A DNA stretch of 64,000 nt from the NCBI GenBank assembly GCA_945874665.1, contig CAMCHJ010000001.1:310001-374000 (forward strand), in the 5' to 3' direction. This document shows positions 1-64,000 of this stretch, in pieces. A program made the translations under genes and the position numbers. The stretch comes from Chitinophaga pinensis (GTDB taxonomy: Bacteria; Bacteroidota; Bacteroidia; UBA7662). How positions within the stretch are numbered: position 1 is the stretch's first letter; each line of letters begins with the position of its first letter. The notes beneath the pieces were generated by a model that was not told the DNA's origin, did no database searches, and was given only the letters and a program-made list of their open reading frames with translations.

Positions 1-411
1 AATTCTAGGTTTGGTGTAATTAAGAGTACCCCAAAAAGAATATATATTACCAGAAAAAATGAAACGGCAAGAAGAATATCAAATGAGAAAGAATTATTTC
101 ATTATTTATCGAAACTAGGCTTTGAAATGATCGAACCTGGGCAATTAAATTTTATTGACCAAGTTAATTATTTTAAAAATGCTGACTTTATTGTTTCTGC
201 ACATGGAGCTGCCTTGAGTAATATAATCTGGTGTAATAATACAGTTAAAATCCTTGAATTAAATGGCGATCAAGATGTTAGATGGCATTTTGCAAAAATA
301 GCTAACACTTTAAATTTTGATTATACGCTTTTATTGGGAAAGACAATCAATAACATGTATTTTGAAACGAACCTTCAATCACTAAAGAAAATAATTCAAA
401 ATAAGTCATAG
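1..411 (+). CDS. GT61-family glycosyltransferase, C-terminal part
   Basis: The reading frame is open from base 1, so the N-terminus lies outside the window and about 136 residues are visible. The segment RIYITRKNETARRI followed by a region ending in VSAHGAALSNIIW matches the C-terminal half of DUF563/GT61 transferases, in which the Arg-rich strand and the HGA(A/G)L motif sit in the nucleotide-sugar site. The family transfers sugars to polysaccharide or glycoprotein acceptors. The first internal ATG (127) cuts the domain in two and is not a believable start. It is the first of a run of + strand surface-polysaccharide genes; the next gene begins 43 bases later. The sugar donor cannot be told from sequence. 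Confidence 0.8.
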   Translation, partial: NSRFGVIKSTPKRIYITRKNETARRISNEKELFHYLSKLGFEMIEPGQLNFIDQVNYFKNADFIVSAHGAALSNIIWCNNTVKILELNGDQDVRWHFAKIANTLNFDYTLLLGKTINNMYFETNLQSLKKIIQNKS

Positions 412-454
412 ATATGCTAGTCCAAAAACAGGTTATCCAAAATGAAGCAGTTTT

Positions 455-2050
455 ATGATTAGAAATAAGAGAATTCTTCTTATTTGCAGAGAAAGTTATT
501 CTTTTCCTTTATTTTTTATAGCGCAAAAAATGCTTGATCAAAATAATGAAGTTGGAGCATTTTTTGTCTATCCAGAAGAAAGTGCATATAATAAATGTTA
601 TTATAATGAGAATACATATTATGCTTTTAAAGAAAAATTACCAAAAGTTGATACATTTGGTCTCGAAGACTTTTGTAATGAATTCATTCAATTAAATAAA
701 AGTTCTAAACAACTAGATTTGGATTTTTTATATAAAATAGAAGCAGAATTCACTTTTTATAAAAATTTAAATCAACAATTAATTTCTTCTCAATCTACTA
801 CTCGACAGTTTCATACAAGACCTTATTATAAGTATAGCACACAATCCGAGAACCTAAATTATCTACAGTTAGGGTATAAAAAAGTATTAAGTGTCTTAGA
901 TGAATTTAAACCTGACGTAATTTTAGATTCTGAGGATAGTGAATTACTTAGAACTATTCTTAATGAAATTGCTTACAGAAAACAAATTCCATATATAAAT
1001 ATTGACTATCCTAGGTATGAAAAGTATAAAATTCCTACTTTTAACTTGGGTCTAAAAGTTGGCTCTTTTTTCGAGAAAGAATACAATAAATTTCTAAAAA
1101 GTGACTACGCATTACTAGGTAATGAGATTGCTTATATAAATAATGCGAGAAATAAGAATGAAATAATGTCTTCTGAATTTAAAGGAACTATAACAAGTCA
1201 ATATAAACCTTCAAATTTATTAAAAGTCTTAAAATATATTATTATCAAAGCATTATATTTTTTCAATGTTTATGTTGTAAAGAAGAATTTTAAAGTTGTA
1301 AGTAACAAAAGCCCGATATTTACATCTCCGCTAAAGCATTTTTATTTTTACTTAAAAGTTGAGATTAAAAAACAAATATTATACAGAAAAAATAAATATT
1401 TTCAAATTCCAGTAAAGGATGAACAATATGTTTATATGCCACTACATTTAATTCCCGAATCAACTACCTTTGTAAAGGCACCTTTTTATGTGAATGAATT
1501 ATTTTTAATCGAACAAATATCAAAATCACTTCCTATTACTTGGAAATTATATGTTAAAGAACATCAAGCTATGATTGGGGAAAGAAGTTTGCAATTTTAT
1601 AAAAAAATCAAACAATTTCCTAATGTTAGATTAGTTCAGTTCAATTTTTATGATGATCCTAAACCCTGGATTGAGAATTCAAAAGGCGTAATTACTATCT
1701 CTGGCTCAACAGCTTACGAAGCTGCAATTCTGGGCAAAAAATCTGTTGTTTTTGCAGATGTTCCCTTTAAATTATTGGAAGGTGTAACTAAAGTAGATTC
1801 ATTTGAGAAATTAGCTTCTTCATTTGCAGAATTTGGGGAGATTGACAATATTAAGTCTTGTGCGGCATATATAGCAGCTGTCAAATCTGTAGGTACGGAA
1901 ATTGACATCAAATATTTAATTTCTGAAAGTGAGGCAATTATTAATGGAGATGCAAACGTGTCCGAAAAATTCGATAAGAATATTTCCTTATTAGTTTCAT
2001 TTTATAATAAAGCTTATCTGATCAATGATTCTCAAAATTTAGAATATTAA
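455..2050 (+). CDS. capsule-biosynthesis-like protein (possible GT-B transferase)
   Basis: A 531-residue soluble protein without signal peptide. The N-terminus (RILLICRESYSFPLFF) resembles the first Rossmann strand of a GT-B fold. Near residues 410-440 the run GVITISGSTAYEAAILGKK resembles the STxxxEAxxxGK stretch of capsule synthesis (KpsS/KpsC-type) and CDP-glycerol transferase proteins, where it contacts the donor nucleotide. I infer a sugar or polyol-phosphate transferase of the surface glycan; no substrate can be named. It is very AT-rich like its neighbours and ends one base before the flippase gene, so it is probably in the same operon. Confidence 0.55.
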   Translation: MIRNKRILLICRESYSFPLFFIAQKMLDQNNEVGAFFVYPEESAYNKCYYNENTYYAFKEKLPKVDTFGLEDFCNEFIQLNKSSKQLDLDFLYKIEAEFTFYKNLNQQLISSQSTTRQFHTRPYYKYSTQSENLNYLQLGYKKVLSVLDEFKPDVILDSEDSELLRTILNEIAYRKQIPYINIDYPRYEKYKIPTFNLGLKVGSFFEKEYNKFLKSDYALLGNEIAYINNARNKNEIMSSEFKGTITSQYKPSNLLKVLKYIIIKALYFFNVYVVKKNFKVVSNKSPIFTSPLKHFYFYLKVEIKKQILYRKNKYFQIPVKDEQYVYMPLHLIPESTTFVKAPFYVNELFLIEQISKSLPITWKLYVKEHQAMIGERSLQFYKKIKQFPNVRLVQFNFYDDPKPWIENSKGVITISGSTAYEAAILGKKSVVFADVPFKLLEGVTKVDSFEKLASSFAEFGEIDNIKSCAAYIAAVKSVGTEIDIKYLISESEAIINGDANVSEKFDKNISLLVSFYNKAYLINDSQNLEY

Positions 2051-2051
2051 T

Positions 2052-3506
2052 ATGATTGAGCAAAAGCAGTCTGGTTCTAATAAATTAGCAATAAAATCTG
2101 GCTCTGCTTACATGCTATCTAATATTTTAATTAACGCAACCTCCATTATTACTGCGCCAATATTTTCACGATTATTGACAACTTCAGATTATGGGATTGT
2201 TAGTAATTTTATGGCATGGCAATCCATTGGATTAATATTAATCGGTTTAGGATTGGCTTATACAATCGGCAATGCAAAAATAGATTTTCCAGGTGAGTTT
2301 AATCAATTTCTTGCATCTATACAAACTTTGAGTAGTATAGCAGGTTTAATATCTTTATTAATTGCCATTATATTTGTTAATCAACTTTCACGGTTAATGG
2401 AGCTAGACAAGAGTTTAGTTATTATCATTTTTATATACTTATTATTGCTTCCATCTGTGATTTACACTCAAGAAAAATACAAATTCCAATTAGATTTTAA
2501 AAAAAATATTAGTATATCAATTTTTAACACAATTGGTTCCATTGTGTTTTGCCTATTACTAGTTGAGTTTGTGTTTTACAAAAATAGATACATTGGCAGA
2601 ATCATGGGTTTAATTCTTCCAATGTCATTATTAGGGCTATATTTTTATTATTCCATTCTTAGAAGTGGATGGAATTCTAAAATGACACTGTATTGGAAAT
2701 ATGCGTTAAAAATTTCATTACCATTCATACCACATACGCTAGGCATGGTTGTTTTAACACAACTTGATAGGATAATGATAATAAAGTTAATTGGCAATTC
2801 AGCTGCGGGTTTATATAGTTTTGGGTTTGCTTATGCAGCAATTATTGCATTATTTTCAAATGCTATTTCTCAGGCTTTTCAGCCTTGGCTTTATGAAAAT
2901 TATAAAAATAATAATATTGATGGAATTAAGAATGCAACCAATAACATAACTTTAGGTATAAGTTTTATAATAATTATTTTAATTTCCATTGGTCCAGAAG
3001 CAATTAAAATATTAGGTCCTGAAAATTTTTGGGAAGCAAAATATGTAATTATGCCGATTGTAATTGGATCTTTTTTTCAGTTTTTAGCTGCTACATATTC
3101 TACTATTCAATTATATCATAAAAAAACATTTTTTATACCAATAGGAACATTATTAGCTGCTTTAATAAACTTTGGGCTTAATTTTTTATTAATACCTAAA
3201 TATGGTTTTATAGGTGCAGCATTTGGAACATTTTTTAGTTTTTTAGCACAGGCTTTATTTCATATGGTTATTTATAAAAGAATTACAAAGCGAATTATTT
3301 ATGATGATCGATATATGTGGCTAATTACATTATCTACTACCATACTTTCTTATTTAATTTATATGACTTATGATCTTGTGTTTTGGAGATATGCTTTATC
3401 TTTAAGTATATTGTTTTTCTTTTTTATAATTCAAAAGAAAAAAATACTCGCCATTTTTCATTTTTTTTTTAAGAATATAGATTTAAGTAGATTTAAAATT
3501 TCATAA
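2052..3506 (+). CDS. Wzx-type polysaccharide flippase (MOP superfamily)
   Basis: A 484-residue, strongly hydrophobic protein with about 12-14 predicted membrane segments spread evenly. The N-terminal stretch GSAYMLSNILINATSIITAP followed by FSRLLTTSDYGI is typical of polysaccharide_synt proteins: a first helix, then the short S-x-x-x-G/YG segment. Such proteins flip undecaprenyl-diphosphate-linked repeat units across the inner membrane. It begins two bases after the preceding stop. It is the first of two flippases in this window (the second is at 27.1 kb), so two repeat units or two pathways may be served. Confidence 0.87.
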   Translation: MIEQKQSGSNKLAIKSGSAYMLSNILINATSIITAPIFSRLLTTSDYGIVSNFMAWQSIGLILIGLGLAYTIGNAKIDFPGEFNQFLASIQTLSSIAGLISLLIAIIFVNQLSRLMELDKSLVIIIFIYLLLLPSVIYTQEKYKFQLDFKKNISISIFNTIGSIVFCLLLVEFVFYKNRYIGRIMGLILPMSLLGLYFYYSILRSGWNSKMTLYWKYALKISLPFIPHTLGMVVLTQLDRIMIIKLIGNSAAGLYSFGFAYAAIIALFSNAISQAFQPWLYENYKNNNIDGIKNATNNITLGISFIIIILISIGPEAIKILGPENFWEAKYVIMPIVIGSFFQFLAATYSTIQLYHKKTFFIPIGTLLAALINFGLNFLLIPKYGFIGAAFGTFFSFLAQALFHMVIYKRITKRIIYDDRYMWLITLSTTILSYLIYMTYDLVFWRYALSLSILFFFFIIQKKKILAIFHFFFKNIDLSRFKIS

Positions 3507-3577
3507 TAATAGTATAATTCATTCTCCTATTTTAAAAATAAGCATAATAATCCAATATATATCAACAATATATTCAA

Positions 3578-4666
3578 ATGAAAATCATCGCATATTATTT
3601 ACCGCAATATCATCCCATTAAAGAAAATAACGAATGGTGGGGACGTGGGTTTACTGAATGGACAAATGTTGGTAAAGCAAAAAAATATTTTCGTGATCAC
3701 TATCAGCCTAAAATACCGAAAGATTTAGGATACTATGACTTAAGAATTGACGATGTTAGAAAACAACAAGCAGATTTAGCTCGGGAGGCTGGGGTTGATG
3801 GGTTTTGTTATTGGCACTATTGGTTTGGAAACGGAAGGCGCTTATTGGAAATGCCATTCAACGAAGTACTTAAATCCGGAGAGCCTGATTTTCCGTTTTG
3901 TTTAGGGTGGGCAAATGAAACTTGGAAGGCAAAGGTTTGGGATTTTAATGGCACTATAAGGGATAGGACATTAATGGAACAATTATTTCCTGGAGATGAG
4001 GACTATACAAATCATTTTTATGCTGTATTAGATGCATTTAAGGACAAACGTTATCTTAGAAAAAACAATAAACCCATATTTGTAATCTATAAACCTTTTC
4101 TAATTCCGGACGTCTCCAATTTTATTGATATTTGGAAACAGCTTGCAATCAAAGAAGGGCTGGATGGTATTCACTTTATTGGGCATACAGAAAAGACTTC
4201 CAACATAGGACCTATTATGAATATGGGGTTTGATGCTATTAATATTGTACGAAATGGGGAGTATGCATTCAACAAACATCTACTTAAAAGAATATTAATT
4301 CCAACTATTTTGTATAAATTTTTTAGAAGGCCATTAAAGATTAGTTATGCACTCATGATTAAGTATTTTGTACAGAAAGAAGATAAAGAAAGCTATATAT
4401 ATCCATCAATAATTCCTAACTGGGACCATACACCACGAAGTGGACGTAAAGGTTCTATTTTTCATAATTCAACACCTGAATTGTTTTCTAAACATGTAAA
4501 AGACGTGTTTAATGTAACAAAAAATAAAAAAGAAGATGATCAAATTATTTTCCTTAAGTCATGGAATGAATGGGGCGAGGGTAACTATATGGAGCCTGAC
4601 CTTAGGTTTGGAAAAAGATATATAGAGGTATTGGGAAATCTGAGAAAAGAACAAGATAAATTATAA
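3578..4666 (+). CDS. WbsX-like glycosyltransferase (GH99-like fold)
   Basis: A 362-residue protein beginning MKIIAYYLPQYHPI, followed by EWWGRGFTEWTNV and QPKIPKDLGYYDLR. This is the signature of the Glyco_tran_WbsX family of O-antigen clusters, related in fold to family 99 glycoside hydrolases. FCLGWANETW and the C-terminal SWNEWGEGNYMEPD are further conserved blocks. Members occur in O-antigen and rhamnan clusters and are regarded as transferases or glycan-modifying enzymes; activity is not established for most of them. Seventy-one AT-rich bases separate it from the flippase gene, and the next gene follows after four. Confidence 0.85.
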   Translation: MKIIAYYLPQYHPIKENNEWWGRGFTEWTNVGKAKKYFRDHYQPKIPKDLGYYDLRIDDVRKQQADLAREAGVDGFCYWHYWFGNGRRLLEMPFNEVLKSGEPDFPFCLGWANETWKAKVWDFNGTIRDRTLMEQLFPGDEDYTNHFYAVLDAFKDKRYLRKNNKPIFVIYKPFLIPDVSNFIDIWKQLAIKEGLDGIHFIGHTEKTSNIGPIMNMGFDAINIVRNGEYAFNKHLLKRILIPTILYKFFRRPLKISYALMIKYFVQKEDKESYIYPSIIPNWDHTPRSGRKGSIFHNSTPELFSKHVKDVFNVTKNKKEDDQIIFLKSWNEWGEGNYMEPDLRFGKRYIEVLGNLRKEQDKL

Positions 4667-4670
4667 AGTT

Positions 4671-5888
4671 GTGTTTAAACTTCTACAAATTTGTGTTGAA
4701 GGCAATACCGGTTCAACTGGAACTATTGCGGAATCTATTGGCCTATTTGCGTTGCAAAAGGGTTGGGATAGCTATATCGCCTATGGTCGTTTTCCAAGGC
4801 CAAGTGCATCAAAGTTAATACGTATTGGATCGGAATGGGATACCAGATGGCACGGTCTTGAAACTAGGATTTTAGATAAACATGGCCTTGGATCTCGTAG
4901 AGCTACTATGAAATTTATAAAGGAAATTGAAAATATTCAACCGGATATTATTCATTTACATCATCTTCATGGGTACTATATCAATATTTCTATACTTTTT
5001 AAATACCTCTTGAAATCAAAAATTCCTGTGGTATGGACTTTTCATGATTGTTGGTCATTTACAGGGCATTGTACTTATTTTGATTTTGTTGGTTGCGATA
5101 AATGGAAAACTGAATGTAACAACTGTCCACAAAAAAACGAGTATCCCAAAAGTATTTTTTTAGATAATTCAAGACAAAATTTCAATCTGAAAAAAGCGTT
5201 ATTTACATCCATTTCAAATTTGACAATTGTTTCTGTTTCAAATTGGTTAAATAATTTGGTTGCTCAATCTTTCTTTAAGAATTCGAATCATATTTGTATT
5301 TACAATGGAATTGATTTAGAAATATTTAAACCTCTTGATACTCCCGATGAAGTTAAGGTGAAATATAAAATCGAAAACAAGTTTGTTCTTTTAGGTGCCG
5401 CCACTATATGGGATCGACGGAAAGGTTTAAATGATTTCATAAAATTATCACAATATTTAAAGCAAGATGAAGTAATAATTCTAGTTGGTTTAGATAAGAT
5501 TCAAATAAAAAATTTACCGCCAAACATCATTGGTTTATCTAGAACTGATAACAGGAATGAGCTTGCCAATTTATTTGGTGCAGCTGATGTGTTTCTAAAT
5601 CTGTCGGTTGAAGAAACCTTCGGATTAACCACCGCAGAGTCAATGGCGTGTGGAACACCAGTTATTGTTTACAATAAAACTGCTAGTCCTGAATTAGTAA
5701 CTGAAAAAACAGGTTTTGTGGTTGAGAAGGATGATATCTTATCAGTTATAAATGCAATTAAAAATATCAAAAAAAACAAAAAGAATTTTTATAAAACTGA
5801 ATGCAGGAAAAGGGCTATTGAAAAATTCAATTCAATAGATAATTTTAAAGCTTACATGGATTTATATGAAAAAATAATCATCAATTAA
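4671..5888 (+). CDS. GT4-family glycosyltransferase
   Basis: A 405-residue GT-B transferase that starts with GTG four bases after the previous stop. The N-terminal QICVEGNTGSTGTIAESIG and the HDCWSFTGHC block with further cysteines (CDKW, CNNCP) are typical of a WcaC/colanic-acid-like GT4 subgroup. The donor-site motif EETFGLTTAESMACGTPVI near residue 320 holds the EX7E pattern of retaining GT4 enzymes. It presumably adds one sugar of the O-unit on the cytoplasmic face. Sugar and linkage cannot be read from sequence. The next gene starts one base after its stop. Confidence 0.88.
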   Translation: MFKLLQICVEGNTGSTGTIAESIGLFALQKGWDSYIAYGRFPRPSASKLIRIGSEWDTRWHGLETRILDKHGLGSRRATMKFIKEIENIQPDIIHLHHLHGYYINISILFKYLLKSKIPVVWTFHDCWSFTGHCTYFDFVGCDKWKTECNNCPQKNEYPKSIFLDNSRQNFNLKKALFTSISNLTIVSVSNWLNNLVAQSFFKNSNHICIYNGIDLEIFKPLDTPDEVKVKYKIENKFVLLGAATIWDRRKGLNDFIKLSQYLKQDEVIILVGLDKIQIKNLPPNIIGLSRTDNRNELANLFGAADVFLNLSVEETFGLTTAESMACGTPVIVYNKTASPELVTEKTGFVVEKDDILSVINAIKNIKKNKKNFYKTECRKRAIEKFNSIDNFKAYMDLYEKIIIN

Positions 5889-5889
5889 A

Positions 5890-7059
5890 ATGAGACCTAA
5901 CCAAAACAACAAAAAAGTATCAAATAGGCCATATCAAATCTGCTCACAAACCATTATGGATACTTCTGATCCCAATATTGTGTTTAATGAAAAGGGTGAG
6001 AGTGATTATTATACGAATTATATTGAAACTATCTTGCCTAGTTGGCGTACTGATGAAAGAGGATATAATGAGTTAATGCTGGTAGCTGATAAAATTAAAA
6101 AAGAAGGAAATGGAAAAGATTTTGATTGTATTATAGGATTAAGTGGAGGATTAGATAGTTCTTATGTTGCATATGTAGCTAAAGAAGTCATGGGGTTAAA
6201 ACCACTTCTATTTCACGTAGATGCAGGATGGAATACAGATAAGGCTGTTGGTAATATAGAAAAATTATGTAATGGTTTAGGTTTGGATTTATTCACAGAA
6301 GTGATAAACTGGGAAGAGATGAAAGATTTACAGGTAGCTGTTCTTAAATCTCAGATAGCTGATCAAGATTTGCCACAAGATTATGCTTTCTTTTCTTCAA
6401 TGTATAAGTTTGCCAGAAAAAATAAAATTAAATATGTTTTAACTGGGGGTAATTTTTCAACTGAATGCTGTCGTGAACCTGAAGAATGGGGTGCATTTCC
6501 AGGAATTGATTCTATATTAGTGAATGATATTCATTCTCGCTTTGGTACGCGTCCTCTTAAAACGTTTCCAATAGTAGATATATTAACTTATAAAATTTAT
6601 TATAAGTATATTATTGGTATGCAGGTTTATAAACCTTTAAACTTTGTTCCCTACATTAAGAAAGATGTTGAACAGTTGCTCTTTGATCGTTATGGGTGGG
6701 AGCCTTTTCAACACAAACATCATGAATCACGTTTTACTCGATTTTATGAAGATTTTTGGCTCCCAAGAAAGTTTGGTTTCGAAAAAAGACGTGCTCATTT
6801 TTCTAGCTTAATTTTAACTGGACAAATGACTCGTGAGGAGGCATTGGAAAGAATTTCTAAACCAGAACTATCAGAAGAGTTTTTGCAAAAGGAGTTTGAC
6901 TACGTTGCTGATAAACTAGATTTAACCAGAGCGGACTTACAAGAAATTTTTGATGGTGAAAATAAAACTTTTCATGATTATAAAAATAAAATCAAATTGA
7001 TAGGTTTTGGGGCTCAAATAATGCAGAAACTAGGACTTGAAAAGCGTCTATTTAGATGA
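5890..7059 (+). CDS. wbpG: N-acetyl sugar amidotransferase, WbpG-like
   Basis: A 389-residue PP-loop ATP pyrophosphatase; SGGLDSS lies at residues 85-91. In the WbpG/PseA-like family the enzyme adenylates the acetamido carbonyl of a UDP-sugar and replaces it with ammonia, giving an acetamidino group. The partner genes for ammonia supply (HisH- and HisF-like) follow with start/stop overlaps, as in the Pseudomonas aeruginosa wbpG-hisH2-hisF2 group. Oddity: the N-terminal CxxC...CxxC zinc-type motif usual in the family is eroded. Only Cys18 of CSQTIMDTSDP remains, and GESDYY stands where GVCNYC-like sequence is expected. TGGNFSTECC downstream is intact. Confidence 0.87.
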   Translation: MRPNQNNKKVSNRPYQICSQTIMDTSDPNIVFNEKGESDYYTNYIETILPSWRTDERGYNELMLVADKIKKEGNGKDFDCIIGLSGGLDSSYVAYVAKEVMGLKPLLFHVDAGWNTDKAVGNIEKLCNGLGLDLFTEVINWEEMKDLQVAVLKSQIADQDLPQDYAFFSSMYKFARKNKIKYVLTGGNFSTECCREPEEWGAFPGIDSILVNDIHSRFGTRPLKTFPIVDILTYKIYYKYIIGMQVYKPLNFVPYIKKDVEQLLFDRYGWEPFQHKHHESRFTRFYEDFWLPRKFGFEKRRAHFSSLILTGQMTREEALERISKPELSEEFLQKEFDYVADKLDLTRADLQEIFDGENKTFHDYKNKIKLIGFGAQIMQKLGLEKRLFR

Positions 7060-7673
7060 TTACACTAATTGATTATGGGGTTGGTAATATATTTGCCTTT
7101 CAAAATGTCTATAAAAGACTAAATATTCCCACCAAGATTGCAAAAACCCAAGAAGATTTGGCTGATGCCAAAAAACTGATTTTACCAGGAGTTGGATCAT
7201 TTGATTATGCAATGGCTCAATTGAATGCTTCAGGTATGCGTGAAAAATTAGATGATCTAGTGCTTGAGAAAAAAGTTCCTGTTATAGGTATTTGCGTAGG
7301 AATGCAGATGATGGGTAATAGGAGCGATGAAGGGAAATTAGATGGCTTGAAATGGATTGATTCGGAGATCTTAAAATTTGATGAAAACTTAATTCAGCAA
7401 CGCACTAAACTTCCGCACATGGGTTGGAATGATGTGGCTCCAATCAACAACCATCCACTCTTTATTGGATTAGAAAAAGAAGCTATTTTTTATTTTTTGC
7501 ATAGTTTTTATTTTAGATGCAAAAACGAAACAGAAAGCATAGCTGTTTCTAATTATGGAATATCTTTTTCTTCTGCCGTTCATCGGGAAAATATTTATGG
7601 AATTCAATTTCATCCTGAGAAAAGTCATCAGTACGGTGAGAAATTATTGCATAACTTTGCAAAACTCAAATAA
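7056..7673 (+). CDS. hisH: HisH-like glutamine amidotransferase for sugar amidination
   Basis: A 205-residue class I glutaminase. The nucleophile elbow GICVGMQ places Cys80, and IQFHPEKS places His186 and Glu188, so the catalytic triad is complete. It releases ammonia from glutamine and passes it through the HisF-like barrel. The gene overlaps the wbpG stop by four bases (ATGA) and hisF by one base. The absence of any other histidine-biosynthesis gene, and this fixed trio, point to acetamidino-sugar synthesis rather than imidazole-glycerol-phosphate formation. Confidence 0.88.
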   Translation: MITLIDYGVGNIFAFQNVYKRLNIPTKIAKTQEDLADAKKLILPGVGSFDYAMAQLNASGMREKLDDLVLEKKVPVIGICVGMQMMGNRSDEGKLDGLKWIDSEILKFDENLIQQRTKLPHMGWNDVAPINNHPLFIGLEKEAIFYFLHSFYFRCKNETESIAVSNYGISFSSAVHRENIYGIQFHPEKSHQYGEKLLHNFAKLK

Positions 7674-8440
7674 TGTTACGTCCTAGAATAATACCAAGTT
7701 TATTGCTTCATGATCAGGGTTTAGTGAAAACAGTGAACTTTAAAACTCCAAAATATGTTGGAGATCCTATTAATGCTGTTCGAATTTTTAATGAAAAAGA
7801 GGTAGATGAATTAGCTTTTTTTGATATTGATGCAACAGTCATGAACAAAGAACCTGATTATGTTTTAATAGAAAAAATTGCTAATCAGTCGCGCATGCCG
7901 TTGTGTTATGGAGGTGGTGTTAAGACTGTCGAGCAAGCACAAAAAATATTTGGACTGGGGATTGAAAAAATTGCATTAAGTAGCGCTGTTGTCCACAATC
8001 CCAAATTAGTTACTAAGATCGCAGAACGAGTGGGTTCACAGAGTGTAATTGTTGTTTTGGATATCAAAAAGAAATTATTGGGGGGTTACGAAATTTATAC
8101 ACATAATGGCAAGAAATCTACAGGAATTAATCCAATTAAATTTGCAAAAGAATTGGAAGATTTAGGAACTGGTGAAATTATCATCAATTCAATTGATCAA
8201 GATGGAGTAATGAAGGGTTATGATTTAAATTTGATCGATAAAATAGCTGAAACAATTTCTATTCCCTTAACTGTTTTAGGTGGTGCGGGTTCACTAGCTG
8301 ATATAGAAAAAGTGATTGAAAAACACGGAGTAATTGGTGTTGCGGCTGGTAGTTTATTCGTTTTTAAAGGGCCATATAAAGCAGTATTAATTAATTATCC
8401 TTCTCAAAATGAGAAAAACATGATTTTTAAAATGAATTAA
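7673..8440 (+). CDS. hisF: HisF-like ammonia-channelling cyclase subunit
   Basis: A 255-residue TIM barrel. LRPRIIPSLLL at the N-terminus, DELAFFDIDAT near residue 50 and VVLDIKKK near residue 125 match HisF, and ITVLGGAGS-like phosphate-loop sequence (PLTVLGGAGS) lies near residue 200. It probably binds the HisH-like glutaminase and hands ammonia to the WbpG-like enzyme. The start ATG overlaps the hisH stop (TAATG). In true histidine HisF the N-terminal loop reads CLDV-type; this LLLHDQG version is the O-antigen HisF2 type. The fnlA gene begins three bases after its stop. Confidence 0.88.
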   Translation: MLRPRIIPSLLLHDQGLVKTVNFKTPKYVGDPINAVRIFNEKEVDELAFFDIDATVMNKEPDYVLIEKIANQSRMPLCYGGGVKTVEQAQKIFGLGIEKIALSSAVVHNPKLVTKIAERVGSQSVIVVLDIKKKLLGGYEIYTHNGKKSTGINPIKFAKELEDLGTGEIIINSIDQDGVMKGYDLNLIDKIAETISIPLTVLGGAGSLADIEKVIEKHGVIGVAAGSLFVFKGPYKAVLINYPSQNEKNMIFKMN

Positions 8441-8443
8441 TTC

Positions 8444-9478
8444 ATGAAAATTCAAAATAAAACATTGCTGATTACTGGGGGTACAGGTTCATTTGGAAAT
8501 GCAGTCTTAAATCGATTTTTACATACAGATCATTTTAAAGAGATTCGAATTTTTTCACGAGATGAGAAAAAACAAGATGATATGCGTAATCAATTGAAGA
8601 ATCCCAAGTTAAAATTTTTCATTGGTGATGTTAGGGATTATGATAGTGTCGAACCAGCAACTCGTGGAGTTGATTATATTTTTCATGCCGCTGCATTAAA
8701 ACAAGTTCCATCATGTGAGTTTTTTCCAATGCAGGCAGTTAAAACAAATGTAGAAGGAACACAAAATGTAATACGAGCAGCAGGCTTTAATGGAGTTAAA
8801 AAGGTGATTTGTTTGAGTACAGATAAGGCTGCCTATCCAATAAATGCTATGGGTATTTCAAAAGCAATGATGGAAAAGGTAGCAATTGCTGAGTCTAGAA
8901 ATCTCGAAAATACGATTGTTTGTTTAACACGTTATGGGAATGTTATGGCCTCTAGAGGGTCTGTTATTCCACTTTTTATCAATCAAATTAAAAGTGGCCT
9001 TCCTTTAACAATTACCGATCCCAATATGACTCGTTTTTTAATGAGTTTAAATGATGCGGTAGATTTGGTTTTATTTGCTTTTAAGAATGGCAACCAAGGA
9101 GATTTGTTTGTTAACAAAGCACCTGCGGCAACTATTGGTGATTTAGCAGACGCCATAAAAGAATTAGCAAAAGTTAATCAGGAAATTAATATCATTGGAA
9201 CACGTCATGGTGAAAAATTGTATGAAACGTTGTGTACGAGAGAAGAGATGGTAAAAGCCGAAGATATGGGCGATTTTTATCGAGTTCCTGCGGATAATCG
9301 TGATTTGAATTATTCGATGTATTTTTCGGAAGGGGAGAAAAATTTGGCTGAAATTCAAGATTATCATTCACATAATACAGAAAGATTAAATGTGGATGGA
9401 GTGAAAAATCTTATTTCAAGATTGGCAATTGTAAGAAAAGAATTGTTTGCTGAAGAGGTTGATGAGTTTATGGTTTAA
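8444..9478 (+). CDS. fnlA: UDP-GlcNAc 4,6-dehydratase/5-epimerase (FnlA/WbjB/CapE)
   Basis: A 344-residue extended SDR. The NAD-binding loop ITGGTGSFG is at residues 10-18, and HAAALKQVPSCEFFP and CLSTDKAAYPINAMGISKAM are hallmark blocks. As in CapE, methionine (AMGISK) stands where SDR enzymes normally have the catalytic tyrosine, so this is a conserved family trait and not damage. It makes the first intermediate on the way from UDP-GlcNAc to UDP-N-acetyl-L-fucosamine. fnlB starts 36 bases downstream. The gene is AT-rich like the block before it. Confidence 0.92.
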   Translation: MKIQNKTLLITGGTGSFGNAVLNRFLHTDHFKEIRIFSRDEKKQDDMRNQLKNPKLKFFIGDVRDYDSVEPATRGVDYIFHAAALKQVPSCEFFPMQAVKTNVEGTQNVIRAAGFNGVKKVICLSTDKAAYPINAMGISKAMMEKVAIAESRNLENTIVCLTRYGNVMASRGSVIPLFINQIKSGLPLTITDPNMTRFLMSLNDAVDLVLFAFKNGNQGDLFVNKAPAATIGDLADAIKELAKVNQEINIIGTRHGEKLYETLCTREEMVKAEDMGDFYRVPADNRDLNYSMYFSEGEKNLAEIQDYHSHNTERLNVDGVKNLISRLAIVRKELFAEEVDEFMV

Positions 9479-9514
9479 TTATAATTTTTGAGATTCAATT
9501 AAATATAAATCATA

Positions 9515-10633
9515 ATGATTAGGGTTGGTATCACAGGGAAAAGCGGATTTATTGGGTATCATTTGTACCAAACCATAAATCTATTTAAAGAAGAGTTCGC
9601 TTTAGTAGAATTTGAAAAAAACTTTTTTAATGAGCAATTAAAATTAGATGCTTTCGTCTCTTCATGTGATGTAATTATTCACTTGGCGGCTTTAAATCGT
9701 CATAATGAGCCTGAGGTTATCTATGAAACTAATGTATCCTTAGTAAACAATTTAGTAAAGGCATTAGAAAGAACCGAAAGTAAAGCTCATTTAATCATCT
9801 CTTCGTCTACTCAGGAAGAGCGTGAAAACTTCTATGGTAAATCTAAAAAAGAGGGAAGAAAGCTCCTCTCCGATTGGGCAAAGCAGAATAATGGGAGATT
9901 TTCTGGTTTAATTATACCCAATGTATTTGGACCTTTTGGTCAACCCTATTATAACTCAGTAGTTGCCACTTTTTGCCACCAAATAGCCCGGAACGAAACA
10001 CCAAAAATTGAGATAGATGGTCAACTGAAACTCATTTGTGTGGGTAAAGTGGTAGACGCCATTTTGCAGGCCATTCGCACAAGCGATAATTCGCATGAAA
10101 TGGTGCTGCCCCACACTGCCGAGGCAAAAGTATCCGAAATATTGAGCTTACTTCAGCACTTCAAAACCGTGTATCAGGATAAAGGCGAATTCCCACCGTT
10201 AAATAATGAATTTGAGCATAAGCTTTTCAATACCTATCGTTGTTACATGGATATTCCTGCCTATTTTCCGCGAAAATTTGTACAGCATACTGACAACCGG
10301 GGTGCTTTTGTTGAAATTGCTCGACATGGGATTGCTGGACAAACATCCTTTTCAACCACCGTTCCCGGAATTACACGCGGAAACCACTTCCATACCCGCA
10401 AGATTGAGCGTTTTGCAGTCATTAAGGGCAAAGCACTCATCCAGTTGCGGCGTGTTGGTACTTCAGAGGTTCACAACTTTTACCTCGATGGCAATGAACC
10501 CTCCTATGTGGATATGCCCATTTGGTACACCCACAACATCAAAAACATCGGCGATGAAACGCTCTACACCAATTTCTGGATCAATGAGCCTTTTGACCCA
10601 GTCGATCCCGATACTTACTTCGAAACCGTTTGA
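9515..10633 (+). CDS. fnlB: WbjC/FnlB/CapF-type reductase with C-terminal cupin
   Basis: A 372-residue two-domain protein. The N-terminal SDR (GITGKSGFIGYHL at 5-17, then IHLAALNRHNEPE) reduces the 4-keto sugar. The C-terminal cupin (VPGITRGNHFHTRKIERFAVIKG, metal-binding His residues) does the 3-epimerisation, as in Staphylococcus CapF. It is the second enzyme of UDP-L-FucNAc synthesis. The gene is a compositional mosaic: bases 9601-9660 hold 14 G+C of 60 and bases 10081-10140 hold 29 of 60, with the change near 9,960. The protein reads through intact, so the join is a clean homologous one. Confidence 0.92.
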   Translation: MIRVGITGKSGFIGYHLYQTINLFKEEFALVEFEKNFFNEQLKLDAFVSSCDVIIHLAALNRHNEPEVIYETNVSLVNNLVKALERTESKAHLIISSSTQEERENFYGKSKKEGRKLLSDWAKQNNGRFSGLIIPNVFGPFGQPYYNSVVATFCHQIARNETPKIEIDGQLKLICVGKVVDAILQAIRTSDNSHEMVLPHTAEAKVSEILSLLQHFKTVYQDKGEFPPLNNEFEHKLFNTYRCYMDIPAYFPRKFVQHTDNRGAFVEIARHGIAGQTSFSTTVPGITRGNHFHTRKIERFAVIKGKALIQLRRVGTSEVHNFYLDGNEPSYVDMPIWYTHNIKNIGDETLYTNFWINEPFDPVDPDTYFETV

Positions 10634-10694
10634 CAGGTGACAAGTAACAAGTGACGGAAACTAAAGAACGGATGAAAAGTGAAAGTGACGAGAG
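10634..10694 (+). repeat. GTGAC-type repeat on the left of the four-helix-bundle gene
   Basis: Between the fnlB stop and the small gene lie imperfect units GTGACAAGTAACAAGTGACGG and AAAGTGACGAGAG. They run in the opposite sense to the CGTCACCC units on the right side of the gene. This looks like an inverted boundary of a small inserted module. Confidence 0.6.
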
Positions 10695-11048
10695 ATGAAA
10701 ACACACATGGATTTGGATGCTTGGAAGCTCTCTATGTCTTTGGTATCTGATATTTATATGCTTACTCGGGACTTTCCGAAAGAAGAAATTTATGGTCTCA
10801 CAAGCCAGATAAGAAGAGCAGCAGTATCCATCCCAACCAACATAGCTGAAGGCGCGGCAAGAGGAAGCAACAAGGATTTTGCTCATTTTTTGAACATCTC
10901 TTTGGGCTCTTTAGCCGAAGTAGAAACTCAAATCATTTTGAGTGACAACCTTGGTTTCGTTTCTTCTACACAAAAAGCTGCAACAATTGAAAAACTGACC
11001 AACATTCGCCGACTCATTATCGGACTTAAACGAGCTTTACAATCCTAA
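10695..11048 (+). CDS. four-helix-bundle protein (23S rRNA-intervening-sequence family)
   Basis: A 117-residue protein beginning MKTHMDLDAWKLSMSL, with DFPKEEIYGLTSQIRRAAVS and the highly typical IPTNIAEGAARGS near residues 48-60, then HFLNISLGSLAEVETQI. This is the S23/four-helix-bundle family first seen in 23S rRNA intervening sequences; its function is not established. Members also resemble the accessory Avd proteins of diversity-generating retroelements, but no reverse transcriptase is in this window. It is out of place between fnlB and fnlC and is flanked by GTGAC-type repeats, which suggests that the gene and its repeats moved together. ATG at codon 5 is an alternative start. Confidence 0.88.
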   Translation: MKTHMDLDAWKLSMSLVSDIYMLTRDFPKEEIYGLTSQIRRAAVSIPTNIAEGAARGSNKDFAHFLNISLGSLAEVETQIILSDNLGFVSSTQKAATIEKLTNIRRLIIGLKRALQS

Positions 11049-11053
11049 ATACT

Positions 11054-12310
11054 ATGGACGTCACCCGTCACCCGTCACCCGTTACCGAATCCAGCGATTT
11101 TAGTGCTGTAAAAAGGCTTAAAGTCATGACCGTGGTCGGTACCCGGCCCGAAATCATTCGCTTATCCCGCGTAATGGCCGCCCTCGATGCCTCACCCGCC
11201 ATTGAGCACATCACAGTACACACGGGCCAAAACTATGACTACGAATTAAATGAGGTATTCTACGAAGATTTGGGAATTCGCAAACCCGATTATTTCTTGA
11301 ATGCGGCTGGGGCGACAGCGACTGCCACGGTCGGACAAATCCTCATCAATATCGACCCAATCCTCGAAGAAGTACAACCAGATGCTTTTCTGGTGCTAGG
11401 CGATACCAATTCTTGTCTTTGTGCCATACCCGCTAAAAAGCGAAAAATCCCAATTTTCCACATGGAGGCAGGTAATCGCTGTTTTGACCAACGCGTACCA
11501 GAAGAGACGAATCGAAAAATTGTAGACCATATTTCCGACATCAACATGACCTATTCTGACATAGCCCGCGAATATTTGTTGCGCGAAGGTCTGTCACCCG
11601 ATCGCGTCATTAAAACCGGTTCACCCATGTTTGAGGTGTTGCACCATTACCTCCCGCAGATTGAAAAAAGCGATGTATTGGAAAGATTGCAGCTCGAAAA
11701 AGGCAAGTACTTTGTGGTTTCGGCACACCGCGAAGAAAACATCAGCAACGACCGCACTTTCTTTGGCTTGTTAGAGGCCTTGAACCGCATCGCTGAAACT
11801 TATGGATATCCAGTCATTGTGAGTACCCACCCCCGCACTCGCAAACGACTTGAGCAATTAAATTCGCGTCAATCCGCCCAATCAGTGGATTCCGCGTTTC
11901 ATCTGAACGACCTTATTCAATGGCAAAAGCCCCTTGGTTTTTCTGATTACAACGCCCTCCAACTAAACGCTTACGCCGTACTTTCCGACAGCGGCACCAT
12001 CAGTGAAGAATCATCCATTCTCAATTTCAGAGCGCTCAATATCCGAGAAGCTCACGAGCGCCCCGAAGCCATGGAAGAAGCATCGGTCATGATGGTTGGT
12101 CTCGACCCTGAGCGCATTATGCAAGGACTCCAGCATTTGCAACACCAAGATATTAGCCCCCGCAGTGTGTCAGCCGTTTCCCGTCACCCGTTTCTCACTT
12201 CCCTCCGCCCTGTAGCAGATTTCAGCATGCCCAATGTTTCGGAGAAGGTGGTGCGCATCATTTTAAGTTACACCGATTACATCAATCGCGTGGTTTGGAA
12301 GAAGCACTGA
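11054..12310 (+). CDS. fnlC: UDP-N-acetylglucosamine 2-epimerase type (FnlC/WbjD/CapG)
   Basis: A 418-residue non-hydrolysing 2-epimerase finishing UDP-L-FucNAc. VMTVVGTRPEIIRLSRVM, HTGQNYDYELNEVFY, HMEAGNRCFDQRVPEE and FVVSAHREENI are family blocks. The C-terminus MPNVSEKVVRIILSYTDY is typical of FnlC. The first 24 or so codons are partly made of the CGTCACCC repeat (residues TRHPSPVT), and family proteins usually begin right at the LKVMTVVGTRPE strand, so the extension is probably foreign; ATG 11126 is an alternative start. A second repeat-like stretch encodes an extra SRHPFLTS loop near residue 378. Confidence 0.92.
   Translation: MDVTRHPSPVTESSDFSAVKRLKVMTVVGTRPEIIRLSRVMAALDASPAIEHITVHTGQNYDYELNEVFYEDLGIRKPDYFLNAAGATATATVGQILINIDPILEEVQPDAFLVLGDTNSCLCAIPAKKRKIPIFHMEAGNRCFDQRVPEETNRKIVDHISDINMTYSDIAREYLLREGLSPDRVIKTGSPMFEVLHHYLPQIEKSDVLERLQLEKGKYFVVSAHREENISNDRTFFGLLEALNRIAETYGYPVIVSTHPRTRKRLEQLNSRQSAQSVDSAFHLNDLIQWQKPLGFSDYNALQLNAYAVLSDSGTISEESSILNFRALNIREAHERPEAMEEASVMMVGLDPERIMQGLQHLQHQDISPRSVSAVSRHPFLTSLRPVADFSMPNVSEKVVRIILSYTDYINRVVWKKH
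11059..11086 (+). repeat. CGTCACCC tandem units on the right of the four-helix-bundle gene
   Basis: Three head-to-tail CGTCACC units and a fourth ending CGTTACC overlap the first codons of fnlC. The reverse complement reads GGTAACGGGTGACGGG and so on, matching the left-hand repeat in inverted sense. Confidence 0.7.
12178..12203 (+). repeat. repeat-like stretch inside fnlC
   Basis: The sequence around CCCGTCACCCGTTTCTCAC aligns with the reverse complement of the left boundary repeat (TTTCCGTCACTTGTTACTTG). It encodes residues that interrupt an otherwise conserved C-terminal region of the epimerase. The frame is kept. Confidence 0.45.
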
Positions 12311-13530
12311 TGCGCCCCCAAAAAATCATTTTTTTAAGTCTAGTTCAAATAAATACCCTCGACGAAAGAGGTATTTATCAAGATTTGTTGCGCCAATTCG
12401 TTCAAAACGGTCACGAGGTAACTGTGGTTTGTCCAGTTGAACGCAGATCTGGTTTTCTGACGCGCTTATTGAAGGAAGGTGGAACAACGATACTCCATGT
12501 ACGTACACTGAATATTCAAAAGTCGCCCATATGGGAAAAAGGATTGGCAACCATTTCGCTGAATATGCTACTTAAGAGAGCTATAAAGAAGCATTTGGCA
12601 TCGAGTTCGTTTGACCTGATTTTGTATGCCACGCCACCCATCACCATTACCGGATTCATTCGGTGGCTGAAGCAACGAGATGGAGCCAAATCTTATTTGT
12701 TATTGAAGGATATATTTCCGCAAAACGCGGTGGACATGGGGATGCTTCGTAATAATTCTTATTTACACAAGTACTTCAAACGTAACGAACAAATACTGTA
12801 TCGCCTTTCTGATCGCATTGGCTGTATGTCACCTGCGAATGTATCCTATCTAAGTGTAAAGCATCCAGAATTGCTGTCTAAAGTTGAAGTAAATCCCAAT
12901 GCTATTGATTTAACCAGGGTGAAGGCTGGCAGCGTAAATCGGGCGGAGATCCTTAAAACGTGGGGAATTCCAAATGATTCTGTGGTGTATTTGTATGGAG
13001 GCAACTTGGGCAAACCGCAGGGGACAATCTTTCTTTTAGAACTTCTGGAAGCAAAAACCATACATCCAGCTGCATTTTTACTGATCGTGGGAGATGGCAC
13101 CGATTATCCTGTGCTAAAAGCGTGGTTTGAAAATTGGCAACCTAAAAACGCAAAGCTCATTCAACGCCTTCCAAAAACAGACTTCGATGAACTGGCTGCC
13201 TGCTGTGATGTTGGACTCATTTTATTGAGACGAGAATTTACCATTCCAAATTTTCCTTCCCGGCTACTTACATACATGGAAAACAAGATGCCAGTTCTTG
13301 CAATAACGGATACGTCAAGTGATGTTGGCACCATGGCGAAATCAGCCGGTTTTGGAGATTGGTGTTTGTATGGTGACCAAAAAGCAGCTTTGCAACTCAT
13401 TTCTTTTTTTTGCAGTACGCCAGAAACCAGGAAATCAATGGGTGAAGCAGGTTTTGATTTTATGCAAGAGCACTATGATGTAAATATCAGTTATCAAAAA
13501 ATCAATGAATTTGTACAAGGAAGTCTATAA
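12310..13530 (+). CDS. WbuB-like GT4 glycosyltransferase
   Basis: About 406 residues from the ATG at 12310, which overlaps the fnlC stop (TGATG); a TTG at 12295 is less likely. The N-terminal [20 protein letters not shown] and [10 protein letters not shown] match the WbuB group of transferases, which usually sits directly after fnlABC and is thought to transfer L-FucNAc. [18 protein letters not shown] near residue 140 and [19 protein letters not shown] near residue 320 are family blocks. Composition is intermediate between the AT-rich block and the GC-rich fnlC. It overlaps the next gene by 26 bases. Confidence 0.86.
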
Positions 13531-14125
13531 ACCTTTTTTTGATCGCTCGATGGCCGCTTTAGCTTGCGTGATTGCGTTCATTCCTGTTGTTTTGATTGCA
13601 ATTTTATTGCGTTTGGTACACGGCAAAGGAGGCGTTTTTTTTACGCAGCTCAGACCGGGTAAGGATGAAGCGATATTCAAACTTGTTAAGTTCAAAACAA
13701 TGAACGACAAACGAGATGTGGCTGGAAATCTTTTGCCAGATGCTGAACGCTTAACAGGAATTGGCACGTTCATTCGTAAAACTTCATTGGACGAACTCCC
13801 TCAACTGTGGAACGTGCTCAAAGGGGATATGAGCTTGGTGGGACCACGGCCATTGCTGGTTCAATACCTACCGTTGTACAATTCCGAGCAAATGAGACGG
13901 CATGTAGTAAAACCAGGCATTACAGGTTGGGCTCAAGTGAATGGAAGAAATGCTATCCGTTGGGAGGAAAAATTTAAGCTAGATGTTTGGTATGTTGATA
14001 ATGTTAACTTTGCATTGGATTTGAAAATCCTATATATGACCTTTCTTAAAGTACTAGGTCAAAGGAACATTTCACAAGATGGACATTCAACTATTGAGGC
14101 GTTTAAAGGAAATATAGATAAATGA
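13505..14125 (+). CDS. PglC-like initiating phosphoglycosyl transferase
   Basis: A 206-residue monotopic phosphoglycosyl transferase. One N-terminal re-entrant hydrophobic segment (about residues 14-36) is followed by the catalytic pair in [17 protein letters not shown] and the [13 protein letters not shown] block, then [14 protein letters not shown]. It moves a sugar phosphate from a UDP-sugar to undecaprenyl phosphate on the cytoplasmic side. Small size and the PglD-like gene directly downstream (ATGA overlap) favour UDP-diacetylbacillosamine or a related sugar as donor. It is one of three initiating transferases in the window (others at 33.5 and 41.7 kb). Confidence 0.9.
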
Positions 14126-14757
14126 AGGACATTGTAATATTAGGGACTGGAGGATTAGGAAAAGAAGTTCTTGAACTTATTCATCAGATTAACAAGAAGG
14201 GATTAACTTGGAATGTCTTGGGTTTTTTCGATGACACAAAAGAAGTTGGTACAGAAGTAAACGGAATCAAAGTTGTTGGCGGGTTACAGGAGTTAAGGGA
14301 TTCGGCATGCCAAAATGTAGTAATTGCCATCGGAAATCCAGAGGTACGGGCAAAGTTGATAAGGGAATTATCAATACACAAAACGCTGCCGACCCTGATA
14401 CATCCGACTGTTATGATTCCTGATGCTTATATTTCAATTGGCATAGGGTCTATAATTGGCGCGCATGTCTTTTTGTCTGTCAATGTTTCAATTGGTTCAG
14501 GTGTATTGTTGAATGTTGGTTGTTCGATTGGGCATGATGTGGAAATTGGTGATTACTGTACGGTGAATCCGGGAGCTCGGGTCTCTGGGTCAGTTAAAAT
14601 AGGTGAATTGTCCTTTATTGGTGTAGGGGCGATCTTAAATAACAACATACTGATTGCCAGTGAAGTTAAGGTAGGGGCCGGCGCCGTGGTGTTAAAGTCT
14701 GTAGAAAAAAAATCAACCGTGTTTGGAAATCCAGCACGAATCATGTTGAACAATTAA
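14122..14757 (+). CDS. PglD/NeuD-like sugar N- or O-acetyltransferase
   Basis: A 211-residue protein with an N-terminal Rossmann part ([18 protein letters not shown]) that binds the UDP-sugar and a C-terminal left-handed beta-helix of hexapeptide repeats. The likely catalytic histidine is in [19 protein letters not shown] near residue 137. PglD acetylates UDP-4-amino-4,6-dideoxy-GlcNAc to UDP-diacetylbacillosamine. Because an acyl carrier protein follows 12 bases later, an acyl donor other than acetyl-CoA is conceivable; that is inference. Confidence 0.87.
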
Positions 14758-14769
14758 ATACGAAAATCA

Positions 14770-15009
14770 ATGGAAAACAATCAAAAATTAATTAACTCGT
14801 TCCAAGAAGCATTAGGGCTCGATACCTCTTCAATTGTAGATTCCTTAACTTACCAAAGTGTTCCCGAGTGGGATTCTATTTCTCATATGATTTTAATTAG
14901 TCAATTAGAGGAAGACTTCAACGTTTCTTTGGAAACTGATGATGTAATTGATATGAGTTCTTTTGCCAAGGCAAGAGAAATTTTGGCTAAACACGGAGTA
15001 AGTTTTTAA
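14770..15009 (+). CDS. acyl carrier protein
   Basis: A 79-residue carrier protein. Ser36 in VPEWDSISHM is the expected phosphopantetheine attachment site, and the surrounding helices (LISQLEEDFNVSLETDDVIDM) match specialised ACPs found beside acyl-activating enzymes rather than the fatty-acid-synthase ACP, which usually reads DSLDTVE. It starts the acyl cassette that runs to 19,422; the next gene begins one base after its stop. It should carry an acyl thioester handed over by the adenylating enzyme downstream. Confidence 0.88.
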   Translation: MENNQKLINSFQEALGLDTSSIVDSLTYQSVPEWDSISHMILISQLEEDFNVSLETDDVIDMSSFAKAREILAKHGVSF

Positions 15010-15010
15010 A

Positions 15011-15751
15011 ATGCTGTTACTTGATAAGCTTTGCCTTGTTACAGGAGCCTCCAAAGGAATCGGCAAGGCCATAAGTACTTTGTTTGCAAATCAAGGAGCG
15101 CGCATTATCGCTACAGGGCGTGACCTTGATGCATTAAAAGCATTGATTGATGAACTGCCAACGCACTCAGGGCCACATTTGGCTTATAAAATGGACGTGA
15201 CCAAAGAAGAGGATATTTTAAGCGTTTTCAAAGCATTACATCAGGATAAGTTATATATCCATTGCCTGGTGAATAATGCTGGTATTATGGAAGATGCAAC
15301 CCTCCAAATGGTGAAAACAGAATTGATACACAAAATCTATAACACCAATGTGTTGGGGACCATTTTTCCTTCACAGCATGCTATTAAGGCTTTTTTACGG
15401 AACCGCGGCGGTAGCGTTATTAACTTAAGCTCCATCATTGGTACCAATGGAAATCATGGACAAAGCATTTATGGTTCATCGAAGTCTGCAATTATTGGTT
15501 TTACGAAATCTTTGAGTAAAGAATTAGCACCTCTCAACATACGCGTAAATGCAATAGCACCTGGATTCATAGATACGGATATGACTAGAGGCATGGATGA
15601 AAAGTTCTACGAAAAGAACTTAAAATCTATAGGCATGCGGCGTTTAGGTGAGCCTGATGATGTGGCAAAAGTAGCCTTATTTTTAGCTTCAGATTTATCT
15701 GCCTACGTAACAGGTCAAGTTATTGGGGTGGATGGTGGTATGATTATTTGA
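15011..15751 (+). CDS. FabG-like short-chain dehydrogenase/reductase
   Basis: A 246-residue classical SDR: TGASKGIGKAISTLF at the N-terminus for NADP(H), NNAG near residue 90, catalytic Ser-Tyr-Lys in INLSSIIG and IYGSSKSA, and VNAIAPGFIDTDMTRGM and VTGQVIGVDGGMII at the C-terminus. The closest recognisable type is 3-oxoacyl-ACP reductase. Beside an ACP and an acyl ligase it probably reduces a ketoacyl-ACP to a 3-hydroxyacyl-ACP or the reverse. It cannot be told from sequence whether a fatty acid or a sugar intermediate is the true substrate. Confidence 0.87.
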   Translation: MLLLDKLCLVTGASKGIGKAISTLFANQGARIIATGRDLDALKALIDELPTHSGPHLAYKMDVTKEEDILSVFKALHQDKLYIHCLVNNAGIMEDATLQMVKTELIHKIYNTNVLGTIFPSQHAIKAFLRNRGGSVINLSSIIGTNGNHGQSIYGSSKSAIIGFTKSLSKELAPLNIRVNAIAPGFIDTDMTRGMDEKFYEKNLKSIGMRRLGEPDDVAKVALFLASDLSAYVTGQVIGVDGGMII

Positions 15752-15757
15752 TGTTTT

Positions 15758-17122
15758 ATGCGGTTAATTGATCGAATACAACTCAATGAAAAATTAAGGC
15801 TCATAGATGAAGTCACGGGTAAAAGCTATGCTTACAAAGATTTGCCTAATGTATCTTGGCCAATCAGAGAAAGATCACTCCTATTTTGCTATTTGAACAA
15901 TTCAATAGAGTCAGTTTCTTTTCTGATCAAAGCCTTTGAAAGTCAGCATGTATTGGTTCTCTTATCAGCAACATTAACAGAAAATTTTAAAGCTGTACTT
16001 GAAAGTACTTACACCCCAAACTATATTTATGATGCATCGCGATCCACAGTGAGTGGGTACAAACTCGACGGAGCATCGCTACACGTAAAAATAATTGCAT
16101 CCAATCTCGTGCTTCATGAGAACTTGCAGGTTTTATTGAGCACCTCAGGAACTACTGGTTCTCCAAAATTCGTGAAGCTGTCAGAAAACAATTTACTGGC
16201 GAATGCTGAATCGATAGCGGCGTATTTGCCAATCTTAGCTGCTGACAAAGTGCCGCTGAATTTGCCAATTCATTATTCATATGGACTGTCTATTCTAACA
16301 AGTAATGCACTTAAGGGCGCAACGCTACTTGCAGGAGTGCAAGATGTGATGTCAAAAGGTTTTTGGGACAATTTCCAGAAGTATCAATACTCCACCGTTG
16401 CTGGTGTGCCATATGTGTATGAAATGCTGGATCGAATCGGTTTTACAAAGATGCAGTTGCCGAGTCTCCGATATTTTACGCAGGCTGGAGGTAAATTGCG
16501 GGATGACCTCGTAAGCAAGTATGCTGACTTTGCAAAAGAACATGGTAAGTTGTTTTATGTGATGTATGGTCAAACGGAAGCTACAGCACGCATGTCCTAT
16601 TTACATCCCGATCATTTATTAAGTCATATTGGGTCTATAGGTAAGCCTATTCCTGGAGGAAGATTTGAGTTGAACGAGGAGACTTCTGAGTTACAATACG
16701 AAGGCCCTAATGTATATGGAGGATATGCTGAATGTGTTAAGGATTTGAGCACATTTGAAAGTCCTGCTTTGTTATGTACGGGTGATTTGGCTAAGGTAGA
16801 TGAACAGGGGTTTTATTACATTACTGGAAGGAGTAAGAGATTTGTCAAAATATTTGGTAATAGGATAAATTTAGATGAGTTAGAGGCCGCATTGTCCAAT
16901 CGATTCGGTGCTTTTTATCCATGCTTAGGATGGCAAGACAAGGTGGTTTTGGTATATTCTACCAACACAAATGAAGACCATTCACAAATTGTTACCTGGC
17001 TGAGCGTTGAGTATAAATTGCATCCGACATCATTTAAGCTCAGAACCCTTGATGCTATTCCCTTAACAGCAAATGGCAAACCCGATTACAAATTTTTATT
17101 GAGCGATTATGAAGGTAGATGA
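15758..17122 (+). CDS. AMP-dependent acyl-activating enzyme (acyl-CoA/ACP ligase type)
   Basis: A 454-residue member of the ANL adenylating family, slightly short of the usual 500 or more. The P-loop is LLSTSGTTGSPKFVKLS near residue 130; MYGQTEATARMSYLHP is the A5 motif; CTGDLAKVDEQGFYYITGRSKRFVKIFG holds the A7-A8 hinge; and the C-terminal lysine segment reads TANGKPDYK. It should make acyl-AMP and load the neighbouring ACP or CoA. It overlaps the LuxE-like gene by 14 bases, which argues for coupled translation. The acyl chain is unknown. Confidence 0.87.
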   Translation: MRLIDRIQLNEKLRLIDEVTGKSYAYKDLPNVSWPIRERSLLFCYLNNSIESVSFLIKAFESQHVLVLLSATLTENFKAVLESTYTPNYIYDASRSTVSGYKLDGASLHVKIIASNLVLHENLQVLLSTSGTTGSPKFVKLSENNLLANAESIAAYLPILAADKVPLNLPIHYSYGLSILTSNALKGATLLAGVQDVMSKGFWDNFQKYQYSTVAGVPYVYEMLDRIGFTKMQLPSLRYFTQAGGKLRDDLVSKYADFAKEHGKLFYVMYGQTEATARMSYLHPDHLLSHIGSIGKPIPGGRFELNEETSELQYEGPNVYGGYAECVKDLSTFESPALLCTGDLAKVDEQGFYYITGRSKRFVKIFGNRINLDELEAALSNRFGAFYPCLGWQDKVVLVYSTNTNEDHSQIVTWLSVEYKLHPTSFKLRTLDAIPLTANGKPDYKFLLSDYEGR

Positions 17123-18176
17123 CCTATTGAATGTTCCTCAGTTTAGTCTTGATCAAGCTGAGAAAGACAAAGCAATGCTGGTATTAATGAAGGGGCTTCA
17201 CGAACACCATGTTGCGAATTCAGTCGCTTACAAAGAGATTTGTACACGTGTCTTTGGAACTAAAGTAGATTTCAAAACCCTTGAGGACTTACCATTTATA
17301 CCGGTGAGCGCATTTAAAAACCATCAATTGATGAGTATTAATGAGGGCGACATCTTCAAAGTGCTTACTTCCTCAGGTACAACAGGTCAAAGCGTTAGTC
17401 GGATTTACTTAGATAAAGATACCGCGCGTTTACAAAGCGTTGCGCTTTCAAAAATCATCTCTCACGTGGTAGGCCCTCAACGCCTTCCCATGCTTGTTAT
17501 TGATTCAAAAGCAGTTTTTGAGAATAAATTGAGTTTTTCTGCAAGAGGTGCCGGTATTCTTGGTTTGGCACCATTTGGAAAAGACCACACCTATGTATTA
17601 AATGAAAATTTTGAACCTGACGAAGCGGTTTTGAAGGGGTTTCTTGAGAAATATGATGGGCAGCGTATTTTCATATTCGGCTTTACTTTTATGGTTTGGC
17701 AATTTTTACAGAAAGCCAATTTTGATAAAAAGTACGATCTAAGTAATGCCATTTTGATGCATAGTGGTGGTTGGAAGAAATTGATAGACAGGGCTGTTGA
17801 TAACGCCACATTCCGTTTAAAGCTTAAAGAGAAGTTTAATTTGGAGCATATCTACAATTATTATGGCATGGTAGAACAAGTTGGCTCTGTTTTTATGGAA
17901 AATCAAAACGGCTATTTGCATGCACCTAATTTTGCTGATGTCATCATTCGCAACCCAGTTGATTTTAGCGTTCAGCCTATAGGTCAGCCGGGCCTCATCC
18001 AAGTGATTAGTGCATTGCCTATAAGTTATCCCGGGCATTCGTTATTAACGGAAGATATTGGTGTTTTGGAGGGCGTTGATGATTCACAAGGGGGCTGGAA
18101 AGGCAAGTATTTCAGAATTTTAGGTCGAGCAAAGAAGGCTGAATTAAGAGGTTGCAGCGATACTTTTAATAAATGA
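17109..18176 (+). CDS. LuxE-like acyl-protein synthetase
   Basis: A 355-residue protein of the LuxE/PaaK-related group, with the adenylation motif KVLTSSGTTGQSVSRIYLD near residue 90 and LMHSGGWKKL near residue 220. Cys349 in LRGCSDTF lies seven residues from the C-terminus, the place where LuxE carries its acyl-accepting cysteine. In bioluminescent bacteria LuxE activates a fatty acid as acyl-AMP and passes it through this cysteine to LuxC. No luxA or luxB is present here, so light emission is not implied. LuxC follows four bases later. Confidence 0.87.
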   Translation: MKVDDLLNVPQFSLDQAEKDKAMLVLMKGLHEHHVANSVAYKEICTRVFGTKVDFKTLEDLPFIPVSAFKNHQLMSINEGDIFKVLTSSGTTGQSVSRIYLDKDTARLQSVALSKIISHVVGPQRLPMLVIDSKAVFENKLSFSARGAGILGLAPFGKDHTYVLNENFEPDEAVLKGFLEKYDGQRIFIFGFTFMVWQFLQKANFDKKYDLSNAILMHSGGWKKLIDRAVDNATFRLKLKEKFNLEHIYNYYGMVEQVGSVFMENQNGYLHAPNFADVIIRNPVDFSVQPIGQPGLIQVISALPISYPGHSLLTEDIGVLEGVDDSQGGWKGKYFRILGRAKKAELRGCSDTFNK

Positions 18177-18180
18177 TCAA

Positions 18181-19422
18181 ATGAACGCATTGAAGTTAAA
18201 TCAATATACGCCGCATTCAGTATCGATTCTATGTACGGAACTTAGCTGTTTGGTGGCCAAGAATTATGATTTAAGGCCTTTCGATTCTAGAACAATTGAT
18301 TTTCTTGATGGGTTGTCTAAGTTAATTCTTGGAGATAAGGCGATCAATAGACGTCCGGAAATGGCTGCTTTAGGTTTTTGGCTTAGAAAAGCGCAGTTGA
18401 AGAAAATGATGGTGGAGCAAGAGCAATTGCTTAACAATCCTCAATTCAAGGTGGCTCCAATTGGTAAAGTATTCCATATTTGTCCAGCAAACGTAGATAC
18501 TATGTTTATGTACAGCATGGTCGTAGCGCTCCTCATGGGAAATAGAAATATACTCAGGATATCCAAACGTATGGATGCCCCACATGTGCTAAGTTTATTT
18601 GATAAGTTGAATTTGCTCTTAGAAGCTGAGGAATTCACCTTATTCAAGGACTACATAAACATCATTAGTTACGATCACAATGCGGATATTAGTAATTATC
18701 TCTCTACTGGGGCAAATGCTAGATTGATTTGGGGTGGAGACTCTACTATTAAAACTTTTCAATCTTTTGAAAAGGCACCTAGAACGAAAGACATTGTTTT
18801 TGCAGACAGGATTTCAATGATGATCTTAGATTCTGAAAAAATATTGTCTTGTGAGGGTAAGGCCTGGGACGAACTCTTACGTAATTTTTACAACGACGCC
18901 TATACTTTTGATCAAATGGGATGTTCGTCTCCACAAACAATATACTTTTTAGGTTTGCATCAATACTGTGAACAAGCTCGAATAAAGTTGAGTAAAGGCC
19001 TTCAAGAATTTCTTTTAGCGGAATATGAAAATGACGTAAGTTCACTTGCATCCTTAAAGCTAAATAGAATGGTCGATGATGCTCTTGAGGGGAAAATATT
19101 GAATCAATCAGGCAACAATTTATTTAAGTTATTACAATTAGTCGAAATCAGCGACTCAAATTCATTACATGGTTGTGGTGGTGGCTATTTTTATTTTAAA
19201 GATTGTAATAAAATAAAAGATATGGTTGCTTTAAATGTCCCCAAAGTTCAGACAGTAAGTTATTTTGGATTATCCCATGATGATAAAAATGAACTTATGA
19301 AATTAGCCTATGGAGAAGGAATTGATCGCATTGTGAAAGTAGGAAACGCCCTTAACTTTCATTATATATGGGATGGCTATAATCTTTTTCAAGAATTAAG
19401 CCGTAAGGTGTATATTGAATGA
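18181..19422 (+). CDS. LuxC-like acyl-CoA/acyl-protein reductase
   Basis: A 413-residue member of the LuxC acyl-CoA reductase family. VFHICPANVDTMFMYSMVVALLMGN near residues 98-121 is the cofactor and membrane-like block, and Cys248 in FDQMGCSSPQTI matches the active-site cysteine that forms the acyl thioester before NADPH reduces it to an aldehyde. With the LuxE-like partner it forms a fatty-acid-reductase pair. It ends the acyl cassette; 132 bases without a gene follow before the exosortase. What the aldehyde is used for is not known. Confidence 0.88.
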   Translation: MNALKLNQYTPHSVSILCTELSCLVAKNYDLRPFDSRTIDFLDGLSKLILGDKAINRRPEMAALGFWLRKAQLKKMMVEQEQLLNNPQFKVAPIGKVFHICPANVDTMFMYSMVVALLMGNRNILRISKRMDAPHVLSLFDKLNLLLEAEEFTLFKDYINIISYDHNADISNYLSTGANARLIWGGDSTIKTFQSFEKAPRTKDIVFADRISMMILDSEKILSCEGKAWDELLRNFYNDAYTFDQMGCSSPQTIYFLGLHQYCEQARIKLSKGLQEFLLAEYENDVSSLASLKLNRMVDDALEGKILNQSGNNLFKLLQLVEISDSNSLHGCGGGYFYFKDCNKIKDMVALNVPKVQTVSYFGLSHDDKNELMKLAYGEGIDRIVKVGNALNFHYIWDGYNLFQELSRKVYIE

Positions 19423-19554
19423 TAAATTATGTAATGCCTAATTTTTAGTAATTATGTTGAAATATGAATATGTTGCTGAAAAGAGCTCAAGGTGTGACAA
19501 TTGAGTCAAACGCCAACGGCCTGTAATTAATAATATTCATACAAATATCAACAC

Positions 19555-20166
19555 TTGCCCGGGTTTAGTACTAAGTTTAAGCGTTTTCAATTGTTAAAAT
19601 TAGCACAAAATATTTTCTTTAAATTTCGCCCCATTTTCAACTTTCTGTTGATTTTCATCCTGACTTTTCTCGTCTTTTCTGTGGTATATGACCTGTATTT
19701 ACATCGCTTTGAAGATAAAACCGATGGCATGTCGGCTTACGTTGGTAGGCAAGCCGCCAGCCTACTAATTGTGATGGGTTTTGATGCCTTTGCAACAGAC
19801 ATGCATGCCGATAAAAGCACGCATGTAGGCATTGACGGATTTGCGCGGGTAAAGGTGATAGAAGGGTGCAACGGGCTTTCAGTAATGATACTTTTCGTGG
19901 CTTTTTTGCTCGGTTTTCCAGGGAAACTCAAGAGCATGGCGTGGTTTCTTCCCGCCGGTTTGCTGGTTATTCACTTTTTCAATATCCTCCGCGTGGCCAT
20001 GCTTGGCTGGGCGGTTTACCGTTTTGGTGAAACTGGATACTACATCTACAAAGAATTGTTTACAGCCTCCATTTACCTACTAGTGCTCACCCTCTGGTTT
20101 CTTTGGGTTCAGAAATATGGCAGCTTTAATAAAGTTAATGTATGCAATGGAAACGAAGGGCCATAG
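19555..20166 (+). CDS. xrtF: exosortase family protein, XrtF type
   Basis: A 203-residue membrane protein with about five hydrophobic segments (first at residues 27-46). VIEGCNGLSVMILFVAFLL contains the candidate nucleophile Cys105, and HFFNILRVAML contains Arg146. Exosortases cut and re-join C-terminal sorting signals of exported proteins and often sit in exopolysaccharide loci. The third catalytic residue, a histidine before the last membrane helix, is not seen: the segment YYIYKELFTASIY has tyrosine or lysine there, and no histidine occurs after Arg146. The start is TTG at 19555 or 19591; no ATG lies before the first helix. It overlaps its partner gene. Confidence 0.82.
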   Translation: MPGFSTKFKRFQLLKLAQNIFFKFRPIFNFLLIFILTFLVFSVVYDLYLHRFEDKTDGMSAYVGRQAASLLIVMGFDAFATDMHADKSTHVGIDGFARVKVIEGCNGLSVMILFVAFLLGFPGKLKSMAWFLPAGLLVIHFFNILRVAMLGWAVYRFGETGYYIYKELFTASIYLLVLTLWFLWVQKYGSFNKVNVCNGNEGP

Positions 20167-20558
20167 GCCTACTGGCTGTGCTGATATTGCTAGTTTCATT
20201 TCAATTTCGCGCTATCAATTTTACAGGTTTGTTGCTCGGTAATGGGGCTGATGATGCACGGACTTGGTTTATAATTCTAAACAAGGGGGTGCGTTATTTG
20301 ATTAATAATCTAGCTGCGCTTGCGCTATTGTGGGGGCTTTTCCAACGCCGTGATTACTTGCAACTGGCAGTAGTTGTTCTTTTATTTGGTCTTTTTGTGC
20401 TTTTACCACTCTACTTTGTTGGCTATTTCTACTTCCGTGAGAGCCTTGGCGTTACATTGAGTTACCTTCACCGCTTGGTCATGAATCCGACTTTGATGAT
20501 GCTCTTGATACCGCTTTTTTATTATCAGCGCAACTTAGAAAACACCAAAAGCGTTTAG
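20142..20558 (+). CDS. exosortase F system-associated membrane protein
   Basis: A 138-residue protein with about four membrane segments, overlapping the xrtF gene by 25 bases. Its length, charged FRESL loop, and tail RLVMNPTLMMLLIPLFYYQRN fit the small protein that regularly follows xrtF in Bacteroidota (the flavo_near_exo family). Function is unknown; a role in folding or substrate delivery for the exosortase is inferred from strict pairing. The DegT gene begins 111 bases downstream. Confidence 0.8.
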   Translation: MQWKRRAIGLLAVLILLVSFQFRAINFTGLLLGNGADDARTWFIILNKGVRYLINNLAALALLWGLFQRRDYLQLAVVVLLFGLFVLLPLYFVGYFYFRESLGVTLSYLHRLVMNPTLMMLLIPLFYYQRNLENTKSV

Positions 20559-20669
20559 CTTTGTCTAGTTTTGTGATGTGTAATTAGCTCCTAAATTCCG
20601 TGTGGAGCAGCAACCGTAATTTTTCTTAAACCACTCAAGGGCCTTCTAGCCTCCTTTTAAAAAGTATTT

Positions 20670-21806
20670 ATGTCAAGCAATCCAAAGGTCTGGCTTTCTT
20701 CTCCCCACATGGGATCGGCCGAATTTGAATTTGTAAAAGAAGCGTTTGATACCAATTGGATTGCGCCACTTGGCCCACATGTTAACGGGTTTGAAGCAGA
20801 TCTGGTGGCCTATACAGGAACAAAGGAGGCGGCGGCATTGAGTAGTGGCACAGCTGGCCTACACTTAGGTCTTATTGAACTAGGCGTCGTAGCTGGCGAT
20901 GAAGTGATTTGTCAAAGTTTTACCTTTTCTGCTTCTGCGAATCCAATTGCTTATCAAGGTGCGATTCCCATATTTGTGGACTCTGAAGCGGATACTTGGA
21001 ACATGAGTCCGTATTGGTTGGAAAAGGCCATTGAAGCCCGTATGGCCATTGGTAAAAAGCCCAAAGCCATTATTCCAGTGCATTTATACGGCATGCCTGC
21101 CAAAATGGACGAGATCATGGCCATAGCGCGTAAGTATGACATTCCGGTGTTGGAGGATGCCGCCGAGGCCTTAGGTTCTACTTACCAAGGCAAGGCATGC
21201 GGTACCTTTGGAGCTATTGGAATATTGAGCTTTAATGGCAATAAAATAATAACAACTTCTGGGGGTGGCGCGCTTATTTCAGACGATGAAAATTATGTAA
21301 AACAAGCGCGATTTTTAGCTACACAGGCAAGGGATAATGCCCCACATTACGAGCATTCGCATATAGGATATAATTACCGCATGAGTAATATATGTGCAGG
21401 AATTGGGAGAGGTCAAATGATGGTACTGAAAGAGCGTATTGAGCAAAGACGCGCTAATTTTGATTTTTATGTAAAGGCGCTGAGCCATTTACCTGGGATA
21501 ATGTTCCTTCAAGAACCAACGGGAAGTTTTAGTAATCGTTGGCTAACGACTATTTTAGTAGTCCCATCAAAGTCAGCGGGGATTACCCGTGAAAAAATTC
21601 GTTTAGCCTTAGAAGCCGCAAATATAGAATCGCGCCCGCTTTGGAAGCCCATGCACCTCCAACCTGTTTTTGCGCAAGCTCCATTTTATGGGGACGGCAC
21701 TTCTGAACGTTTGTTTGAGCAAGGCCTTTGCCTGCCCTCGGGGTCCAATTTAACCATGACTGACCTTGAGCGTGTGGTAGAACTTATTCGCACGCTATTT
21801 CACTGA
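20670..21806 (+). CDS. DegT/DnrJ/EryC1 sugar aminotransferase, PglE-like
   Basis: A 378-residue PLP enzyme beginning with KVWLSSPHMGSAEFEFVKEA and DTNWIAPLGPHV, both typical of PglE/LegC-type 4-aminotransferases. Asp163 in LEDAAEALGS and Lys192 in SFNGNKIITTSGGG bind PLP. It would convert UDP-4-keto-6-deoxy-GlcNAc to the 4-amino sugar that a PglD-like enzyme then acetylates. The matching dehydratase gene lies at 39.5 kb and PglC/PglD-like genes at 13.5-14.8 kb. Composition is between the AT-rich and GC-rich parts of the window. Confidence 0.9.
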   Translation: MSSNPKVWLSSPHMGSAEFEFVKEAFDTNWIAPLGPHVNGFEADLVAYTGTKEAAALSSGTAGLHLGLIELGVVAGDEVICQSFTFSASANPIAYQGAIPIFVDSEADTWNMSPYWLEKAIEARMAIGKKPKAIIPVHLYGMPAKMDEIMAIARKYDIPVLEDAAEALGSTYQGKACGTFGAIGILSFNGNKIITTSGGGALISDDENYVKQARFLATQARDNAPHYEHSHIGYNYRMSNICAGIGRGQMMVLKERIEQRRANFDFYVKALSHLPGIMFLQEPTGSFSNRWLTTILVVPSKSAGITREKIRLALEAANIESRPLWKPMHLQPVFAQAPFYGDGTSERLFEQGLCLPSGSNLTMTDLERVVELIRTLFH

Positions 21807-21817
21807 TTACCTTAACC

Positions 21818-21846
21818 AAATTAAAGCTGGTTTTGCAGCTAATTTT
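21818..21846 (+). terminator. weak hairpin after the aminotransferase gene
   Basis: AGCTG and CAGCT pair around a short loop, extended by A/T pairs with a two-base bulge, and are followed by TTTT. The following 170 bases hold no gene and contain AT-rich, slightly repeated text (AACGAATCCC, GTAAATCCC). Confidence 0.3.
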
Positions 21847-22018
21847 CGTCTATGGAGATGAGGAGTCCTGTAGGGGATTTTCGAATAGTGATTAGAGTAT
21901 CCAGCTTTTTGATTTAGTAAAAGTGCTTTTCGGTAAGTAAATGCCGAATTCCAAATAACGAATCCCAAATTGTAAATCCCGTACCTTTACCTTCCGCGTT
22001 TTTAACCTACACCGCCGC

Positions 22019-22747
22019 ATGGGTCTTTTACACTACCTCGCACATTCTATTCCGCTCAGGCACTTCATCGAAAACAAGCTTTTCCGTCCGGCGCGCAGCT
22101 TTAAAAAGCTAACGGCGGCCGCCAGTTTCGACCAGTCGTTACACGCCCTTGCCCATCAAGATGCAGCCGCCTACGCGTACGAGCACTTTAAAGCCGCCGC
22201 CTATTTTCAATCGAAAAAGGAGCTGTACGACTTTTTGATAGCAAAAATTTCACCTGTAAACGGCCTCCTCCTCGAATGTGGGGTGTACAAAGCCGATACC
22301 CTCAATTATTTTGCTGGCAAGCTCAACAGCCGGCAATGGCATGGCTTTGATTCGTTTGAAGGCCTGCCCGAAGACTGGGGCGGAGGCGAAAAAGGCAAAG
22401 GGGCTTTTTCGCTCGGCGGCAAGCTGCCTTCGGTAAAGCGCAATGTACAGTTGCAACCCGGTTGGTTCGAACATACGGTAGCGCCTTTCTTACACAACCA
22501 ACAGCAGCCCGTAGCCTTTATACACCTCGATGCCGATCTGTACAGCGCTACCAAAACAGTTTTAGAAGCCAGCACCCCTTATTTACAGGCGGGTACTTTG
22601 TTGTTGTTTGACGAATATTTCGGTCAAATTGGCTGGCGCGAAGGCGAGCACAAAGCCTTTGCTGAATGGCTCCCAGGCTCGGGTTACCAAGCCACCTGTT
22701 TGGCCTATGCAGCCAATGGAGCTGTTTTATGGCAATTGCAAAAATGA
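22019..22747 (+). CDS. TylF/MycF-like SAM-dependent O-methyltransferase
   Basis: A 242-residue class I methyltransferase. LLLECGVYKADTLNYFA near residue 80 is the SAM-binding loop, HGFDSFEGLPEDW follows, and AFIHLDADLYSATKTVLEA near residue 165 plus LLFDEYFG hold the metal-binding aspartates typical of TylF/MycF macrocin-type enzymes. In polysaccharide clusters such enzymes methylate sugar hydroxyls. It opens the GC-richer second polysaccharide block. Its stop overlaps the next start (ATGA). Confidence 0.85.
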   Translation: MGLLHYLAHSIPLRHFIENKLFRPARSFKKLTAAASFDQSLHALAHQDAAAYAYEHFKAAAYFQSKKELYDFLIAKISPVNGLLLECGVYKADTLNYFAGKLNSRQWHGFDSFEGLPEDWGGGEKGKGAFSLGGKLPSVKRNVQLQPGWFEHTVAPFLHNQQQPVAFIHLDADLYSATKTVLEASTPYLQAGTLLLFDEYFGQIGWREGEHKAFAEWLPGSGYQATCLAYAANGAVLWQLQK

Positions 22748-23493
22748 GCGATACGCCCTTCTTATCTATCATAATCGCCACCCGCAATTGCAAGGAGGCC
22801 CTACAAACCACCCTGGAGCAATTGCAGCGCCTCCAGTCCGCCTTTCCCTTAGAAATTTTAATTGCCGATGCCTTGAGTACCGATGGCACGGCCGATTACA
22901 TCGCCACCCAAGCCGCCCAGCTGAGTTGGTGGGTAAGCGAGCCCGATGCCGGCATTTACGACGCCTGGAACAAATGTTTGGCGCAGGCCCGCGGTCAATG
23001 GATTGCTTTTTTGGGCGCCGGCGATACCTATACGCCCGATGGGCTCACCAAACTGGTGCAAGCCGCCGAGCAAAACCCACAAAGTCACTACATCAGTTGT
23101 CACCAGTGGCAAGTATTGCCCAACGGCCAGGCCATGCGACTTAAAAAATCTTACTGGCACCCCAAAACCTTCCAAAAACGCATGACCCTCACCCATGTGG
23201 GTTGCTTTCACGCCCGTAATGCCTTTGCGCAATACGGGTTTTTTGATACGTCGTACCGCATTTGTGCCGATTACGCTTGGTTGCTGCGCATCGGCACAGC
23301 GCTCCAACATACCTTGGTACCCGAGCCCTGTGTAAACATGCTCATCGGGGGCATTAGCGATGGCAATGCCTTGGTGTTCGAAGAAACGGCACGTGCGCAG
23401 CGCGCCCATACGCACTTGCCTCACTGGCGCATACAGTTACTCAAGCAAGAGGCTGTATTGCGCAAAAAAATACGTCACTGGTGGCTGTCGTAG
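22744..23493 (+). CDS. GT2-family glycosyltransferase (WcaA/SpsA-like)
   Basis: From ATG 22744 it gives 249 residues starting MSDTPFLSIIIATRNC. The upstream extension to 22666 only reads through the methyltransferase. The GT-A core shows ILIADALSTDGTADYI, SEPDAGIYDAWNKCLA and WIAFLGAGD (in place of the usual DxD), all typical of the WcaE-like GT2 subgroup. It adds a sugar to the growing repeat unit. The ATGA overlap upstream and a 13-base overlap downstream show tight operon packing. Confidence 0.87.
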   Translation: MSDTPFLSIIIATRNCKEALQTTLEQLQRLQSAFPLEILIADALSTDGTADYIATQAAQLSWWVSEPDAGIYDAWNKCLAQARGQWIAFLGAGDTYTPDGLTKLVQAAEQNPQSHYISCHQWQVLPNGQAMRLKKSYWHPKTFQKRMTLTHVGCFHARNAFAQYGFFDTSYRICADYAWLLRIGTALQHTLVPEPCVNMLIGGISDGNALVFEETARAQRAHTHLPHWRIQLLKQEAVLRKKIRHWWLS

Positions 23494-24590
23494 TGGTTTT
23501 ACACGCCCCCACCGACCGGCGGGCATTCGATTTGTTTAACTGGCTGCGGGTAGAACGTCCGGACCTCCGTTTTTTACTCTGGGCCAAAAAAATAAATACC
23601 GCAGAACGCTGGCTGTATCCGGCCGGCGAGTTCCTAGCTGTTGCCGATCTAGAGGCCCTTTTAGCACACATCGCGGCGCAGCAGCAAACCACCTTTGTAT
23701 GGCTGCCGCTGATGGAAGACGACCTCTCGGCATTGCTCTCAAAACCCCAAATACCGCCGAACCTGCGCCTCCTTGCACCTGCAGTGGCCGATTTTGAGCT
23801 CGCCCGCAACAAAACCAGCTTCACCGCCCGTTTCTCGCAGCAGCAACTCACCCCCCAGCACTATACGCTGGAGGAGCTGCAGCAGCATTTTCCCGCCAGC
23901 GGCGTGGTAGCCAAGCCAGCCATCGGCAAAGGCGCCATCGGCCGGCAGTACATCAACAGCGCCGCCGATTTGTACAAAATTCAGCCCGGCGATACCATCC
24001 AGCAGCGCATTGGCGCAGGCAAAGAAGTGATTGGCGCCTTTTTTTTGATGCAACACGGAAAAGTAATACGCCACTACCAACACCAGCGCGTGCGCACCTA
24101 CCCCACCGATGGGGGCGTGAGCAGTTGTGCCAAAACGGTTTTGATACCCGACATTGAAGCGGCTGGCGCCCAAATGCTGGCCGAGCTGCACTGGCACGGG
24201 TTGGCCATGCTGGAGTTTTTGCAAGACCCCATTACCGGCCGTTACCTGGCTATTGAATGCAATCCCCGTTTGTGGGGCAGTTGTTTGTTAGGCGAATTTG
24301 CGGGCCACGGTTTGGTAGCCGGTTACATCCAGCTCGCCCTGGGAGAAAGCCTAGCCCGCCGGCAAGCGCTGCCCCAAGCCTACATCCGCTGGTATTTTCC
24401 CTACGAACTTTTATACGCTTTGCGCTCGCCCATCCGTCGCTTTAAACTGCTGTGGGGTGGCGCAGCCGATACCTGCTACATTGGTGGCACCCGCGCGGGT
24501 TGGTGGCGTGCCCTTTTATTTATCGCCGTCAGCGTATTTAAGCCCGAAAAATGGCACATCCTCTACAAAAAAATAACGGGCAGCAGATAA
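23481..24590 (+). CDS. ATP-grasp family carboxylate-amine ligase-like protein
   Basis: A 369-residue protein. VVAKPAIGKGAIGRQYI near residue 140 is the ATP-grasp phosphate-binding strand and loop; LQDPITGRYLAIECNPRLWGSC near residue 255 carries the Mg-binding Glu and Asn. ATP-grasp enzymes join a carboxylate, via acyl phosphate, to an amine or other nucleophile. Inside an exopolysaccharide operon it may attach an amino acid or other acid to an amino sugar, but no substrate can be deduced. The start is GTG 23481 or GTG 23493; the first overlaps the GT2 gene by 13 bases. Confidence 0.8.
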   Translation: MAVVVVLHAPTDRRAFDLFNWLRVERPDLRFLLWAKKINTAERWLYPAGEFLAVADLEALLAHIAAQQQTTFVWLPLMEDDLSALLSKPQIPPNLRLLAPAVADFELARNKTSFTARFSQQQLTPQHYTLEELQQHFPASGVVAKPAIGKGAIGRQYINSAADLYKIQPGDTIQQRIGAGKEVIGAFFLMQHGKVIRHYQHQRVRTYPTDGGVSSCAKTVLIPDIEAAGAQMLAELHWHGLAMLEFLQDPITGRYLAIECNPRLWGSCLLGEFAGHGLVAGYIQLALGESLARRQALPQAYIRWYFPYELLYALRSPIRRFKLLWGGAADTCYIGGTRAGWWRALLFIAVSVFKPEKWHILYKKITGSR

Positions 24591-25195
24591 TGGGTACTGA
24601 AGTTTTTGATTTCGACAAAACCCTCACCTACCGCGACACCACCCTGTCGCTGTTTTGCTTTCGGCAAGGGCCCCTGCGCCGCCTGGGCATTTGCTTGTGC
24701 TACTATGCCTTGGCTGTTTTGGTAAAACTTAAGCTTTTGCAAGTAGCAGCTTTAAAGGAGTGCCTGCTCAACGTTTTTTACCAATCCTACGATGAGCCAC
24801 GTTGGCAGCAACATTGTGCCGCTTTTGTACCCAGCATTCACACCAACCAGTTGTACGCACAAACCGATTGGTTAACAGGACAAAAATGGGTGGTAAGCGC
24901 CTCGATGGAAGCCGTATTGCGGCCGCTTTTTCCGAGCAACGTACAAATCACCGGCAGCTTAGTTTGTAAAACCGGAGGCCGCTGGCAGTTGCAGCAGCAC
25001 CCCTATGGACCGCAAAAAGCCAAATTGCTGCAGGCAGCCGGTGTTTTGGAGGCACAGCGGGTGTACACCGACAGTGAGAGTGACCGGTACCTGATGGCCA
25101 TGGCCAATGAAATTGTGTGGGTGCAGGGCGACCAGCAAACCCATTACACCCGTGCTACCTGGGAGGCTGCACGCGGCAAACTCCCCCAAATTTAA
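24590..25195 (+). CDS. HAD-IB family phosphatase
   Basis: From ATG 24590 (overlapping the previous stop as TAATG) it gives 201 residues beginning MGTEVFDFDKTLT. Asp7 and Asp9 form the DxDxT nucleophile and acid of HAD hydrolases; SASMEAVLRPLF near residue 105 is motif II, and YTDSESDRYLMAMANE near residue 165 is motif IV. The helical cap between motifs I and II fits subclass IB (phosphoserine-phosphatase-like). It would hydrolyse a sugar phosphate or small phosphoester needed by the pathway. Four bases separate it from the deacetylase gene. Confidence 0.83.
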   Translation: MGTEVFDFDKTLTYRDTTLSLFCFRQGPLRRLGICLCYYALAVLVKLKLLQVAALKECLLNVFYQSYDEPRWQQHCAAFVPSIHTNQLYAQTDWLTGQKWVVSASMEAVLRPLFPSNVQITGSLVCKTGGRWQLQQHPYGPQKAKLLQAAGVLEAQRVYTDSESDRYLMAMANEIVWVQGDQQTHYTRATWEAARGKLPQI

Positions 25196-25198
25196 CAC

Positions 25199-26044
25199 AT
25201 GCAACACAAGGCCATTTTTACCATTGACGTAGAAGACTGGTTTCATGCCGGGGTGATGCAGCCCTACCTGAAGCGGCAAAACGGCTCGCCCATGCACCGC
25301 TTGACTGATAACTTAAAGTGGCTGTCTGATTTTTTGGCCAAACACGAGGGCAAGGCTACCTTTTTTGCTTTGTCGTCGCTTACGCCCGTAGTATTGCGGC
25401 AATTGGCCAGCTTGGCCGCCCAAGGCCACGAAATTGCGAGTCATGGTCACACCCACACCAACCTCAACCAGCTCAGCAGCGCCGCCTTGCAAGCCGAGCT
25501 GTTGCAATCGCGCAGCATCCTCGAGCAAGCCACCGCCGCGCCCGTCATCGGTTTTAGGGCGCCCAACTTTTCGATCACCGACCAAGCCTTGGAGCTTTTA
25601 CAAGAAACGGGCTATGCCTACGATTCGAGCTTAAACAACGTGCGCTTGCACAAAGGCTACGGGCGCTTGCAGCAGCATGCGCTGCACCCCAAACCCTACC
25701 TCATTCGGGAAGGGCTTTGGGAGATGCCGCTCAGCACCTACCCCTTGGCGTCGTGGAACCTGCCGGTAGCGGGCGGCGCCTTTTTGCGGCACCTGCCTTT
25801 CGCCTTGTTTCAGCAAGCGGCCCTCAAACTGGCGAGCCAAGGCTACTACCATTTTTACCTGCATCCTTGGGAGGTAGATTTGGCACATCCGCGGGTGCCG
25901 GGCATGCGGCTGCTCGACCAAATGAGGCATTACCGCAACATATCAAAAGTGCCCCAACGCCTCGATGTATTGGCCCAAAAACTCGTTTTTGGGAGCATAT
26001 CGGAGGAGTTAAGTCGCCAAAAAGTTAACCAAAGGCCTGGTTAA
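25199..26044 (+). CDS. polysaccharide deacetylase (NodB-like)
   Basis: A 281-residue carbohydrate esterase 4 domain. IFTIDVEDWFHAG at residues 6-18 holds the catalytic and metal-binding Asp pair; IASHGHTHTNLN near residue 82 holds the two metal-binding His; GFRAPNFSIT near residue 118 and FYLHPWEVD near residue 225 complete the site. The C-terminal part resembles the DUF3473 tail of exosortase-associated deacetylases. There is no signal peptide, so it acts in the cytosol or on a lipid-linked intermediate. It would remove N-acetyl groups from the repeat unit. Confidence 0.88.
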   Translation: MQHKAIFTIDVEDWFHAGVMQPYLKRQNGSPMHRLTDNLKWLSDFLAKHEGKATFFALSSLTPVVLRQLASLAAQGHEIASHGHTHTNLNQLSSAALQAELLQSRSILEQATAAPVIGFRAPNFSITDQALELLQETGYAYDSSLNNVRLHKGYGRLQQHALHPKPYLIREGLWEMPLSTYPLASWNLPVAGGAFLRHLPFALFQQAALKLASQGYYHFYLHPWEVDLAHPRVPGMRLLDQMRHYRNISKVPQRLDVLAQKLVFGSISEELSRQKVNQRPG

Positions 26045-26078
26045 AATTTATGTATATTCGCAACATTAACTAACAAGC

Positions 26079-27128
26079 ATGTCGAAACCCCCCATGTTTC
26101 AAATTCTGCAGCAAGAAGCATCGATAGATACCATCCTGGTGTTTGTGAAACAACTGCTGCGCTTATTTGTAAAAAACCTGCGTAAAATTTTGGTTTTAGC
26201 CTTGCTGGGGGGCCTCTTGGGTGTGGCCATTGGCTTTTTAAAGCCTATAAAGCGCAGCGCAGAGGTGATTTTAGCAGTAGAAGAAGAAGGAGCCAGTGGC
26301 TTTGAAGGTCTGATGGCACAATTTGGTTTGGATGCAGGTGGCTCAAATCCCGGCGGCGTTTTCCAAGGCGAGAGTTTGGTAAAGGTGTTTTTAACCCGCA
26401 GCATGATCGAACGTACCTTGTTGAGTGAGGTGGAGATCAACGGCGATACGGTTGTTTTGGCCAATTACCTCTTCCCCAAAACCAAACTGGGCAAAAAGCG
26501 GGTTTTTGAAGGCGTGCAGTTTAGCGCCGACCGCAGTGCAAACGATGCCCTCACCGACAGCGCACTGTACGAACTGCATAAATTGGCACGCACAAAATTG
26601 CTTTCGGTTACCAAACCCGATAAAAGACAAGGCATCATCCATGTAAAAGCCACCCACCGCGATCCGATGGTGGCTTTGCGTTTAAGCGAGACTTTGGTAA
26701 AAACAGTGTCGGACTTTTACGTAGAAACCCTCACCAGAAAGGCGCGCTTTAATTTGGAAGTGCTGCAATCGGAAGCCGATTCGGTACAGCAGCTGCTCAA
26801 CAGTAATTTGGTGGAGAGCGCTGTGGAGTCGGATTTAAACGTGAACCCCATCCGCCAAACCTTGCGGATCAACCAAAACCGCAAACTCATCGACCTGCAA
26901 GTAAGCGTGGCCTTGTATGGCGAGGTGGTTAAAAACCTGAAGCTGGCCGAAATCCAGTTGCGCAAACAAACGCCTTTGATTCAAGTCATCGACCGGCCGC
27001 GCCAACCCCTCGATGTGGTGGGCTTTATGTGGTGGGAGTGGCTCATGTATGGTGCTTTTGCAGGAGCTGCCGTGGGCGGCTACTTGGCCTATCGTAAAAA
27101 TGAAACGCCGGTAGATACGGCTGTTTAA
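26079..27128 (+). CDS. Wzz-like polysaccharide chain-length determinant
   Basis: A 349-residue inner-membrane protein with two membrane helices, one near residues 38-56 (LVLALLGGLLGVAIGF) and one near 318-338 ahead of a short basic tail. The middle region is periplasmic and rich in helix-forming, coiled-coil-like sequence (residues 200-300). This is the Wzz/PCP layout without the C-terminal tyrosine kinase domain. It regulates how many repeat units Wzy joins. The flippase start follows its stop directly. TATATTCG at 26053-26060 may be the promoter -7 element. Confidence 0.8.
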   Translation: MSKPPMFQILQQEASIDTILVFVKQLLRLFVKNLRKILVLALLGGLLGVAIGFLKPIKRSAEVILAVEEEGASGFEGLMAQFGLDAGGSNPGGVFQGESLVKVFLTRSMIERTLLSEVEINGDTVVLANYLFPKTKLGKKRVFEGVQFSADRSANDALTDSALYELHKLARTKLLSVTKPDKRQGIIHVKATHRDPMVALRLSETLVKTVSDFYVETLTRKARFNLEVLQSEADSVQQLLNSNLVESAVESDLNVNPIRQTLRINQNRKLIDLQVSVALYGEVVKNLKLAEIQLRKQTPLIQVIDRPRQPLDVVGFMWWEWLMYGAFAGAAVGGYLAYRKNETPVDTAV

Positions 27129-28328
27129 ATGTTACGCCCGTTTGTATTGCTAAGCAAATTAAACAGTTTAGATCGCAAATCGCTTTGGTTGTACATCGCA
27201 AAGGCGGTGGCGGCGGGTACAGGCGTGGGGGTGCATTTTATTTTTGCTGCCATCGGGGGTGTTTCGGGCTACGGGGTATTGAGTTTGTTTTTGAATCTGA
27301 ACCTTTTACTTAATTACGTGGCTGATTTTGGCTTCACCCTCAATGGGCCGCGCCTGGTTGCCAATGGCACGCAAAACGAAACAGCACTGCGGCAAATACA
27401 GGCCTTTCGCATCCGCCTGGGCCTGCTGTCGGCCTTGCTTTATTTGCTCGTTATTGGGATAGGCTATCCAAATCAACAACACTTACTGCTGTTTGGCTTG
27501 CCCATGATTGCGTTTTATGGCTTTCAGTCTGATTGGTTAAATCGAGGCTTAGGCCGTCCCGACAAAGCCGCCTACCGGCAAATGATGCAAAGCGTGGGAC
27601 AGTTGCTACTGGTAGCCTTGGCCATGTACTTAGGCTGGGAAATGAAGTGGGCTGTTTTAGCCTATACGTCGCTGGCAGCTGTTACCTATTTGCTTAGCAA
27701 CCCGTACAAATGGCAGTTTTTTTTGCCCCTGCCCGCCCCCTCGGTTGTGAAGGGGCAATTGTTGGTTTTGGCGGGCATGCTCACGTATTTTGCTACCTAC
27801 AACATGATCATCCCTTTGTTAACCCGCTGGCAAAACGAAACGGTTGCGGGCTTTTATGCCAGTCATTATTTTTTGGGGACGAGCCTGGGCACTTTGTCTG
27901 TGATTACCATGGAGGTTTTTATGGCGAAAGCAAAGTCGAGTCTTGCTTCCTACGCCCTTTGGCTTGGCATTTTTACGGCCATAGCCTTGGTGGGCATCGG
28001 TTTGAGTCCGTTTTATTTTGATTTTTTGTACGGTGGCAAGGGCTTTTACTGGGATGGGCGCCTTACTTTGTTGGTGATGGGCATGGTGGTTATACACGCA
28101 TTTAGACTGTATTGGGTGAATAGCTGCTTGTTTTTGCAGCAATACCGGCCGTTTTTAAACTTTAATGTATTGGCATTGGGCGTTCATGTGGCCTTGCTTG
28201 GCGTTTGGTTAGCAATGGAGCAGGAGTATGGTCCGCATGCCGCTTTAAGCATTTTGCTCGTTGCCGAATCCCTGGCGCTTTTGATGTATAAGCTGTATCC
28301 AAAAGGAGGGAGGTTGTATGTGGGCTAA
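27129..28328 (+). CDS. second Wzx-like polysaccharide flippase
   Basis: A 399-residue integral membrane protein with about 10-12 hydrophobic segments, starting at the base after the Wzz-like stop. The N-terminal YIAKAVAAGTGVGVHFIFAA and GYGVLSLFLNLN resemble polysaccharide biosynthesis (MOP) proteins. It is shorter than the flippase at 2.0 kb and not obviously related to it beyond the superfamily. It presumably exports the repeat unit of the second, GC-rich locus. Its last 11 bases overlap the polymerase gene. Confidence 0.78.
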   Translation: MLRPFVLLSKLNSLDRKSLWLYIAKAVAAGTGVGVHFIFAAIGGVSGYGVLSLFLNLNLLLNYVADFGFTLNGPRLVANGTQNETALRQIQAFRIRLGLLSALLYLLVIGIGYPNQQHLLLFGLPMIAFYGFQSDWLNRGLGRPDKAAYRQMMQSVGQLLLVALAMYLGWEMKWAVLAYTSLAAVTYLLSNPYKWQFFLPLPAPSVVKGQLLVLAGMLTYFATYNMIIPLLTRWQNETVAGFYASHYFLGTSLGTLSVITMEVFMAKAKSSLASYALWLGIFTAIALVGIGLSPFYFDFLYGGKGFYWDGRLTLLVMGMVVIHAFRLYWVNSCLFLQQYRPFLNFNVLALGVHVALLGVWLAMEQEYGPHAALSILLVAESLALLMYKLYPKGGRLYVG

Positions 28329-29574
28329 CCTGTATAAGTACTACCGGCAGCTGCTTTCGTTTTTGATTTACCTGCCCAACGTTACGCCGTTTAAAATGCT
28401 GTTTAAGTCCGAGATTTTTCCTTGGGCCTTTGTGTATTCGCTGCGGCGGTCGTTTACGATTCCTTTGGGCTACAGCATTTTTTTGGTGTACATGCTCCTT
28501 TCAGCGGTGTACATCCTCTCTAAAGGCGAACCGATACTGGTGCCGGCGCGGGCTTTGTTTGCCTTGCTGAACGTTACGTTTATCTTTTTTTGCATCCTGA
28601 AGGTCGATGACAAGGAGTTTTCGCAGTTGCAGAAGGCTTTTACCTGGGTGTTTGGCATCAATGTGGTGTTGAGTTTGATTCAGTATTTTGGGCTTTTCCC
28701 CGCCTTTTTAACGCCTTTTATGCGGATTTTTATCGATCGCTTTACCGACGAACCGCATGGCTTGGGCAGGGGGGTGGCGGCTTTGTTTGCGGAGCCTTCG
28801 TATGCCTCCCTTAGCATTCATTATTACTTTGCCTATTTTATGTTGCAGCACCGCATCGACCAAAAATCGTTGTTGGGCTACGGGGCTATTTTGCTGATGA
28901 TCCTCTTCGATCTGTTCATCATCCGCTCAATTACGGGTTTGGTGATGATTTTTGTGTATTACGTTTCGCTGCAAGAGCGCAAATACATTGTGCGCGGCGC
29001 GGTTGTTTTGCTGTTTGTAGGGTTGTTGGTGTTGTACCTCGCCAAACAAACCGATGAGCCTCCCCGCGCGGTCGATTTTTTGTATTCGGTGGTGTACGAC
29101 CAAGAATACAAAGACCCGCTGCCGTTTTTGCTGAACGAATCGGGCTTTAGAGTCATCAGCGTATGGGCTGCCTATGTGTATGGTTTTGCCAATCCTTTGG
29201 GCTCCGGCATCGGCGGCTGGGGTCCCGCGAGCTTAATTGCGATGGATGCCATCGGCGTGCCTGCCACCGAAATCGGCTTTTTTGCTTCGTATAGCGGGGG
29301 CGATTTTGATGGGGTGCGCCCCACTTCCTTTATCGCCGATATATTTTTGGAGATGGGCTGGGTGGGGTTTGTGCTGTTTGTGCTGGCTTTTTGGAGCTAC
29401 ATGACCAACAAAACGCTTTTTAACAACATCTATGCACGCCCCGTGCTGGTGATGTTTTACTTTAACTTGTTTGTGATGGGCACCATCGGCGATCCTTTGC
29501 CCTTTATCTTTTTGGCCCTGGCTTATCGCGAGTTTTTTCCTCCGCAACCCAAAACAAACTTGCTGGCAACATGA
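28318..29574 (+). CDS. Wzy-like O-antigen polymerase/ligase membrane protein
   Basis: A 418-residue protein with about ten membrane segments and a large periplasmic loop near residues 235-330 (holding NPLGSGIGGWG and TSFIADIFLEMGWVG). Loops of this type, with a G-x-G-x-G-G motif, are common in Wzy and WaaL proteins, which have little overall sequence conservation. Its place between a flippase and a transferase favours Wzy polymerase. It overlaps its neighbours on both sides (11 and 4 bases). Confidence 0.72.
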   Translation: MWANLYKYYRQLLSFLIYLPNVTPFKMLFKSEIFPWAFVYSLRRSFTIPLGYSIFLVYMLLSAVYILSKGEPILVPARALFALLNVTFIFFCILKVDDKEFSQLQKAFTWVFGINVVLSLIQYFGLFPAFLTPFMRIFIDRFTDEPHGLGRGVAALFAEPSYASLSIHYYFAYFMLQHRIDQKSLLGYGAILLMILFDLFIIRSITGLVMIFVYYVSLQERKYIVRGAVVLLFVGLLVLYLAKQTDEPPRAVDFLYSVVYDQEYKDPLPFLLNESGFRVISVWAAYVYGFANPLGSGIGGWGPASLIAMDAIGVPATEIGFFASYSGGDFDGVRPTSFIADIFLEMGWVGFVLFVLAFWSYMTNKTLFNNIYARPVLVMFYFNLFVMGTIGDPLPFIFLALAYREFFPPQPKTNLLAT

Positions 29575-30362
29575 CAAACGACCTGGTTTCGATTGTCATG
29601 CCAGCCTACCTCGCCGAAAATACCTTGGCCGAAAGCGTGGCCTGCATACAGGCACAAACGCATACGCATTGGGAGCTGCTGCTGTTTATCGATGCCTCGC
29701 CCGACAATTCTTGGCAAATGGCACAACAATGGGCCGCAGCAGATGCCCGTATCAAAGTTTTTAAGGCAAAAACCAACAGAGGCGTTGTGCATGCGCGCAA
29801 CCTCTGCCTGCGCTTGGCCAAAGGGCATTGGGTGGCTTTTTGTGATGCCGATGATTTTTGGAAAGCCGATAAGCTGGCGCAGCAACTGGCTTTGTTAAAG
29901 CGCGTCGCAGCCGATTTTTGCTATACCTCGGCTACTTATTACCGGCCCGACCTGTCCTGGGAGTCGGCCCCTGCCCGCATGCCAAGCCGTTTAAGTCTGC
30001 AACGCTTGCTGCAAGGCAATCCCATTGGCATGAGCACGGTTTTACTCAAACGGAGTCTGCTGCAGGGCTTGTATTTTGACAAACTGCCCGATGGGGTGGT
30101 GCATGAAGATTATGCCTTTTGGGTGAAGCTCTTCAAAGCCAAAAGCTTTCAAACGGTGTATTTACCCACGCCCAGCACCCGGGTGAGCATCCATCCCCAA
30201 ACCCGTTCAGGCCACAAAGGCAAAGCCTTCCGCTCACAATTTTACATCCTGCAAAAGTACGGTGAGCTGTCGGTACTGCAAGCAAGCCTCCACATGGTTT
30301 CGTACCTGGCCTTTGCCTTCTACAAAAGAGGCCCCCGCACCTGGCTCCGCCAATGGCAATAA
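29571..30362 (+). CDS. GT2-family glycosyltransferase
   Basis: A 263-residue GT-A transferase. LVSIVMPAYLAENTLAESV, LLLFIDASPDNSW, NRGVVHARNLCLRLA, and WVAFCDADDFW with its DxD metal site are all present in the usual order, and KLPDGVVHEDYAFWVKLFKA near residue 170 contains the catalytic (E/H)D-type acid. The C-terminus has a short hydrophobic, basic tail. It overlaps the polymerase gene by four bases (ATGA) and is followed by a small repeat cluster. Confidence 0.9.
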   Translation: MTNDLVSIVMPAYLAENTLAESVACIQAQTHTHWELLLFIDASPDNSWQMAQQWAAADARIKVFKAKTNRGVVHARNLCLRLAKGHWVAFCDADDFWKADKLAQQLALLKRVAADFCYTSATYYRPDLSWESAPARMPSRLSLQRLLQGNPIGMSTVLLKRSLLQGLYFDKLPDGVVHEDYAFWVKLFKAKSFQTVYLPTPSTRVSIHPQTRSGHKGKAFRSQFYILQKYGELSVLQASLHMVSYLAFAFYKRGPRTWLRQWQ

Positions 30363-30366
30363 AACA

Positions 30367-30475
30367 AACCCCCGCGCCCTCCGCGGTAAAAACCCCCTCA
30401 AGCGTCCTCCCCGTCCTCTGCGGTAAAAAACCCTCAAGCGCCCTCCGCGCCCTCTGCGGTAAAAAAAAAACCACC
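30367..30475 (+). repeat. three degenerate CCTCTGCGGTAAAAA direct repeats
   Basis: The intergenic DNA between the GT2 and Wzi-like genes carries three units of the form GCCCTCxGCGGTAAAAA at about 30-40-base spacing, followed by runs of A and C. The units also appear on the minus strand as meaningless open frames. Such CCTCTGCGGT motifs look like a short dispersed repeat of this genome. Confidence 0.6.
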
Positions 30476-30525
30476 CCCCTCCCCCCCTCCCCTCTAATTT
30501 CCCCAAAAAACCCCTATTTTTCGCC

Positions 30526-32232
30526 ATGCGTTCCTCCAAAATTTTTCTGTGTTTACTCCTGCTAGCAAGCGTTTTTCAGCTACAGTCCCTGCAAGCACAA
30601 CCCATTTCGGTGGGCATGCCGTTTTTTGAGGAGGCACTCCGCAGGGGCCAGCTGCTTGGCAAACTCGACTCCAATGTGTCGTTTAACATCCGGCCCGTGC
30701 ATGTAGGCAAGGCCTTCAACATCAGCAATGCGCATGGCCTAGACACCAATTTATTCCCCCTTGACACCTTAAAATACGCCACTTGGGCCGACCAATCTTA
30801 TTGGAAAGGCCGTATCCGCCTCCTGGCCCTGCCCGTTTACACCCACACCCAATTTAACCAGCACCACCCCTACGGCTGGGCCGATGGTGCGCGCATTCCC
30901 AACCGGGGCCTCCAACAATACGTGTCTGGAGGGGTATATGCCAAACTAGGCTTTTTAGAGATGCAATACAGGCCCGAATTGGTATGGGCGCAAAACAAAG
31001 ATTTTGAGGCACCCCCGCACCGAACGCCAGGCATCGACCACCCGGAACGCATGGGGACAGAAACTTACAAGGAGTATTTCAGGGGACAGTCCTTCATCAA
31101 AGCACACATTGGGCCGATTGCCATGGGCTACAGCACCGAAAACATTTGGTGGGGGCCAGGACAAAAAAACGCCATCATCCTCAGCAACAACGCCCCAGGT
31201 TTTGGGCATGCCACCATCCACACCAACAAACCCATCAAAACCCGTTACGGAAGCATCGAGTTTCAGTGGATTGCCGCCGCCTTGGAGCATTCGGGCTTTA
31301 GGTATCCCCTCGATTACCCGGTAGGCAATTGGCCGCCCATTGGCGATGCGCCCCAGCGCGACACCTCTATTGCTAAATACCATTCGTATGTGAGTGCTGC
31401 GGTGTTTTCGGTGCAACCTAAAATAACCCCAGGCTTGTTTATTGGCGCTACCCGCATCGACCAAAGGCGGCAGGAACCGGAGCAGCTGTGGCGGTATTTA
31501 ACCAATGTGGCTACCTCTGCCGATGCGGTGCAAACCGTAGGCAACAACGGCATCATTTCGGTTTTTGCGCGCTATTTATTGCCCAAGGCCCATGCCGAGT
31601 TTTATGTGGAGATGGGGCGCGAAGATTGGTTTTGGGACATGGAAGACCTCATTACTAACCCCTATGTTACGGGGGCTTGGTTGGCGGGCTTCAAAAAACT
31701 GTACCCCTTGCCGGGCAAAGACCGCTGGCTAGAGGTGTATGGCGAAGTAACCAAAATACAAGCACCTGTTGCCAATTATTCGCGTTCGGTGGGCTACAGC
31801 TTTTATACCAATGGCGATGTGCCAACTGGTTGGAGTCACCGCGGCCAAGTGCTAGGTGCTGGTATTGGTCCCGGCAGCAATATGAACACCCTCGGTGTAC
31901 GGTGGGGTAAAGGCTTTCACACCTTTGGCGTACATGCCGAGCGGGTGGTGCACAACGAAGATTTGCTGTACAACCGCATTTTATACCTCAAGCTCAATTC
32001 GGGCCTGAATCAGTTTTTCATCGACGATTCGAAGCACTTTGTGGATTGGGGCATTCATTTAACCCACCACACCTCCTTCAAAAAGCTGCTGGTGGGCTAC
32101 CGTTTTCATTTGATGCGCACCTATAATTTCAACTGGAGGTACGATCCTTTTGGGGCCCCGGGGCCCTTCCGTTTTCCTGGCATCAACGTTTGGTCGATGA
32201 ACGCCGACATCAGCTGCGTTTACCGCTTTTGA
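30526..32232 (+). CDS. Wzi-like capsule assembly outer-membrane protein
   Basis: A 568-residue protein with a clear signal peptide (KIFLCLLLLASVFQLQSLQA, cut near residue 25) followed by many short alternating strands with aromatic ends, as expected of a beta-barrel. GYSTENIWWGPGQKNAIILS and the repeated EYFRGQSF, GRDKW-type segments match the Wzi capsule assembly family, which binds capsule at the cell surface. It lies within the second polysaccharide locus, so it probably handles that product. A related barrel is encoded at 37.6 kb. Two bases separate it from the DegT-type gene. Confidence 0.82.
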   Translation: MRSSKIFLCLLLLASVFQLQSLQAQPISVGMPFFEEALRRGQLLGKLDSNVSFNIRPVHVGKAFNISNAHGLDTNLFPLDTLKYATWADQSYWKGRIRLLALPVYTHTQFNQHHPYGWADGARIPNRGLQQYVSGGVYAKLGFLEMQYRPELVWAQNKDFEAPPHRTPGIDHPERMGTETYKEYFRGQSFIKAHIGPIAMGYSTENIWWGPGQKNAIILSNNAPGFGHATIHTNKPIKTRYGSIEFQWIAAALEHSGFRYPLDYPVGNWPPIGDAPQRDTSIAKYHSYVSAAVFSVQPKITPGLFIGATRIDQRRQEPEQLWRYLTNVATSADAVQTVGNNGIISVFARYLLPKAHAEFYVEMGREDWFWDMEDLITNPYVTGAWLAGFKKLYPLPGKDRWLEVYGEVTKIQAPVANYSRSVGYSFYTNGDVPTGWSHRGQVLGAGIGPGSNMNTLGVRWGKGFHTFGVHAERVVHNEDLLYNRILYLKLNSGLNQFFIDDSKHFVDWGIHLTHHTSFKKLLVGYRFHLMRTYNFNWRYDPFGAPGPFRFPGINVWSMNADISCVYRF

Positions 32233-32234
32233 GC

Positions 32235-33470
32235 ATGTGGTACCAGCCTCCTGCTAAAAGTTTAGCGCCTTTACACCTTGTTTTTGCTCTTTTTTCGAAA
32301 AAAGAAGTAGATTTTGAAAAGCAGCTCGCCAGCTATTTGCAGGCCAAAGAGGTGGTGATTGGCGATGCATGGGTGTGGGTATTGGCCGAAGGGCTGCGTG
32401 CTTTGGCGCAGCAACACCCGGGCCGCAAAATTATTTTACCTGCCTACAGCTGCAACGAATTTACCAAGGCCATTTTATTGGCAGGTCTAGAGCCGATGTA
32501 TGTAGATTTGGGTCCCGATTTTAGCATGCACTTGGCACCCGTAGCAGCAGCCTGCGACGCCACCGTGTTGGGGGTATTGGCGGTAAACAACACCGGCGTA
32601 GCCGCCGAAAACCTGGAAATTCGCACCTTTTGCGATCAAAAGGGGATATTTTGCATCGAAGATGCGGGCTATACCTTGTTTGGCAGCGCAGCATCAGGGC
32701 AGCTGTTCGGTAGTTTTGGGCATGTAGCCATCATCAACATGTCGGAAGGTAAAATTATACCTGCCGGTGGAGCCGCCTGGGTGGTTAATCACGAGCAGGC
32801 CCAGCATTCGGCGCAGCACTTACGCAGTCTCATGGCCCAAACGCCCCCGCAAGCCAACTGGGCAGAGGCCCTGCAGCTCGTTATTTACCATTTAGGAGCC
32901 TCTCGCTGGGGGTATCAGTTGTACAGTCTTTTGAAAAAGGCGATAAAAACCGATTTTAAAGCCCTTTTTAGCAGTGAGCCAACCCGCAAAGGAGAGGACT
33001 ATACGTCGGGAGAGCTGGAATACGTGCAAGGTAAAATACAAATCAAAACACACCATGCACAGCAGCTCCAAGCCGTGCGGCTTAAAAGCTGGAACAAGGT
33101 GCGGCATGCCTGGGCGCAGTATGTATTTGTGCACCGCCAACAACAACAGTTAATTCGACAAAAAAGGGTACAAGGATGGGTTCAAAGTTTAGGCGATGCC
33201 GTGGCTTGGTTGCCATTGCCCGCACAGCCGATGCCCATTAAGTTACCGGTTTTGCTAGCGCTATCCCACAAGCAGGCAGCTGCGCTCGAAGCGCATGGCA
33301 TTAAAAAACAATACCCTACCACCTGGCCCATGAACCAACCGCAATGGCCGCAATCGGCCAAATGCTACGCCCAGGCGTATTCGTTGCCGGTTCACGCCAA
33401 TATTTCTGAGCAGGCACTGCAACAGGCCAGCCACGTTTTAAAGGAGACCCTGGCGCAGCAAGGTAATTGA
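32235..33470 (+). CDS. DegT-like PLP-dependent aminotransferase
   Basis: From ATG 32235 (TTG 32190 would only overlap the Wzi-like gene) it gives 411 residues. KIILPAYSCNEFTKAILLAG near residue 65 and the PLP residues Asp143 in CIEDAGYTLFG and Lys173 in INMSEGKIIPAGGAAW follow the DegT/DnrJ/EryC1 pattern, although the Lys region is NMSEGK rather than the common SF-x-x-x-K. It may transfer an amino group to a keto sugar. As an unusual branch it could have another role; the sequence does not settle this. Confidence 0.72.
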   Translation: MWYQPPAKSLAPLHLVFALFSKKEVDFEKQLASYLQAKEVVIGDAWVWVLAEGLRALAQQHPGRKIILPAYSCNEFTKAILLAGLEPMYVDLGPDFSMHLAPVAAACDATVLGVLAVNNTGVAAENLEIRTFCDQKGIFCIEDAGYTLFGSAASGQLFGSFGHVAIINMSEGKIIPAGGAAWVVNHEQAQHSAQHLRSLMAQTPPQANWAEALQLVIYHLGASRWGYQLYSLLKKAIKTDFKALFSSEPTRKGEDYTSGELEYVQGKIQIKTHHAQQLQAVRLKSWNKVRHAWAQYVFVHRQQQQLIRQKRVQGWVQSLGDAVAWLPLPAQPMPIKLPVLLALSHKQAAALEAHGIKKQYPTTWPMNQPQWPQSAKCYAQAYSLPVHANISEQALQQASHVLKETLAQQGN

Positions 33471-33518
33471 AATAAAATACAGGAATCAAGTAACATATGA
33501 TTATTTTCGCACACATCT

Positions 33519-34097
33519 ATGCAACCTATGTCACCATACCTAAGCGCTGGTAGTAAGCGATTGTTAGACTTGTCTTTCACGCTTTTAATCAGTCCTTTTG
33601 CCATTATTGCCTTTCTTTTGGGCGTTTTACTTGTGTTTTTAACGTCAGGGAGGCCTGTTTTTTTTAAGCAAGAGCGCGTAGGCATGGATGGTAATGCGTT
33701 CATTATGTTCAAAATAAGGACCTTGAGAAATGGGTTTTTATCGAAGCCTGGTAGCGAACATGCGGCGAACGACATCACGCTCATTGGCCAATTTTTAAGA
33801 AAAACAAGGATTGACGAAATACCACAAATATTCAATATCCTCAAAGGAGATATGAGTTGGGTGGGCCCTCGGCCAGAAGTGGCGTTTTATTATGAGCGTT
33901 TTCAGTCGTTAGACGCACGCTTCGAAGGTCGATTACGCGCAAAACCTGGGATCACAGGCTTGGCTCAAATCAACAATCCAAATGCCACCCCCAGCGAAAA
34001 CCTGGAAAAACTTGAATTCGATTTGAAGTACATCGAAAGTGCTAACTTTGGATTGGATGTTAAAATATTGATAAAATCATTTTTGGTCATATGGTAA
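33519..34097 (+). CDS. second initiating phosphoglycosyl transferase
   Basis: A 192-residue monotopic transferase with one N-terminal membrane segment (residues 17-40), KQERVGMDGNAFIMFKIRTL, the catalytic TRIDEIPQIFNILKGDMSWV, GPRPEVAFYYERF, and KPGITGLAQINNPN. It resembles PglC/WcaJ catalytic domains and would start assembly of the second polysaccharide on undecaprenyl phosphate. It overlaps the SLBB export gene by seven bases. TATTTTCG at 33502-33509 may be a -7 promoter element. Confidence 0.88.
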   Translation: MQPMSPYLSAGSKRLLDLSFTLLISPFAIIAFLLGVLLVFLTSGRPVFFKQERVGMDGNAFIMFKIRTLRNGFLSKPGSEHAANDITLIGQFLRKTRIDEIPQIFNILKGDMSWVGPRPEVAFYYERFQSLDARFEGRLRAKPGITGLAQINNPNATPSENLEKLEFDLKYIESANFGLDVKILIKSFLVIW

Positions 34098-36649
34098 TTT
34101 TAAAGCGCTGGGCCCTGCTCCTCATATTGTTGGTGGCTGCAACCGGGGAGTTGCGCGCCCAGGAGTTGTTTTATAAAAAGAACTTGGCCAACATCAAGGT
34201 TGATCAGCTTACCGACGAGCAGGTGCTGCGTTTTAGACAGCAGATTGAGTCGAGTAACATGAGCGAAAAGGACCTGGTTAAGTATTTTTCGGGCAAAGGA
34301 CTGTCGGCCAAGGAAATTAACAAGCTTAAAGCGCGTATTGGCGGGTTAAAACCAGGCAGTTCTTCGAAGGAGGGCAGTCAGATTTACGATTCAGATTTGG
34401 CCAGAGAGTACTATAATTTGCTCGATTCATTGAATATGCTGGAGGAAGATGGGCTTGACGGCAAGTTTGCCCGGCGCAAGGCTTTTCCCGACAGTGCGAT
34501 TTTTGGCTCTGAACTTTTTGCAACTGCCAAGCTGGGATTTACGCCCGATTTACAATTGGCAGCGCCTGCAAAGTACATCCTTGGTCCCGGCGACGAGTTA
34601 AATGTGGTGATCTATGGCGCTCATGAAGGCACTTTCGATCTGGTTGTTAATCCTGAAGGCCGCATCAACATTCCTTTTGGCGGCATGGTATCAGTAACGG
34701 GCTTAACCGTTGATCAAGCCATCCAAAAGCTCAGTCAAACCTTGAGAAAAAGTGGCATTTCATCGTTGGCCACCGGCGATTCAAAACTCAACATTTCTGT
34801 TACCGACTTTAGAAGCATCCCCGTAACGATTATTGGGGCGAAAGTGCCAGGTACGTACCTCATGCCGGCGGTTGCCAATGTGTTCCATGCTTTGTACGCA
34901 GCTGGCGGTCCTGCCACCCACGGCACTTACCGCGAAATTGAGGTGATTCGCAAGGGCAAGGTGATCAAGACCATCGACTTGTATAAATTCCTGACCAAAG
35001 GCGATGATGCCGACTTTATCAATGTGCGCGAAAACGATGTGATCAACATTCCAGTTTACGGCAACCGCATCCTGTTAAAGGGAGAGGTAAAGCGACCAGG
35101 TTTATTTGAACTGGTGGCCGGCGAAACTTTGGAGCATTTGATGCGGTATTCAGGGGGCTTTAGCGAGTTGGCCTTTAAAGAGGGGGTGCAACTGGTTGAA
35201 ATCATTGATAATGAAAAAAGGGCCAAAAGTGTAGCTGCAACAGCGTTTGCCAGCTATGTGCCCAGTGCTGGGGCCATCGTAGAAGTAAGCGGCGTGGTGA
35301 ATACCGTGCGCTCGCAGGTGATTGCCTCGGGGGCTTTTATGCGCCCAGGCAGCTATGGCTGGCAAAAAGACATGCGCCTTTCGAACTTGTTTGAGCAAAC
35401 CAAGGGGGTAGAAACCAATGCCTTGATGAGTCGCGGTTTGGTGTACCGCAAGGCTGGTAAAGAAGAAGCGGTGTACATGCGTTTTAGTGTTCAAGCCGTT
35501 TTAGAGGGCAAAAGCGACCTCACCCTCGAGGATGGTGATTCTGTGGTGGTAGCCGATCGCTTGTTGATGCAGTCTGATGTGGAAGTAACGGTGCTGGGTA
35601 AAGTGCAAATGGAAGGGGCTGTTTTGTATGCCAAAGGCATGACCGCCAAGGATGCGATTTTATTGGCAGGTGGATTGACCGATGATGCCTTAAAAACCAG
35701 AATCGAAATTGCGCGCAGATCAGTAGGTAATGCCGGCAACATGAGCTCTGTGAGCATCATCGAGTTAAATGACAGCGTCCTCAGCATTGCCGATAACGAG
35801 CAGTTGTTGCAGCCAGGCGATGTGGTTATTGTCAGAGAAGATCCTGCCTACAAAAGCCAAGTGATGGTGCAGCTCCAAGGGGAGGTAACCTACCCCGGAC
35901 CGTACAGCCTCTTGTCAAAATCTGAAAGGCTAAGCGTCTTGATCAAAAGAGCGGGGGGCGTAACCGATTATGCCGATTTGAGCGCGTGTTACATCATCAG
36001 AACGTCTACAAACCCGCTGTACAATAAAATTTTGAAAGAAAAACAACGAGAAGAAGCGCAATTTAAATTTGGATCGGGCTTTTCTGACGAAATGGAGAAG
36101 AAACAAAACGAGAAAAAACCAAACATGGCTGGTGGCGCTTCGGCTTCTTCTCAAATAGCTGCAGATGGACAGTACAATATGAATTTTGAAGAGGCTGACT
36201 CCCTCATCCGAGATACCATTTCGATTGACCTTAAAATGCTGCTCGGCTCCCGGGTAGCTGCCAAGTATGACCTTATTTTGCGGGATAAAGATGAGATTTA
36301 CATCCTGGAACGCCGCAATACGGTGGCGGTAAGGGGCGAGGTAAACTCAACGGTTATTGTAAATCACCAATCAAAGCGGTTGAAAACGTACATCAAAGAT
36401 GCCGGCGGCTTTTCGAAGAACGCCGATACCAAGCGTATTTTTGTTGTGGAGCCCAATGGGCGTTCACGCATGACTACCAGCTTTTTGGGTTTCAGAAAAT
36501 ATCCGCGCGTATCGCCAGGCGCTGAGGTGATGGTGCCGGCTAAAATTTACGATGAGCGCAAGGCTGACCCGGCACGCATGGCCGCTACTGCCTCTATCCT
36601 TTCGTCCACAACCGGCGTACTGTTCTTAATCATTACCCTCACGAGATAA
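34091..36649 (+). CDS. SLBB-domain polysaccharide export protein (Wza-like)
   Basis: An 852-residue exported protein with an N-terminal signal sequence (LLILLVAATGELRAQ). The Poly_export domain begins near residue 155 (ILGPGDELNVVIYG, then NPEGRINIPFGG) and is followed by at least five SLBB repeats, recognisable as VRGEV, LKGEVKRPG, VLGKVQMEG and LQGEVTYPGPY strands. A hydrophobic segment ends the protein (LSSTTGVLFLIITL). Wza-like proteins form the channel through which polysaccharide leaves the cell; Bacteroidota members are often this long. A strong hairpin follows the gene. Confidence 0.88.
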   Translation: MVILKRWALLLILLVAATGELRAQELFYKKNLANIKVDQLTDEQVLRFRQQIESSNMSEKDLVKYFSGKGLSAKEINKLKARIGGLKPGSSSKEGSQIYDSDLAREYYNLLDSLNMLEEDGLDGKFARRKAFPDSAIFGSELFATAKLGFTPDLQLAAPAKYILGPGDELNVVIYGAHEGTFDLVVNPEGRINIPFGGMVSVTGLTVDQAIQKLSQTLRKSGISSLATGDSKLNISVTDFRSIPVTIIGAKVPGTYLMPAVANVFHALYAAGGPATHGTYREIEVIRKGKVIKTIDLYKFLTKGDDADFINVRENDVINIPVYGNRILLKGEVKRPGLFELVAGETLEHLMRYSGGFSELAFKEGVQLVEIIDNEKRAKSVAATAFASYVPSAGAIVEVSGVVNTVRSQVIASGAFMRPGSYGWQKDMRLSNLFEQTKGVETNALMSRGLVYRKAGKEEAVYMRFSVQAVLEGKSDLTLEDGDSVVVADRLLMQSDVEVTVLGKVQMEGAVLYAKGMTAKDAILLAGGLTDDALKTRIEIARRSVGNAGNMSSVSIIELNDSVLSIADNEQLLQPGDVVIVREDPAYKSQVMVQLQGEVTYPGPYSLLSKSERLSVLIKRAGGVTDYADLSACYIIRTSTNPLYNKILKEKQREEAQFKFGSGFSDEMEKKQNEKKPNMAGGASASSQIAADGQYNMNFEEADSLIRDTISIDLKMLLGSRVAAKYDLILRDKDEIYILERRNTVAVRGEVNSTVIVNHQSKRLKTYIKDAGGFSKNADTKRIFVVEPNGRSRMTTSFLGFRKYPRVSPGAEVMVPAKIYDERKADPARMAATASILSSTTGVLFLIITLTR

Positions 36650-36666
36650 GGAGGCAGTTAAACCTA

Positions 36667-36714
36667 ACAAGCATCCGCATGCAAAGCCTAGCGCTTTGTA
36701 GGCGGATGTTGTGT
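36667..36714. terminator. long hairpin between convergent genes
   Basis: ACAAGCATCCGC pairs with GCGGATGTTGT, with an inner GCAAAGC/GCTTTG stem, followed by GTGTTTT. It lies between the + strand export gene and the - strand lipoprotein gene and can serve both. Confidence 0.65.
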
Positions 36715-36775
36715 TTTAGGGAATACTGCTGCGGGACCTTTCAGGCAGGTTGTGTGTAACAGGCGTTGGCCGCTA

Positions 36776-37474
36776 TTAAGGCACGATATTGAAACGAATC
36801 AACCGCCAATCGATGCCTTGGCTAACTGAATGGCGCCTTACCTCTCCAATGCCGGGCACATACACGCGGTGTACTTCTTGCGCTTGTCGCGTTAAATCTA
36901 AATTGGTAATGGTACTGTAGGCCGTATCGTAGGTTTGTCCGTTGAGCTCAAAAGGCGCCAACAGCCTGTCTGCTTGCCAAGTTTGGGATGGCCCCATAAA
37001 TCTGTAGGCCGGCTCCAGTCTGCCGATGGTAAAGGGCCAAGTAAACAAGTGGGTTGCCCAAAGTACCCTGTTGGCATTGAGCCGTATTTCGTAGGTTACC
37101 CAATGATGGGGCGCCGTAGGCCTGAAAGAAGCCGCTAAACAATCTACTTCAGAATATACGGTCACTTCATTGCCATAAAAACTACTGCCTATTTGTAAGC
37201 GAAAGCCCTCTTTTTGGCTGATGACTTCCTTGCTGCCCGGATGCAAAATAGGCAGGGTATCAAAAGAAGCGCTCTTTACATATACACTATCCACAAAACC
37301 CGTGGCGGTTTCTTCATAAATCCAATAACTACCAGCTTTGTGATAAAAGGTTGATTTTAGTAAATTGGGTAAACTGATAAAGGGGGCCATCTCTGGAGCT
37401 GGTTCTCTGGAGCAGGTGGCGAGTGAAGCGGCCAAGCCCATCAGCAAAATAAGTTTGAGAAACTTTATCATCAA
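36776..37474 (-). CDS. lipoprotein of unknown function
   Basis: A 232-residue protein with a lipoprotein signal: a hydrophobic stretch LKLILLMGLAASLATC places the lipid-bearing cysteine at about residue 21. The rest is a soluble, strand-rich domain with no motif I recognise (HKAGSYWIYEET, HHWVTYEIRLNANRV). Similar ~230-residue lipoproteins are common in Bacteroidota and have no assigned role. It is the only minus-strand gene within the polysaccharide region and may be unrelated to it. Confidence 0.78.
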   Translation of the reverse strand: MMIKFLKLILLMGLAASLATCSREPAPEMAPFISLPNLLKSTFYHKAGSYWIYEETATGFVDSVYVKSASFDTLPILHPGSKEVISQKEGFRLQIGSSFYGNEVTVYSEVDCLAASFRPTAPHHWVTYEIRLNANRVLWATHLFTWPFTIGRLEPAYRFMGPSQTWQADRLLAPFELNGQTYDTAYSTITNLDLTRQAQEVHRVYVPGIGEVRRHSVSQGIDWRLIRFNIVP

Positions 37475-37608
37475 GCGAAGATACTGAGAAGTAATGATTT
37501 GTTGCGAATGTGTTTATACCCAGTGGTTGTTGCAGTTGCGTTTGGGTGGGTAGCGTAGTAGGGCGTAATTATTACCTCTTGGTAGCGCAAAAGCACTTTG
37601 AAATTGTA

Positions 37609-37616
37609 TAGTTTTG
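37609..37616 (+). promoter_or_regulatory. -7 promoter element of the RemB/Wzi-like gene
   Basis: TAGTTTTG fits the Bacteroidota TAnnTTTG consensus and lies ten bases before the ATG at 37626, giving a very short leader. No convincing -33 TTG is at the right distance. Confidence 0.35.
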
Positions 37617-37625
37617 TTTTTATTG

Positions 37626-39245
37626 ATGTATAACGGGAGCTATAAGTCTATTGCTTTGAAAAAGCATACCGCAAGCACATGGTTGCTGCTTTGCCTGATG
37701 GCAGGTGCCGTCGCAGCGCAGGAAACAGCGGTGCGCGTTCCGCTCGAGCAGGGACTGCTTTGGAAACAAGAGGCCTTGAGCATGGAGTCAACGCCGTGGT
37801 TGGCACATACCGCGGTTAAGCCTGCCTTGAATTATCAAATACCTACCGATACCACCAAGCACTACAACAACTGGTTTGCACGTAAACTTTTGGCGGAAGA
37901 CTTGTTGTTTAAACAGTATAATAACTGGAAAATCAGGGTAAATCCCCTTTTCGACATGCGGCCAGGCAGGGAATTCGGTGCCTCTGAAAATGCCCTGCTG
38001 TACAATTACGGTCTTGCTTTGAATGTGGAAATAGACGACAAATGGGCCATTTATACCGAAGCAAATACGGGCTGGTCGAATTTCCCAGCCTACATCGATA
38101 GTTTTATTCGGGGTTCGGGGGTGGTGCCGGGACAAGGATTGGCACGCACGGGCACCAATCCGCTGCAATATCAGAACGCGGCGACTTATATTTCTTACAA
38201 GCCAAGCGCCGTGTTTAATGTTCAAATTGGGCAAGACCGGCACTTTATTGGAGAGGGCTACCGGAGCTTGCTGCTGTCGGATGCGGCTTTTCCCATGCCT
38301 TACATCAGGTCGCAGTTGAATCTAGGGCCTATTGAGTACTCCCATTGGATCATGCAGTTGATGGATGTTCGAACGCCGCCCTTGAGTGGGAACCTGGGCT
38401 TTAGAAAAAAATATTCGGCCATGTCGTACCTCAGCTGGCAAGTGAATAAAAGGCTGAATATTGGCGCTTTTCAAGCCGTGGTATGGCAAGCCGACGATAG
38501 CATCGGGGGCAACAGGGCCTTTCCTTGGCAATATTTGAACCCTTTTATCATGTATTGGCCCATTCAATATTCAAGCGGGAGCGAGGGCAATTTGGTGATG
38601 GCGCTTACTTCTAAATTGAACCTGGGGAAATACGGCATTTTCTACGGCCAGTTTTTATTAGATGAGCTGCTTTTTTCTACTATTTTTAAAAATGAGGGCG
38701 CCTTGGCGAATAAATTTGGGGGGCAGTTAGGCTATAAGCAGTACCAGTTATTTGGACGGAAAAACTGGTTTTTGCAAGCCGAGGTTAACCTGGTTCGGCC
38801 TCATACCTATAGTCACTGGTCGCCCCTAACCAATTACAGTCATTTTAGTCAACCGCTGGCTCACCCAGCTGGTGCTAATTTTAGAGAGTATTTGGTGGCT
38901 ACCGAAATACCCTTGTCGGATAAATTTTCGTTTACAACCAAGGTCATTTATACCCAGCTTGGGCGCGATACCGGAGGCCTTGCCTTGGGTCAAGATATCT
39001 TCAAGAATTTTCAAACTGCTCCAGGGGGCTTGCAGGCGAAGGGCATTTTTATTGGCAATGGACTCCCTGCCAGTTCGTGGCACGTTGAAAATGCGGTGAG
39101 TTTTTTGCTCAACCCAAAGACGAATTTTCGGGCCGAAATCCGCTGGATTTACCGAAAAGAGGACATGACCGTTAGTCAGCGCACCACCAATTGGATCATG
39201 CTCGGTATCCGGTCGCAGCTATCAAACCGCTATTACGACTTTTAA
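37626..39245 (+). CDS. RemB/Wzi-like outer-membrane beta-barrel protein
   Basis: From ATG 37626 it gives 539 residues (a TTG at 37614 is also open). After a signal peptide (STWLLLCLMAGAVAAQ) come many aromatic-ended strands. GQDRHFIGEGYRSLLLSDAAFPMPYIR is strikingly like the Wzi/RemB family, in which RemB is an outer-membrane protein tied to gliding motility in Flavobacterium. Because it sits beside polysaccharide genes, capsule binding is as likely as motility. It is a second, divergent relative of the barrel at 30.5 kb. Confidence 0.75.
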   Translation: MYNGSYKSIALKKHTASTWLLLCLMAGAVAAQETAVRVPLEQGLLWKQEALSMESTPWLAHTAVKPALNYQIPTDTTKHYNNWFARKLLAEDLLFKQYNNWKIRVNPLFDMRPGREFGASENALLYNYGLALNVEIDDKWAIYTEANTGWSNFPAYIDSFIRGSGVVPGQGLARTGTNPLQYQNAATYISYKPSAVFNVQIGQDRHFIGEGYRSLLLSDAAFPMPYIRSQLNLGPIEYSHWIMQLMDVRTPPLSGNLGFRKKYSAMSYLSWQVNKRLNIGAFQAVVWQADDSIGGNRAFPWQYLNPFIMYWPIQYSSGSEGNLVMALTSKLNLGKYGIFYGQFLLDELLFSTIFKNEGALANKFGGQLGYKQYQLFGRKNWFLQAEVNLVRPHTYSHWSPLTNYSHFSQPLAHPAGANFREYLVATEIPLSDKFSFTTKVIYTQLGRDTGGLALGQDIFKNFQTAPGGLQAKGIFIGNGLPASSWHVENAVSFLLNPKTNFRAEIRWIYRKEDMTVSQRTTNWIMLGIRSQLSNRYYDF

Positions 39246-39255
39246 TTCCCTCCCA

Positions 39256-39400
39256 CTCCGGTCGCTGAGCCCCCTCCTAGTCGCTGAGCGCTGCGCAGCA
39301 GCAGTCGAAGCGCGGTTTCGACAAGCTCAACCACCGGTTTTTCGAACCCACCCCGGTCGCTGAGCGCTGCGCAGCAGCAGTCGAAGCGCCCTGTCCCTCT
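39256..39400. repeat. GGTCGCTGAGC...CAGTCGAAGCG repeat cluster
   Basis: Two nearly identical copies of GCTGAGCGCTGCGCAGCAGC plus AGTCGAAGCG, with the related TTCGACAAGCTCAACC between them, occupy the first half of a 302-base gap after the barrel gene. The inner GCTGCGCAGC can form a hairpin. The second half (39,401-39,547) is AT-rich, holds no open frame, and probably carries the promoter of the dehydratase gene. Confidence 0.75.
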
Positions 39401-39547
39401 AAGTGAAGTTATTGTTACCGCCAAAAAAATACCACACACAGGGGTTATACTATCAAAAATTTAAACCATTTTTGTACTAAAGTCTAATTTTTTTGACTTG
39501 AAATCGCAAAAGCTTTAAAGTCCCACTTGCCCATTACCCCTGATTCT

Positions 39548-41506
39548 ATGATTTCACGTTTCATTCGCCTCTACGCCAATCGCTTTGTTTCGCGCTGGTT
39601 GGTATTGCTTATTGATTTGGCAATCGTGATGTTTGCTTTTCAGATTGCGGTGGTTTTGCGCTACAATTTTGAATTGGCTAAGGTTGATTTGCAATTGATG
39701 TTCGATCAATCGCTCATGACCTTGGCGTTTTACCTCGTTTCTTTTTTGATTTTTAGATCTTTCTACGGTGTAGTACGCCACACGGGGGTAGAGGATGCGA
39801 TTAAATTGGTGAAAGCCGCAGGTTCCGCAACCTTCCTCTTAAGCATCATCAACCTGGTTTTTTATAAGTATTTTCAGCTAGAGCGGCACCTGCTGTTGGT
39901 GCCTATTGCCGTGCTGTTCATACACTTTGTACTGAGTACTTTTTTATTGATCAGCAGTCGTTTTGTGTTCAAGTCTATCTACCAAACCTTGTTTGAGAAA
40001 GGCCGCGTGAAGCAAAACATCCTCATTTATGGCGCCGGAACTTCAGGCATGTTGGTAAAAAACACCTTCGCGCAAGATAAAAATACCCAGTACAACGTCA
40101 TCGGATTTATCGACGATAATCCCTCTAAACAGGGCAAAGTAATTCAGGGCGTACGGGTGTATGGCCCGGGTGTTTTGTCGGATGATTTTATCGAAAAACG
40201 AGAGGTGGATGAAGTGATTTTGGGCATCCACAATATTTCTACGGTGCGCAAGCGCGAAATCATTGACCTTTGTTTGCTGCACAACATCAGAGTGAAATCG
40301 GTTCCAGCGATCGAAAAATGGATCAATGGCGAACTTACCTCCCTGCAAATTAAACCGGTGAAAATCGAAGATTTGTTGCAGCGAGAGGTGATTCAGCTCG
40401 ACAAAGAAAACGTACGCAACGAAGTATTCGAAAAAGTAGTGCTGGTAACGGGGGCTGCCGGTTCGATCGGTTCTGAAATTGCCCGCCAGTTGTTGCATTA
40501 TCGTCCCGCCCAGCTCATTTTGCTAGATCAAGGCGAAACAGCCATGTACGAGCTCGAGCAAGAGCTGCAAAAAGTGCAAGCCTCCCTCTTGAGTTCGGTT
40601 CGTTTGGTGATTGCCGACATCCGCAACGAGCGCCGAATGCGCCAGATTTTTAAGAAATTCCGCCCCAACTACGTTTTCCACGCGGCCGCCTACAAGCACG
40701 TGCCTTTGATGGAAGAGAATGCGTATGAGGCAGTGATGGTGAACGTTTTTGGCACCCAAAACCTCGCTGATTTGTCGATGGAGTTTGGCGTGCAAAAATT
40801 TGTGATGGTGAGCACCGATAAGGCGGTAAATCCTACCAATGTAATGGGGGCTACCAAGCGCATGGCTGAAATCTACACGCAAAGTTTAAACGACAGCATG
40901 GCGAATACCACGCGTTTTGTTACCACGCGTTTTGGCAATGTATTGGGCTCTAATGGCTCCGTGATTCCGCTGTTTAAAAAGCAAATCGAGGCGGGCGGCC
41001 CCATTACGGTTACCCATCCCGATATCAACCGCTACTTCATGACCATCCCCGAAGCTTGCCAATTGGTGCTCGAGGCTGGGGTGATGGGAGAAGGCGGCGA
41101 GATTTTTATCTTCGACATGGGCGAGTCGGTGCGCATTCTGGATGTGGCAAAAAAAATGGTGAAGTTGTCGGGCTTGCAGCTGGGCAAAGACATACAAATC
41201 AGCTTTACGGGCCTTCGTCCAGGCGAAAAACTCTACGAAGAGCTTTTGGCCAATTCCGAAAACACCCAGCCTACGCACCACGAAAAAATCATGATTGCCA
41301 AGGTGCGGGCCTACGATTACGATCAGGTGTCGCAGCAATTGGTAAACCTCAAGCAGCTGCTGAACTTAGGCGATGATACGCGCATTGTAACTAAAATCAA
41401 AGAATTGGTGCCTGAATTTGTGAGTAATAACTCGCGTTTTGAGGAGCTCGACAAGGTGCGGTTTAATCCCGATACAGAGCTCGGTCCCAAAGAACCGCTT
41501 ACCTAA
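39548..41506 (+). CDS. nucleotide-sugar 4,6-dehydratase, PglF/WbpM/CapD-like
   Basis: From ATG 39548 it gives 652 residues (TTG 39527 is less likely). Four membrane helices span residues 1-120; a first Rossmann domain (NILIYGAGTSGMLVKN) begins near 155, and the catalytic SDR domain with LVTGAAGSIGSEIARQL begins near 295. HAAAYKHVPLMEENAYEA and STDKAVNPTNVMGATKR carry the Met-for-Tyr change normal in this family. It makes UDP-4-keto-6-deoxy-GlcNAc, the first step to bacillosamine or QuiNAc-type sugars, and so supplies the aminotransferase at 20.7 kb or 32.2 kb. Confidence 0.92.
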   Translation: MISRFIRLYANRFVSRWLVLLIDLAIVMFAFQIAVVLRYNFELAKVDLQLMFDQSLMTLAFYLVSFLIFRSFYGVVRHTGVEDAIKLVKAAGSATFLLSIINLVFYKYFQLERHLLLVPIAVLFIHFVLSTFLLISSRFVFKSIYQTLFEKGRVKQNILIYGAGTSGMLVKNTFAQDKNTQYNVIGFIDDNPSKQGKVIQGVRVYGPGVLSDDFIEKREVDEVILGIHNISTVRKREIIDLCLLHNIRVKSVPAIEKWINGELTSLQIKPVKIEDLLQREVIQLDKENVRNEVFEKVVLVTGAAGSIGSEIARQLLHYRPAQLILLDQGETAMYELEQELQKVQASLLSSVRLVIADIRNERRMRQIFKKFRPNYVFHAAAYKHVPLMEENAYEAVMVNVFGTQNLADLSMEFGVQKFVMVSTDKAVNPTNVMGATKRMAEIYTQSLNDSMANTTRFVTTRFGNVLGSNGSVIPLFKKQIEAGGPITVTHPDINRYFMTIPEACQLVLEAGVMGEGGEIFIFDMGESVRILDVAKKMVKLSGLQLGKDIQISFTGLRPGEKLYEELLANSENTQPTHHEKIMIAKVRAYDYDQVSQQLVNLKQLLNLGDDTRIVTKIKELVPEFVSNNSRFEELDKVRFNPDTELGPKEPLT

Positions 41507-41532
41507 ACCGCCGCTTTGGCGCAGTACTTCTA

Positions 41533-41555
41533 AAAAGCCCGCTGGGCTTTTTTTT
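41533..41555 (+). terminator. intrinsic terminator after the 4,6-dehydratase gene
   Basis: AAAAGCCC-GC-TGGGCTTTT forms a compact stem with a run of T on the + strand, 27 bases after the stop codon. Confidence 0.8.
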
Positions 41556-41624
41556 CGGCCAAGGGCCTCCCAGTCGCTCAAGTTGAGTTTGTGCGCCAAC
41601 CGGTGATTATTCCCGTGAAAATCT

Positions 41625-41632
41625 TACTTTTG
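41625..41632 (+). promoter_or_regulatory. -7 promoter element of the WecA-type gene
   Basis: TACTTTTG matches TAnnTTTG between the terminator and the next start codon; a -33 element is not clear. Confidence 0.4.
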
Positions 41633-41650
41633 TAAGTTAAATTTCCCGCC

Positions 41651-42754
41651 TTGCAGCCATACACCCTTCAGTTCGAAATGCTCTTTAGTTTTGTAATGGC
41701 CTTTTTCATTACCTATTACAGCGTGCCGAGCATCATTACTTTGGCCAAGCACAAGCGGTTATACGACGAACCCAACCACCGCAAAGAGCACATCACCCGC
41801 ATCCCTACCCTCGGGGGCTTAGCCCTGTTTGCAGGGTTTTTCTTTTCCTTCGTTTTTTGGTCTGCCGGTCTGGCCATCTCCGGCTTCAACGCCATTGTGG
41901 CGGCCTTGCTCATTTTGTTTGTGGTGGGCATCAAAGACGATCTGTACCCCATGCCAGCCTGGAAAAAGCTGGCAGCACAAATTTTAGCCACCCTCATTGT
42001 GGTGATCCGTGGCGACATTCGCATTACCAACCTTTACGGATTGCTGCAAATACACGACCTGCCCTATTGGGTTACGGTGGTGATCAGCACCATCGCCATC
42101 CTCACCATCATGAATGGTTTTAATTTGATAGATGGTATCAATGGCTTGGCCGCTGGTATTGCGGTGATTGTGCTTGGCACGTATGCCTATTGGTTTTACC
42201 AGATGAACGATGTGGTGTTTGTGTTTTTGTGCCTCACCCTCATCGGGTCGTTGTTGGCGTTTTTGCGGTATAATTTTTCGACCGCCAGCATTTTCATGGG
42301 CGATTCGGGCTCGCTGGTGCTGGGCTACATGATCAGCATCATCACCATCCGCTTTATTCAAGAGAGCCGCATCCACGAGCCGAACATCTTTTTTTCGATC
42401 GCTGCGGCGGTGTATGCCTTTAACCTGCTGATCATTCCTTTGTTCGATACGCTCCGGGTGTTTACGGTGCGCATGCTCAAAGGGCGGTCGCCTTTTACCG
42501 CCGACCGCAATCACATTCACCATACGCTCATCGACATAGGGCTGAACCACAAACAGGCTGCTTTGGTATTGTATGTGGTGAACATTGGGTTCATAGTCCT
42601 GGCCACTTTGCTCGATCACCTGCTGCCGCGTCAGTTTCTGCTCTTAACGTTGGTGGTGGCCTTGGTGCTGAGCCAAATTCCGTTTTTTATCAAGATGTGG
42701 CTCAAGAGGCACAACCGCTACAACAAGGATCTATCATCACCCGGTGCCGTTTGA
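41651..42754 (+). CDS. WecA/TagO-type undecaprenyl-phosphate sugar-phosphate transferase
   Basis: A 367-residue polytopic protein with about ten or eleven membrane helices. RKEHITRIPTLGGLALF, GIKDDLYPMPAW (the Mg-binding aspartates), NGFNLIDGINGLAAG, FMGDSGSLVLGY and the cytoplasmic DRNHIHHTL loop are all diagnostic of the MraY/WecA superfamily, and HIHH rather than the MraY pattern puts it in the WecA/TagO branch. It would transfer GlcNAc-1-phosphate or a similar sugar to undecaprenyl phosphate. The start is TTG 41651 or ATG 41678. A terminator and -7 element in front indicate its own transcription unit. Confidence 0.9.
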   Translation: MQPYTLQFEMLFSFVMAFFITYYSVPSIITLAKHKRLYDEPNHRKEHITRIPTLGGLALFAGFFFSFVFWSAGLAISGFNAIVAALLILFVVGIKDDLYPMPAWKKLAAQILATLIVVIRGDIRITNLYGLLQIHDLPYWVTVVISTIAILTIMNGFNLIDGINGLAAGIAVIVLGTYAYWFYQMNDVVFVFLCLTLIGSLLAFLRYNFSTASIFMGDSGSLVLGYMISIITIRFIQESRIHEPNIFFSIAAAVYAFNLLIIPLFDTLRVFTVRMLKGRSPFTADRNHIHHTLIDIGLNHKQAALVLYVVNIGFIVLATLLDHLLPRQFLLLTLVVALVLSQIPFFIKMWLKRHNRYNKDLSSPGAV

Positions 42755-42765
42755 TGGCACTAGCC

Positions 42766-43022
42766 CCGGTCACTGAGCTTGTCGAAGTGCCGACCGCTTC
42801 GACTGCTGCTGCGCAGCGCTCAGCGACCGGCTGGTGAGCCTGTCGAAGTGCTGCGCTGGTCCGGTCACTGAGCCTGTCGAAGTGCTGCGCTGGTATCGGT
42901 CACTGAGCCTGTCGAAGTGCCGCGCTGGTCCCGGTCACTGAGCCTGTCGAAGTGCCCGGTCACTGAGCCTGTCGAAGTGCCGCGCAGCGCTCAGCGACCG
43001 GCCGTTGCGCCTGTCGAAGTGC
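42766..43022. repeat. array of GGTCACTGAGCCTGTCGAAGTGC units
   Basis: Six or seven copies of CTGAGCCTGTCGAAGTGC, spaced by about 25-60 bases, fill the gap between two convergent genes. Two copies are joined to the longer GCGCAGCGCTCAGCGACCGG form seen at 39.3 kb. Inner segments between copies are also similar to each other (GCGCTGGT). The gap holds no open reading frame of interest. Confidence 0.85.
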
Positions 43023-43037
43023 AGCATCCCTAGCAGC

Positions 43038-46000
43038 TTACATATTGCGGCGGTACTGACCACCAACCAAGAACATGGCGTTGGTGATTTGTCCCAGTGA
43101 GCAGCACTTCGCAGCCTCCATAATCGCTTCAAAAACGTTGTGGTTTTGAATGGCGGCCGTTTGTATTTTGCTCAGCAGCTCCTGCGCTTTGTCGGCCTGC
43201 GCCTGGTGCAGCGTGTTGAGCATCTCGATCTGGTATTCCTTTTCTTCAGTAGTCGCACGAATCACTTCCGCCGGCAAAATCGTCGGCGAGCCTTTGCTGC
43301 TCAAAAAGGTATTTACCCCAATGATCGGCAGCTCCCCGGTATGCTTGAGCATCTCGTAATGCATACTTTCTTCCTGAATTTTGTTGCGCTGGTACATGGT
43401 TTCCATGGCGCCTAGTACCCCGCCGCGTTCGGTAATGCGGTCGAATTCGGCCAAGACCGCGGTTTCTACCAAATCGGTAAGCTCTTCGATGATGAACGAG
43501 CCTTGCAGCGGGTTTTGGTTGGTGGCCAAGCCGAGCTCTTTGTTAATAATGAGCTGGATGGCCATGGCCCGGCGCACACTTTCTTCGGTAGGCGTAGTAA
43601 TGGCCTCGTCGTAGGCGTTGGTGTGCAGCGAGTTACAGTTGTCGTAGATGGCGTACAGCGCCTGCAAGGTGGTGCGAATGTCGTTAAAATCGATTTCCTG
43701 GGCGTGGAGCGAGCGACCGCTGGTTTGGATGTGGTATTTCAACATCTGACTGCGCTCGTCGGCCTTGTACTTATGCTTAAGGGCCTTGGCCCAGATGCGG
43801 CGGGCCACCCGGCCAATCACCGAATACTCAGGTTCTACGCCATTGCTGAAGAAGAAGCTGAGGTTGGGCGCAAATTTATTGATGTCCATGCCCCGGCTCA
43901 CGTAATACTCCACAAAGGTGAAGCCGTTGGCCAAGGTAAAGGCGAGCTGCGAAATGGGATTGGCACCCGCCTCGGCAATGTGGTAACCCGAAATACTCAC
44001 CGAGTAAAAATTGCGCACGTTGTGGTCGATGAAGTACGACTGCACGTCGCCCATCAAACGCAGCGAATATTCGGTGCTGAAAATGCAGGTGTTCTGGGCC
44101 TGGTCTTCTTTGAGGATGTCGGCTTGCACAGTGCCGCGCACACTGCTGAGGGTGCGGGACTTGATGTTTTGGTATACGTCGGCAGGCAGCACTTGGTCGC
44201 CAGTAACGCCCAACAGCATTAAACCCAGACCGTCGTTGCCCTCGGGCAGCTCATCAGACTGGTAACGCGGTCGCGCCACGCCTTTGGCTTTGTAAATAGC
44301 GGCGATTTTGGCTGCCACTTCTGCTTCCAGCCCGTTTTCGCGGATGTACAGCTCGCACTGCTGGTCGATGGCGGCGTTCATGAAGAAGCCGAGGAGCATG
44401 GGGGCGGGACCGTTGATGGTCATCGATACCGATGTAGCTGGGTCGCAGAGGTTGAAGCCGCTGTAGAGCTTCTTGGCGTCATCTAAGCAACACACGCTTA
44501 CGCCGGAGTTGCCGATTTTGCCGTAGATATCTGGGCGGTAATCTGGGTCGTTGCCATACAAGGTCACCGAGTCGAAGGCCGTGCTCAAACGCTTGGCCGG
44601 TAAGCCATGCGATACGTAGTGGAAACGTTTGTTGGTGCGCTCTGGTCCGCCTTCTCCGGCAAACATCCGCGTAGGATCTTCGCCCACACGCTTGAAAGGG
44701 AACACCCCAGCGGTGTAAGGGAACTCGCCCGGCACGTTTTCTTGCAGGTTCCAACGGAGTACGTCGCCCCAAGCTTTGTAGCTCGGCAAACTCACCTTAG
44801 GAATTTGCAAATGCGAAAGGCTCTCGGTATGGGTAGGCACTTCGATGGCCTTGCCGCGCACATGGTAGGTAAAGATGGGGTCTTTGTAGGTTTTTACTTT
44901 TTGCTCCCAAGTGTCGAGCAGGTGTTTGTTTTCGCCTGCCAGCTTGCGTTCCAAAGCCACCAAGCGCTCTTCGAGGGTTTGGATGGTGGTGGATAAAGCG
45001 GCATCAGGCGCACCGGCTGTGCTGCTGCCTTTGAGGTGGGCGATGCTTTCGCTGAGGTTGTAGAGTTGCTGCGCGAGGGCAGCCTGTTCCTCTACCCAAG
45101 TATCGTACTGCCGAATGCTGTCGGTAATTTCGCTGAGGTAGCGGGTGCGGTGCGGGGGAATGATGAAAATTTTCTCCGACATTTCGCCCGAAGCGGCAAA
45201 GGTGCTGGCTAAAGGCGCACCAGTTTTGGCCACAAGGTGGTCGATTACCGAACGGTACAAGCGGTTCATGCCCGGGTCGTTAAACTGCGAAGCAATGGTG
45301 CCAAATACCGGCATGGTGTCGGGCTTTTCGTCCCAGCGCTGGTGATTGCGCTGAAATTGCTTCTGCACATCGCGCAAGGCATCGAGGGCACCCCGTTTGT
45401 CGAATTTGTTGAGCGCAATCAAATCGGCGAAATCGAGCATGTCGATTTTTTCGAGCTGGGTGGCGGCGCCGTACTCGGGCGTCATCACATACAAGCTCAT
45501 ATCGCTGTGCTCGATGATTTCGGTATCGCTCTGACCAATGCCCGATGTTTCGAGTACGATGAGGTCGAAGCCCGCAGCCTTGGTTACATCCACCGCATCT
45601 TGCACATATTTGCTCAAGGCGAGGTTGCTCTGGCGCGTGGCCAACGAGCGCATGTACACTCGTGAGTTGTTGATGCTGTTCATCCGGATGCGGTCGCCCA
45701 ACAGCGCGCCACCAGTTTTGCGTTTGCTCGGATCAACCGATATGATGGCGATGGTTTTGCCTTTTTCAACGTCCCCATCTTCCATAAAATCGAGTAAAAA
45801 GCGGCGTACGAGCTCGTCTACCAAGCTCGATTTGCCCGACCCACCCGTGCCGGTGATGCCGAGTACGGGGGTGATTTTTGTTTTAGCCGAAGCCGCAATC
45901 ATTTCGGTGATTTTGCCGCGTACGGTGGCGTATAGCTCGGGATTGTTTTCTGCCGTAGAAATGATGCGGGCAATGCTCAAGGGTTCTTTTTGTAGGATGT

Positions 46001-46466
46001 GACCCAGCTCGCCGTTTAAGCTCATGCCGGTGGCAAAGTCGCACTGCTCTAGCAAATGGTTGATCATGCCCTGCAGGCCCATCGACCGGCCATCGTCGGG
46101 CGAATAAATGCGGGTGATGCCATACGCCTGTAATTCTTCGATTTCGCTTGGCAAGATGGTGCCGCCGCCGCCGCCAAAGAGGCGAATGTGGCCCGCGCCT
46201 TTTTCTTTCAGCAAATCGTACATGTATTTGAAAAACTCTACGTGACCGCCCTGGTAGCTGGTAATGGCAATGGCCTGCGCATCTTCTTGGATGGCGCAGT
46301 TCACAATTTCGGCTACCGAACGGTTGTGCCCCAAATGAATTACTTCGGCACCACTGCTCTGCAAAATGCGCCGCATGATGTTGATGGCAGCATCGTGGCC
46401 ATCAAACAAAGAGGCCGCAGTTACTATGCGGATGTGGTTTTGGGGCTGGTAGATTTTGGTTTCCAT
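43038..46466 (-). CDS. icmF: fused isobutyryl-CoA mutase (IcmF)
   Basis: From ATG 46466 it gives 1142 residues; the TTG at 46496 is unlikely. An N-terminal B12-binding domain ([14 protein letters not shown], His24) is followed by a MeaB/ArgK-like G-protein domain (P-loop GTGGSGKS at 206-213) and a C-terminal TIM-barrel mutase. Substrate-site residues are of the isobutyryl type: Phe in TRMFAGEG, where methylmalonyl mutases have Tyr, and Gln in [11 protein letters not shown], where they have Arg. It interconverts isobutyryl- and n-butyryl-CoA using adenosylcobalamin and chaperones its own cofactor. It is transcribed from its own promoter and converges on the WecA-type gene. Confidence 0.95.
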
Positions 46467-46493
46467 AAAAACGGAGCGATTTTTTGAGAAGCA

Positions 46494-46501
46494 CAAAAAT
46501 A
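46494..46501 (-). promoter_or_regulatory. icmF: -7 promoter element of icmF
   Basis: On the minus strand the sequence reads TATTTTTG, an exact TAnnTTTG match, 27 bases before the icmF ATG and beyond the terminator of the upstream gene. Confidence 0.5.
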
Positions 46502-46557
46502 CAAAATTCTAAGCCAAGGTGGATGAATGAAAGCAGGGAGCTGAAGGCTGCGGGCAT

Positions 46558-46586
46558 AAAAAAAGGGAGACCAATCGGCCTCCCTT
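46558..46586 (-). terminator. intrinsic terminator of the PA-domain T9SS gene
   Basis: On the minus strand AAGGGAGGCC-GATT-GGTCTCCCTT is followed by seven T. It lies 22 bases after the stop of the gene at 46,608-48,362. Confidence 0.88.
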
Positions 46587-46607
46587 AGTTCTATTTTGTA
46601 AGTGTGA

Positions 46608-48362
46608 TTACTTCGTTACTACAAAACGGCTGGTGTTGAAGCCTTTGTTGGTCTTCATTACAAGGGTGTAAAGACCTTCTTGCAACTGACCAACGCTCAA
46701 CGTCATTTGGTCATTCAAGCCATCTACCATTTTGGTGCCGCTCATTACGATGCGACCAGCAACGTCCATTACATCGTAGTTAACTGCGCCAATGGCGTTT
46801 TCAGCATTGATGCGGATGTTTAAATTGTCACGTACTGGGTTTGGATACACACGGATGTTGAGATCGTTGCGGATTTCGTTTACGCTCGTGTTATCAGGAA
46901 TTTCTTCCACGATCGCCATGATGGCAGGTACAACGTCGGCACCAAATCCATTTGGATTCCAAGTTGTTACAAATACAGGTGAAGTATACTGCTGGTATGC
47001 TAATCTAGACGCTGTATAATCAGAGCCTGGGTCAACACTGCTAAATACGCCAGTCTGACTGCCCGTATAGGCTACGGAGATCATATAAACGCCGTTGCTG
47101 TCGAGGGTTACGCCAGGTGTGCTTGTAGCAATGTCTGAAATTTGAACTTCGCGCATAGAGTTTGAACCTAAGCTGTCGGTATACGTGTAAAAACCTTCAC
47201 CCATTTCAATGATTTCACCTGGGTCAACGATACCATCGTTATTCACGTCTAACCATTGGCTTACTTTACCAACAACCGTTTCGTTGATCAACTGGAATCC
47301 AGTATTGGTTACAAAAGCAAACCTAAGTTTGTTGATTTTTACTTGGTGACCGCGGTCAGCATAGAACCAGTTACCGAACTCGTATGGACCACTTGTGGCG
47401 TCAGAAGGACGGCTACCACCAGAGAAAATCAGGTTGCCAGCAGTATCTAAACGGGTTTTAGAATAAAGGGTATCGGTTAACCAAAGCTGTTGCGTAACAA
47501 CGTTGTCACCATCGAAGTCATCAGTATTAGTGGCAGTAACGTTATACGTAATGAGGTACTTACCACGACCAAAAGCGTTCGGGTCAAAATCTGGTACGGT
47601 AACTTCTTCCACAGAATCAATGGCCAAAGCAGCCAAAGTACCGTTCTGGTTGTAAACAGTTGAAGTTGTTCCAGCAGGGTTAGTGAAGTCAATCTTCACG
47701 TTCAAGTTCACATTGGTTTGTGCGTTCTGACCGTAGTTTACCACTTCTGCACCAAGCTTCACAAGGTAGTCACCAGGGTTTTTGGCTGCCGTGTGTGGCA
47801 CTGCCCAATCCATAGGACGAATCAAGTTGCCGTTAGTGAAACCGTAGTCGTTTGCAAACTGCCCACGCTTCTGACCAATGATGGCTACTGTAGAGTCACT
47901 ATTGATGTAAGGACGAAGTGTAGCGCCATCGGCATTGCTAATCATAACAACCGGAATTCTAACATTCACGCCATTTACGCCACCACCGAGGTTGATTACA
48001 CCAGCAGCATTGTTAATGATGATCACACCAATAGCTCCCGCTTTTTGAGCGCCGTAGGCTTTGAGGCCAAATTCACAAGCGCCGCGATATACAACTGCAA
48101 TTTTGCCTGCCAAAGCAGAGGCGTTAGCAAGTACAGTATCGCAACCAAGGGTGTCAGCACCTGTAGATGAGCGCAGCACCACCAATTGGCCAACAGCCGA
48201 AAGGGTGTCAATGCTCGCGCCCCAGCCTGAGGCTGCAACGCCAATGGTGTAATTGCCTCTAACGGCTGCTGGCCGGGTTACAAAACCAACCACCTGGGCC
48301 GCTGCCTGCTGGGCAAGCATACTGCCAATGCCTAACAGAAGAGTAAGTAAAATCTTTTTCAT
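46608..48362 (-). CDS. secreted PA-domain protein with T9SS type A sorting domain
   Basis: A 584-residue secreted protein. The signal peptide is MKKILLTLLLGIGSMLAQQA with cleavage near residue 22. A protease-associated (PA) domain covers about residues 60-160 (KIAVVYRGACEFGLKAYGAQ, then GAIGVIIINN). A strand-rich middle part follows, and the last 80 residues are a T9SS sorting domain (RVYPNPVRDNLNI, VMDVAGRIVMSG, GLYTLVMKTNKG). PA domains usually accompany peptidases, but no peptidase motif is seen, so binding or an adhesive role is likely. It is moved across the outer membrane by the type IX system, which is not encoded here. Confidence 0.88.
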   Translation of the reverse strand: MKKILLTLLLGIGSMLAQQAAAQVVGFVTRPAAVRGNYTIGVAASGWGASIDTLSAVGQLVVLRSSTGADTLGCDTVLANASALAGKIAVVYRGACEFGLKAYGAQKAGAIGVIIINNAAGVINLGGGVNGVNVRIPVVMISNADGATLRPYINSDSTVAIIGQKRGQFANDYGFTNGNLIRPMDWAVPHTAAKNPGDYLVKLGAEVVNYGQNAQTNVNLNVKIDFTNPAGTTSTVYNQNGTLAALAIDSVEEVTVPDFDPNAFGRGKYLITYNVTATNTDDFDGDNVVTQQLWLTDTLYSKTRLDTAGNLIFSGGSRPSDATSGPYEFGNWFYADRGHQVKINKLRFAFVTNTGFQLINETVVGKVSQWLDVNNDGIVDPGEIIEMGEGFYTYTDSLGSNSMREVQISDIATSTPGVTLDSNGVYMISVAYTGSQTGVFSSVDPGSDYTASRLAYQQYTSPVFVTTWNPNGFGADVVPAIMAIVEEIPDNTSVNEIRNDLNIRVYPNPVRDNLNIRINAENAIGAVNYDVMDVAGRIVMSGTKMVDGLNDQMTLSVGQLQEGLYTLVMKTNKGFNTSRFVVTK

Positions 48363-48578
48363 AATTTAGGTTTTAATGTTTAAAGTCCAATAATACGCAT
48401 TTTCAATTTTTATACATCACTTATTGCATTTTTTTTCATTTCTACTTAACGGTAAATTAATATCGAACGCTTTTGATTGTATATCTAAACTCATGAATAA
48501 GCTTCAGTGCAAAAGCGGTGTGCTTTTAATGTCAATTCCTATGCATACAGACGAAGGCTTGGGGTCTTATCTTCGTGT

Positions 48579-49208
48579 ATGCTTACCCCAGCTCTGTTAA
48601 AAAACGCGCTTTCAAAAGATTTACCGGGTTTAAAGCAGCAACTCACCATGGCACCACCTTACCGCGAGGTGCCCAACGAAACGTGGGTGCGGGCGCAAAA
48701 TCCAAAAGAGGCCGCTGTGCTGCTGCTGCTTTTTGAGCGTGCCGGCGACTGGCAGCTGCTGTTTACCAAACGGGTGGCTTATCCAGGCGTTCACAGCGCG
48801 CAAATTAGTTTTCCAGGCGGTAAAATGGAAGCAATCGACACATCCAAACAGCAAACCGCCTTGCGTGAAACAGAGGAGGAGGTGGGTGTATCGGCGCAGC
48901 AAATCGAGCTGCTGGGCCCCTTAACCCCGCTCTACATCCCGCCTAGCAATTTTTTAGTTGATCCTTTTGTAGGGCGACTTACTGAATCGCCGCTTTGGGT
49001 ACCGCAAGCTTCGGAGGTGGCCGAAATTGTAGAGATCCCCATCAACTACCTCCTGCAAACAAAAGCCCGCACCGAACGCAACATTGCGGTAGGTACGGGC
49101 CAGCGTACAGTGCCCGGTTTTGTATGGGAAGAGCACTTTATTTGGGGCGCCACGGCCATGATGCTCGAAGAGTTTTTGGCGGTGGTGCGGACTGCCCTTG
49201 CCGATTAA
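48579..49208 (+). CDS. NUDIX hydrolase, CoA pyrophosphatase (NudL) type
   Basis: From ATG 48579 it gives 209 residues; GTG 48507 only adds an unconserved tail. The NudL-specific SAQISFPGGKMEAID is followed by the NUDIX helix ALRETEEEVGV with the spacing usual in CoA pyrophosphatases, and by PPSNFLVDPFVG. It hydrolyses CoA or its derivatives to 3',5'-ADP and phosphopantetheine. Its end overlaps the end of the convergent DUF2892 gene by four bases. TATCTTCG at 48568-48575 may be a -7 element. Confidence 0.87.
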   Translation: MLTPALLKNALSKDLPGLKQQLTMAPPYREVPNETWVRAQNPKEAAVLLLLFERAGDWQLLFTKRVAYPGVHSAQISFPGGKMEAIDTSKQQTALRETEEEVGVSAQQIELLGPLTPLYIPPSNFLVDPFVGRLTESPLWVPQASEVAEIVEIPINYLLQTKARTERNIAVGTGQRTVPGFVWEEHFIWGATAMMLEEFLAVVRTALAD

Positions 49209-49408
49209 GCTTTTTTGCAGGTGTTGATGCCGAAGGGGGCGTACAACGGACAAAAGGAGATGAAGGAAGTGAGTACAAAAATGGCTGCGAAGACCAAAAG
49301 TACAATCCCTAACACGCCAGTGAGGGTGCCGGTGAAGTACAAAGCAGCTATGACGATGGCAATCAGTATGCGCACCGTCTTGTCGGTATTACCCATGTTT
49401 TTTTTCAT
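49205..49408 (-). CDS. small DUF2892-family membrane protein
   Basis: A 67-residue protein beginning MKKNMGNTDKTVRILIAI, with two hydrophobic helices (residues 13-30 and 31-50) and FCPLYAPFGINTCKK at the end. This is the DUF2892/YgaP-membrane-domain pattern, including the paired cysteines. The family is often beside rhodanese or redox proteins; here it stands alone. Role unknown. Confidence 0.85.
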   Translation of the reverse strand: MKKNMGNTDKTVRILIAIVIAALYFTGTLTGVLGIVLLVFAAIFVLTSFISFCPLYAPFGINTCKKA

Positions 49409-49490
49409 GATGTTGGTTGATTAGGACAGCAAGCTAGCGAATTTTTAAGGCTGCATAGGTAACCTGGGTTACACGAGCAGGCTTTTGTTT

Positions 49491-50783
49491 TTATTGAAGG
49501 AGGATGCGCTGAAAATGGTGCTCGTCGTCGGTGTAAAGCTGCAACAGATACAGACCAGCCGCCAATCCTTGCAAATCGAGCCGCTGCTGGTGTTTGCCAG
49601 CGGGCAAGTATTGCGGAGGATAGCTGCGGATGCTTTTGCCTTGGATATCGCTCAAAAGGAAGCCTGCATTGCCGGCGTCTGCCAATTTAAAGGTGGCGGT
49701 GATGCTGCCTTGAGCGGGATTAGGGTAGGCCGGTAGCAGGATGTGGCGTTTTTTGGCCGGGTACAGGGGATGTTCGGATACCGTTAATCCCAGTCCTGGA
49801 CCGCTATACACAAACTGGTTGCCTGAAATCAGGAGGCGATCGCCGAGGTGTTGCATGCGGTTGAAGCCGGTGTATTGTTGGGTGCGGGTCCAGGTGGTGC
49901 CGCCATCGGTCGTGTATAAAATGCCCGAAAAGTGCCCGCCTGCAAAGCCGATGTCGCGGGTGAGGAAGCCCACCGACTGCAGCATCGGCAGTGCGAAGGA
50001 GTCGATGGTAATGAGTTGCCAAGTTTGGCCAGCGTCGTAGCTGCGCAGGTAAGCGTTGGGTTCTTCGAGGCCGTTTTCGAGCGAAACGTAATAGTCGGTT
50101 GCACTGCGTTTGAAAAACTTCCAGGCTTGGTCGCCGGGCCGGTTCGAAACAGCCGCAGTCGTCCAGCTGTTGCCCCCGTCGGATGTACGTAATAATATGG
50201 CGCCTTCTCCAGCGACCGCCGATTTACCGGTCAAATAACCGTTGAGCGAATCTAGAAAATGAATGTCGATAAGTTGACTGGCCTGTGGTTTCATGTCGGT
50301 GTACACCCAAGTACGGCCGGTGTCAACGCTGCGCAGTAGGTAAGCATCACCAAAGTACCGGCCAGTGGCAAAGAGCAGGTGCTCATCTACCACCGACATG
50401 CCGCAGATGGCGGTGATGCCAGCGGGCAGACTGTCGCTGAGGTTTTCCCAGCTTTGGCCACCATTGAGTGTGCGCCAAAAGGTACGGTTGGGGGCGAGGG
50501 TGCCGAGAAAGCCAATTGAATCGTTGAAAAAGCGGATTGAACGCACGTACGGCCGGGAGCCTCCCATGGCTGCAAAATTGAGCACGGTGTCATACGACAG
50601 ACCGCCGTCGGTGGTTTTGAGCACGGCCGAGAGCCCATTCACCGCCAAGTAGCCCGTGCCACTGAGGTTCATCTGAAAATCGTCGATCCGCGAAGTGTTC
50701 GTGAACAACGTCTGCAAATTGGGTTGAGCCAAGGCTAGCGTGCTTGTGCAACTGAATAAAACGAAAAGTAGGAGTGTACGCAT
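49491..50783 (-). CDS. secreted Ycf48/BNR-like beta-propeller with T9SS sorting domain
   Basis: From ATG 50783 it gives 430 residues. After a signal peptide (LLLFVLFSCTSTLALAQ) come repeated TTDGGxSW-type blades (KTTDGGLSYDT, RTLNGGQSWENL, RTSDGGNSWTT, YTTDGGTTWTR), the Asp-box pattern of Ycf48/sialidase-like propellers. The tail has PAYPNPAQGSITATF and LAAGLYLLQLY, a T9SS type A sorting signal. It is a surface or secreted protein, probably binding. It starts only ten bases after the small antitoxin gene, so it may be co-transcribed with the TA pair. Confidence 0.87.
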   Translation of the reverse strand: MRTLLLFVLFSCTSTLALAQPNLQTLFTNTSRIDDFQMNLSGTGYLAVNGLSAVLKTTDGGLSYDTVLNFAAMGGSRPYVRSIRFFNDSIGFLGTLAPNRTFWRTLNGGQSWENLSDSLPAGITAICGMSVVDEHLLFATGRYFGDAYLLRSVDTGRTWVYTDMKPQASQLIDIHFLDSLNGYLTGKSAVAGEGAILLRTSDGGNSWTTAAVSNRPGDQAWKFFKRSATDYYVSLENGLEEPNAYLRSYDAGQTWQLITIDSFALPMLQSVGFLTRDIGFAGGHFSGILYTTDGGTTWTRTQQYTGFNRMQHLGDRLLISGNQFVYSGPGLGLTVSEHPLYPAKKRHILLPAYPNPAQGSITATFKLADAGNAGFLLSDIQGKSIRSYPPQYLPAGKHQQRLDLQGLAAGLYLLQLYTDDEHHFQRILLQ

Positions 50784-50793
50784 CTTCAAATTT

Positions 50794-50949
50794 CTACTCC
50801 GCTGATGGTTTTACACCTGAAACCAAGTTGCGCTTTTTGAAATAGGCAAGTATTTCTTGCTTGGTCATTTTGTTTAAACGCAGACTCATTTTTTCTCTTT
50901 CGGAGCGCATAAATTGCACCGCATCAAAAGGCTTAGTTATTGTCTTCAT
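50794..50949 (-). CDS. small protein downstream of the PIN toxin, probable antitoxin
   Basis: A 51-residue open frame starting MKTITKPFDAVQFMR and ending in KKRNLVSGVKPSAE. It overlaps the 3' end of the PIN-domain gene by 17 bases, which suggests translational coupling. The FDAVxxMRxxREKxSxxLxxMTxxE pattern is like short antitoxins found beside PIN toxins in Bacteroidota. The order toxin-then-antitoxin is reversed from the usual. It is highly charged and helical. Confidence 0.6.
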   Translation of the reverse strand: MKTITKPFDAVQFMRSEREKMSLRLNKMTKQEILAYFKKRNLVSGVKPSAE

Positions 50950-51400
50950 AATTTCCAAATGCTCTAGGTGAACGGATGTCTAGGGATTTATACCCATTTT
51001 TAATGTTGATCGAATTATATCCCCTGATTCTATCAACGTTTACAATGTGCTTAAAATTCCAGCTTACTAAAAAGTCAGCGTGATGAATAGTTGCCAACGC
51101 AATATGCAAACAATCAACATAACTCGTCTCGCCAACAACCCCAGCGGCTATGTATTCGGTTGCCAAATCAATGGTTTCGCCGGTGACTTTTAAAAATTCG
51201 GTTTGACTAATACGTAGACCTTGAACCAAGTTTTTTACTTTAATGGGCGCGTTTTCTAATTCTTCCTCGGTTATTTCTGAGTATAACATGAAAAAATCAC
51301 CATTCGCGATTCTATTAAATAGCGGGATGGTATAGGCTGCAAACTCAACATCAAAGTATCCACCGAAAACCGAAGTGTCGATATAAATGCGAGGCGTCAT
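50933..51400 (-). CDS. PIN-domain protein, probable VapC-like RNase toxin
   Basis: A 155-residue PIN fold beginning MTPRIYIDTSVFGGYF (Asp8). Acidic residues in EITEEELENA (near 45), SYVDCLHIALA (near 95) and ADFLVSWNFKHI (near 115) fill the four positions of the PIN metal site. Such proteins cut RNA, often tRNA, and are held in check by a neighbouring antitoxin. TAACTTTG on the minus strand at 51405-51412, just before the ATG, may be the -7 element. Confidence 0.83.
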   Translation of the reverse strand: MTPRIYIDTSVFGGYFDVEFAAYTIPLFNRIANGDFFMLYSEITEEELENAPIKVKNLVQGLRISQTEFLKVTGETIDLATEYIAAGVVGETSYVDCLHIALATIHHADFLVSWNFKHIVNVDRIRGYNSINIKNGYKSLDIRSPRAFGNYEDNN

Positions 51401-51404
51401 TAAT

Positions 51405-51412
51405 CAAAGTTA
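51405..51412 (-). promoter_or_regulatory. -7 promoter element of the PIN/antitoxin pair
   Basis: The minus strand reads TAACTTTG (TAnnTTTG) four bases before the PIN start codon; no -33 TTG at the expected spacing. Confidence 0.35.
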
Positions 51413-51499
51413 AGTAATTTTTAGTGTTAACACGACAGATCAAGCACGCAACTCATTTGGCACCCTACCCCAATGTAACCGTCTGTGAAAACCGCCACC

Positions 51500-51775
51500 T
51501 GTGTCGGTCCCTGAGCGTTCATGCAGCGCAGCGGAATGAACAGTCGAAGGCGGTCCCTGAGCGCGAAGCAGCGGTTGCTGAGTTTATCGAAGCATCGAAG
51601 GCCGTCCCGGGTTCGACGGGGCTCACCCACCGAGTGAAGCAGCGGTTGCTGAGTTTATCGAAGCATCGAAGGCGGTCCCGGGTTCGACGGGGCTCACCCC
51701 CCGAGTGAAGCAGCGGTTGCTGAGTTTATCGAAGCATCGAAGGCGGTCCCTGAGCGCGAAGCAGTCGAAGGGCGA
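51500..51775. repeat. repeat region with 71-base tandem units
   Basis: Inside a 632-base gene-free stretch (51,401-52,032), a unit starting GAAGCAGCGGTTGCTGAG recurs at 51,565, 51,636 and 51,707, exactly 71 bases apart, the third copy being partial. The unit contains TTTATCGAAGCATCGAAG and GGTTCGACGGGGCTCACC, related to the GTCGAAG family at 39.3 and 42.8 kb. The remainder of the gap (51,776-52,032) shows no gene, only short AAATC-rich text near 51,985-52,025. Confidence 0.85.
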
Positions 51776-52032
51776 GGTGTTTGTGAACAGGAAAGGTTAA
51801 ATCTATGCATACGGCCGCGGCCTGCACCAAAACGCTGACATCCGAATTTCTTTTGTTCAGATTTAAAATGGCCATTGAACAGCCAGAGAAATGACTCTGT
51901 GAGGAAAAAGGAAGCCTTATTTCGCACGAGACCTTGGCGCAAAATGATCATTTTTTGCAGGTATATCGGGTGTTCAGGCTGTTAAATCTAAAATCTGAAA
52001 TCGCCCATCAGAAATCAGAAATCACATCGGCC

Positions 52033-52557
52033 CTATTTTGTCCTCGACCTTTTATACAACACAATCCCACCCATCAATATCCCTATAAACCCAAACAACC
52101 CAAGCAACCCCCAAGCCATGCTCAACGTGCTCTTTAGCACCACTAAAAAGATAATCGCAACTAAAAATACCGTTGCCACTTCGTTCCATACCCGCAGTTG
52201 CTGACCAGAATATTTGAAAATCCCCTTGAGCTGCTGTCTGTATAAGTACCAACAACTGATGTGATACAGGTAAAGCCCTACTACAAAAGCCATTTTCACA
52301 GCTAGCCAACCGGGTAACGAACCGTACAAATGCCACATCCAGAGTCCGAACACCCCCGTAATCACGGCCGATGGCACGGTAATGCCGCGCCACAGTCGCA
52401 TTAACTGACCGCGGTATTGCTCTTGGAGGATGTTACGCGCCACTTGCTCCCGCGCATTGGCTTCTACGTTATAAATAAGGAGGCGCACGAAGTAAAACAG
52501 TCCTGCAAACCAGGTAACCACAAATAAAATGTGCAGGGCTTTGATGTAGAGGTACAT
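52033..52557 (-). CDS. hemJ: HemJ-type protoporphyrinogen IX oxidase (CopD-like)
   Basis: A 174-residue membrane protein with four or five helices. YLYIKALHILFVVTWFAGLFY at the N-terminus has the conserved His, and LWRGITVPSAVITG, WLAVKMAFVVGLYLYHISC (Lys and His) and the YSGQQLRVWNE loop complete the HemJ/UPF0093 pattern. HemJ oxidises protoporphyrinogen IX in haem synthesis in bacteria that lack HemG or HemY. It is transcribed alone from a recognisable promoter. Confidence 0.85.
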   Translation of the reverse strand: MYLYIKALHILFVVTWFAGLFYFVRLLIYNVEANAREQVARNILQEQYRGQLMRLWRGITVPSAVITGVFGLWMWHLYGSLPGWLAVKMAFVVGLYLYHISCWYLYRQQLKGIFKYSGQQLRVWNEVATVFLVAIIFLVVLKSTLSMAWGLLGLFGFIGILMGGIVLYKRSRTK

Positions 52558-52577
52558 GGAGAGGCGTTGTTGCTGTG

Positions 52578-52609
52578 CAAAAATAGCCCGCTCAACCCAA
52601 TCTTTTCAA
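52578..52609 (-). promoter_or_regulatory. promoter of hemJ
   Basis: The minus strand carries TTG, 21 bases, then TATTTTTG (52,585-52,578), matching the Bacteroidota -33/-7 arrangement, 20 bases ahead of the hemJ ATG. Confidence 0.55.
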
Positions 52610-52697
52610 TTTCTGCGCATCTTTTATCTCGAATTGCGCATCTCAACCAAATTGTAGAATGGATGTTTTATTATTGATGGAAGAAGGAAGCGCAGTC

Positions 52698-54233
52698 ATG
52701 ATAAAGACTTTTGGAAGTGCGGTGCTGGGGGTGAATGCCATCACCATTCAGATCGAAATTGATGTTCAAAAAGGCAGCATTGGTTATTTTTTGGTGGGCT
52801 TGCCCGACAATGCCGTGAAGGAGGGGCAGCACCGCATCGAAACCGCTATGCGCAACTCGGGCTACGAGGTGAAACGGTATAAGTATGTGATTAACATGGC
52901 CCCGGCCGATATTAAGAAGGAGGGTGCCGCCTATGATTTGGCCATTGCAGTGGGCATGCTGGCGGTGAGTGATCAGCTGCCACCGGATAAATTGCAAGGC
53001 TTTGTGATCATGGGGGAGTTGGGGCTAGATGGCCAAATAAATCCGATTAAAGGGGCTTTGCCGATGGCCATTCAAGCAAAAAAGGAGGGCTTTAAGGGAA
53101 TGCTGCTGCCCAAAGCGAATGCCCGGGAGGCGGCGATTGTGGCAGGCTTGGAAGTGTATGGCTTGGAAAATTTGCGGGAATTGGTAGATTTTTTGGGGGA
53201 TAAAATCAAGCCAGAGCGGGTGGAGATCAATACGCGGGATGAGTTTTTTGCGACGCAGCAGGACTTTTCGGTGGATTTTGCGGATGTAAAAGGACAAGAA
53301 AACATCAAACGGGCGTTGGAAGTGGCGGCTGCGGGTGGGCATAATGTGATTTTGATTGGACCGCCAGGTGCGGGTAAAACCATGTTGTCGAAACGTCTGC
53401 CCTCCATTTTGCCACCTTTGAGTTTGCACGAGGCGCTGGAAACCACTAAAATTCATTCGGTGGCGGGGAAATTGCCGGAGCGGCTGGGACTGGTGAGTAC
53501 GCGGCCTTTCCGAAACCCGCACCATTCCATCTCCGACATCGCCCTGGTCGGAGGCGGAGCGCACCCCCAGCCCGGTGAAATTTCACTTGCCCACAACGGC
53601 GTATTGTTCCTCGACGAACTGCCCGAATTTAAACGCTCGGTACTGGAAGTGCTCCGGCAGCCGCTCGAAGAACGGCAGGTCACCATTTCACGCGCCCGCT
53701 TTACGATCGATTATCCCGCCAGTTTTATGCTCGTGGCTTCGATGAATCCTTGTCCTTGCGGCTACTACAACCACCCTGAAAAGGAGTGCAGTTGTCCGCC
53801 CGGTCAAGTGCAACGCTACCTCAGTCGGGTGAGCGGCCCGCTCCTCGACCGCATCGACATACATGTGGAAGTGACCCCGGTGGCCTTCAATGAGCTCAGC
53901 GAAATACGCGCATCGGAGGGCAGCGAGGTCATTCGCGCCAGGGTGTTGCAAGCCCGCGATCGGCAGTTGACTCGCTTCGAAGGACTCGAGCTGCATGCCA
54001 ACGCCCAAATGAGCACGAGCCAACTGGCGCAGTGGTGCGCATTGTCGAAAACCGGACAGCTCTTGCTCAAAACCGCCATGGAACGCCTCGGCTTGTCGGC
54101 CCGCGCCTACGACCGCATCCTCAAAGTGGGCCGCACCATCGCCGATTTGGCCGGCAGCGAAAACATCGAAGTAGAACACATCGCCGAAGCCATTCAGTAC
54201 CGCAGTTTAGACCGCAGCGGCTGGGGTGGGTGA
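52698..54233 (+). CDS. YifB/ComM-family Mg-chelatase-like AAA ATPase
   Basis: From ATG 52698 it gives 511 residues starting [14 protein letters not shown], the usual start of the family; the upstream ATG 52659 adds an unconserved tail. The N-terminal Lon-like ChlI domain ([12 protein letters not shown]) is followed by Walker [16 protein letters not shown] near residue 230, Walker [13 protein letters not shown], and the [13 protein letters not shown] block. Cysteines in [18 protein letters not shown] may bind zinc. ComM helps branch migration in natural transformation; in Bacteroidota the role is untested. It is divergent from hemJ. Confidence 0.93.
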
Positions 54234-54251
54234 TCCAGTGCAGCAGGTAAC

Positions 54252-54291
54252 TTTTACACGTGTAATTTTATTTTAGAATACACGTGTAAAA
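54252..54291 (+). promoter_or_regulatory. paired palindromes, probable operator of the DUF6364/PIN module
   Basis: TTTTACACGTGTA (54,252-54,264) and its perfect inverted copy TACACGTGTAAAA (54,279-54,291) are 14 bases apart. Each arm is itself (nearly) the palindrome TTACACGTGTAA, with centres 24 bases apart. The site sits just upstream of the -7 element TATCTTTG (54,304-54,311), where a bound repressor would block transcription; this is typical of TA self-repression. Confidence 0.7.
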
Positions 54292-54303
54292 TAGGGCGTT
54301 TTG

Positions 54304-54311
54304 TATCTTTG
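54304..54311 (+). promoter_or_regulatory. -7 promoter element of the TA module
   Basis: TATCTTTG matches TAnnTTTG, 18 bases before the antitoxin ATG. Confidence 0.5.
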
Positions 54312-54328
54312 ATGCAACACACGCCGTT

Positions 54329-54580
54329 ATGAACACAAAATTGACCTTAACCATGGACCCTATGATCATTGAACAGGCTAAAAAATACGCCAAGCAGCAG
54401 GGCAGGAGTTTATCGAATTTAATCGAAAACTACCTGAAGGCAACGTTGATGCCGGTGGCAGAGGCCAAGTTGGATGTACCTCCCACAGTGAAATCTCTAA
54501 AAGGGGCTTTCAAATTGCCAGCTGATTTTGATTACAAAAAGGTCATGACAGATGCGTTGACTGAAAAATACTTGAAATGA
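54329..54580 (+). CDS. DUF6364-like antitoxin
   Basis: An 83-residue protein. The N-terminal MNTKLTLTMDPMIIEQAKKYA is a ribbon-helix-helix-like DNA-binding segment with RSLSNLIENYLKA as its second helix; the tail (LPADFDYKKVMTDALTEKYL) should wrap the toxin. It overlaps the PIN gene by four bases (ATGA). The paired palindromes upstream fit binding by two RHH dimers. Confidence 0.85.
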   Translation: MNTKLTLTMDPMIIEQAKKYAKQQGRSLSNLIENYLKATLMPVAEAKLDVPPTVKSLKGAFKLPADFDYKKVMTDALTEKYLK

Positions 54581-55005
54581 ACCAGCTGCTTTTAGACACG
54601 GATGTGGTGCTCGATTTCTTTTTAGATCGCCAGCCTTTTGCTGAGGATGCAACGCGCATTTTGGCCCTGTGCGAAGAGCAACAGCTTCAAGTTTTTGTAA
54701 CGCCCGTTTCGATTAGCAAGGTGTACTACATCCTACGAAAATTGGGTAGTCACAGCAAGGTGATCACCCATTTGAAGCAACTTTTAACCTTGGTGGAAAT
54801 AGCTTCTGTGCATAAAGAAGTGGTTTTGGAAGCGCTGGAATCTGATTTTAAGGATTTTGAAGATGCTTTACAGCATTTTGCAGCCAAAATTGAACCAAGC
54901 ATTCAACTTATTATCACACGAAATCTGAAGGATTACAGCAAAAGCAGCTTGGCAGTGATGACACCTGTAGCGTATTTGAAATTTCGGAACGCGGCATGTG
55001 ATTAA
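54577..55005 (+). CDS. PIN-domain toxin (VapC-like)
   Basis: A 142-residue PIN protein: MNQLLLDTDVVLDFFLDRQPF supplies the first Asp (Asp7), and a second acidic cluster lies near residues 93-97 (DFKDFEDALQ). It has the pattern of PIN toxins paired with DUF6364 antitoxins, and the ATGA overlap is typical. Expected activity is site-specific RNA cleavage. It is the second PIN toxin within 4 kb and not closely similar to the first. Confidence 0.87.
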   Translation: MNQLLLDTDVVLDFFLDRQPFAEDATRILALCEEQQLQVFVTPVSISKVYYILRKLGSHSKVITHLKQLLTLVEIASVHKEVVLEALESDFKDFEDALQHFAAKIEPSIQLIITRNLKDYSKSSLAVMTPVAYLKFRNAACD

Positions 55006-55091
55006 GTAAGGCTTGCGAATTAATGACTTGAGCGCATCGTCATTTAAGTAGTATTTTTACTACCTTTTTGGGGGAGTTTTACTTTGAGCCG

Positions 55092-55505
55092 ATGGAAAAT
55101 AGTAACAGTCGTTGTCACAACTCTGGTAATAACTTTGGGGCCTATGTGCCCTTGTTACCCGGCTGCGTGGCAACTGGAGATTCGCCCTCTGAGATGATGG
55201 ACAACATTAAAGAGGCCATAGATTTTCACTTAGAGGGTAGTTTTGCAGATAACGATCCCATTGACGAGGTATTTAAAAAGCCCTTTGAACTGGTTTTTGA
55301 ATTTGAGGTAATTGGCATTTTAAACTATTTCAAGGGCATTTTCACCAATGCCGCATTGGAAAAAATGACGGGCATTAATCAAAAACAGTTGCAACATTAT
55401 GCGTCTGGATTAAAAAAACCACGACCTGAGCAAGCTTTGAAGATTGAGCGAGCCCTGCATAATTTGGGTAATCACTTGTTAGAGCTGAAACTGGTGAGTG
55501 CCTAA
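55092..55505 (+). CDS. HicB-like antitoxin with C-terminal HTH, apparently without HicA
   Basis: From ATG 55092 it gives 137 residues (TTG 55068 also open). NFGAYVPLLPGCVATGDSPS followed by MMDNIKEAIDFHLEG is the HicB partial RNase-H fold; a helix-turn-helix (MTGINQKQLQHYASGLKKPR) near residue 95 would bind DNA. A HicA toxin of about 60 residues normally precedes or follows; the 86 bases before and the 83 after, up to the end of the next gene, have no room for one. It may be a leftover or a stand-alone regulator. Confidence 0.8.
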   Translation: MENSNSRCHNSGNNFGAYVPLLPGCVATGDSPSEMMDNIKEAIDFHLEGSFADNDPIDEVFKKPFELVFEFEVIGILNYFKGIFTNAALEKMTGINQKQLQHYASGLKKPRPEQALKIERALHNLGNHLLELKLVSA

Positions 55506-55588
55506 ACAGGGCGTTGTTTTAAAAAAAAATGAGGTTAAATCACCACTGTTTGTAGCGGGGCAAGGCCACCATTACACTTATGTGCGAC

Positions 55589-56809
55589 TTACGAATCCGG
55601 CAAAACCACCTTGTTCAACGCCACCAGCATGCTGTCGCGGTGAAGGAAGTAAGCAGGCTTCTCTTTATCGGGCATGGGCTCGGCAGGTGGCGTTTGGATG
55701 CGCAACGGATTGACCTGCACGCCATTTTCCCAAAAGCGAAAACACAGATGCGGACCCGTAGCCAAGCCAGTGCTGCCGACGTAGCCAATCACTTGGCCTT
55801 GACTTACGCGCACGCCTTTGCGAATGCCTGACCCGATTTTACTCATGTGCAAATAGCCGGTGGTGTGCTGCGGACTGTGCTTTATTTTAACAAAATTGCC
55901 GTTTCCACCGCGGTAACCGGCTTCTACCACCGTGCCGTGACCAATGGCGCGAATGGGCGTACCCGTAGGGGCCGCGTAGTCAACACCCAAATGTGCCCGA
56001 CGGGTTTTTAAAACGGGGTGCAGGCGGCTCGACGAAAACTTGGAGCTGATGCGGCTGTACTCAAGTGGTGCTTTGAGGTAGCGTTTGCGCATGCTTTCGC
56101 CGTTTTCGTTGTAAAACTGATCTACCTTGCCGTCGCGGTCGTAACGAATGGCATAGTGCTGCTTGTTACGGTTCATGAACTCTGCAGCCAAAATTTTGCC
56201 CATGCCGTAAGGCTTGCCTTCTACTGTTTTTTCTTCATAAACGACCCTAAAGTAGTCGCCTTTTTGGATGCTAAAAAAATCGACGGTCCAGTCGAACACC
56301 CCCGCTAATTTCACTGCCAGCTCTTGGGTAGCACCAGCATCAATCACGGTTTTAAATAGCGAGCTGTTGATCACGCCGCCTAGCGTTTTGATGTGCGTTT
56401 CTACCGGGCGGTCGTAGCGGGTAACCTTAGGCAGACTGTCGCTGAGGTCGAATATAAAATAGGTAACTACATCTTTTTCGTAAATCCAATAGCGCAATGG
56501 CTGCTCGTCTTCATCGCTGATAACGGTGTATTTTTGGCCAACGCGAATGCTGCGGGCATCAAATACATCTTTGGAGGCGGCCACAATGGCATGTACCAAG
56601 GCTCCGCTGGCGCCGTAACGACTGAGGATAATGCTGAGGTTTTCGCCATTGCTAACGGTGTTTTCTTCAACGAGAAAGGAGTCGATCACGATGCCGTAAC
56701 GTACCTCAGGTATAACAGCTTTAAGCTCGGCTTCCTGATCGGAGTTGCCATCGTTTTTGCAACCGAACAACAACAACACCAGTAAAAAAAGCAGTGCGTT
56801 TTTACGCAT
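55589..56809 (-). CDS. M23-family peptidase lipoprotein (LytM type)
   Basis: A 406-residue lipoprotein (LLLLFGC, lipid cysteine at 17). The middle part has OapA/LysM-like linker sequence with SIILSRYGASGALVHAIV. The C-terminal peptidase domain has His273 and Asp277 in HLGVDYAAP and His354 in ATGPHLCFRF. The second His of the usual HxH is Cys356, a change I recall from other Bacteroidota M23 proteins; Cys might still bind zinc. It would cut peptidoglycan cross-links, or regulate amidases if inactive. It overlaps idi by eight bases. Confidence 0.87.
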   Translation of the reverse strand: MRKNALLFLLVLLLFGCKNDGNSDQEAELKAVIPEVRYGIVIDSFLVEENTVSNGENLSIILSRYGASGALVHAIVAASKDVFDARSIRVGQKYTVISDEDEQPLRYWIYEKDVVTYFIFDLSDSLPKVTRYDRPVETHIKTLGGVINSSLFKTVIDAGATQELAVKLAGVFDWTVDFFSIQKGDYFRVVYEEKTVEGKPYGMGKILAAEFMNRNKQHYAIRYDRDGKVDQFYNENGESMRKRYLKAPLEYSRISSKFSSSRLHPVLKTRRAHLGVDYAAPTGTPIRAIGHGTVVEAGYRGGNGNFVKIKHSPQHTTGYLHMSKIGSGIRKGVRVSQGQVIGYVGSTGLATGPHLCFRFWENGVQVNPLRIQTPPAEPMPDKEKPAYFLHRDSMLVALNKVVLPDS

Positions 56810-57359
56810 GCCCGCCTTTTTTAGCGAGGTGGGCTTTTACTTGATCGTAAATATGCTTGAACCAAAAGGTGAAGTCTTCGGGCTTAGTTGCCATCCAAGT
56901 ATCTAAATCGCCCAAGGTAATCCAACGCGTACTGGCCACTTCTTCGTAATTGACTTGGAAATCGCCTTCGTAATGGCCAAAAAACACATGGTCGTATTCG
57001 TGTTCGGTGAGGCCATTTTCAAAATCTGTGCGGTACACAAAGCCAAAGGCGTGGTCAAGAGCGCAGTCAAAGCCCATTTCCTCTACCAAACGGCGGTGTG
57101 CAGCGGCTTCAGTGGTTTCGCCGGGCATCGGGTGACTGCAACAGCTGTTGGTCCACAAGCCCCCACTGTGGTACTTTTCGATGGCACGCTGCTGCAAAAG
57201 CAATTCGTTTTTGCTGTTGAATATAAAAACCGAAAAGGCCCGGTGCAAAACGCCATCAATGTGGGCCTGCAACTTGGGCGCAACGCCTATTTCATTGTCA
57301 TTTTGGTCCACCAAAATCACAAGCGGCTCATCGAGCTGGGGAGGGGTTAGTGACTGCAT
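56802..57359 (-). CDS. idi: isopentenyl-diphosphate delta-isomerase, type 1
   Basis: From ATG 57359 it gives 185 residues (TTG 57374 is less likely). VILVDQNDNEIGVAPK, HRAFSVFIFNSKNELLLQQRA, the catalytic Cys in WTNSCCSHPMPGE, and RRLVEEMGFDC, with TEHEYDHVFFG containing the metal-binding Glu, are diagnostic. It interconverts IPP and DMAPP in the isoprenoid pathway. It shares a transcript with the M23 gene. TAGTTTTG on the minus strand (57,372-57,379) is a possible -7 element. Confidence 0.93.
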   Translation of the reverse strand: MQSLTPPQLDEPLVILVDQNDNEIGVAPKLQAHIDGVLHRAFSVFIFNSKNELLLQQRAIEKYHSGGLWTNSCCSHPMPGETTEAAAHRRLVEEMGFDCALDHAFGFVYRTDFENGLTEHEYDHVFFGHYEGDFQVNYEEVASTRWITLGDLDTWMATKPEDFTFWFKHIYDQVKAHLAKKGGHA

Positions 57360-57371
57360 GCTTCTAAACTT

Positions 57372-57379
57372 CAAAACTA
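57372..57379 (-). promoter_or_regulatory. idi: -7 promoter element of idi
   Basis: The minus strand reads TAGTTTTG (TAnnTTTG), 12 bases before the idi ATG; -33 not clear. Confidence 0.35.
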
Positions 57380-57548
57380 AGGCAAATGCGCAAAAAACCA
57401 GCTAAAAAATATGTAAAACTAATCGAGAGGAAAGCGGCGGCAGGGTGTTTCACTACTAAGCGTCCAGGTAACCAGCCGAAGTGGTTCTGCCTTTAGATGC
57501 GATTTTTTTATACGAACTTAGCGCCTAGACTAAAACCAGATGCTGAAT

Positions 57549-58856
57549 ATGAAAAAAATAAGCCTCCTACTGTTCTTGCTGCTGGCAGGAATGGCAAATG
57601 CGCAAATGTACACCGCCACCTACAGCCTTGGCAACATCAGTGGCCCTATCAACTTTATTACGGCAACTCCTACTGCATGTCCGGGTACATTGGTTATCAA
57701 TAACATACCGAATGGCAATGTCATCGACTCCGTGCGGATGTCGTACAATTTTTTTACCACCTTGTCGGGCTTTCAAAACGTTCTAAACCAACGGTCTTTT
57801 GTGGCTTGCCCCACTTTTTCTACTACTGAAACGCAACTTACCCTGCCTGTGGTGAGCGGGCCGGGCACTACCGTCTCTTACAATCGCAGGGTTACCATCG
57901 CCGATGGACAAGTGGTTAACGGTCCTCTTACATTCATCATGTACGCGGGAAGTGCCGACCCACTGGCTTTTGCTAGCTGCTCAAATGCCCAAAACGTTAT
58001 TGTAAATGGCACTTGGGTGGTGAATGTGTATACCTCAAGTGCTGGAAGCAGCTGTCAATTACCAACTGCCTTACAAGCGCCTTTTGTTGGTCACGATTCA
58101 GCGCAGCTGAGCTGGACCCAAGCCAACAGCAGCATCAACAGTTGGCAGGTGACTTATGGTCCGGTGGGGGCTCCCTTTTCATCTTACACCATTCAAAATG
58201 CTAGTGCCACCACTGCGGCTTTGACGGGTCTCCAGCAAGCCACGGCCTATTTGGCTTTTACCCGTGCCATTTGCGCTGCCGGGGATACAAGTCCTTGGTC
58301 TGCGCCCGTGAATTTCACCACCGATACCATGCCTTGCATGCAACCCGACAGCACTTGGTGGTTCAAAAGAGGTAATTCCATTGCTGCGTTTTATTGGACC
58401 TCCGTGCATCCTACGGCTTCGGTTGATTTTGAGTACGGTCTTGCCGGCTTTATTCGCGGTACAGGCACTTTGCGTACTGATCTTCGCAACGACAGTGTGC
58501 GTATCAACAATTTCCAGGGGCTGGTGTATCAGTATTACTTGCGCACGAATTGCGATTTGTCGCAGAGCAACTGGGCTGGTCCGTTTACCTTTTCAATGTC
58601 TACTACCTCAGTAGCGTCGCCAACAGCAGGTCTGCTGCGCCATTACCCTCAGCCAGTGCGCGAAACGCTTACGCTCGAATTGCAAAGGGAGGTTCGGTAT
58701 GAACTACGCGATGTACTTGGCCGTATGATTTTGGCAGGCGATTTAGCTGCAGGTACGCAACAAGTGTCTTTTGGAGCGTTTTCGGCCGGCGTTTATTGGC
58801 TCGATTTGATTAATGACAATCAGCGTCAGCGGGTAAAAGTGCTTTTTCAGCCTTAA
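57549..58856 (+). CDS. secreted fibronectin-III protein with T9SS sorting domain
   Basis: From ATG 57549 (57540 is also possible) it gives 435 residues. The signal peptide is KKISLLLFLLLAGMANAQ. A strand-rich N-terminal domain precedes an Fn3 domain (LQAPFVGHDSAQLSWTQANS, TALTGLQQATAYLAFTRAI, FTTDTMPC) at about residues 175-265; the tail RHYPQPVRETLTLELQ and FSAGVYWLDLI is a T9SS type A sorting domain. It is probably a surface adhesin-like protein. A bidirectional terminator follows. Confidence 0.86.
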   Translation: MKKISLLLFLLLAGMANAQMYTATYSLGNISGPINFITATPTACPGTLVINNIPNGNVIDSVRMSYNFFTTLSGFQNVLNQRSFVACPTFSTTETQLTLPVVSGPGTTVSYNRRVTIADGQVVNGPLTFIMYAGSADPLAFASCSNAQNVIVNGTWVVNVYTSSAGSSCQLPTALQAPFVGHDSAQLSWTQANSSINSWQVTYGPVGAPFSSYTIQNASATTAALTGLQQATAYLAFTRAICAAGDTSPWSAPVNFTTDTMPCMQPDSTWWFKRGNSIAAFYWTSVHPTASVDFEYGLAGFIRGTGTLRTDLRNDSVRINNFQGLVYQYYLRTNCDLSQSNWAGPFTFSMSTTSVASPTAGLLRHYPQPVRETLTLELQREVRYELRDVLGRMILAGDLAAGTQQVSFGAFSAGVYWLDLINDNQRQRVKVLFQP

Positions 58857-58873
58857 ATGTCACACTTTTATAT

Positions 58874-58909
58874 AAAAGCCTGTTTTCTTGAAGGAGAAGA
58901 CAGGCTTTT
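58874..58909. terminator. bidirectional terminator between convergent genes
   Basis: AAAAGCCTGT and ACAGGCTTTT form a long stem around a loop of about 16 bases, with T runs on both strands; it lies between the Fn3-protein gene and the CoA-transferase gene. Confidence 0.8.
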
Positions 58910-58913
58910 GTAG

Positions 58914-59996
58914 TTAGGAGGTTGCCAAGCCAGGCGGAGGCAGCATTGCGGGTGTTTCGTTTTGGAAGATGGCTGTGCGTAAGCCTTGGAGGCCGTCATT
59001 TTGAAGGAGCAAACCTCGCTCTTTGGCCAAAGCCATCACGGCATCCATTTGATTTACTTGGCCGCAGGGGATGTTTAAGCGCGCGCAATGGGCCAAAAAT
59101 GACGTGGAATCTAATTTTTGTATGGCGACTTGCAGGGCCGCATTCACTTCTGCTCTGAGCTGCACCCGTTGGACATTGCTTTGCCATTGAGGATTTACGG
59201 GCAGCTCAAGCAAGTCACAAAGAGCTTCAAATTGTTTATCGGTACCCACTGCCAATACGATTGCTACGCCATCTACACAGCGATAAATACTGCCATAGGG
59301 CACAATATTGGGGTGTTCCGAGCCCATGGGCTGGGGAATTTGGTGGCCAACGAGGTAATTGGTGGCTTGGTTGGCTAAAGCGCTGATGGCGGCGTCGAGC
59401 AGGGCAACGTGCACGTGCCGACCACAGCCTGTTTGGGAACGCTGCAACAAAGCCAGTAAAATGCCTTGCTTGAGCTGGTGTGCGGCTAAAACATCTACCA
59501 AAGCCACCGGCATCTTGTGAAAATCGTGCTGGTCATTGCCGTTGAGGTAGGTAAATCCCGCCTCGGCCTGCAAAATGGCGTCGTAGCCAACCCGCGGGTC
59601 CTCGGCGCCATAGCCACTTATTTCGCCAACGATGAGTCGTGGGTAACGCTGCAGGAGCAGCGCTGGGTCGAGGTCGAATTTGGTAGCATCACCCGGCTTA
59701 AAGCTCATGAGGAGGATGTCGGCGGTGGCCAAAAGTTGGTGCAATTGCTGCTGCTGATGAGGCAGTTGGAGGTTCATTACGGCAGACTGCTTGCCCCAGT
59801 TGGCGGCGCAAAAGTAAGCAGAGCGACCTGCATCGGGCTGTTCATTGGGTAGGCGCCAACTGCGGGTAACATCGCCAGCTGCGGGCTCTATTTTGAGTAC
59901 ATCGGCCCCAAGTTCGGCTAAAAACTGTCCGACCGATGGCCCCGCTAATACCGTAGCGAGTTCAATTACTTTGATATGTTGCAGCGCGGGACTCAT
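58914..59996 (-). CDS. CaiB/BaiF-family (class III) CoA-transferase
   Basis: A 360-residue protein starting MSPALQHIKVIELATVLAGP. The family blocks QFLAELGADVLKIEPAAGD, ANWGKQSAVMNLQ, SFKPGDATKFDLD and PVALVDVLAAHQLKQGILLAL (holding the likely catalytic Asp) are in order. Class III enzymes move CoA between carboxylic acids; 2-methylacyl-CoA racemases share the fold, so the substrate is open. The start overlaps the queA stop by four bases, an unusual pairing with no clear functional link. Confidence 0.88.
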   Translation of the reverse strand: MSPALQHIKVIELATVLAGPSVGQFLAELGADVLKIEPAAGDVTRSWRLPNEQPDAGRSAYFCAANWGKQSAVMNLQLPHQQQQLHQLLATADILLMSFKPGDATKFDLDPALLLQRYPRLIVGEISGYGAEDPRVGYDAILQAEAGFTYLNGNDQHDFHKMPVALVDVLAAHQLKQGILLALLQRSQTGCGRHVHVALLDAAISALANQATNYLVGHQIPQPMGSEHPNIVPYGSIYRCVDGVAIVLAVGTDKQFEALCDLLELPVNPQWQSNVQRVQLRAEVNAALQVAIQKLDSTSFLAHCARLNIPCGQVNQMDAVMALAKERGLLLQNDGLQGLRTAIFQNETPAMLPPPGLATS

Positions 59997-61207
59997 GCCG
60001 GTGGTTCGTTAAACCAAAGCAGCGAGCTGTCGCCATAACTTAAAAAGCGATAGTCGTGCTGCAAAGCATGGGCATAAATGCGCTGCCATGCCGGCCCTAC
60101 TGCAGCCGCAATGAGCAGTAGCAAGGTGCTCTGGGGCTGGTGAAAATTGGTGATGATGGCGTGGGCAAATCTAAATTGGTAGCCTGGTGCAATCATCAGC
60201 GCTGTATAGGTGATGCTTTGTTCGAGTTGTTGTGCCTCCAACCACTGGAGCAGGCGTTCTAAGGCTGCTGTTGGACTGAGCGTTGCAGGTGTTTCGTAGG
60301 CAGTAAACTGTCCAGGCTCCGGCAACCGCGGATCGTTCGGCTGAAGCAGGCACCCCATCCAATACAAACTTTCGAGGGTGCGGAGCGAGGTGGTGCCTAC
60401 GGGTATGATGGGGCCTTGATGTGCGAGCAGGCTGTTGAGCAGGCTTTTGGTGACTACAATTTCTTCTCGGTGCATGTCGTGCCCGGCCATGGTATCGGCC
60501 TTTACGGGTTTAAAAGTACCCGCGCCAACGTGCAGGGTGAGCTCTTGGCGCTTGATGCCCTGGGCGGTGAGTGCATTAAAAACAGCTTCGGTGAAATGCA
60601 AGCCAGCGGTTGGCGCGGCCACAGCGCCGTCGAAGCGGGCGTAAACGGTTTGATAGCGCTTGGTATCGTCGGCTTCAGCCTCGCGTTGCAGGTAGGGTGG
60701 TAAGGGTATGTTACCGAACGCCTGTAGTATTTCGGCGAACGTATTGTCGGCGGGTGTCCATCGAAAGCGAATGAGGTAGCCCTCGCCTTGGGCGGCCATG
60801 CGCTCGGCGGTAAGCTGCAAACCTGCATGCTCCATCACCAAAACACCACTTTTCCAGCGTTTGTTGTTGCCAACCAAACACAACCACTGGGCTTCGGCGG
60901 TGGTTTGCATGGCCATTTGCACTTCGGCGGTGGGCAGCACGGGTTCTAAACAAAAAAGCTCTATCAAGCCGCCGCTTTCTTTGCGAAACAACAAGCGCGC
61001 TTGCACCACCCGCGTATTGTTGAACAAAAGGAGCGCGTTTTTTGGCAAGAGCCGAGGTAAATCGGTGAAAGTATGATCGCTGATTACCGATTGTTGATAC
61101 TGCAACAATTTAGACTGGTCGCGCTGCGCCAAAGGACGCTGAGCAATACGATCCTGTGGTAGGTGGTAGTTAAAATCGCGGATGCTGAGGTCGGCAGGAT
61201 GCGGCAT
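59993..61207 (-). CDS. queA: S-adenosylmethionine:tRNA ribosyltransferase-isomerase
   Basis: From ATG 61207 it gives 404 residues beginning MPHPADLSIRDFNYHLPQDRIAQ, the typical QueA start; the extension to 61258 is unconserved. NALLLFNNTRVVQARL, FDGAVAAPTAGLHFTE, LTLHVGAGTFKPV, and IITNFHQPQSTLLLL are strong signatures. It adds the epoxy-cyclopentanediol ring precursor during queuosine formation in tRNA. TATCTTTG lies five bases before the ATG on the minus strand and may be a -7 element or chance. Confidence 0.95.
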   Translation of the reverse strand: MPHPADLSIRDFNYHLPQDRIAQRPLAQRDQSKLLQYQQSVISDHTFTDLPRLLPKNALLLFNNTRVVQARLLFRKESGGLIELFCLEPVLPTAEVQMAMQTTAEAQWLCLVGNNKRWKSGVLVMEHAGLQLTAERMAAQGEGYLIRFRWTPADNTFAEILQAFGNIPLPPYLQREAEADDTKRYQTVYARFDGAVAAPTAGLHFTEAVFNALTAQGIKRQELTLHVGAGTFKPVKADTMAGHDMHREEIVVTKSLLNSLLAHQGPIIPVGTTSLRTLESLYWMGCLLQPNDPRLPEPGQFTAYETPATLSPTAALERLLQWLEAQQLEQSITYTALMIAPGYQFRFAHAIITNFHQPQSTLLLLIAAAVGPAWQRIYAHALQHDYRFLSYGDSSLLWFNEPPA

Positions 61208-61331
61208 GCCGCAAAGATAAGTGCGAAAAGGCATGCGCCATCCCTGGCACGACAGCAAATGTAATTGCGGTATATTTATTGAACATTTCCTGTTGTGGTC
61301 TGTAATTTAGAGGTGTGTAAAGCACTGTGGC

Positions 61332-62531
61332 ATGAAAGTGAACTCCCAAAATCCTATTTATCTCGATTATAATGCCACCACACCGGTACATGCCGAGGTG
61401 TTGGAGGCCATGTGGCCGTGGTTTTCGGAAGATTTTGGCAACGCCGCTAGTCGCTCGCACGCTTGGGGCTGGCGGGCCGACCAGGCGGTGAAATCTGCGC
61501 GGGAGGAGGTGCGTGCTTTGATCGGCGCTATCCAAGGAGAGCTGGTGTTTACCTCGGGCGCTACGGAGGCGTTGAATTTGGGTATCAAAGGACTGGCGAG
61601 TAGCTGGCGAGATAAAAAGAAGCACCTCATTTGCTGGGCAACGGAGCATAAAGCCGTGCTAGATGTATGCAAATCCTTGCGCCGAGAGGGCTTCGAAACG
61701 ACTGTTTTGTCGGTGCTGCCATCGGGTTTGCCTGATCTAATGGCTTACAAAGCTGCGCTGCGGCCCGATACTTTGCTGGTGTGCGGCATGCTGGCAAACA
61801 ACGAAACGGGTGTTATTTTTCCGGTACAAGAGCTGATCGAAGCCGCTCACCTCAACAGCAGCTTTTTTATGTGTGACGCCACGCAAGCGGTGGGCAAAAT
61901 AGAGGTGGACGTGGAAGCGCTGGGAGTAGATTTGTTGGCTTTTTCGGCACATAAGTTTTACGGACCAAAAGGGATTGGCGCGCTCTGGATTCGCAAAAAG
62001 TCCGGCTTGAAGCTACAGCCCCTGTTCCATGGCGGCGCTCATGAAGCAGGTTTGCGTTCCGGCACCCTCGCCGTGCCACTGATTGTGGGTATGGGCAAAG
62101 CGGCTGTTTTGGTGCAACGCCATCGGCCAGCAAAGCAGCAAGCGCTGCAGCAATTACGCGATGCACTTGAACAGGCACTCCAGGCTGCCCTACCAGAAAT
62201 ACGCTTTCTGGGTGCAGAAGCAAGTCGTTTGCCAAATACCTCGAATGTGTTTTTGGCCGATTGTCCTGCTGCCTCCCTGATTAAGGCCCTTCGAAACTTG
62301 GCGGTGGCCACAGGCTCGGCCTGCAGCTCTGCTTCTGCAAGTCCTTCGCATGTGCTGTTGGCCATGGGTTTGTCGGAGGTGGATGCCGCCTGCTGCCTGC
62401 GCTTGAGTTTGGGCTGGCCGAGCAGTGCGCAGGATGTGGAAACAGCGGTTGCCTTGCTTACTAAGGCAGTTGAAAAGCTGCGTGCGAGCGCTCCCGCTTG
62501 GCAATACCGCCATAAAACGAACGCTTTTTGA
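61332..62531 (+). CDS. cysteine desulfurase (NifS/IscS family)
   Basis: A 399-residue class V aminotransferase fold. YLDYNATTPVHAEVLEAM starts it, His106 in ATEHKAVL stacks on PLP, Lys208 in FSAHKFYGPKGIG binds PLP, and Cys331 in ATGSACSSASASPS accepts sulfur. It takes sulfur from cysteine for Fe-S clusters or tRNA thiolation. The A-type carrier gene follows 37 bases later; no IscU or SufBCD gene is seen in the window, so the partner is unknown. It is divergent from queA. Confidence 0.92.
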   Translation: MKVNSQNPIYLDYNATTPVHAEVLEAMWPWFSEDFGNAASRSHAWGWRADQAVKSAREEVRALIGAIQGELVFTSGATEALNLGIKGLASSWRDKKKHLICWATEHKAVLDVCKSLRREGFETTVLSVLPSGLPDLMAYKAALRPDTLLVCGMLANNETGVIFPVQELIEAAHLNSSFFMCDATQAVGKIEVDVEALGVDLLAFSAHKFYGPKGIGALWIRKKSGLKLQPLFHGGAHEAGLRSGTLAVPLIVGMGKAAVLVQRHRPAKQQALQQLRDALEQALQAALPEIRFLGAEASRLPNTSNVFLADCPAASLIKALRNLAVATGSACSSASASPSHVLLAMGLSEVDAACCLRLSLGWPSSAQDVETAVALLTKAVEKLRASAPAWQYRHKTNAF

Positions 62532-62532
62532 T

Positions 62533-62540
62533 TATTTTTG
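62533..62540 (+). promoter_or_regulatory. possible -7 element before the A-type carrier gene
   Basis: TATTTTTG matches TAnnTTTG one base after the desulfurase stop, so the carrier may also have its own promoter. Confidence 0.3.
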
Positions 62541-62568
62541 TTGAATCTTTGTTGTCTTATTCCAGCCC

Positions 62569-62895
62569 ATGATTACCATCAGCTCCAACGCCGCCCTCAA
62601 AGTAAAACAAATGCTTCTGCAACCAGAATATGCGCAAAAACCGCTTATTCGGGTGAGTGTGGTGAGTGGCGGCTGCTCGGGATTGAGCTATAAAATGGAC
62701 TTTGATGGAGCTGCTTTAGAAACCGATGAGCGGTTTGAAGATAAAGGCCTAACGCTGGTGTGTGATAAAAAGAGCTTTTTTTACCTCATCGGTACCGAGC
62801 TCGATTACAGCGAAGGCCTGCAAGGAAAAGGCTTCCATTTTGTGAACCCCAATGCCTCCCGTACTTGCGCTTGCGGGGAGAGTTTTTCACTTTAA
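62569..62895 (+). CDS. A-type iron-sulfur carrier (IscA/SufA/ErpA family)
   Basis: A 108-residue protein. Cys36 in VVSGGCSGLSY and Cys100/Cys102 in SRTCACGESF are the three ligands of A-type carriers, here with CAC in place of the commoner CGC. It accepts and delivers Fe-S clusters. Next to a cysteine desulfurase the pair forms a small Fe-S unit. The end overlaps the end of the convergent hydrolase gene by nine bases. Confidence 0.92.
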   Translation: MITISSNAALKVKQMLLQPEYAQKPLIRVSVVSGGCSGLSYKMDFDGAALETDERFEDKGLTLVCDKKSFFYLIGTELDYSEGLQGKGFHFVNPNASRTCACGESFSL

Positions 62896-64000
62896 TTTCA
62901 AAATCCACGAGCTGATTTTGTGCAGCGCACCTGCATCAAAAGTGATGTCAATTTCTGCATATTCGCTCACCGCGCCTGTTTTGCTGGGTTGAAAAAGATG
63001 GTTGAGTCCGGCTAAAGCTTCGACCTGCACCTCCTTATTTCCGCCTTGTTGCAAGGCCGCTTGGATGCCAGCCAAGTTCGACTGGGCAATTACTTGCACG
63101 TCTTTCTCGCCATTTAAGGCCAAAACAGGGCATTTAACTTTTGCGATTGCTGGCGCTGGCTCGTACTTAATGAAGTACAAAAACCAAGGATCAGTAAAAG
63201 TATTGAGGGCGCTGGCTTGCTGACTTTCGAGTTGTTGCCGCCCCTCCACATCTCCCAGTGATAGCTTTTTAAGGGCATTTGTAAACAAAGCTTGGATGCT
63301 GTCATTGGCCTGTGCTACTGGCAATTGCTTCAGCCAGCCAAATATACTTTTGTTGATGAGCAGCTGTGAATCGAGGGTGGCCTGCGGTAGTCTTTCGGTG
63401 CTGCCAACGGCTTGCAGTTGTTCTAAAAGTAGTTCGTTAACAGGAATGCCAACGCCTGCAAGCAGCACCAAAAACCCTGCATCAGGTCTTAAGCCGTACG
63501 CCAGCGGGGCAATCATACCGCCTTCGCTGTGCCCTATGAACCCAATTTTACGGGCGTCGATGCCTTTGGTTTTTGCTAAAAAGTCGTAGGCCGCAGCCGC
63601 ATCGGTAGCAAAATCAGCACTGGTGGCTTTGCTAAAAGCACCCGTGGAGCCGGCCACGCCGCGGTCGTCGTAACGCAGCACCGCAATGCCTTGCCGCGTT
63701 AAATAATCAGCCAGCACTAAAAATGGCTGGTGGTCAAAAATTTCTGAATTGCGGTTTTGTGGTCCCGAGCCCGAAATAAGCACAGCAGCCGGAAACGGCC
63801 CTTTGCCCGCAGGCATGCTCAAGGTGGCGGCTAGGGTAATTTTGGCGCTTTTATTTTTGATGGTTACGTCTTTGCTCAGGTACGGGTAAGGCTTGGCCGG
63901 ACTTTGTGAACGCACCACCGCCACTGGTGCCGCCGTGCCCTTGCCAGCGGCTTGTCTATGTAAGTTCATGACAAACCCACGGCCTGCTTGCGTAAAAGTC
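62887..64000 (-). CDS. alpha/beta hydrolase (S9/DLH-like esterase or peptidase), N-terminus cut off
   Basis: The frame stays open to the window edge beyond the internal Met at 63969 (upstream residues read FTQAGRGFV, like the N-terminal domain of these enzymes), so the true start is outside. At least 370 residues. The oxyanion segment AAVLISGSGPQNRNSE, nucleophile elbow GFIGHSEGGMIAP, the Asp in ALNGEKDVQV and the His in LAGLNHLFQP form the triad. Homologues with this layout are periplasmic or secreted hydrolases of unknown substrate. Acidic DFATDAAAAYDFLA precedes the elbow. Confidence 0.88.
   Translation of the reverse strand, partial: TFTQAGRGFVMNLHRQAAGKGTAAPVAVVRSQSPAKPYPYLSKDVTIKNKSAKITLAATLSMPAGKGPFPAAVLISGSGPQNRNSEIFDHQPFLVLADYLTRQGIAVLRYDDRGVAGSTGAFSKATSADFATDAAAAYDFLAKTKGIDARKIGFIGHSEGGMIAPLAYGLRPDAGFLVLLAGVGIPVNELLLEQLQAVGSTERLPQATLDSQLLINKSIFGWLKQLPVAQANDSIQALFTNALKKLSLGDVEGRQQLESQQASALNTFTDPWFLYFIKYEPAPAIAKVKCPVLALNGEKDVQVIAQSNLAGIQAALQQGGNKEVQVEALAGLNHLFQPSKTGAVSEYAEIDITFDAGALHKISSWILKLK

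Follow-up and report, generated by a model that had tools for sequence, protein, structure and literature searches.

Gene sets of the kind analysed here have been described in several glycosylation systems, and the cassette as such is not new. In the Group II polar-flagellum glycosylation islands of Aeromonas, the gene order orf1-orf2-orf3-luxE-luxC has been published, with an acyl carrier protein (ACP), a 3-oxoacyl-ACP reductase, an AMP synthetase, LuxE and LuxC encoded beside the amino-sugar acyltransferase gene pseH; its authors took the block to supply fatty acids for a sugar that bears a lipid (PMC7874193). The same set (Acp, LuxE, LuxC, a CaiC ligase and FabG) has been reported from flagellin glycosylation islands in many Enterobacteriaceae strains, where a liposugar was proposed (PMC4875605). 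V. cholerae O1 acylates perosamine with tetronate (2,4-dihydroxybutanoate), which it is proposed to make with the same enzyme classes; its tetronate pathway is that of the rfbK-O genes (PMC4772473, citing Morona et al. 1995). In F. psychrophilum, UDP-Qui2NAc4N is predicted to be acylated by the PglD homologue of the wfpC-wfpG cluster, with a dedicated ACP as the acyl donor (PMC6519341).

The locus studied here lies in a 64,000-nucleotide stretch from Chitinophaga pinensis (the window), and all features given with coordinates below are on its forward strand. Five nearly gapless open reading frames at 14770-19422, separated by 1, 6 and 4 bp and by one 14-bp overlap between the ligase and LuxE genes, form the cassette. 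The first encodes an ACP of 79 aa (14770..15009; PF00550 PP-binding, 25 bits) with Ser36 in the motif W-D-S-x-x-H-M, whose nearest solved structure (profile A3) is the Geobacter metallireducens ACP 2lml. It is followed by a FabG-like short-chain reductase (SDR) of 246 aa (15011..15751; PF13561 adh_short_C2, 207.6 bits), for which the best FabG models score below their own cut-offs, and by an AMP-forming acyl ligase of 454 aa (15758..17122; PF00501 AMP-binding, 96.1 bits). The last two genes encode a LuxE-family acyl-protein synthetase of 355 aa (17109..18176; PF04443, 164.7 bits) and a LuxC-family acyl-thioester reductase of 413 aa (18181..19422; PF05893, 101.5 bits). All five Pfam matches exceed the curated cut-offs (gathering cut-offs of 24.9 bits for LuxE and 21 bits for LuxC). 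Compared by published description and names, the cassette has the five-gene content of the Aeromonas block and likewise adjoins an amino-sugar acyltransferase gene; its likeness to the Enterobacteriaceae islands is one of gene content. Scans for promoters and terminators at the locus gave no more matches than shuffled sequences.

Structure models were built from alignment rows of non-plasmid loci, and that of LuxE resembles PaaK-type AMP ligases. The predicted LuxC model finds its best fold match in chain A of 7xc6 (TMq 0.61), to which the protein is also matched by sequence. In sequence alignments the conserved cysteines of 7xc6 chains E and A have their counterparts in Cys349 (LuxE) and Cys248 (LuxC), as expected for the LuxE (PF04443) and LuxC (PF05893) families, so the initial annotation, which had described five packed genes with these two cysteines kept, was right on both counts. 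Across 12 homologous loci both residues are invariant, and the same holds for ACP Ser36, the Ser141/Tyr154/Lys158 triad of the SDR and Lys441 of the ligase. The cassette thus has its fold and cysteine relay in common with the bacterial lux fatty-acid reductase (LuxC-LuxE, PDB 7xc6). However, its LuxE scores 82.6 bits against a bioluminescence equivalog cut-off of 550, its LuxC 38.5 bits against 750, and no LuxD gene adjoins it. The lack of a luciferase gene, noted earlier for the locus, extends to the entire genome, in which no PF00296 match was found while control genomes gave matches. On these scores and this genome-wide result we rejected a bioluminescence identity.

The low equivalog scores also count against the published proposal of a fatty-acid route, in which a fatty acyl or fatty aldehyde would be the product of the block and the glycan would bear a lipid (PMC7874193, PMC4875605). 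The family names LuxE, LuxC, FabG and ACP speak for such a route, but no ketosynthase is encoded in the cassette or among its neighbours (12295-20558), and the closest solved relatives of the ligase, an oxalate-CoA ligase and a malonyl-CoA synthetase, use oxalate and malonate. With the Aeromonas glycan masses considered below, we regard the fatty-acid route as very unlikely. The lack of ketosynthase genes, seen over 12295-21806, sets the window apart from F. psychrophilum, where ketosynthases stand beside the ACP, the product is 3,5-dihydroxyhexanoyl and LuxE and LuxC are missing (PMC6519341).

The five genes recur as a block in Bacteroidota, Deinococcota, Alphaproteobacteria and Actinomycetota, counted here as four phyla. 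LuxC identity between loci is 27-50%, and the pairwise distances of the five genes correlate across loci (r 0.67-0.89, permutation p <= 0.0014). Since the same order and correlated divergence are found in unrelated phyla, the arrangement is not due to chance, and the earlier view that the five genes form one functional unit is supported. An acyltransferase gene adjoins the cassette in 12 of the 14 loci, with a varying fold: PglD-type in five, including the window (also L051, L064, L067/68 and L077), another hexapeptide type in L072 and L073, GNAT in L052, L053, L065 and L020, the last also with PseH, and AAC(3)-type in L075. None was seen adjoining the cassette at L066 and L071, the latter also without an ACP gene. 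PglC and PglD were therefore rejected as obligate partners, and the suggestion that the cassette always travels with that pair does not stand: its steady partner is an adjacent acyltransferase of varying fold, usually by a 4-amino-sugar pathway. The 4-amino-4,6-dideoxy sugar genes beside it are PglE/PglF in the window, PseB/PseC in L020 and L066, and WecE in L072. L020 and L066 carry the cassette among pse genes, as in Aeromonas, whereas in the window the sugar genes are of Pgl and Fnl type. Gene content and order, intact catalytic residues, co-evolution and adjacency to acyltransferases and 4-amino-sugar genes can all be read directly from these alignments and gene maps.

Immediately before the cassette, 12 bp upstream of the ACP gene, lies a PglD/NeuD-type acyltransferase of 211 aa (14122..14757; TIGR03570, 186.6 bits, cut-off 160.8), which bears out the PglD-like assignment made initially; its PDB relatives are VioB, PglD and a perosamine N-acetyltransferase. 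It is preceded by a PglC-like phosphoglycosyltransferase (13505..14125; PF02397, 202.3 bits) and a GT4-type glycosyltransferase (12295..13530; PF00534/PF13439), whose WbuB-like role is suggested by gene order. Further upstream, WbuX, HisH-like and WbuZ/AglZ-like genes for acetamidino group formation (5890..8440; TIGR03573 267.8 and NF038364 386.1 bits, both above cut-off) and FnlA, FnlB and FnlC-like genes of the L-FucNAc pathway (8444..12310) together would form an L-FucNAm pathway; the F. psychrophilum repeat also contains L-FucNAc, as predicted here (PMC6519341). Downstream are a PglE/LegC-type aminotransferase, expected to convert a UDP-4-keto sugar to UDP-Qui2NAc4N (20670..21806; TIGR04181, 391.8 bits, below the cut-off of 420), and a PglF/WbpM-type UDP-GlcNAc 4,6-dehydratase of 659 aa (39527..41506; PF02719, 416 bits at genome C1:350439-351302). 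The best solved relatives of the aminotransferase, 1o61 and 4ztc, are presumably C. jejuni PglE. A glycan setting is retained, while the O-antigen named at first is less certain: the window also has, at some distance, genes of the Wzi and Wza types for export, so that the product could be a capsule or exopolysaccharide rather than O-antigen.

An XrtF exosortase and its partner are encoded 133 bp after LuxC. Together with the three copies outside clear glycan loci (L053, L065 and L075), they could point to a role other than in polysaccharides, such as serving the exosortase or making a small metabolite. Yet none of the other copies inspected had a recognisable XrtF next to it, and sugar-nucleotide or glycosyltransferase genes accompany the cassette in 11 of the 14 loci, so that we hold such a role to be very improbable. 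The expectation that the cassette would occur mostly in glycan loci agrees with this count, and supplying a surface sugar with a special acyl group, as first suggested, remains the most likely purpose.

We propose, with a probability of roughly 0.55, that the five genes form a portable module whose product, made by a malate/2,4-dihydroxybutanoate route, is a small hydroxyacyl group on the ACP that serves to N-acylate a 4-amino-4,6-dideoxy sugar nucleotide. The small-acyl role as such we hold with fair confidence, and the chances that the group is dihydroxybutanoyl are about even. We infer each reaction, its place in the order, the substrate and the product as follows. LuxE would adenylate a small acid at one of its carboxyls, the likeliest being C4 of malate, and hold the acyl on Cys349; the acyl would pass to Cys248 of LuxC and be reduced to the semialdehyde, which the SDR would reduce to the primary alcohol, giving 2,4-dihydroxybutanoate (3-deoxytetronate). 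The AMP ligase would then activate the other carboxyl and load the hydroxyacid onto the ACP, from which the PglD-like enzyme would move the acyl to the 4-amino group of UDP-Qui2NAc4N, supplied by the PglF (39527) and PglE (20670) homologues, and the sugar so acylated would be the one with which the PglC-like enzyme begins the repeat unit. Alternatively, malyl could be placed on the ACP first, the two carboxyl activations being swapped. FabG-like SDRs usually act on beta-keto groups, and this counts against an aldehyde-reducing SDR. We also counted against the model the two loci where no adjoining acyltransferase was seen, the three outside clear glycan loci, and the position of a 102-Da group in Aeromonas.

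The initial annotation had also considered an aldehyde-derived end product or placement on a lipid carrier. The luxC-like gene closes the set, and in lux systems LuxE and LuxC make aldehydes, so an ACP-bound acyl might leave the ACP in aldehyde form and become attached to a sugar or lipid carrier. However, N-acyltransferase genes recur by the cassette and aldehyde-using genes do not, and a LuxE/LuxC aldehyde needs neither ACP nor AMP ligase. We find this very doubtful and prefer to see the aldehyde as an intermediate.

A related system is that of V. cholerae O1, where the small acid is amide-linked to perosamine, itself a 4-amino-4,6-dideoxy sugar. ACP, ligase, LuxE/LuxC reductase and acyltransferase are common to both systems by family, and RfbN contains a LuxE domain; orthology to the Aeromonas and V. 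cholerae proteins follows published names. RfbK, RfbL, RfbM and RfbO have roles in the tetronate pathway, in which the reductase parts are in one protein. RfbM is an iron-containing alcohol dehydrogenase, and the cassette has an SDR in its place.

The dihydroxybutanoyl group draws on the Aeromonas glycans, in which pseudaminic acid (Pse) is on flagellin, whereas the window is predicted to place Qui2NAc4N in a surface polysaccharide. According to the published account, strain AH-3, with the cassette after pseH, carries an unusual 376.14-Da Pse and a 102-Da moiety, both left unassigned. Its glycan shows no fatty acyl, all of the mass being accounted for by 376, hexoses, HexNAc, phosphate, methyl and 102; strain AH-1, of the cassette-free group, has 403 Da in place of 376. 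Because this glycan lacks a fatty acyl and bears these two components, we think that the published lipid-sugar reading is wrong, and we judged a fatty-acyl liposugar unlikely on the same masses. The computed values are 376.148 for Pse with acetyl and dihydroxybutanoyl, 102.032 for dihydroxybutanoyl and 1491.49 for the whole AH-3 glycan (1491.5 reported). Dihydroxybutanoyl would thus explain both unassigned masses, and the product, which had been called unnameable, can be narrowed to a candidate. The 376 mass fixes only C6H8O4 summed over two acyl groups, and lactyl+lactyl, glycolyl+hydroxybutanoyl and O-methylglyceroyl+acetyl fit equally well; the 102-Da group terminates the chain rather than sitting on an evident amine.

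Another small hydroxyacyl could be made by the same logic, for instance 4-hydroxybutanoyl from succinate or 3-hydroxybutanoyl by the SDR acting on acetoacetyl-ACP, and the product may differ by locus. (S)-3-hydroxybutyryl-bacillosamine and 4-hydroxybutyramido-sugars are known in marine polysaccharides, the SDR is FabG-like, and the LuxC proteins are divergent enough for altered specificity. On the other hand, a 3-hydroxybutanoyl product leaves LuxE and LuxC without a role, and mono-hydroxybutanoyl would give 360.153 and 86.037 rather than the 376.14 and 102 observed. We consider this alternative unlikely, while giving it some weight.

With the dihydroxybutanoyl proposal, an unnamed, fatty-acid-like gene block that occurs in flagellar and polysaccharide islands leads to a prediction that can be tested, namely which small acyl group is made and which acceptor receives it. 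If true, N-acyl decoration of surface amino sugars could be predicted from sequence, the 376-Da and 102-Da constituents in Aeromonas flagella would be identified, and a natural enzymatic route would exist to 2,4-dihydroxybutanoate, a sought-after chemical building block. A malate to 2,4-dihydroxybutanoate module would be at odds with the published assertion that nature has no pathway to this compound (PMC5481828). Somewhat short of even odds, it is tempting to propose that a natural route of this kind is widespread in the form of the cassette, which would be moved between phyla as a unit and fitted to the 4-amino sugar of the host (Qui2NAc4N, pseudaminic acid or Fuc4N).

A genome-collection scan with a single LuxC sequence gave one relative only; the later searches, with a LuxE profile, covered Bacteroidota. 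The weak LuxE relatives in many Flavobacteriia were rejected as members of the module, since they stand alone, with no gene for an ACP, SDR, ligase or LuxC in the 3-14 kb examined; Riemerella AS87_03730 is probably one of them. E. coli genomes had no DNA match to the cassette and viral contigs no cassette match, and phages gave one 22% match, in an unannotated record.

The five genes at 14770-19422 form a real, conserved module. Checking ORFs and families returned the positions and identities of the initial annotation (ACP, FabG-like SDR, AMP ligase, LuxE and LuxC); successive genes are 1, 6 and 4 bp apart except for one pair that overlaps by 14 bp. Their placement behind a PglD-type gene was also borne out, at a distance of 12 bp, and that gene overlaps a PglC-like gene. 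The proposed acyl-accepting cysteines, LuxE Cys349 and LuxC Cys248, align with those of the Photobacterium LuxC-LuxE complex. The AlphaFold model of LuxC (mean pLDDT 79.5) has chain A of that complex (PDB:7xc6) as top structural match, and that of LuxE (mean pLDDT 80.9) resembles PaaK-type AMP ligases, including 2-hydroxyisobutyryl-CoA ligase. As the annotation had held, luciferase is absent: no member of the family was found in the whole genome. Our literature search on the five proteins found no biochemistry for any organism.

A LuxE search of 392 Bacteroidota set a strong cassette type apart from weak lone relatives; within the 3-14 kb examined around each, 0 of 32 weak loci had any further cassette gene. 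At a LuxE-profile threshold of E <= 1e-30, matches turned up in 9 of the 395 genomes surveyed from the class, G484 and G402 among them being divergent variants. One family yielded 2 matches in 399 genomes, one of which the class count already includes, and another class yielded 1 in 98. In the window's order, 0 of 20 further genomes carried the cassette. With plasmid records added, the total is 14 loci in four phyla, not counting a fifteenth contig of insufficient length. Ten loci keep the order ACP-SDR-ligase-LuxE-LuxC, one of them with an extra ORF before LuxC; in the remainder LuxC is displaced, ACP is inverted or missing, or the genes are scrambled. One otherwise complete cassette has LuxC split over two reading frames (L051:10956-12316), intact copies existing elsewhere. 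Across the five genes, distances are correlated (r 0.67-0.89, p <= 0.0014). This joint divergence and the sporadic occurrence indicate that the five genes are transmitted together, probably by horizontal transfer.

An acyltransferase adjoins the cassette in 12 of the 14 loci (that of L052 counted through a BLAST link to a GNAT), and its fold differs: PglD-type, other hexapeptide, GNAT or AAC(3)-type. A machine making acyl-ACP would be expected to show this pattern, in which the donor module stays constant and the acyltransferase is exchanged. Sugar-nucleotide or glycosyltransferase genes accompany 11 of the 14, and the readable pathways are those of 4-amino-4,6-dideoxy sugars: PglE/PglF in the window, PseB/PseC/PseI in a Chitinophaga MAG (L020, also with PseH) and in Nonomuraea (L066), and WecE in L072. 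PseH acylates the precursor's 4-amino group, the same kind of position as for PglD. Near two cassettes lies a conserved pair of an AAC(3)-type acetyltransferase and a 353-360-aa protein (L075:5615-7572, L072:17124-19084), the latter with no Pfam or NCBIfam match. On Rhizobium plasmids (L067/L068) a scrambled cassette occurs with two transketolase halves, a PglD-type acyltransferase, a GMC oxidoreductase and FabZ, perhaps for a longer acyl group. In genome G283 (L053) an intact cassette stands with two GNATs, two further AMP ligases and a TonB receptor; glycan genes are absent, and this cassette may have been co-opted for making a small molecule.

By its gene content, the window is a surface-polysaccharide locus, with a Wzx-like flippase and glycosyltransferases. 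WbuX/HisH/WbuZ and FnlA/FnlB/FnlC would, by analogy with E. coli O145 WbuX, form an L-FucNAm pathway. A GT4 transferase is followed by the PglC-like and PglD-like genes, the cassette, and an XrtF exosortase with its partner. The nearest solved relatives of the aminotransferase are 1o61 and 4ztc, structures of C. jejuni PglE, and the 4,6-dehydratase otherwise missing from the Pgl set lies at 39527-41506. Since equivalents of PglF, PglE, PglD and PglC are all in the window, UDP-Qui2NAc4N is predicted to be made, N-acylated and passed to a lipid carrier. Wzi- and Wza-type genes are present, and the product may be either O-antigen or capsule.

We think that the cassette is probably a donor of a small hydroxyacyl-ACP for a 4-amino sugar, with 2,4-dihydroxybutanoyl as best guess. 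With each enzyme used once, LuxE/LuxC would convert a carboxyl, most likely C4 of malate, to the semialdehyde, the SDR would yield 2,4-dihydroxybutanoate, the ligase would load it on ACP, and the PglD-like enzyme would transfer it to UDP-Qui2NAc4N. A designed malate-semialdehyde route to 2,4-dihydroxybutanoate works in E. coli (PMC5481828), thus the chemistry is feasible. In V. cholerae O1 this acid, tetronate, sits on the 4-amino group of perosamine (PMC4772473), and RfbN of this organism has a LuxE domain.

The same gene block has been published from Aeromonas Group II flagellar islands, directly after pseH (PMC7874193), and the cassette genes from Enterobacteriaceae (PMC4875605); judged by the published gene descriptions, the window holds a further instance. 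Both publications read the block as fatty-acid synthesis for a liposugar. Our small-hydroxyacyl reading departs from theirs and is directly testable. The published A. piscicola AH-3 glycan comprises a 376.14-Da pseudaminic acid (Pse) derivative, two hexoses, three HexNAc bearing phosphate and methyl, and an unassigned moiety of 102 Da, a composition with no fatty acyl; AH-1, of the group lacking the block, bears 403 Da instead. Pse bearing single acetyl and dihydroxybutanoyl groups computes to 376.148, a value matched by seven pairs among the acyl groups listed, so that mass fixes composition but not structure. Dihydroxybutanoyl itself computes to 102.032, against a published nominal mass. The glycan summed with dihydroxybutanoyl parts gives 1491.49 versus 1491.5 stated, but recalculation from the printed m/z gives 1492.4, and the total is thus a rough check only; the one-unit excess may reflect isotope choice. 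Applying this Aeromonas argument to the window assumes a single product of the module, and LuxC identities of 27-50% between loci leave room for other acids.

Other features of the locus were observed. The XrtF exosortase (TIGR04128, 140 bits, cut-off 90) and its partner (TIGR04127), at 19555-20558 between LuxC and the PglE-like gene, sit within the polysaccharide locus; xrtF mutants of F. johnsoniae lose surface colonisation. Between FnlB and FnlC, 10695-11048 encodes a four-helix protein of the 23S rRNA intervening-sequence type (PF05635, 130 bits). Over 1-22000, G+C is 28% at the window start and 38-46% over 10-21 kb, reaching ~55% past 22 kb, a mosaic in which the sugar genes were probably acquired. 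A second PF02397 sugar transferase (33519) with Wzi-/Wza-like export genes at 30526-36649 is possibly a second polysaccharide system.
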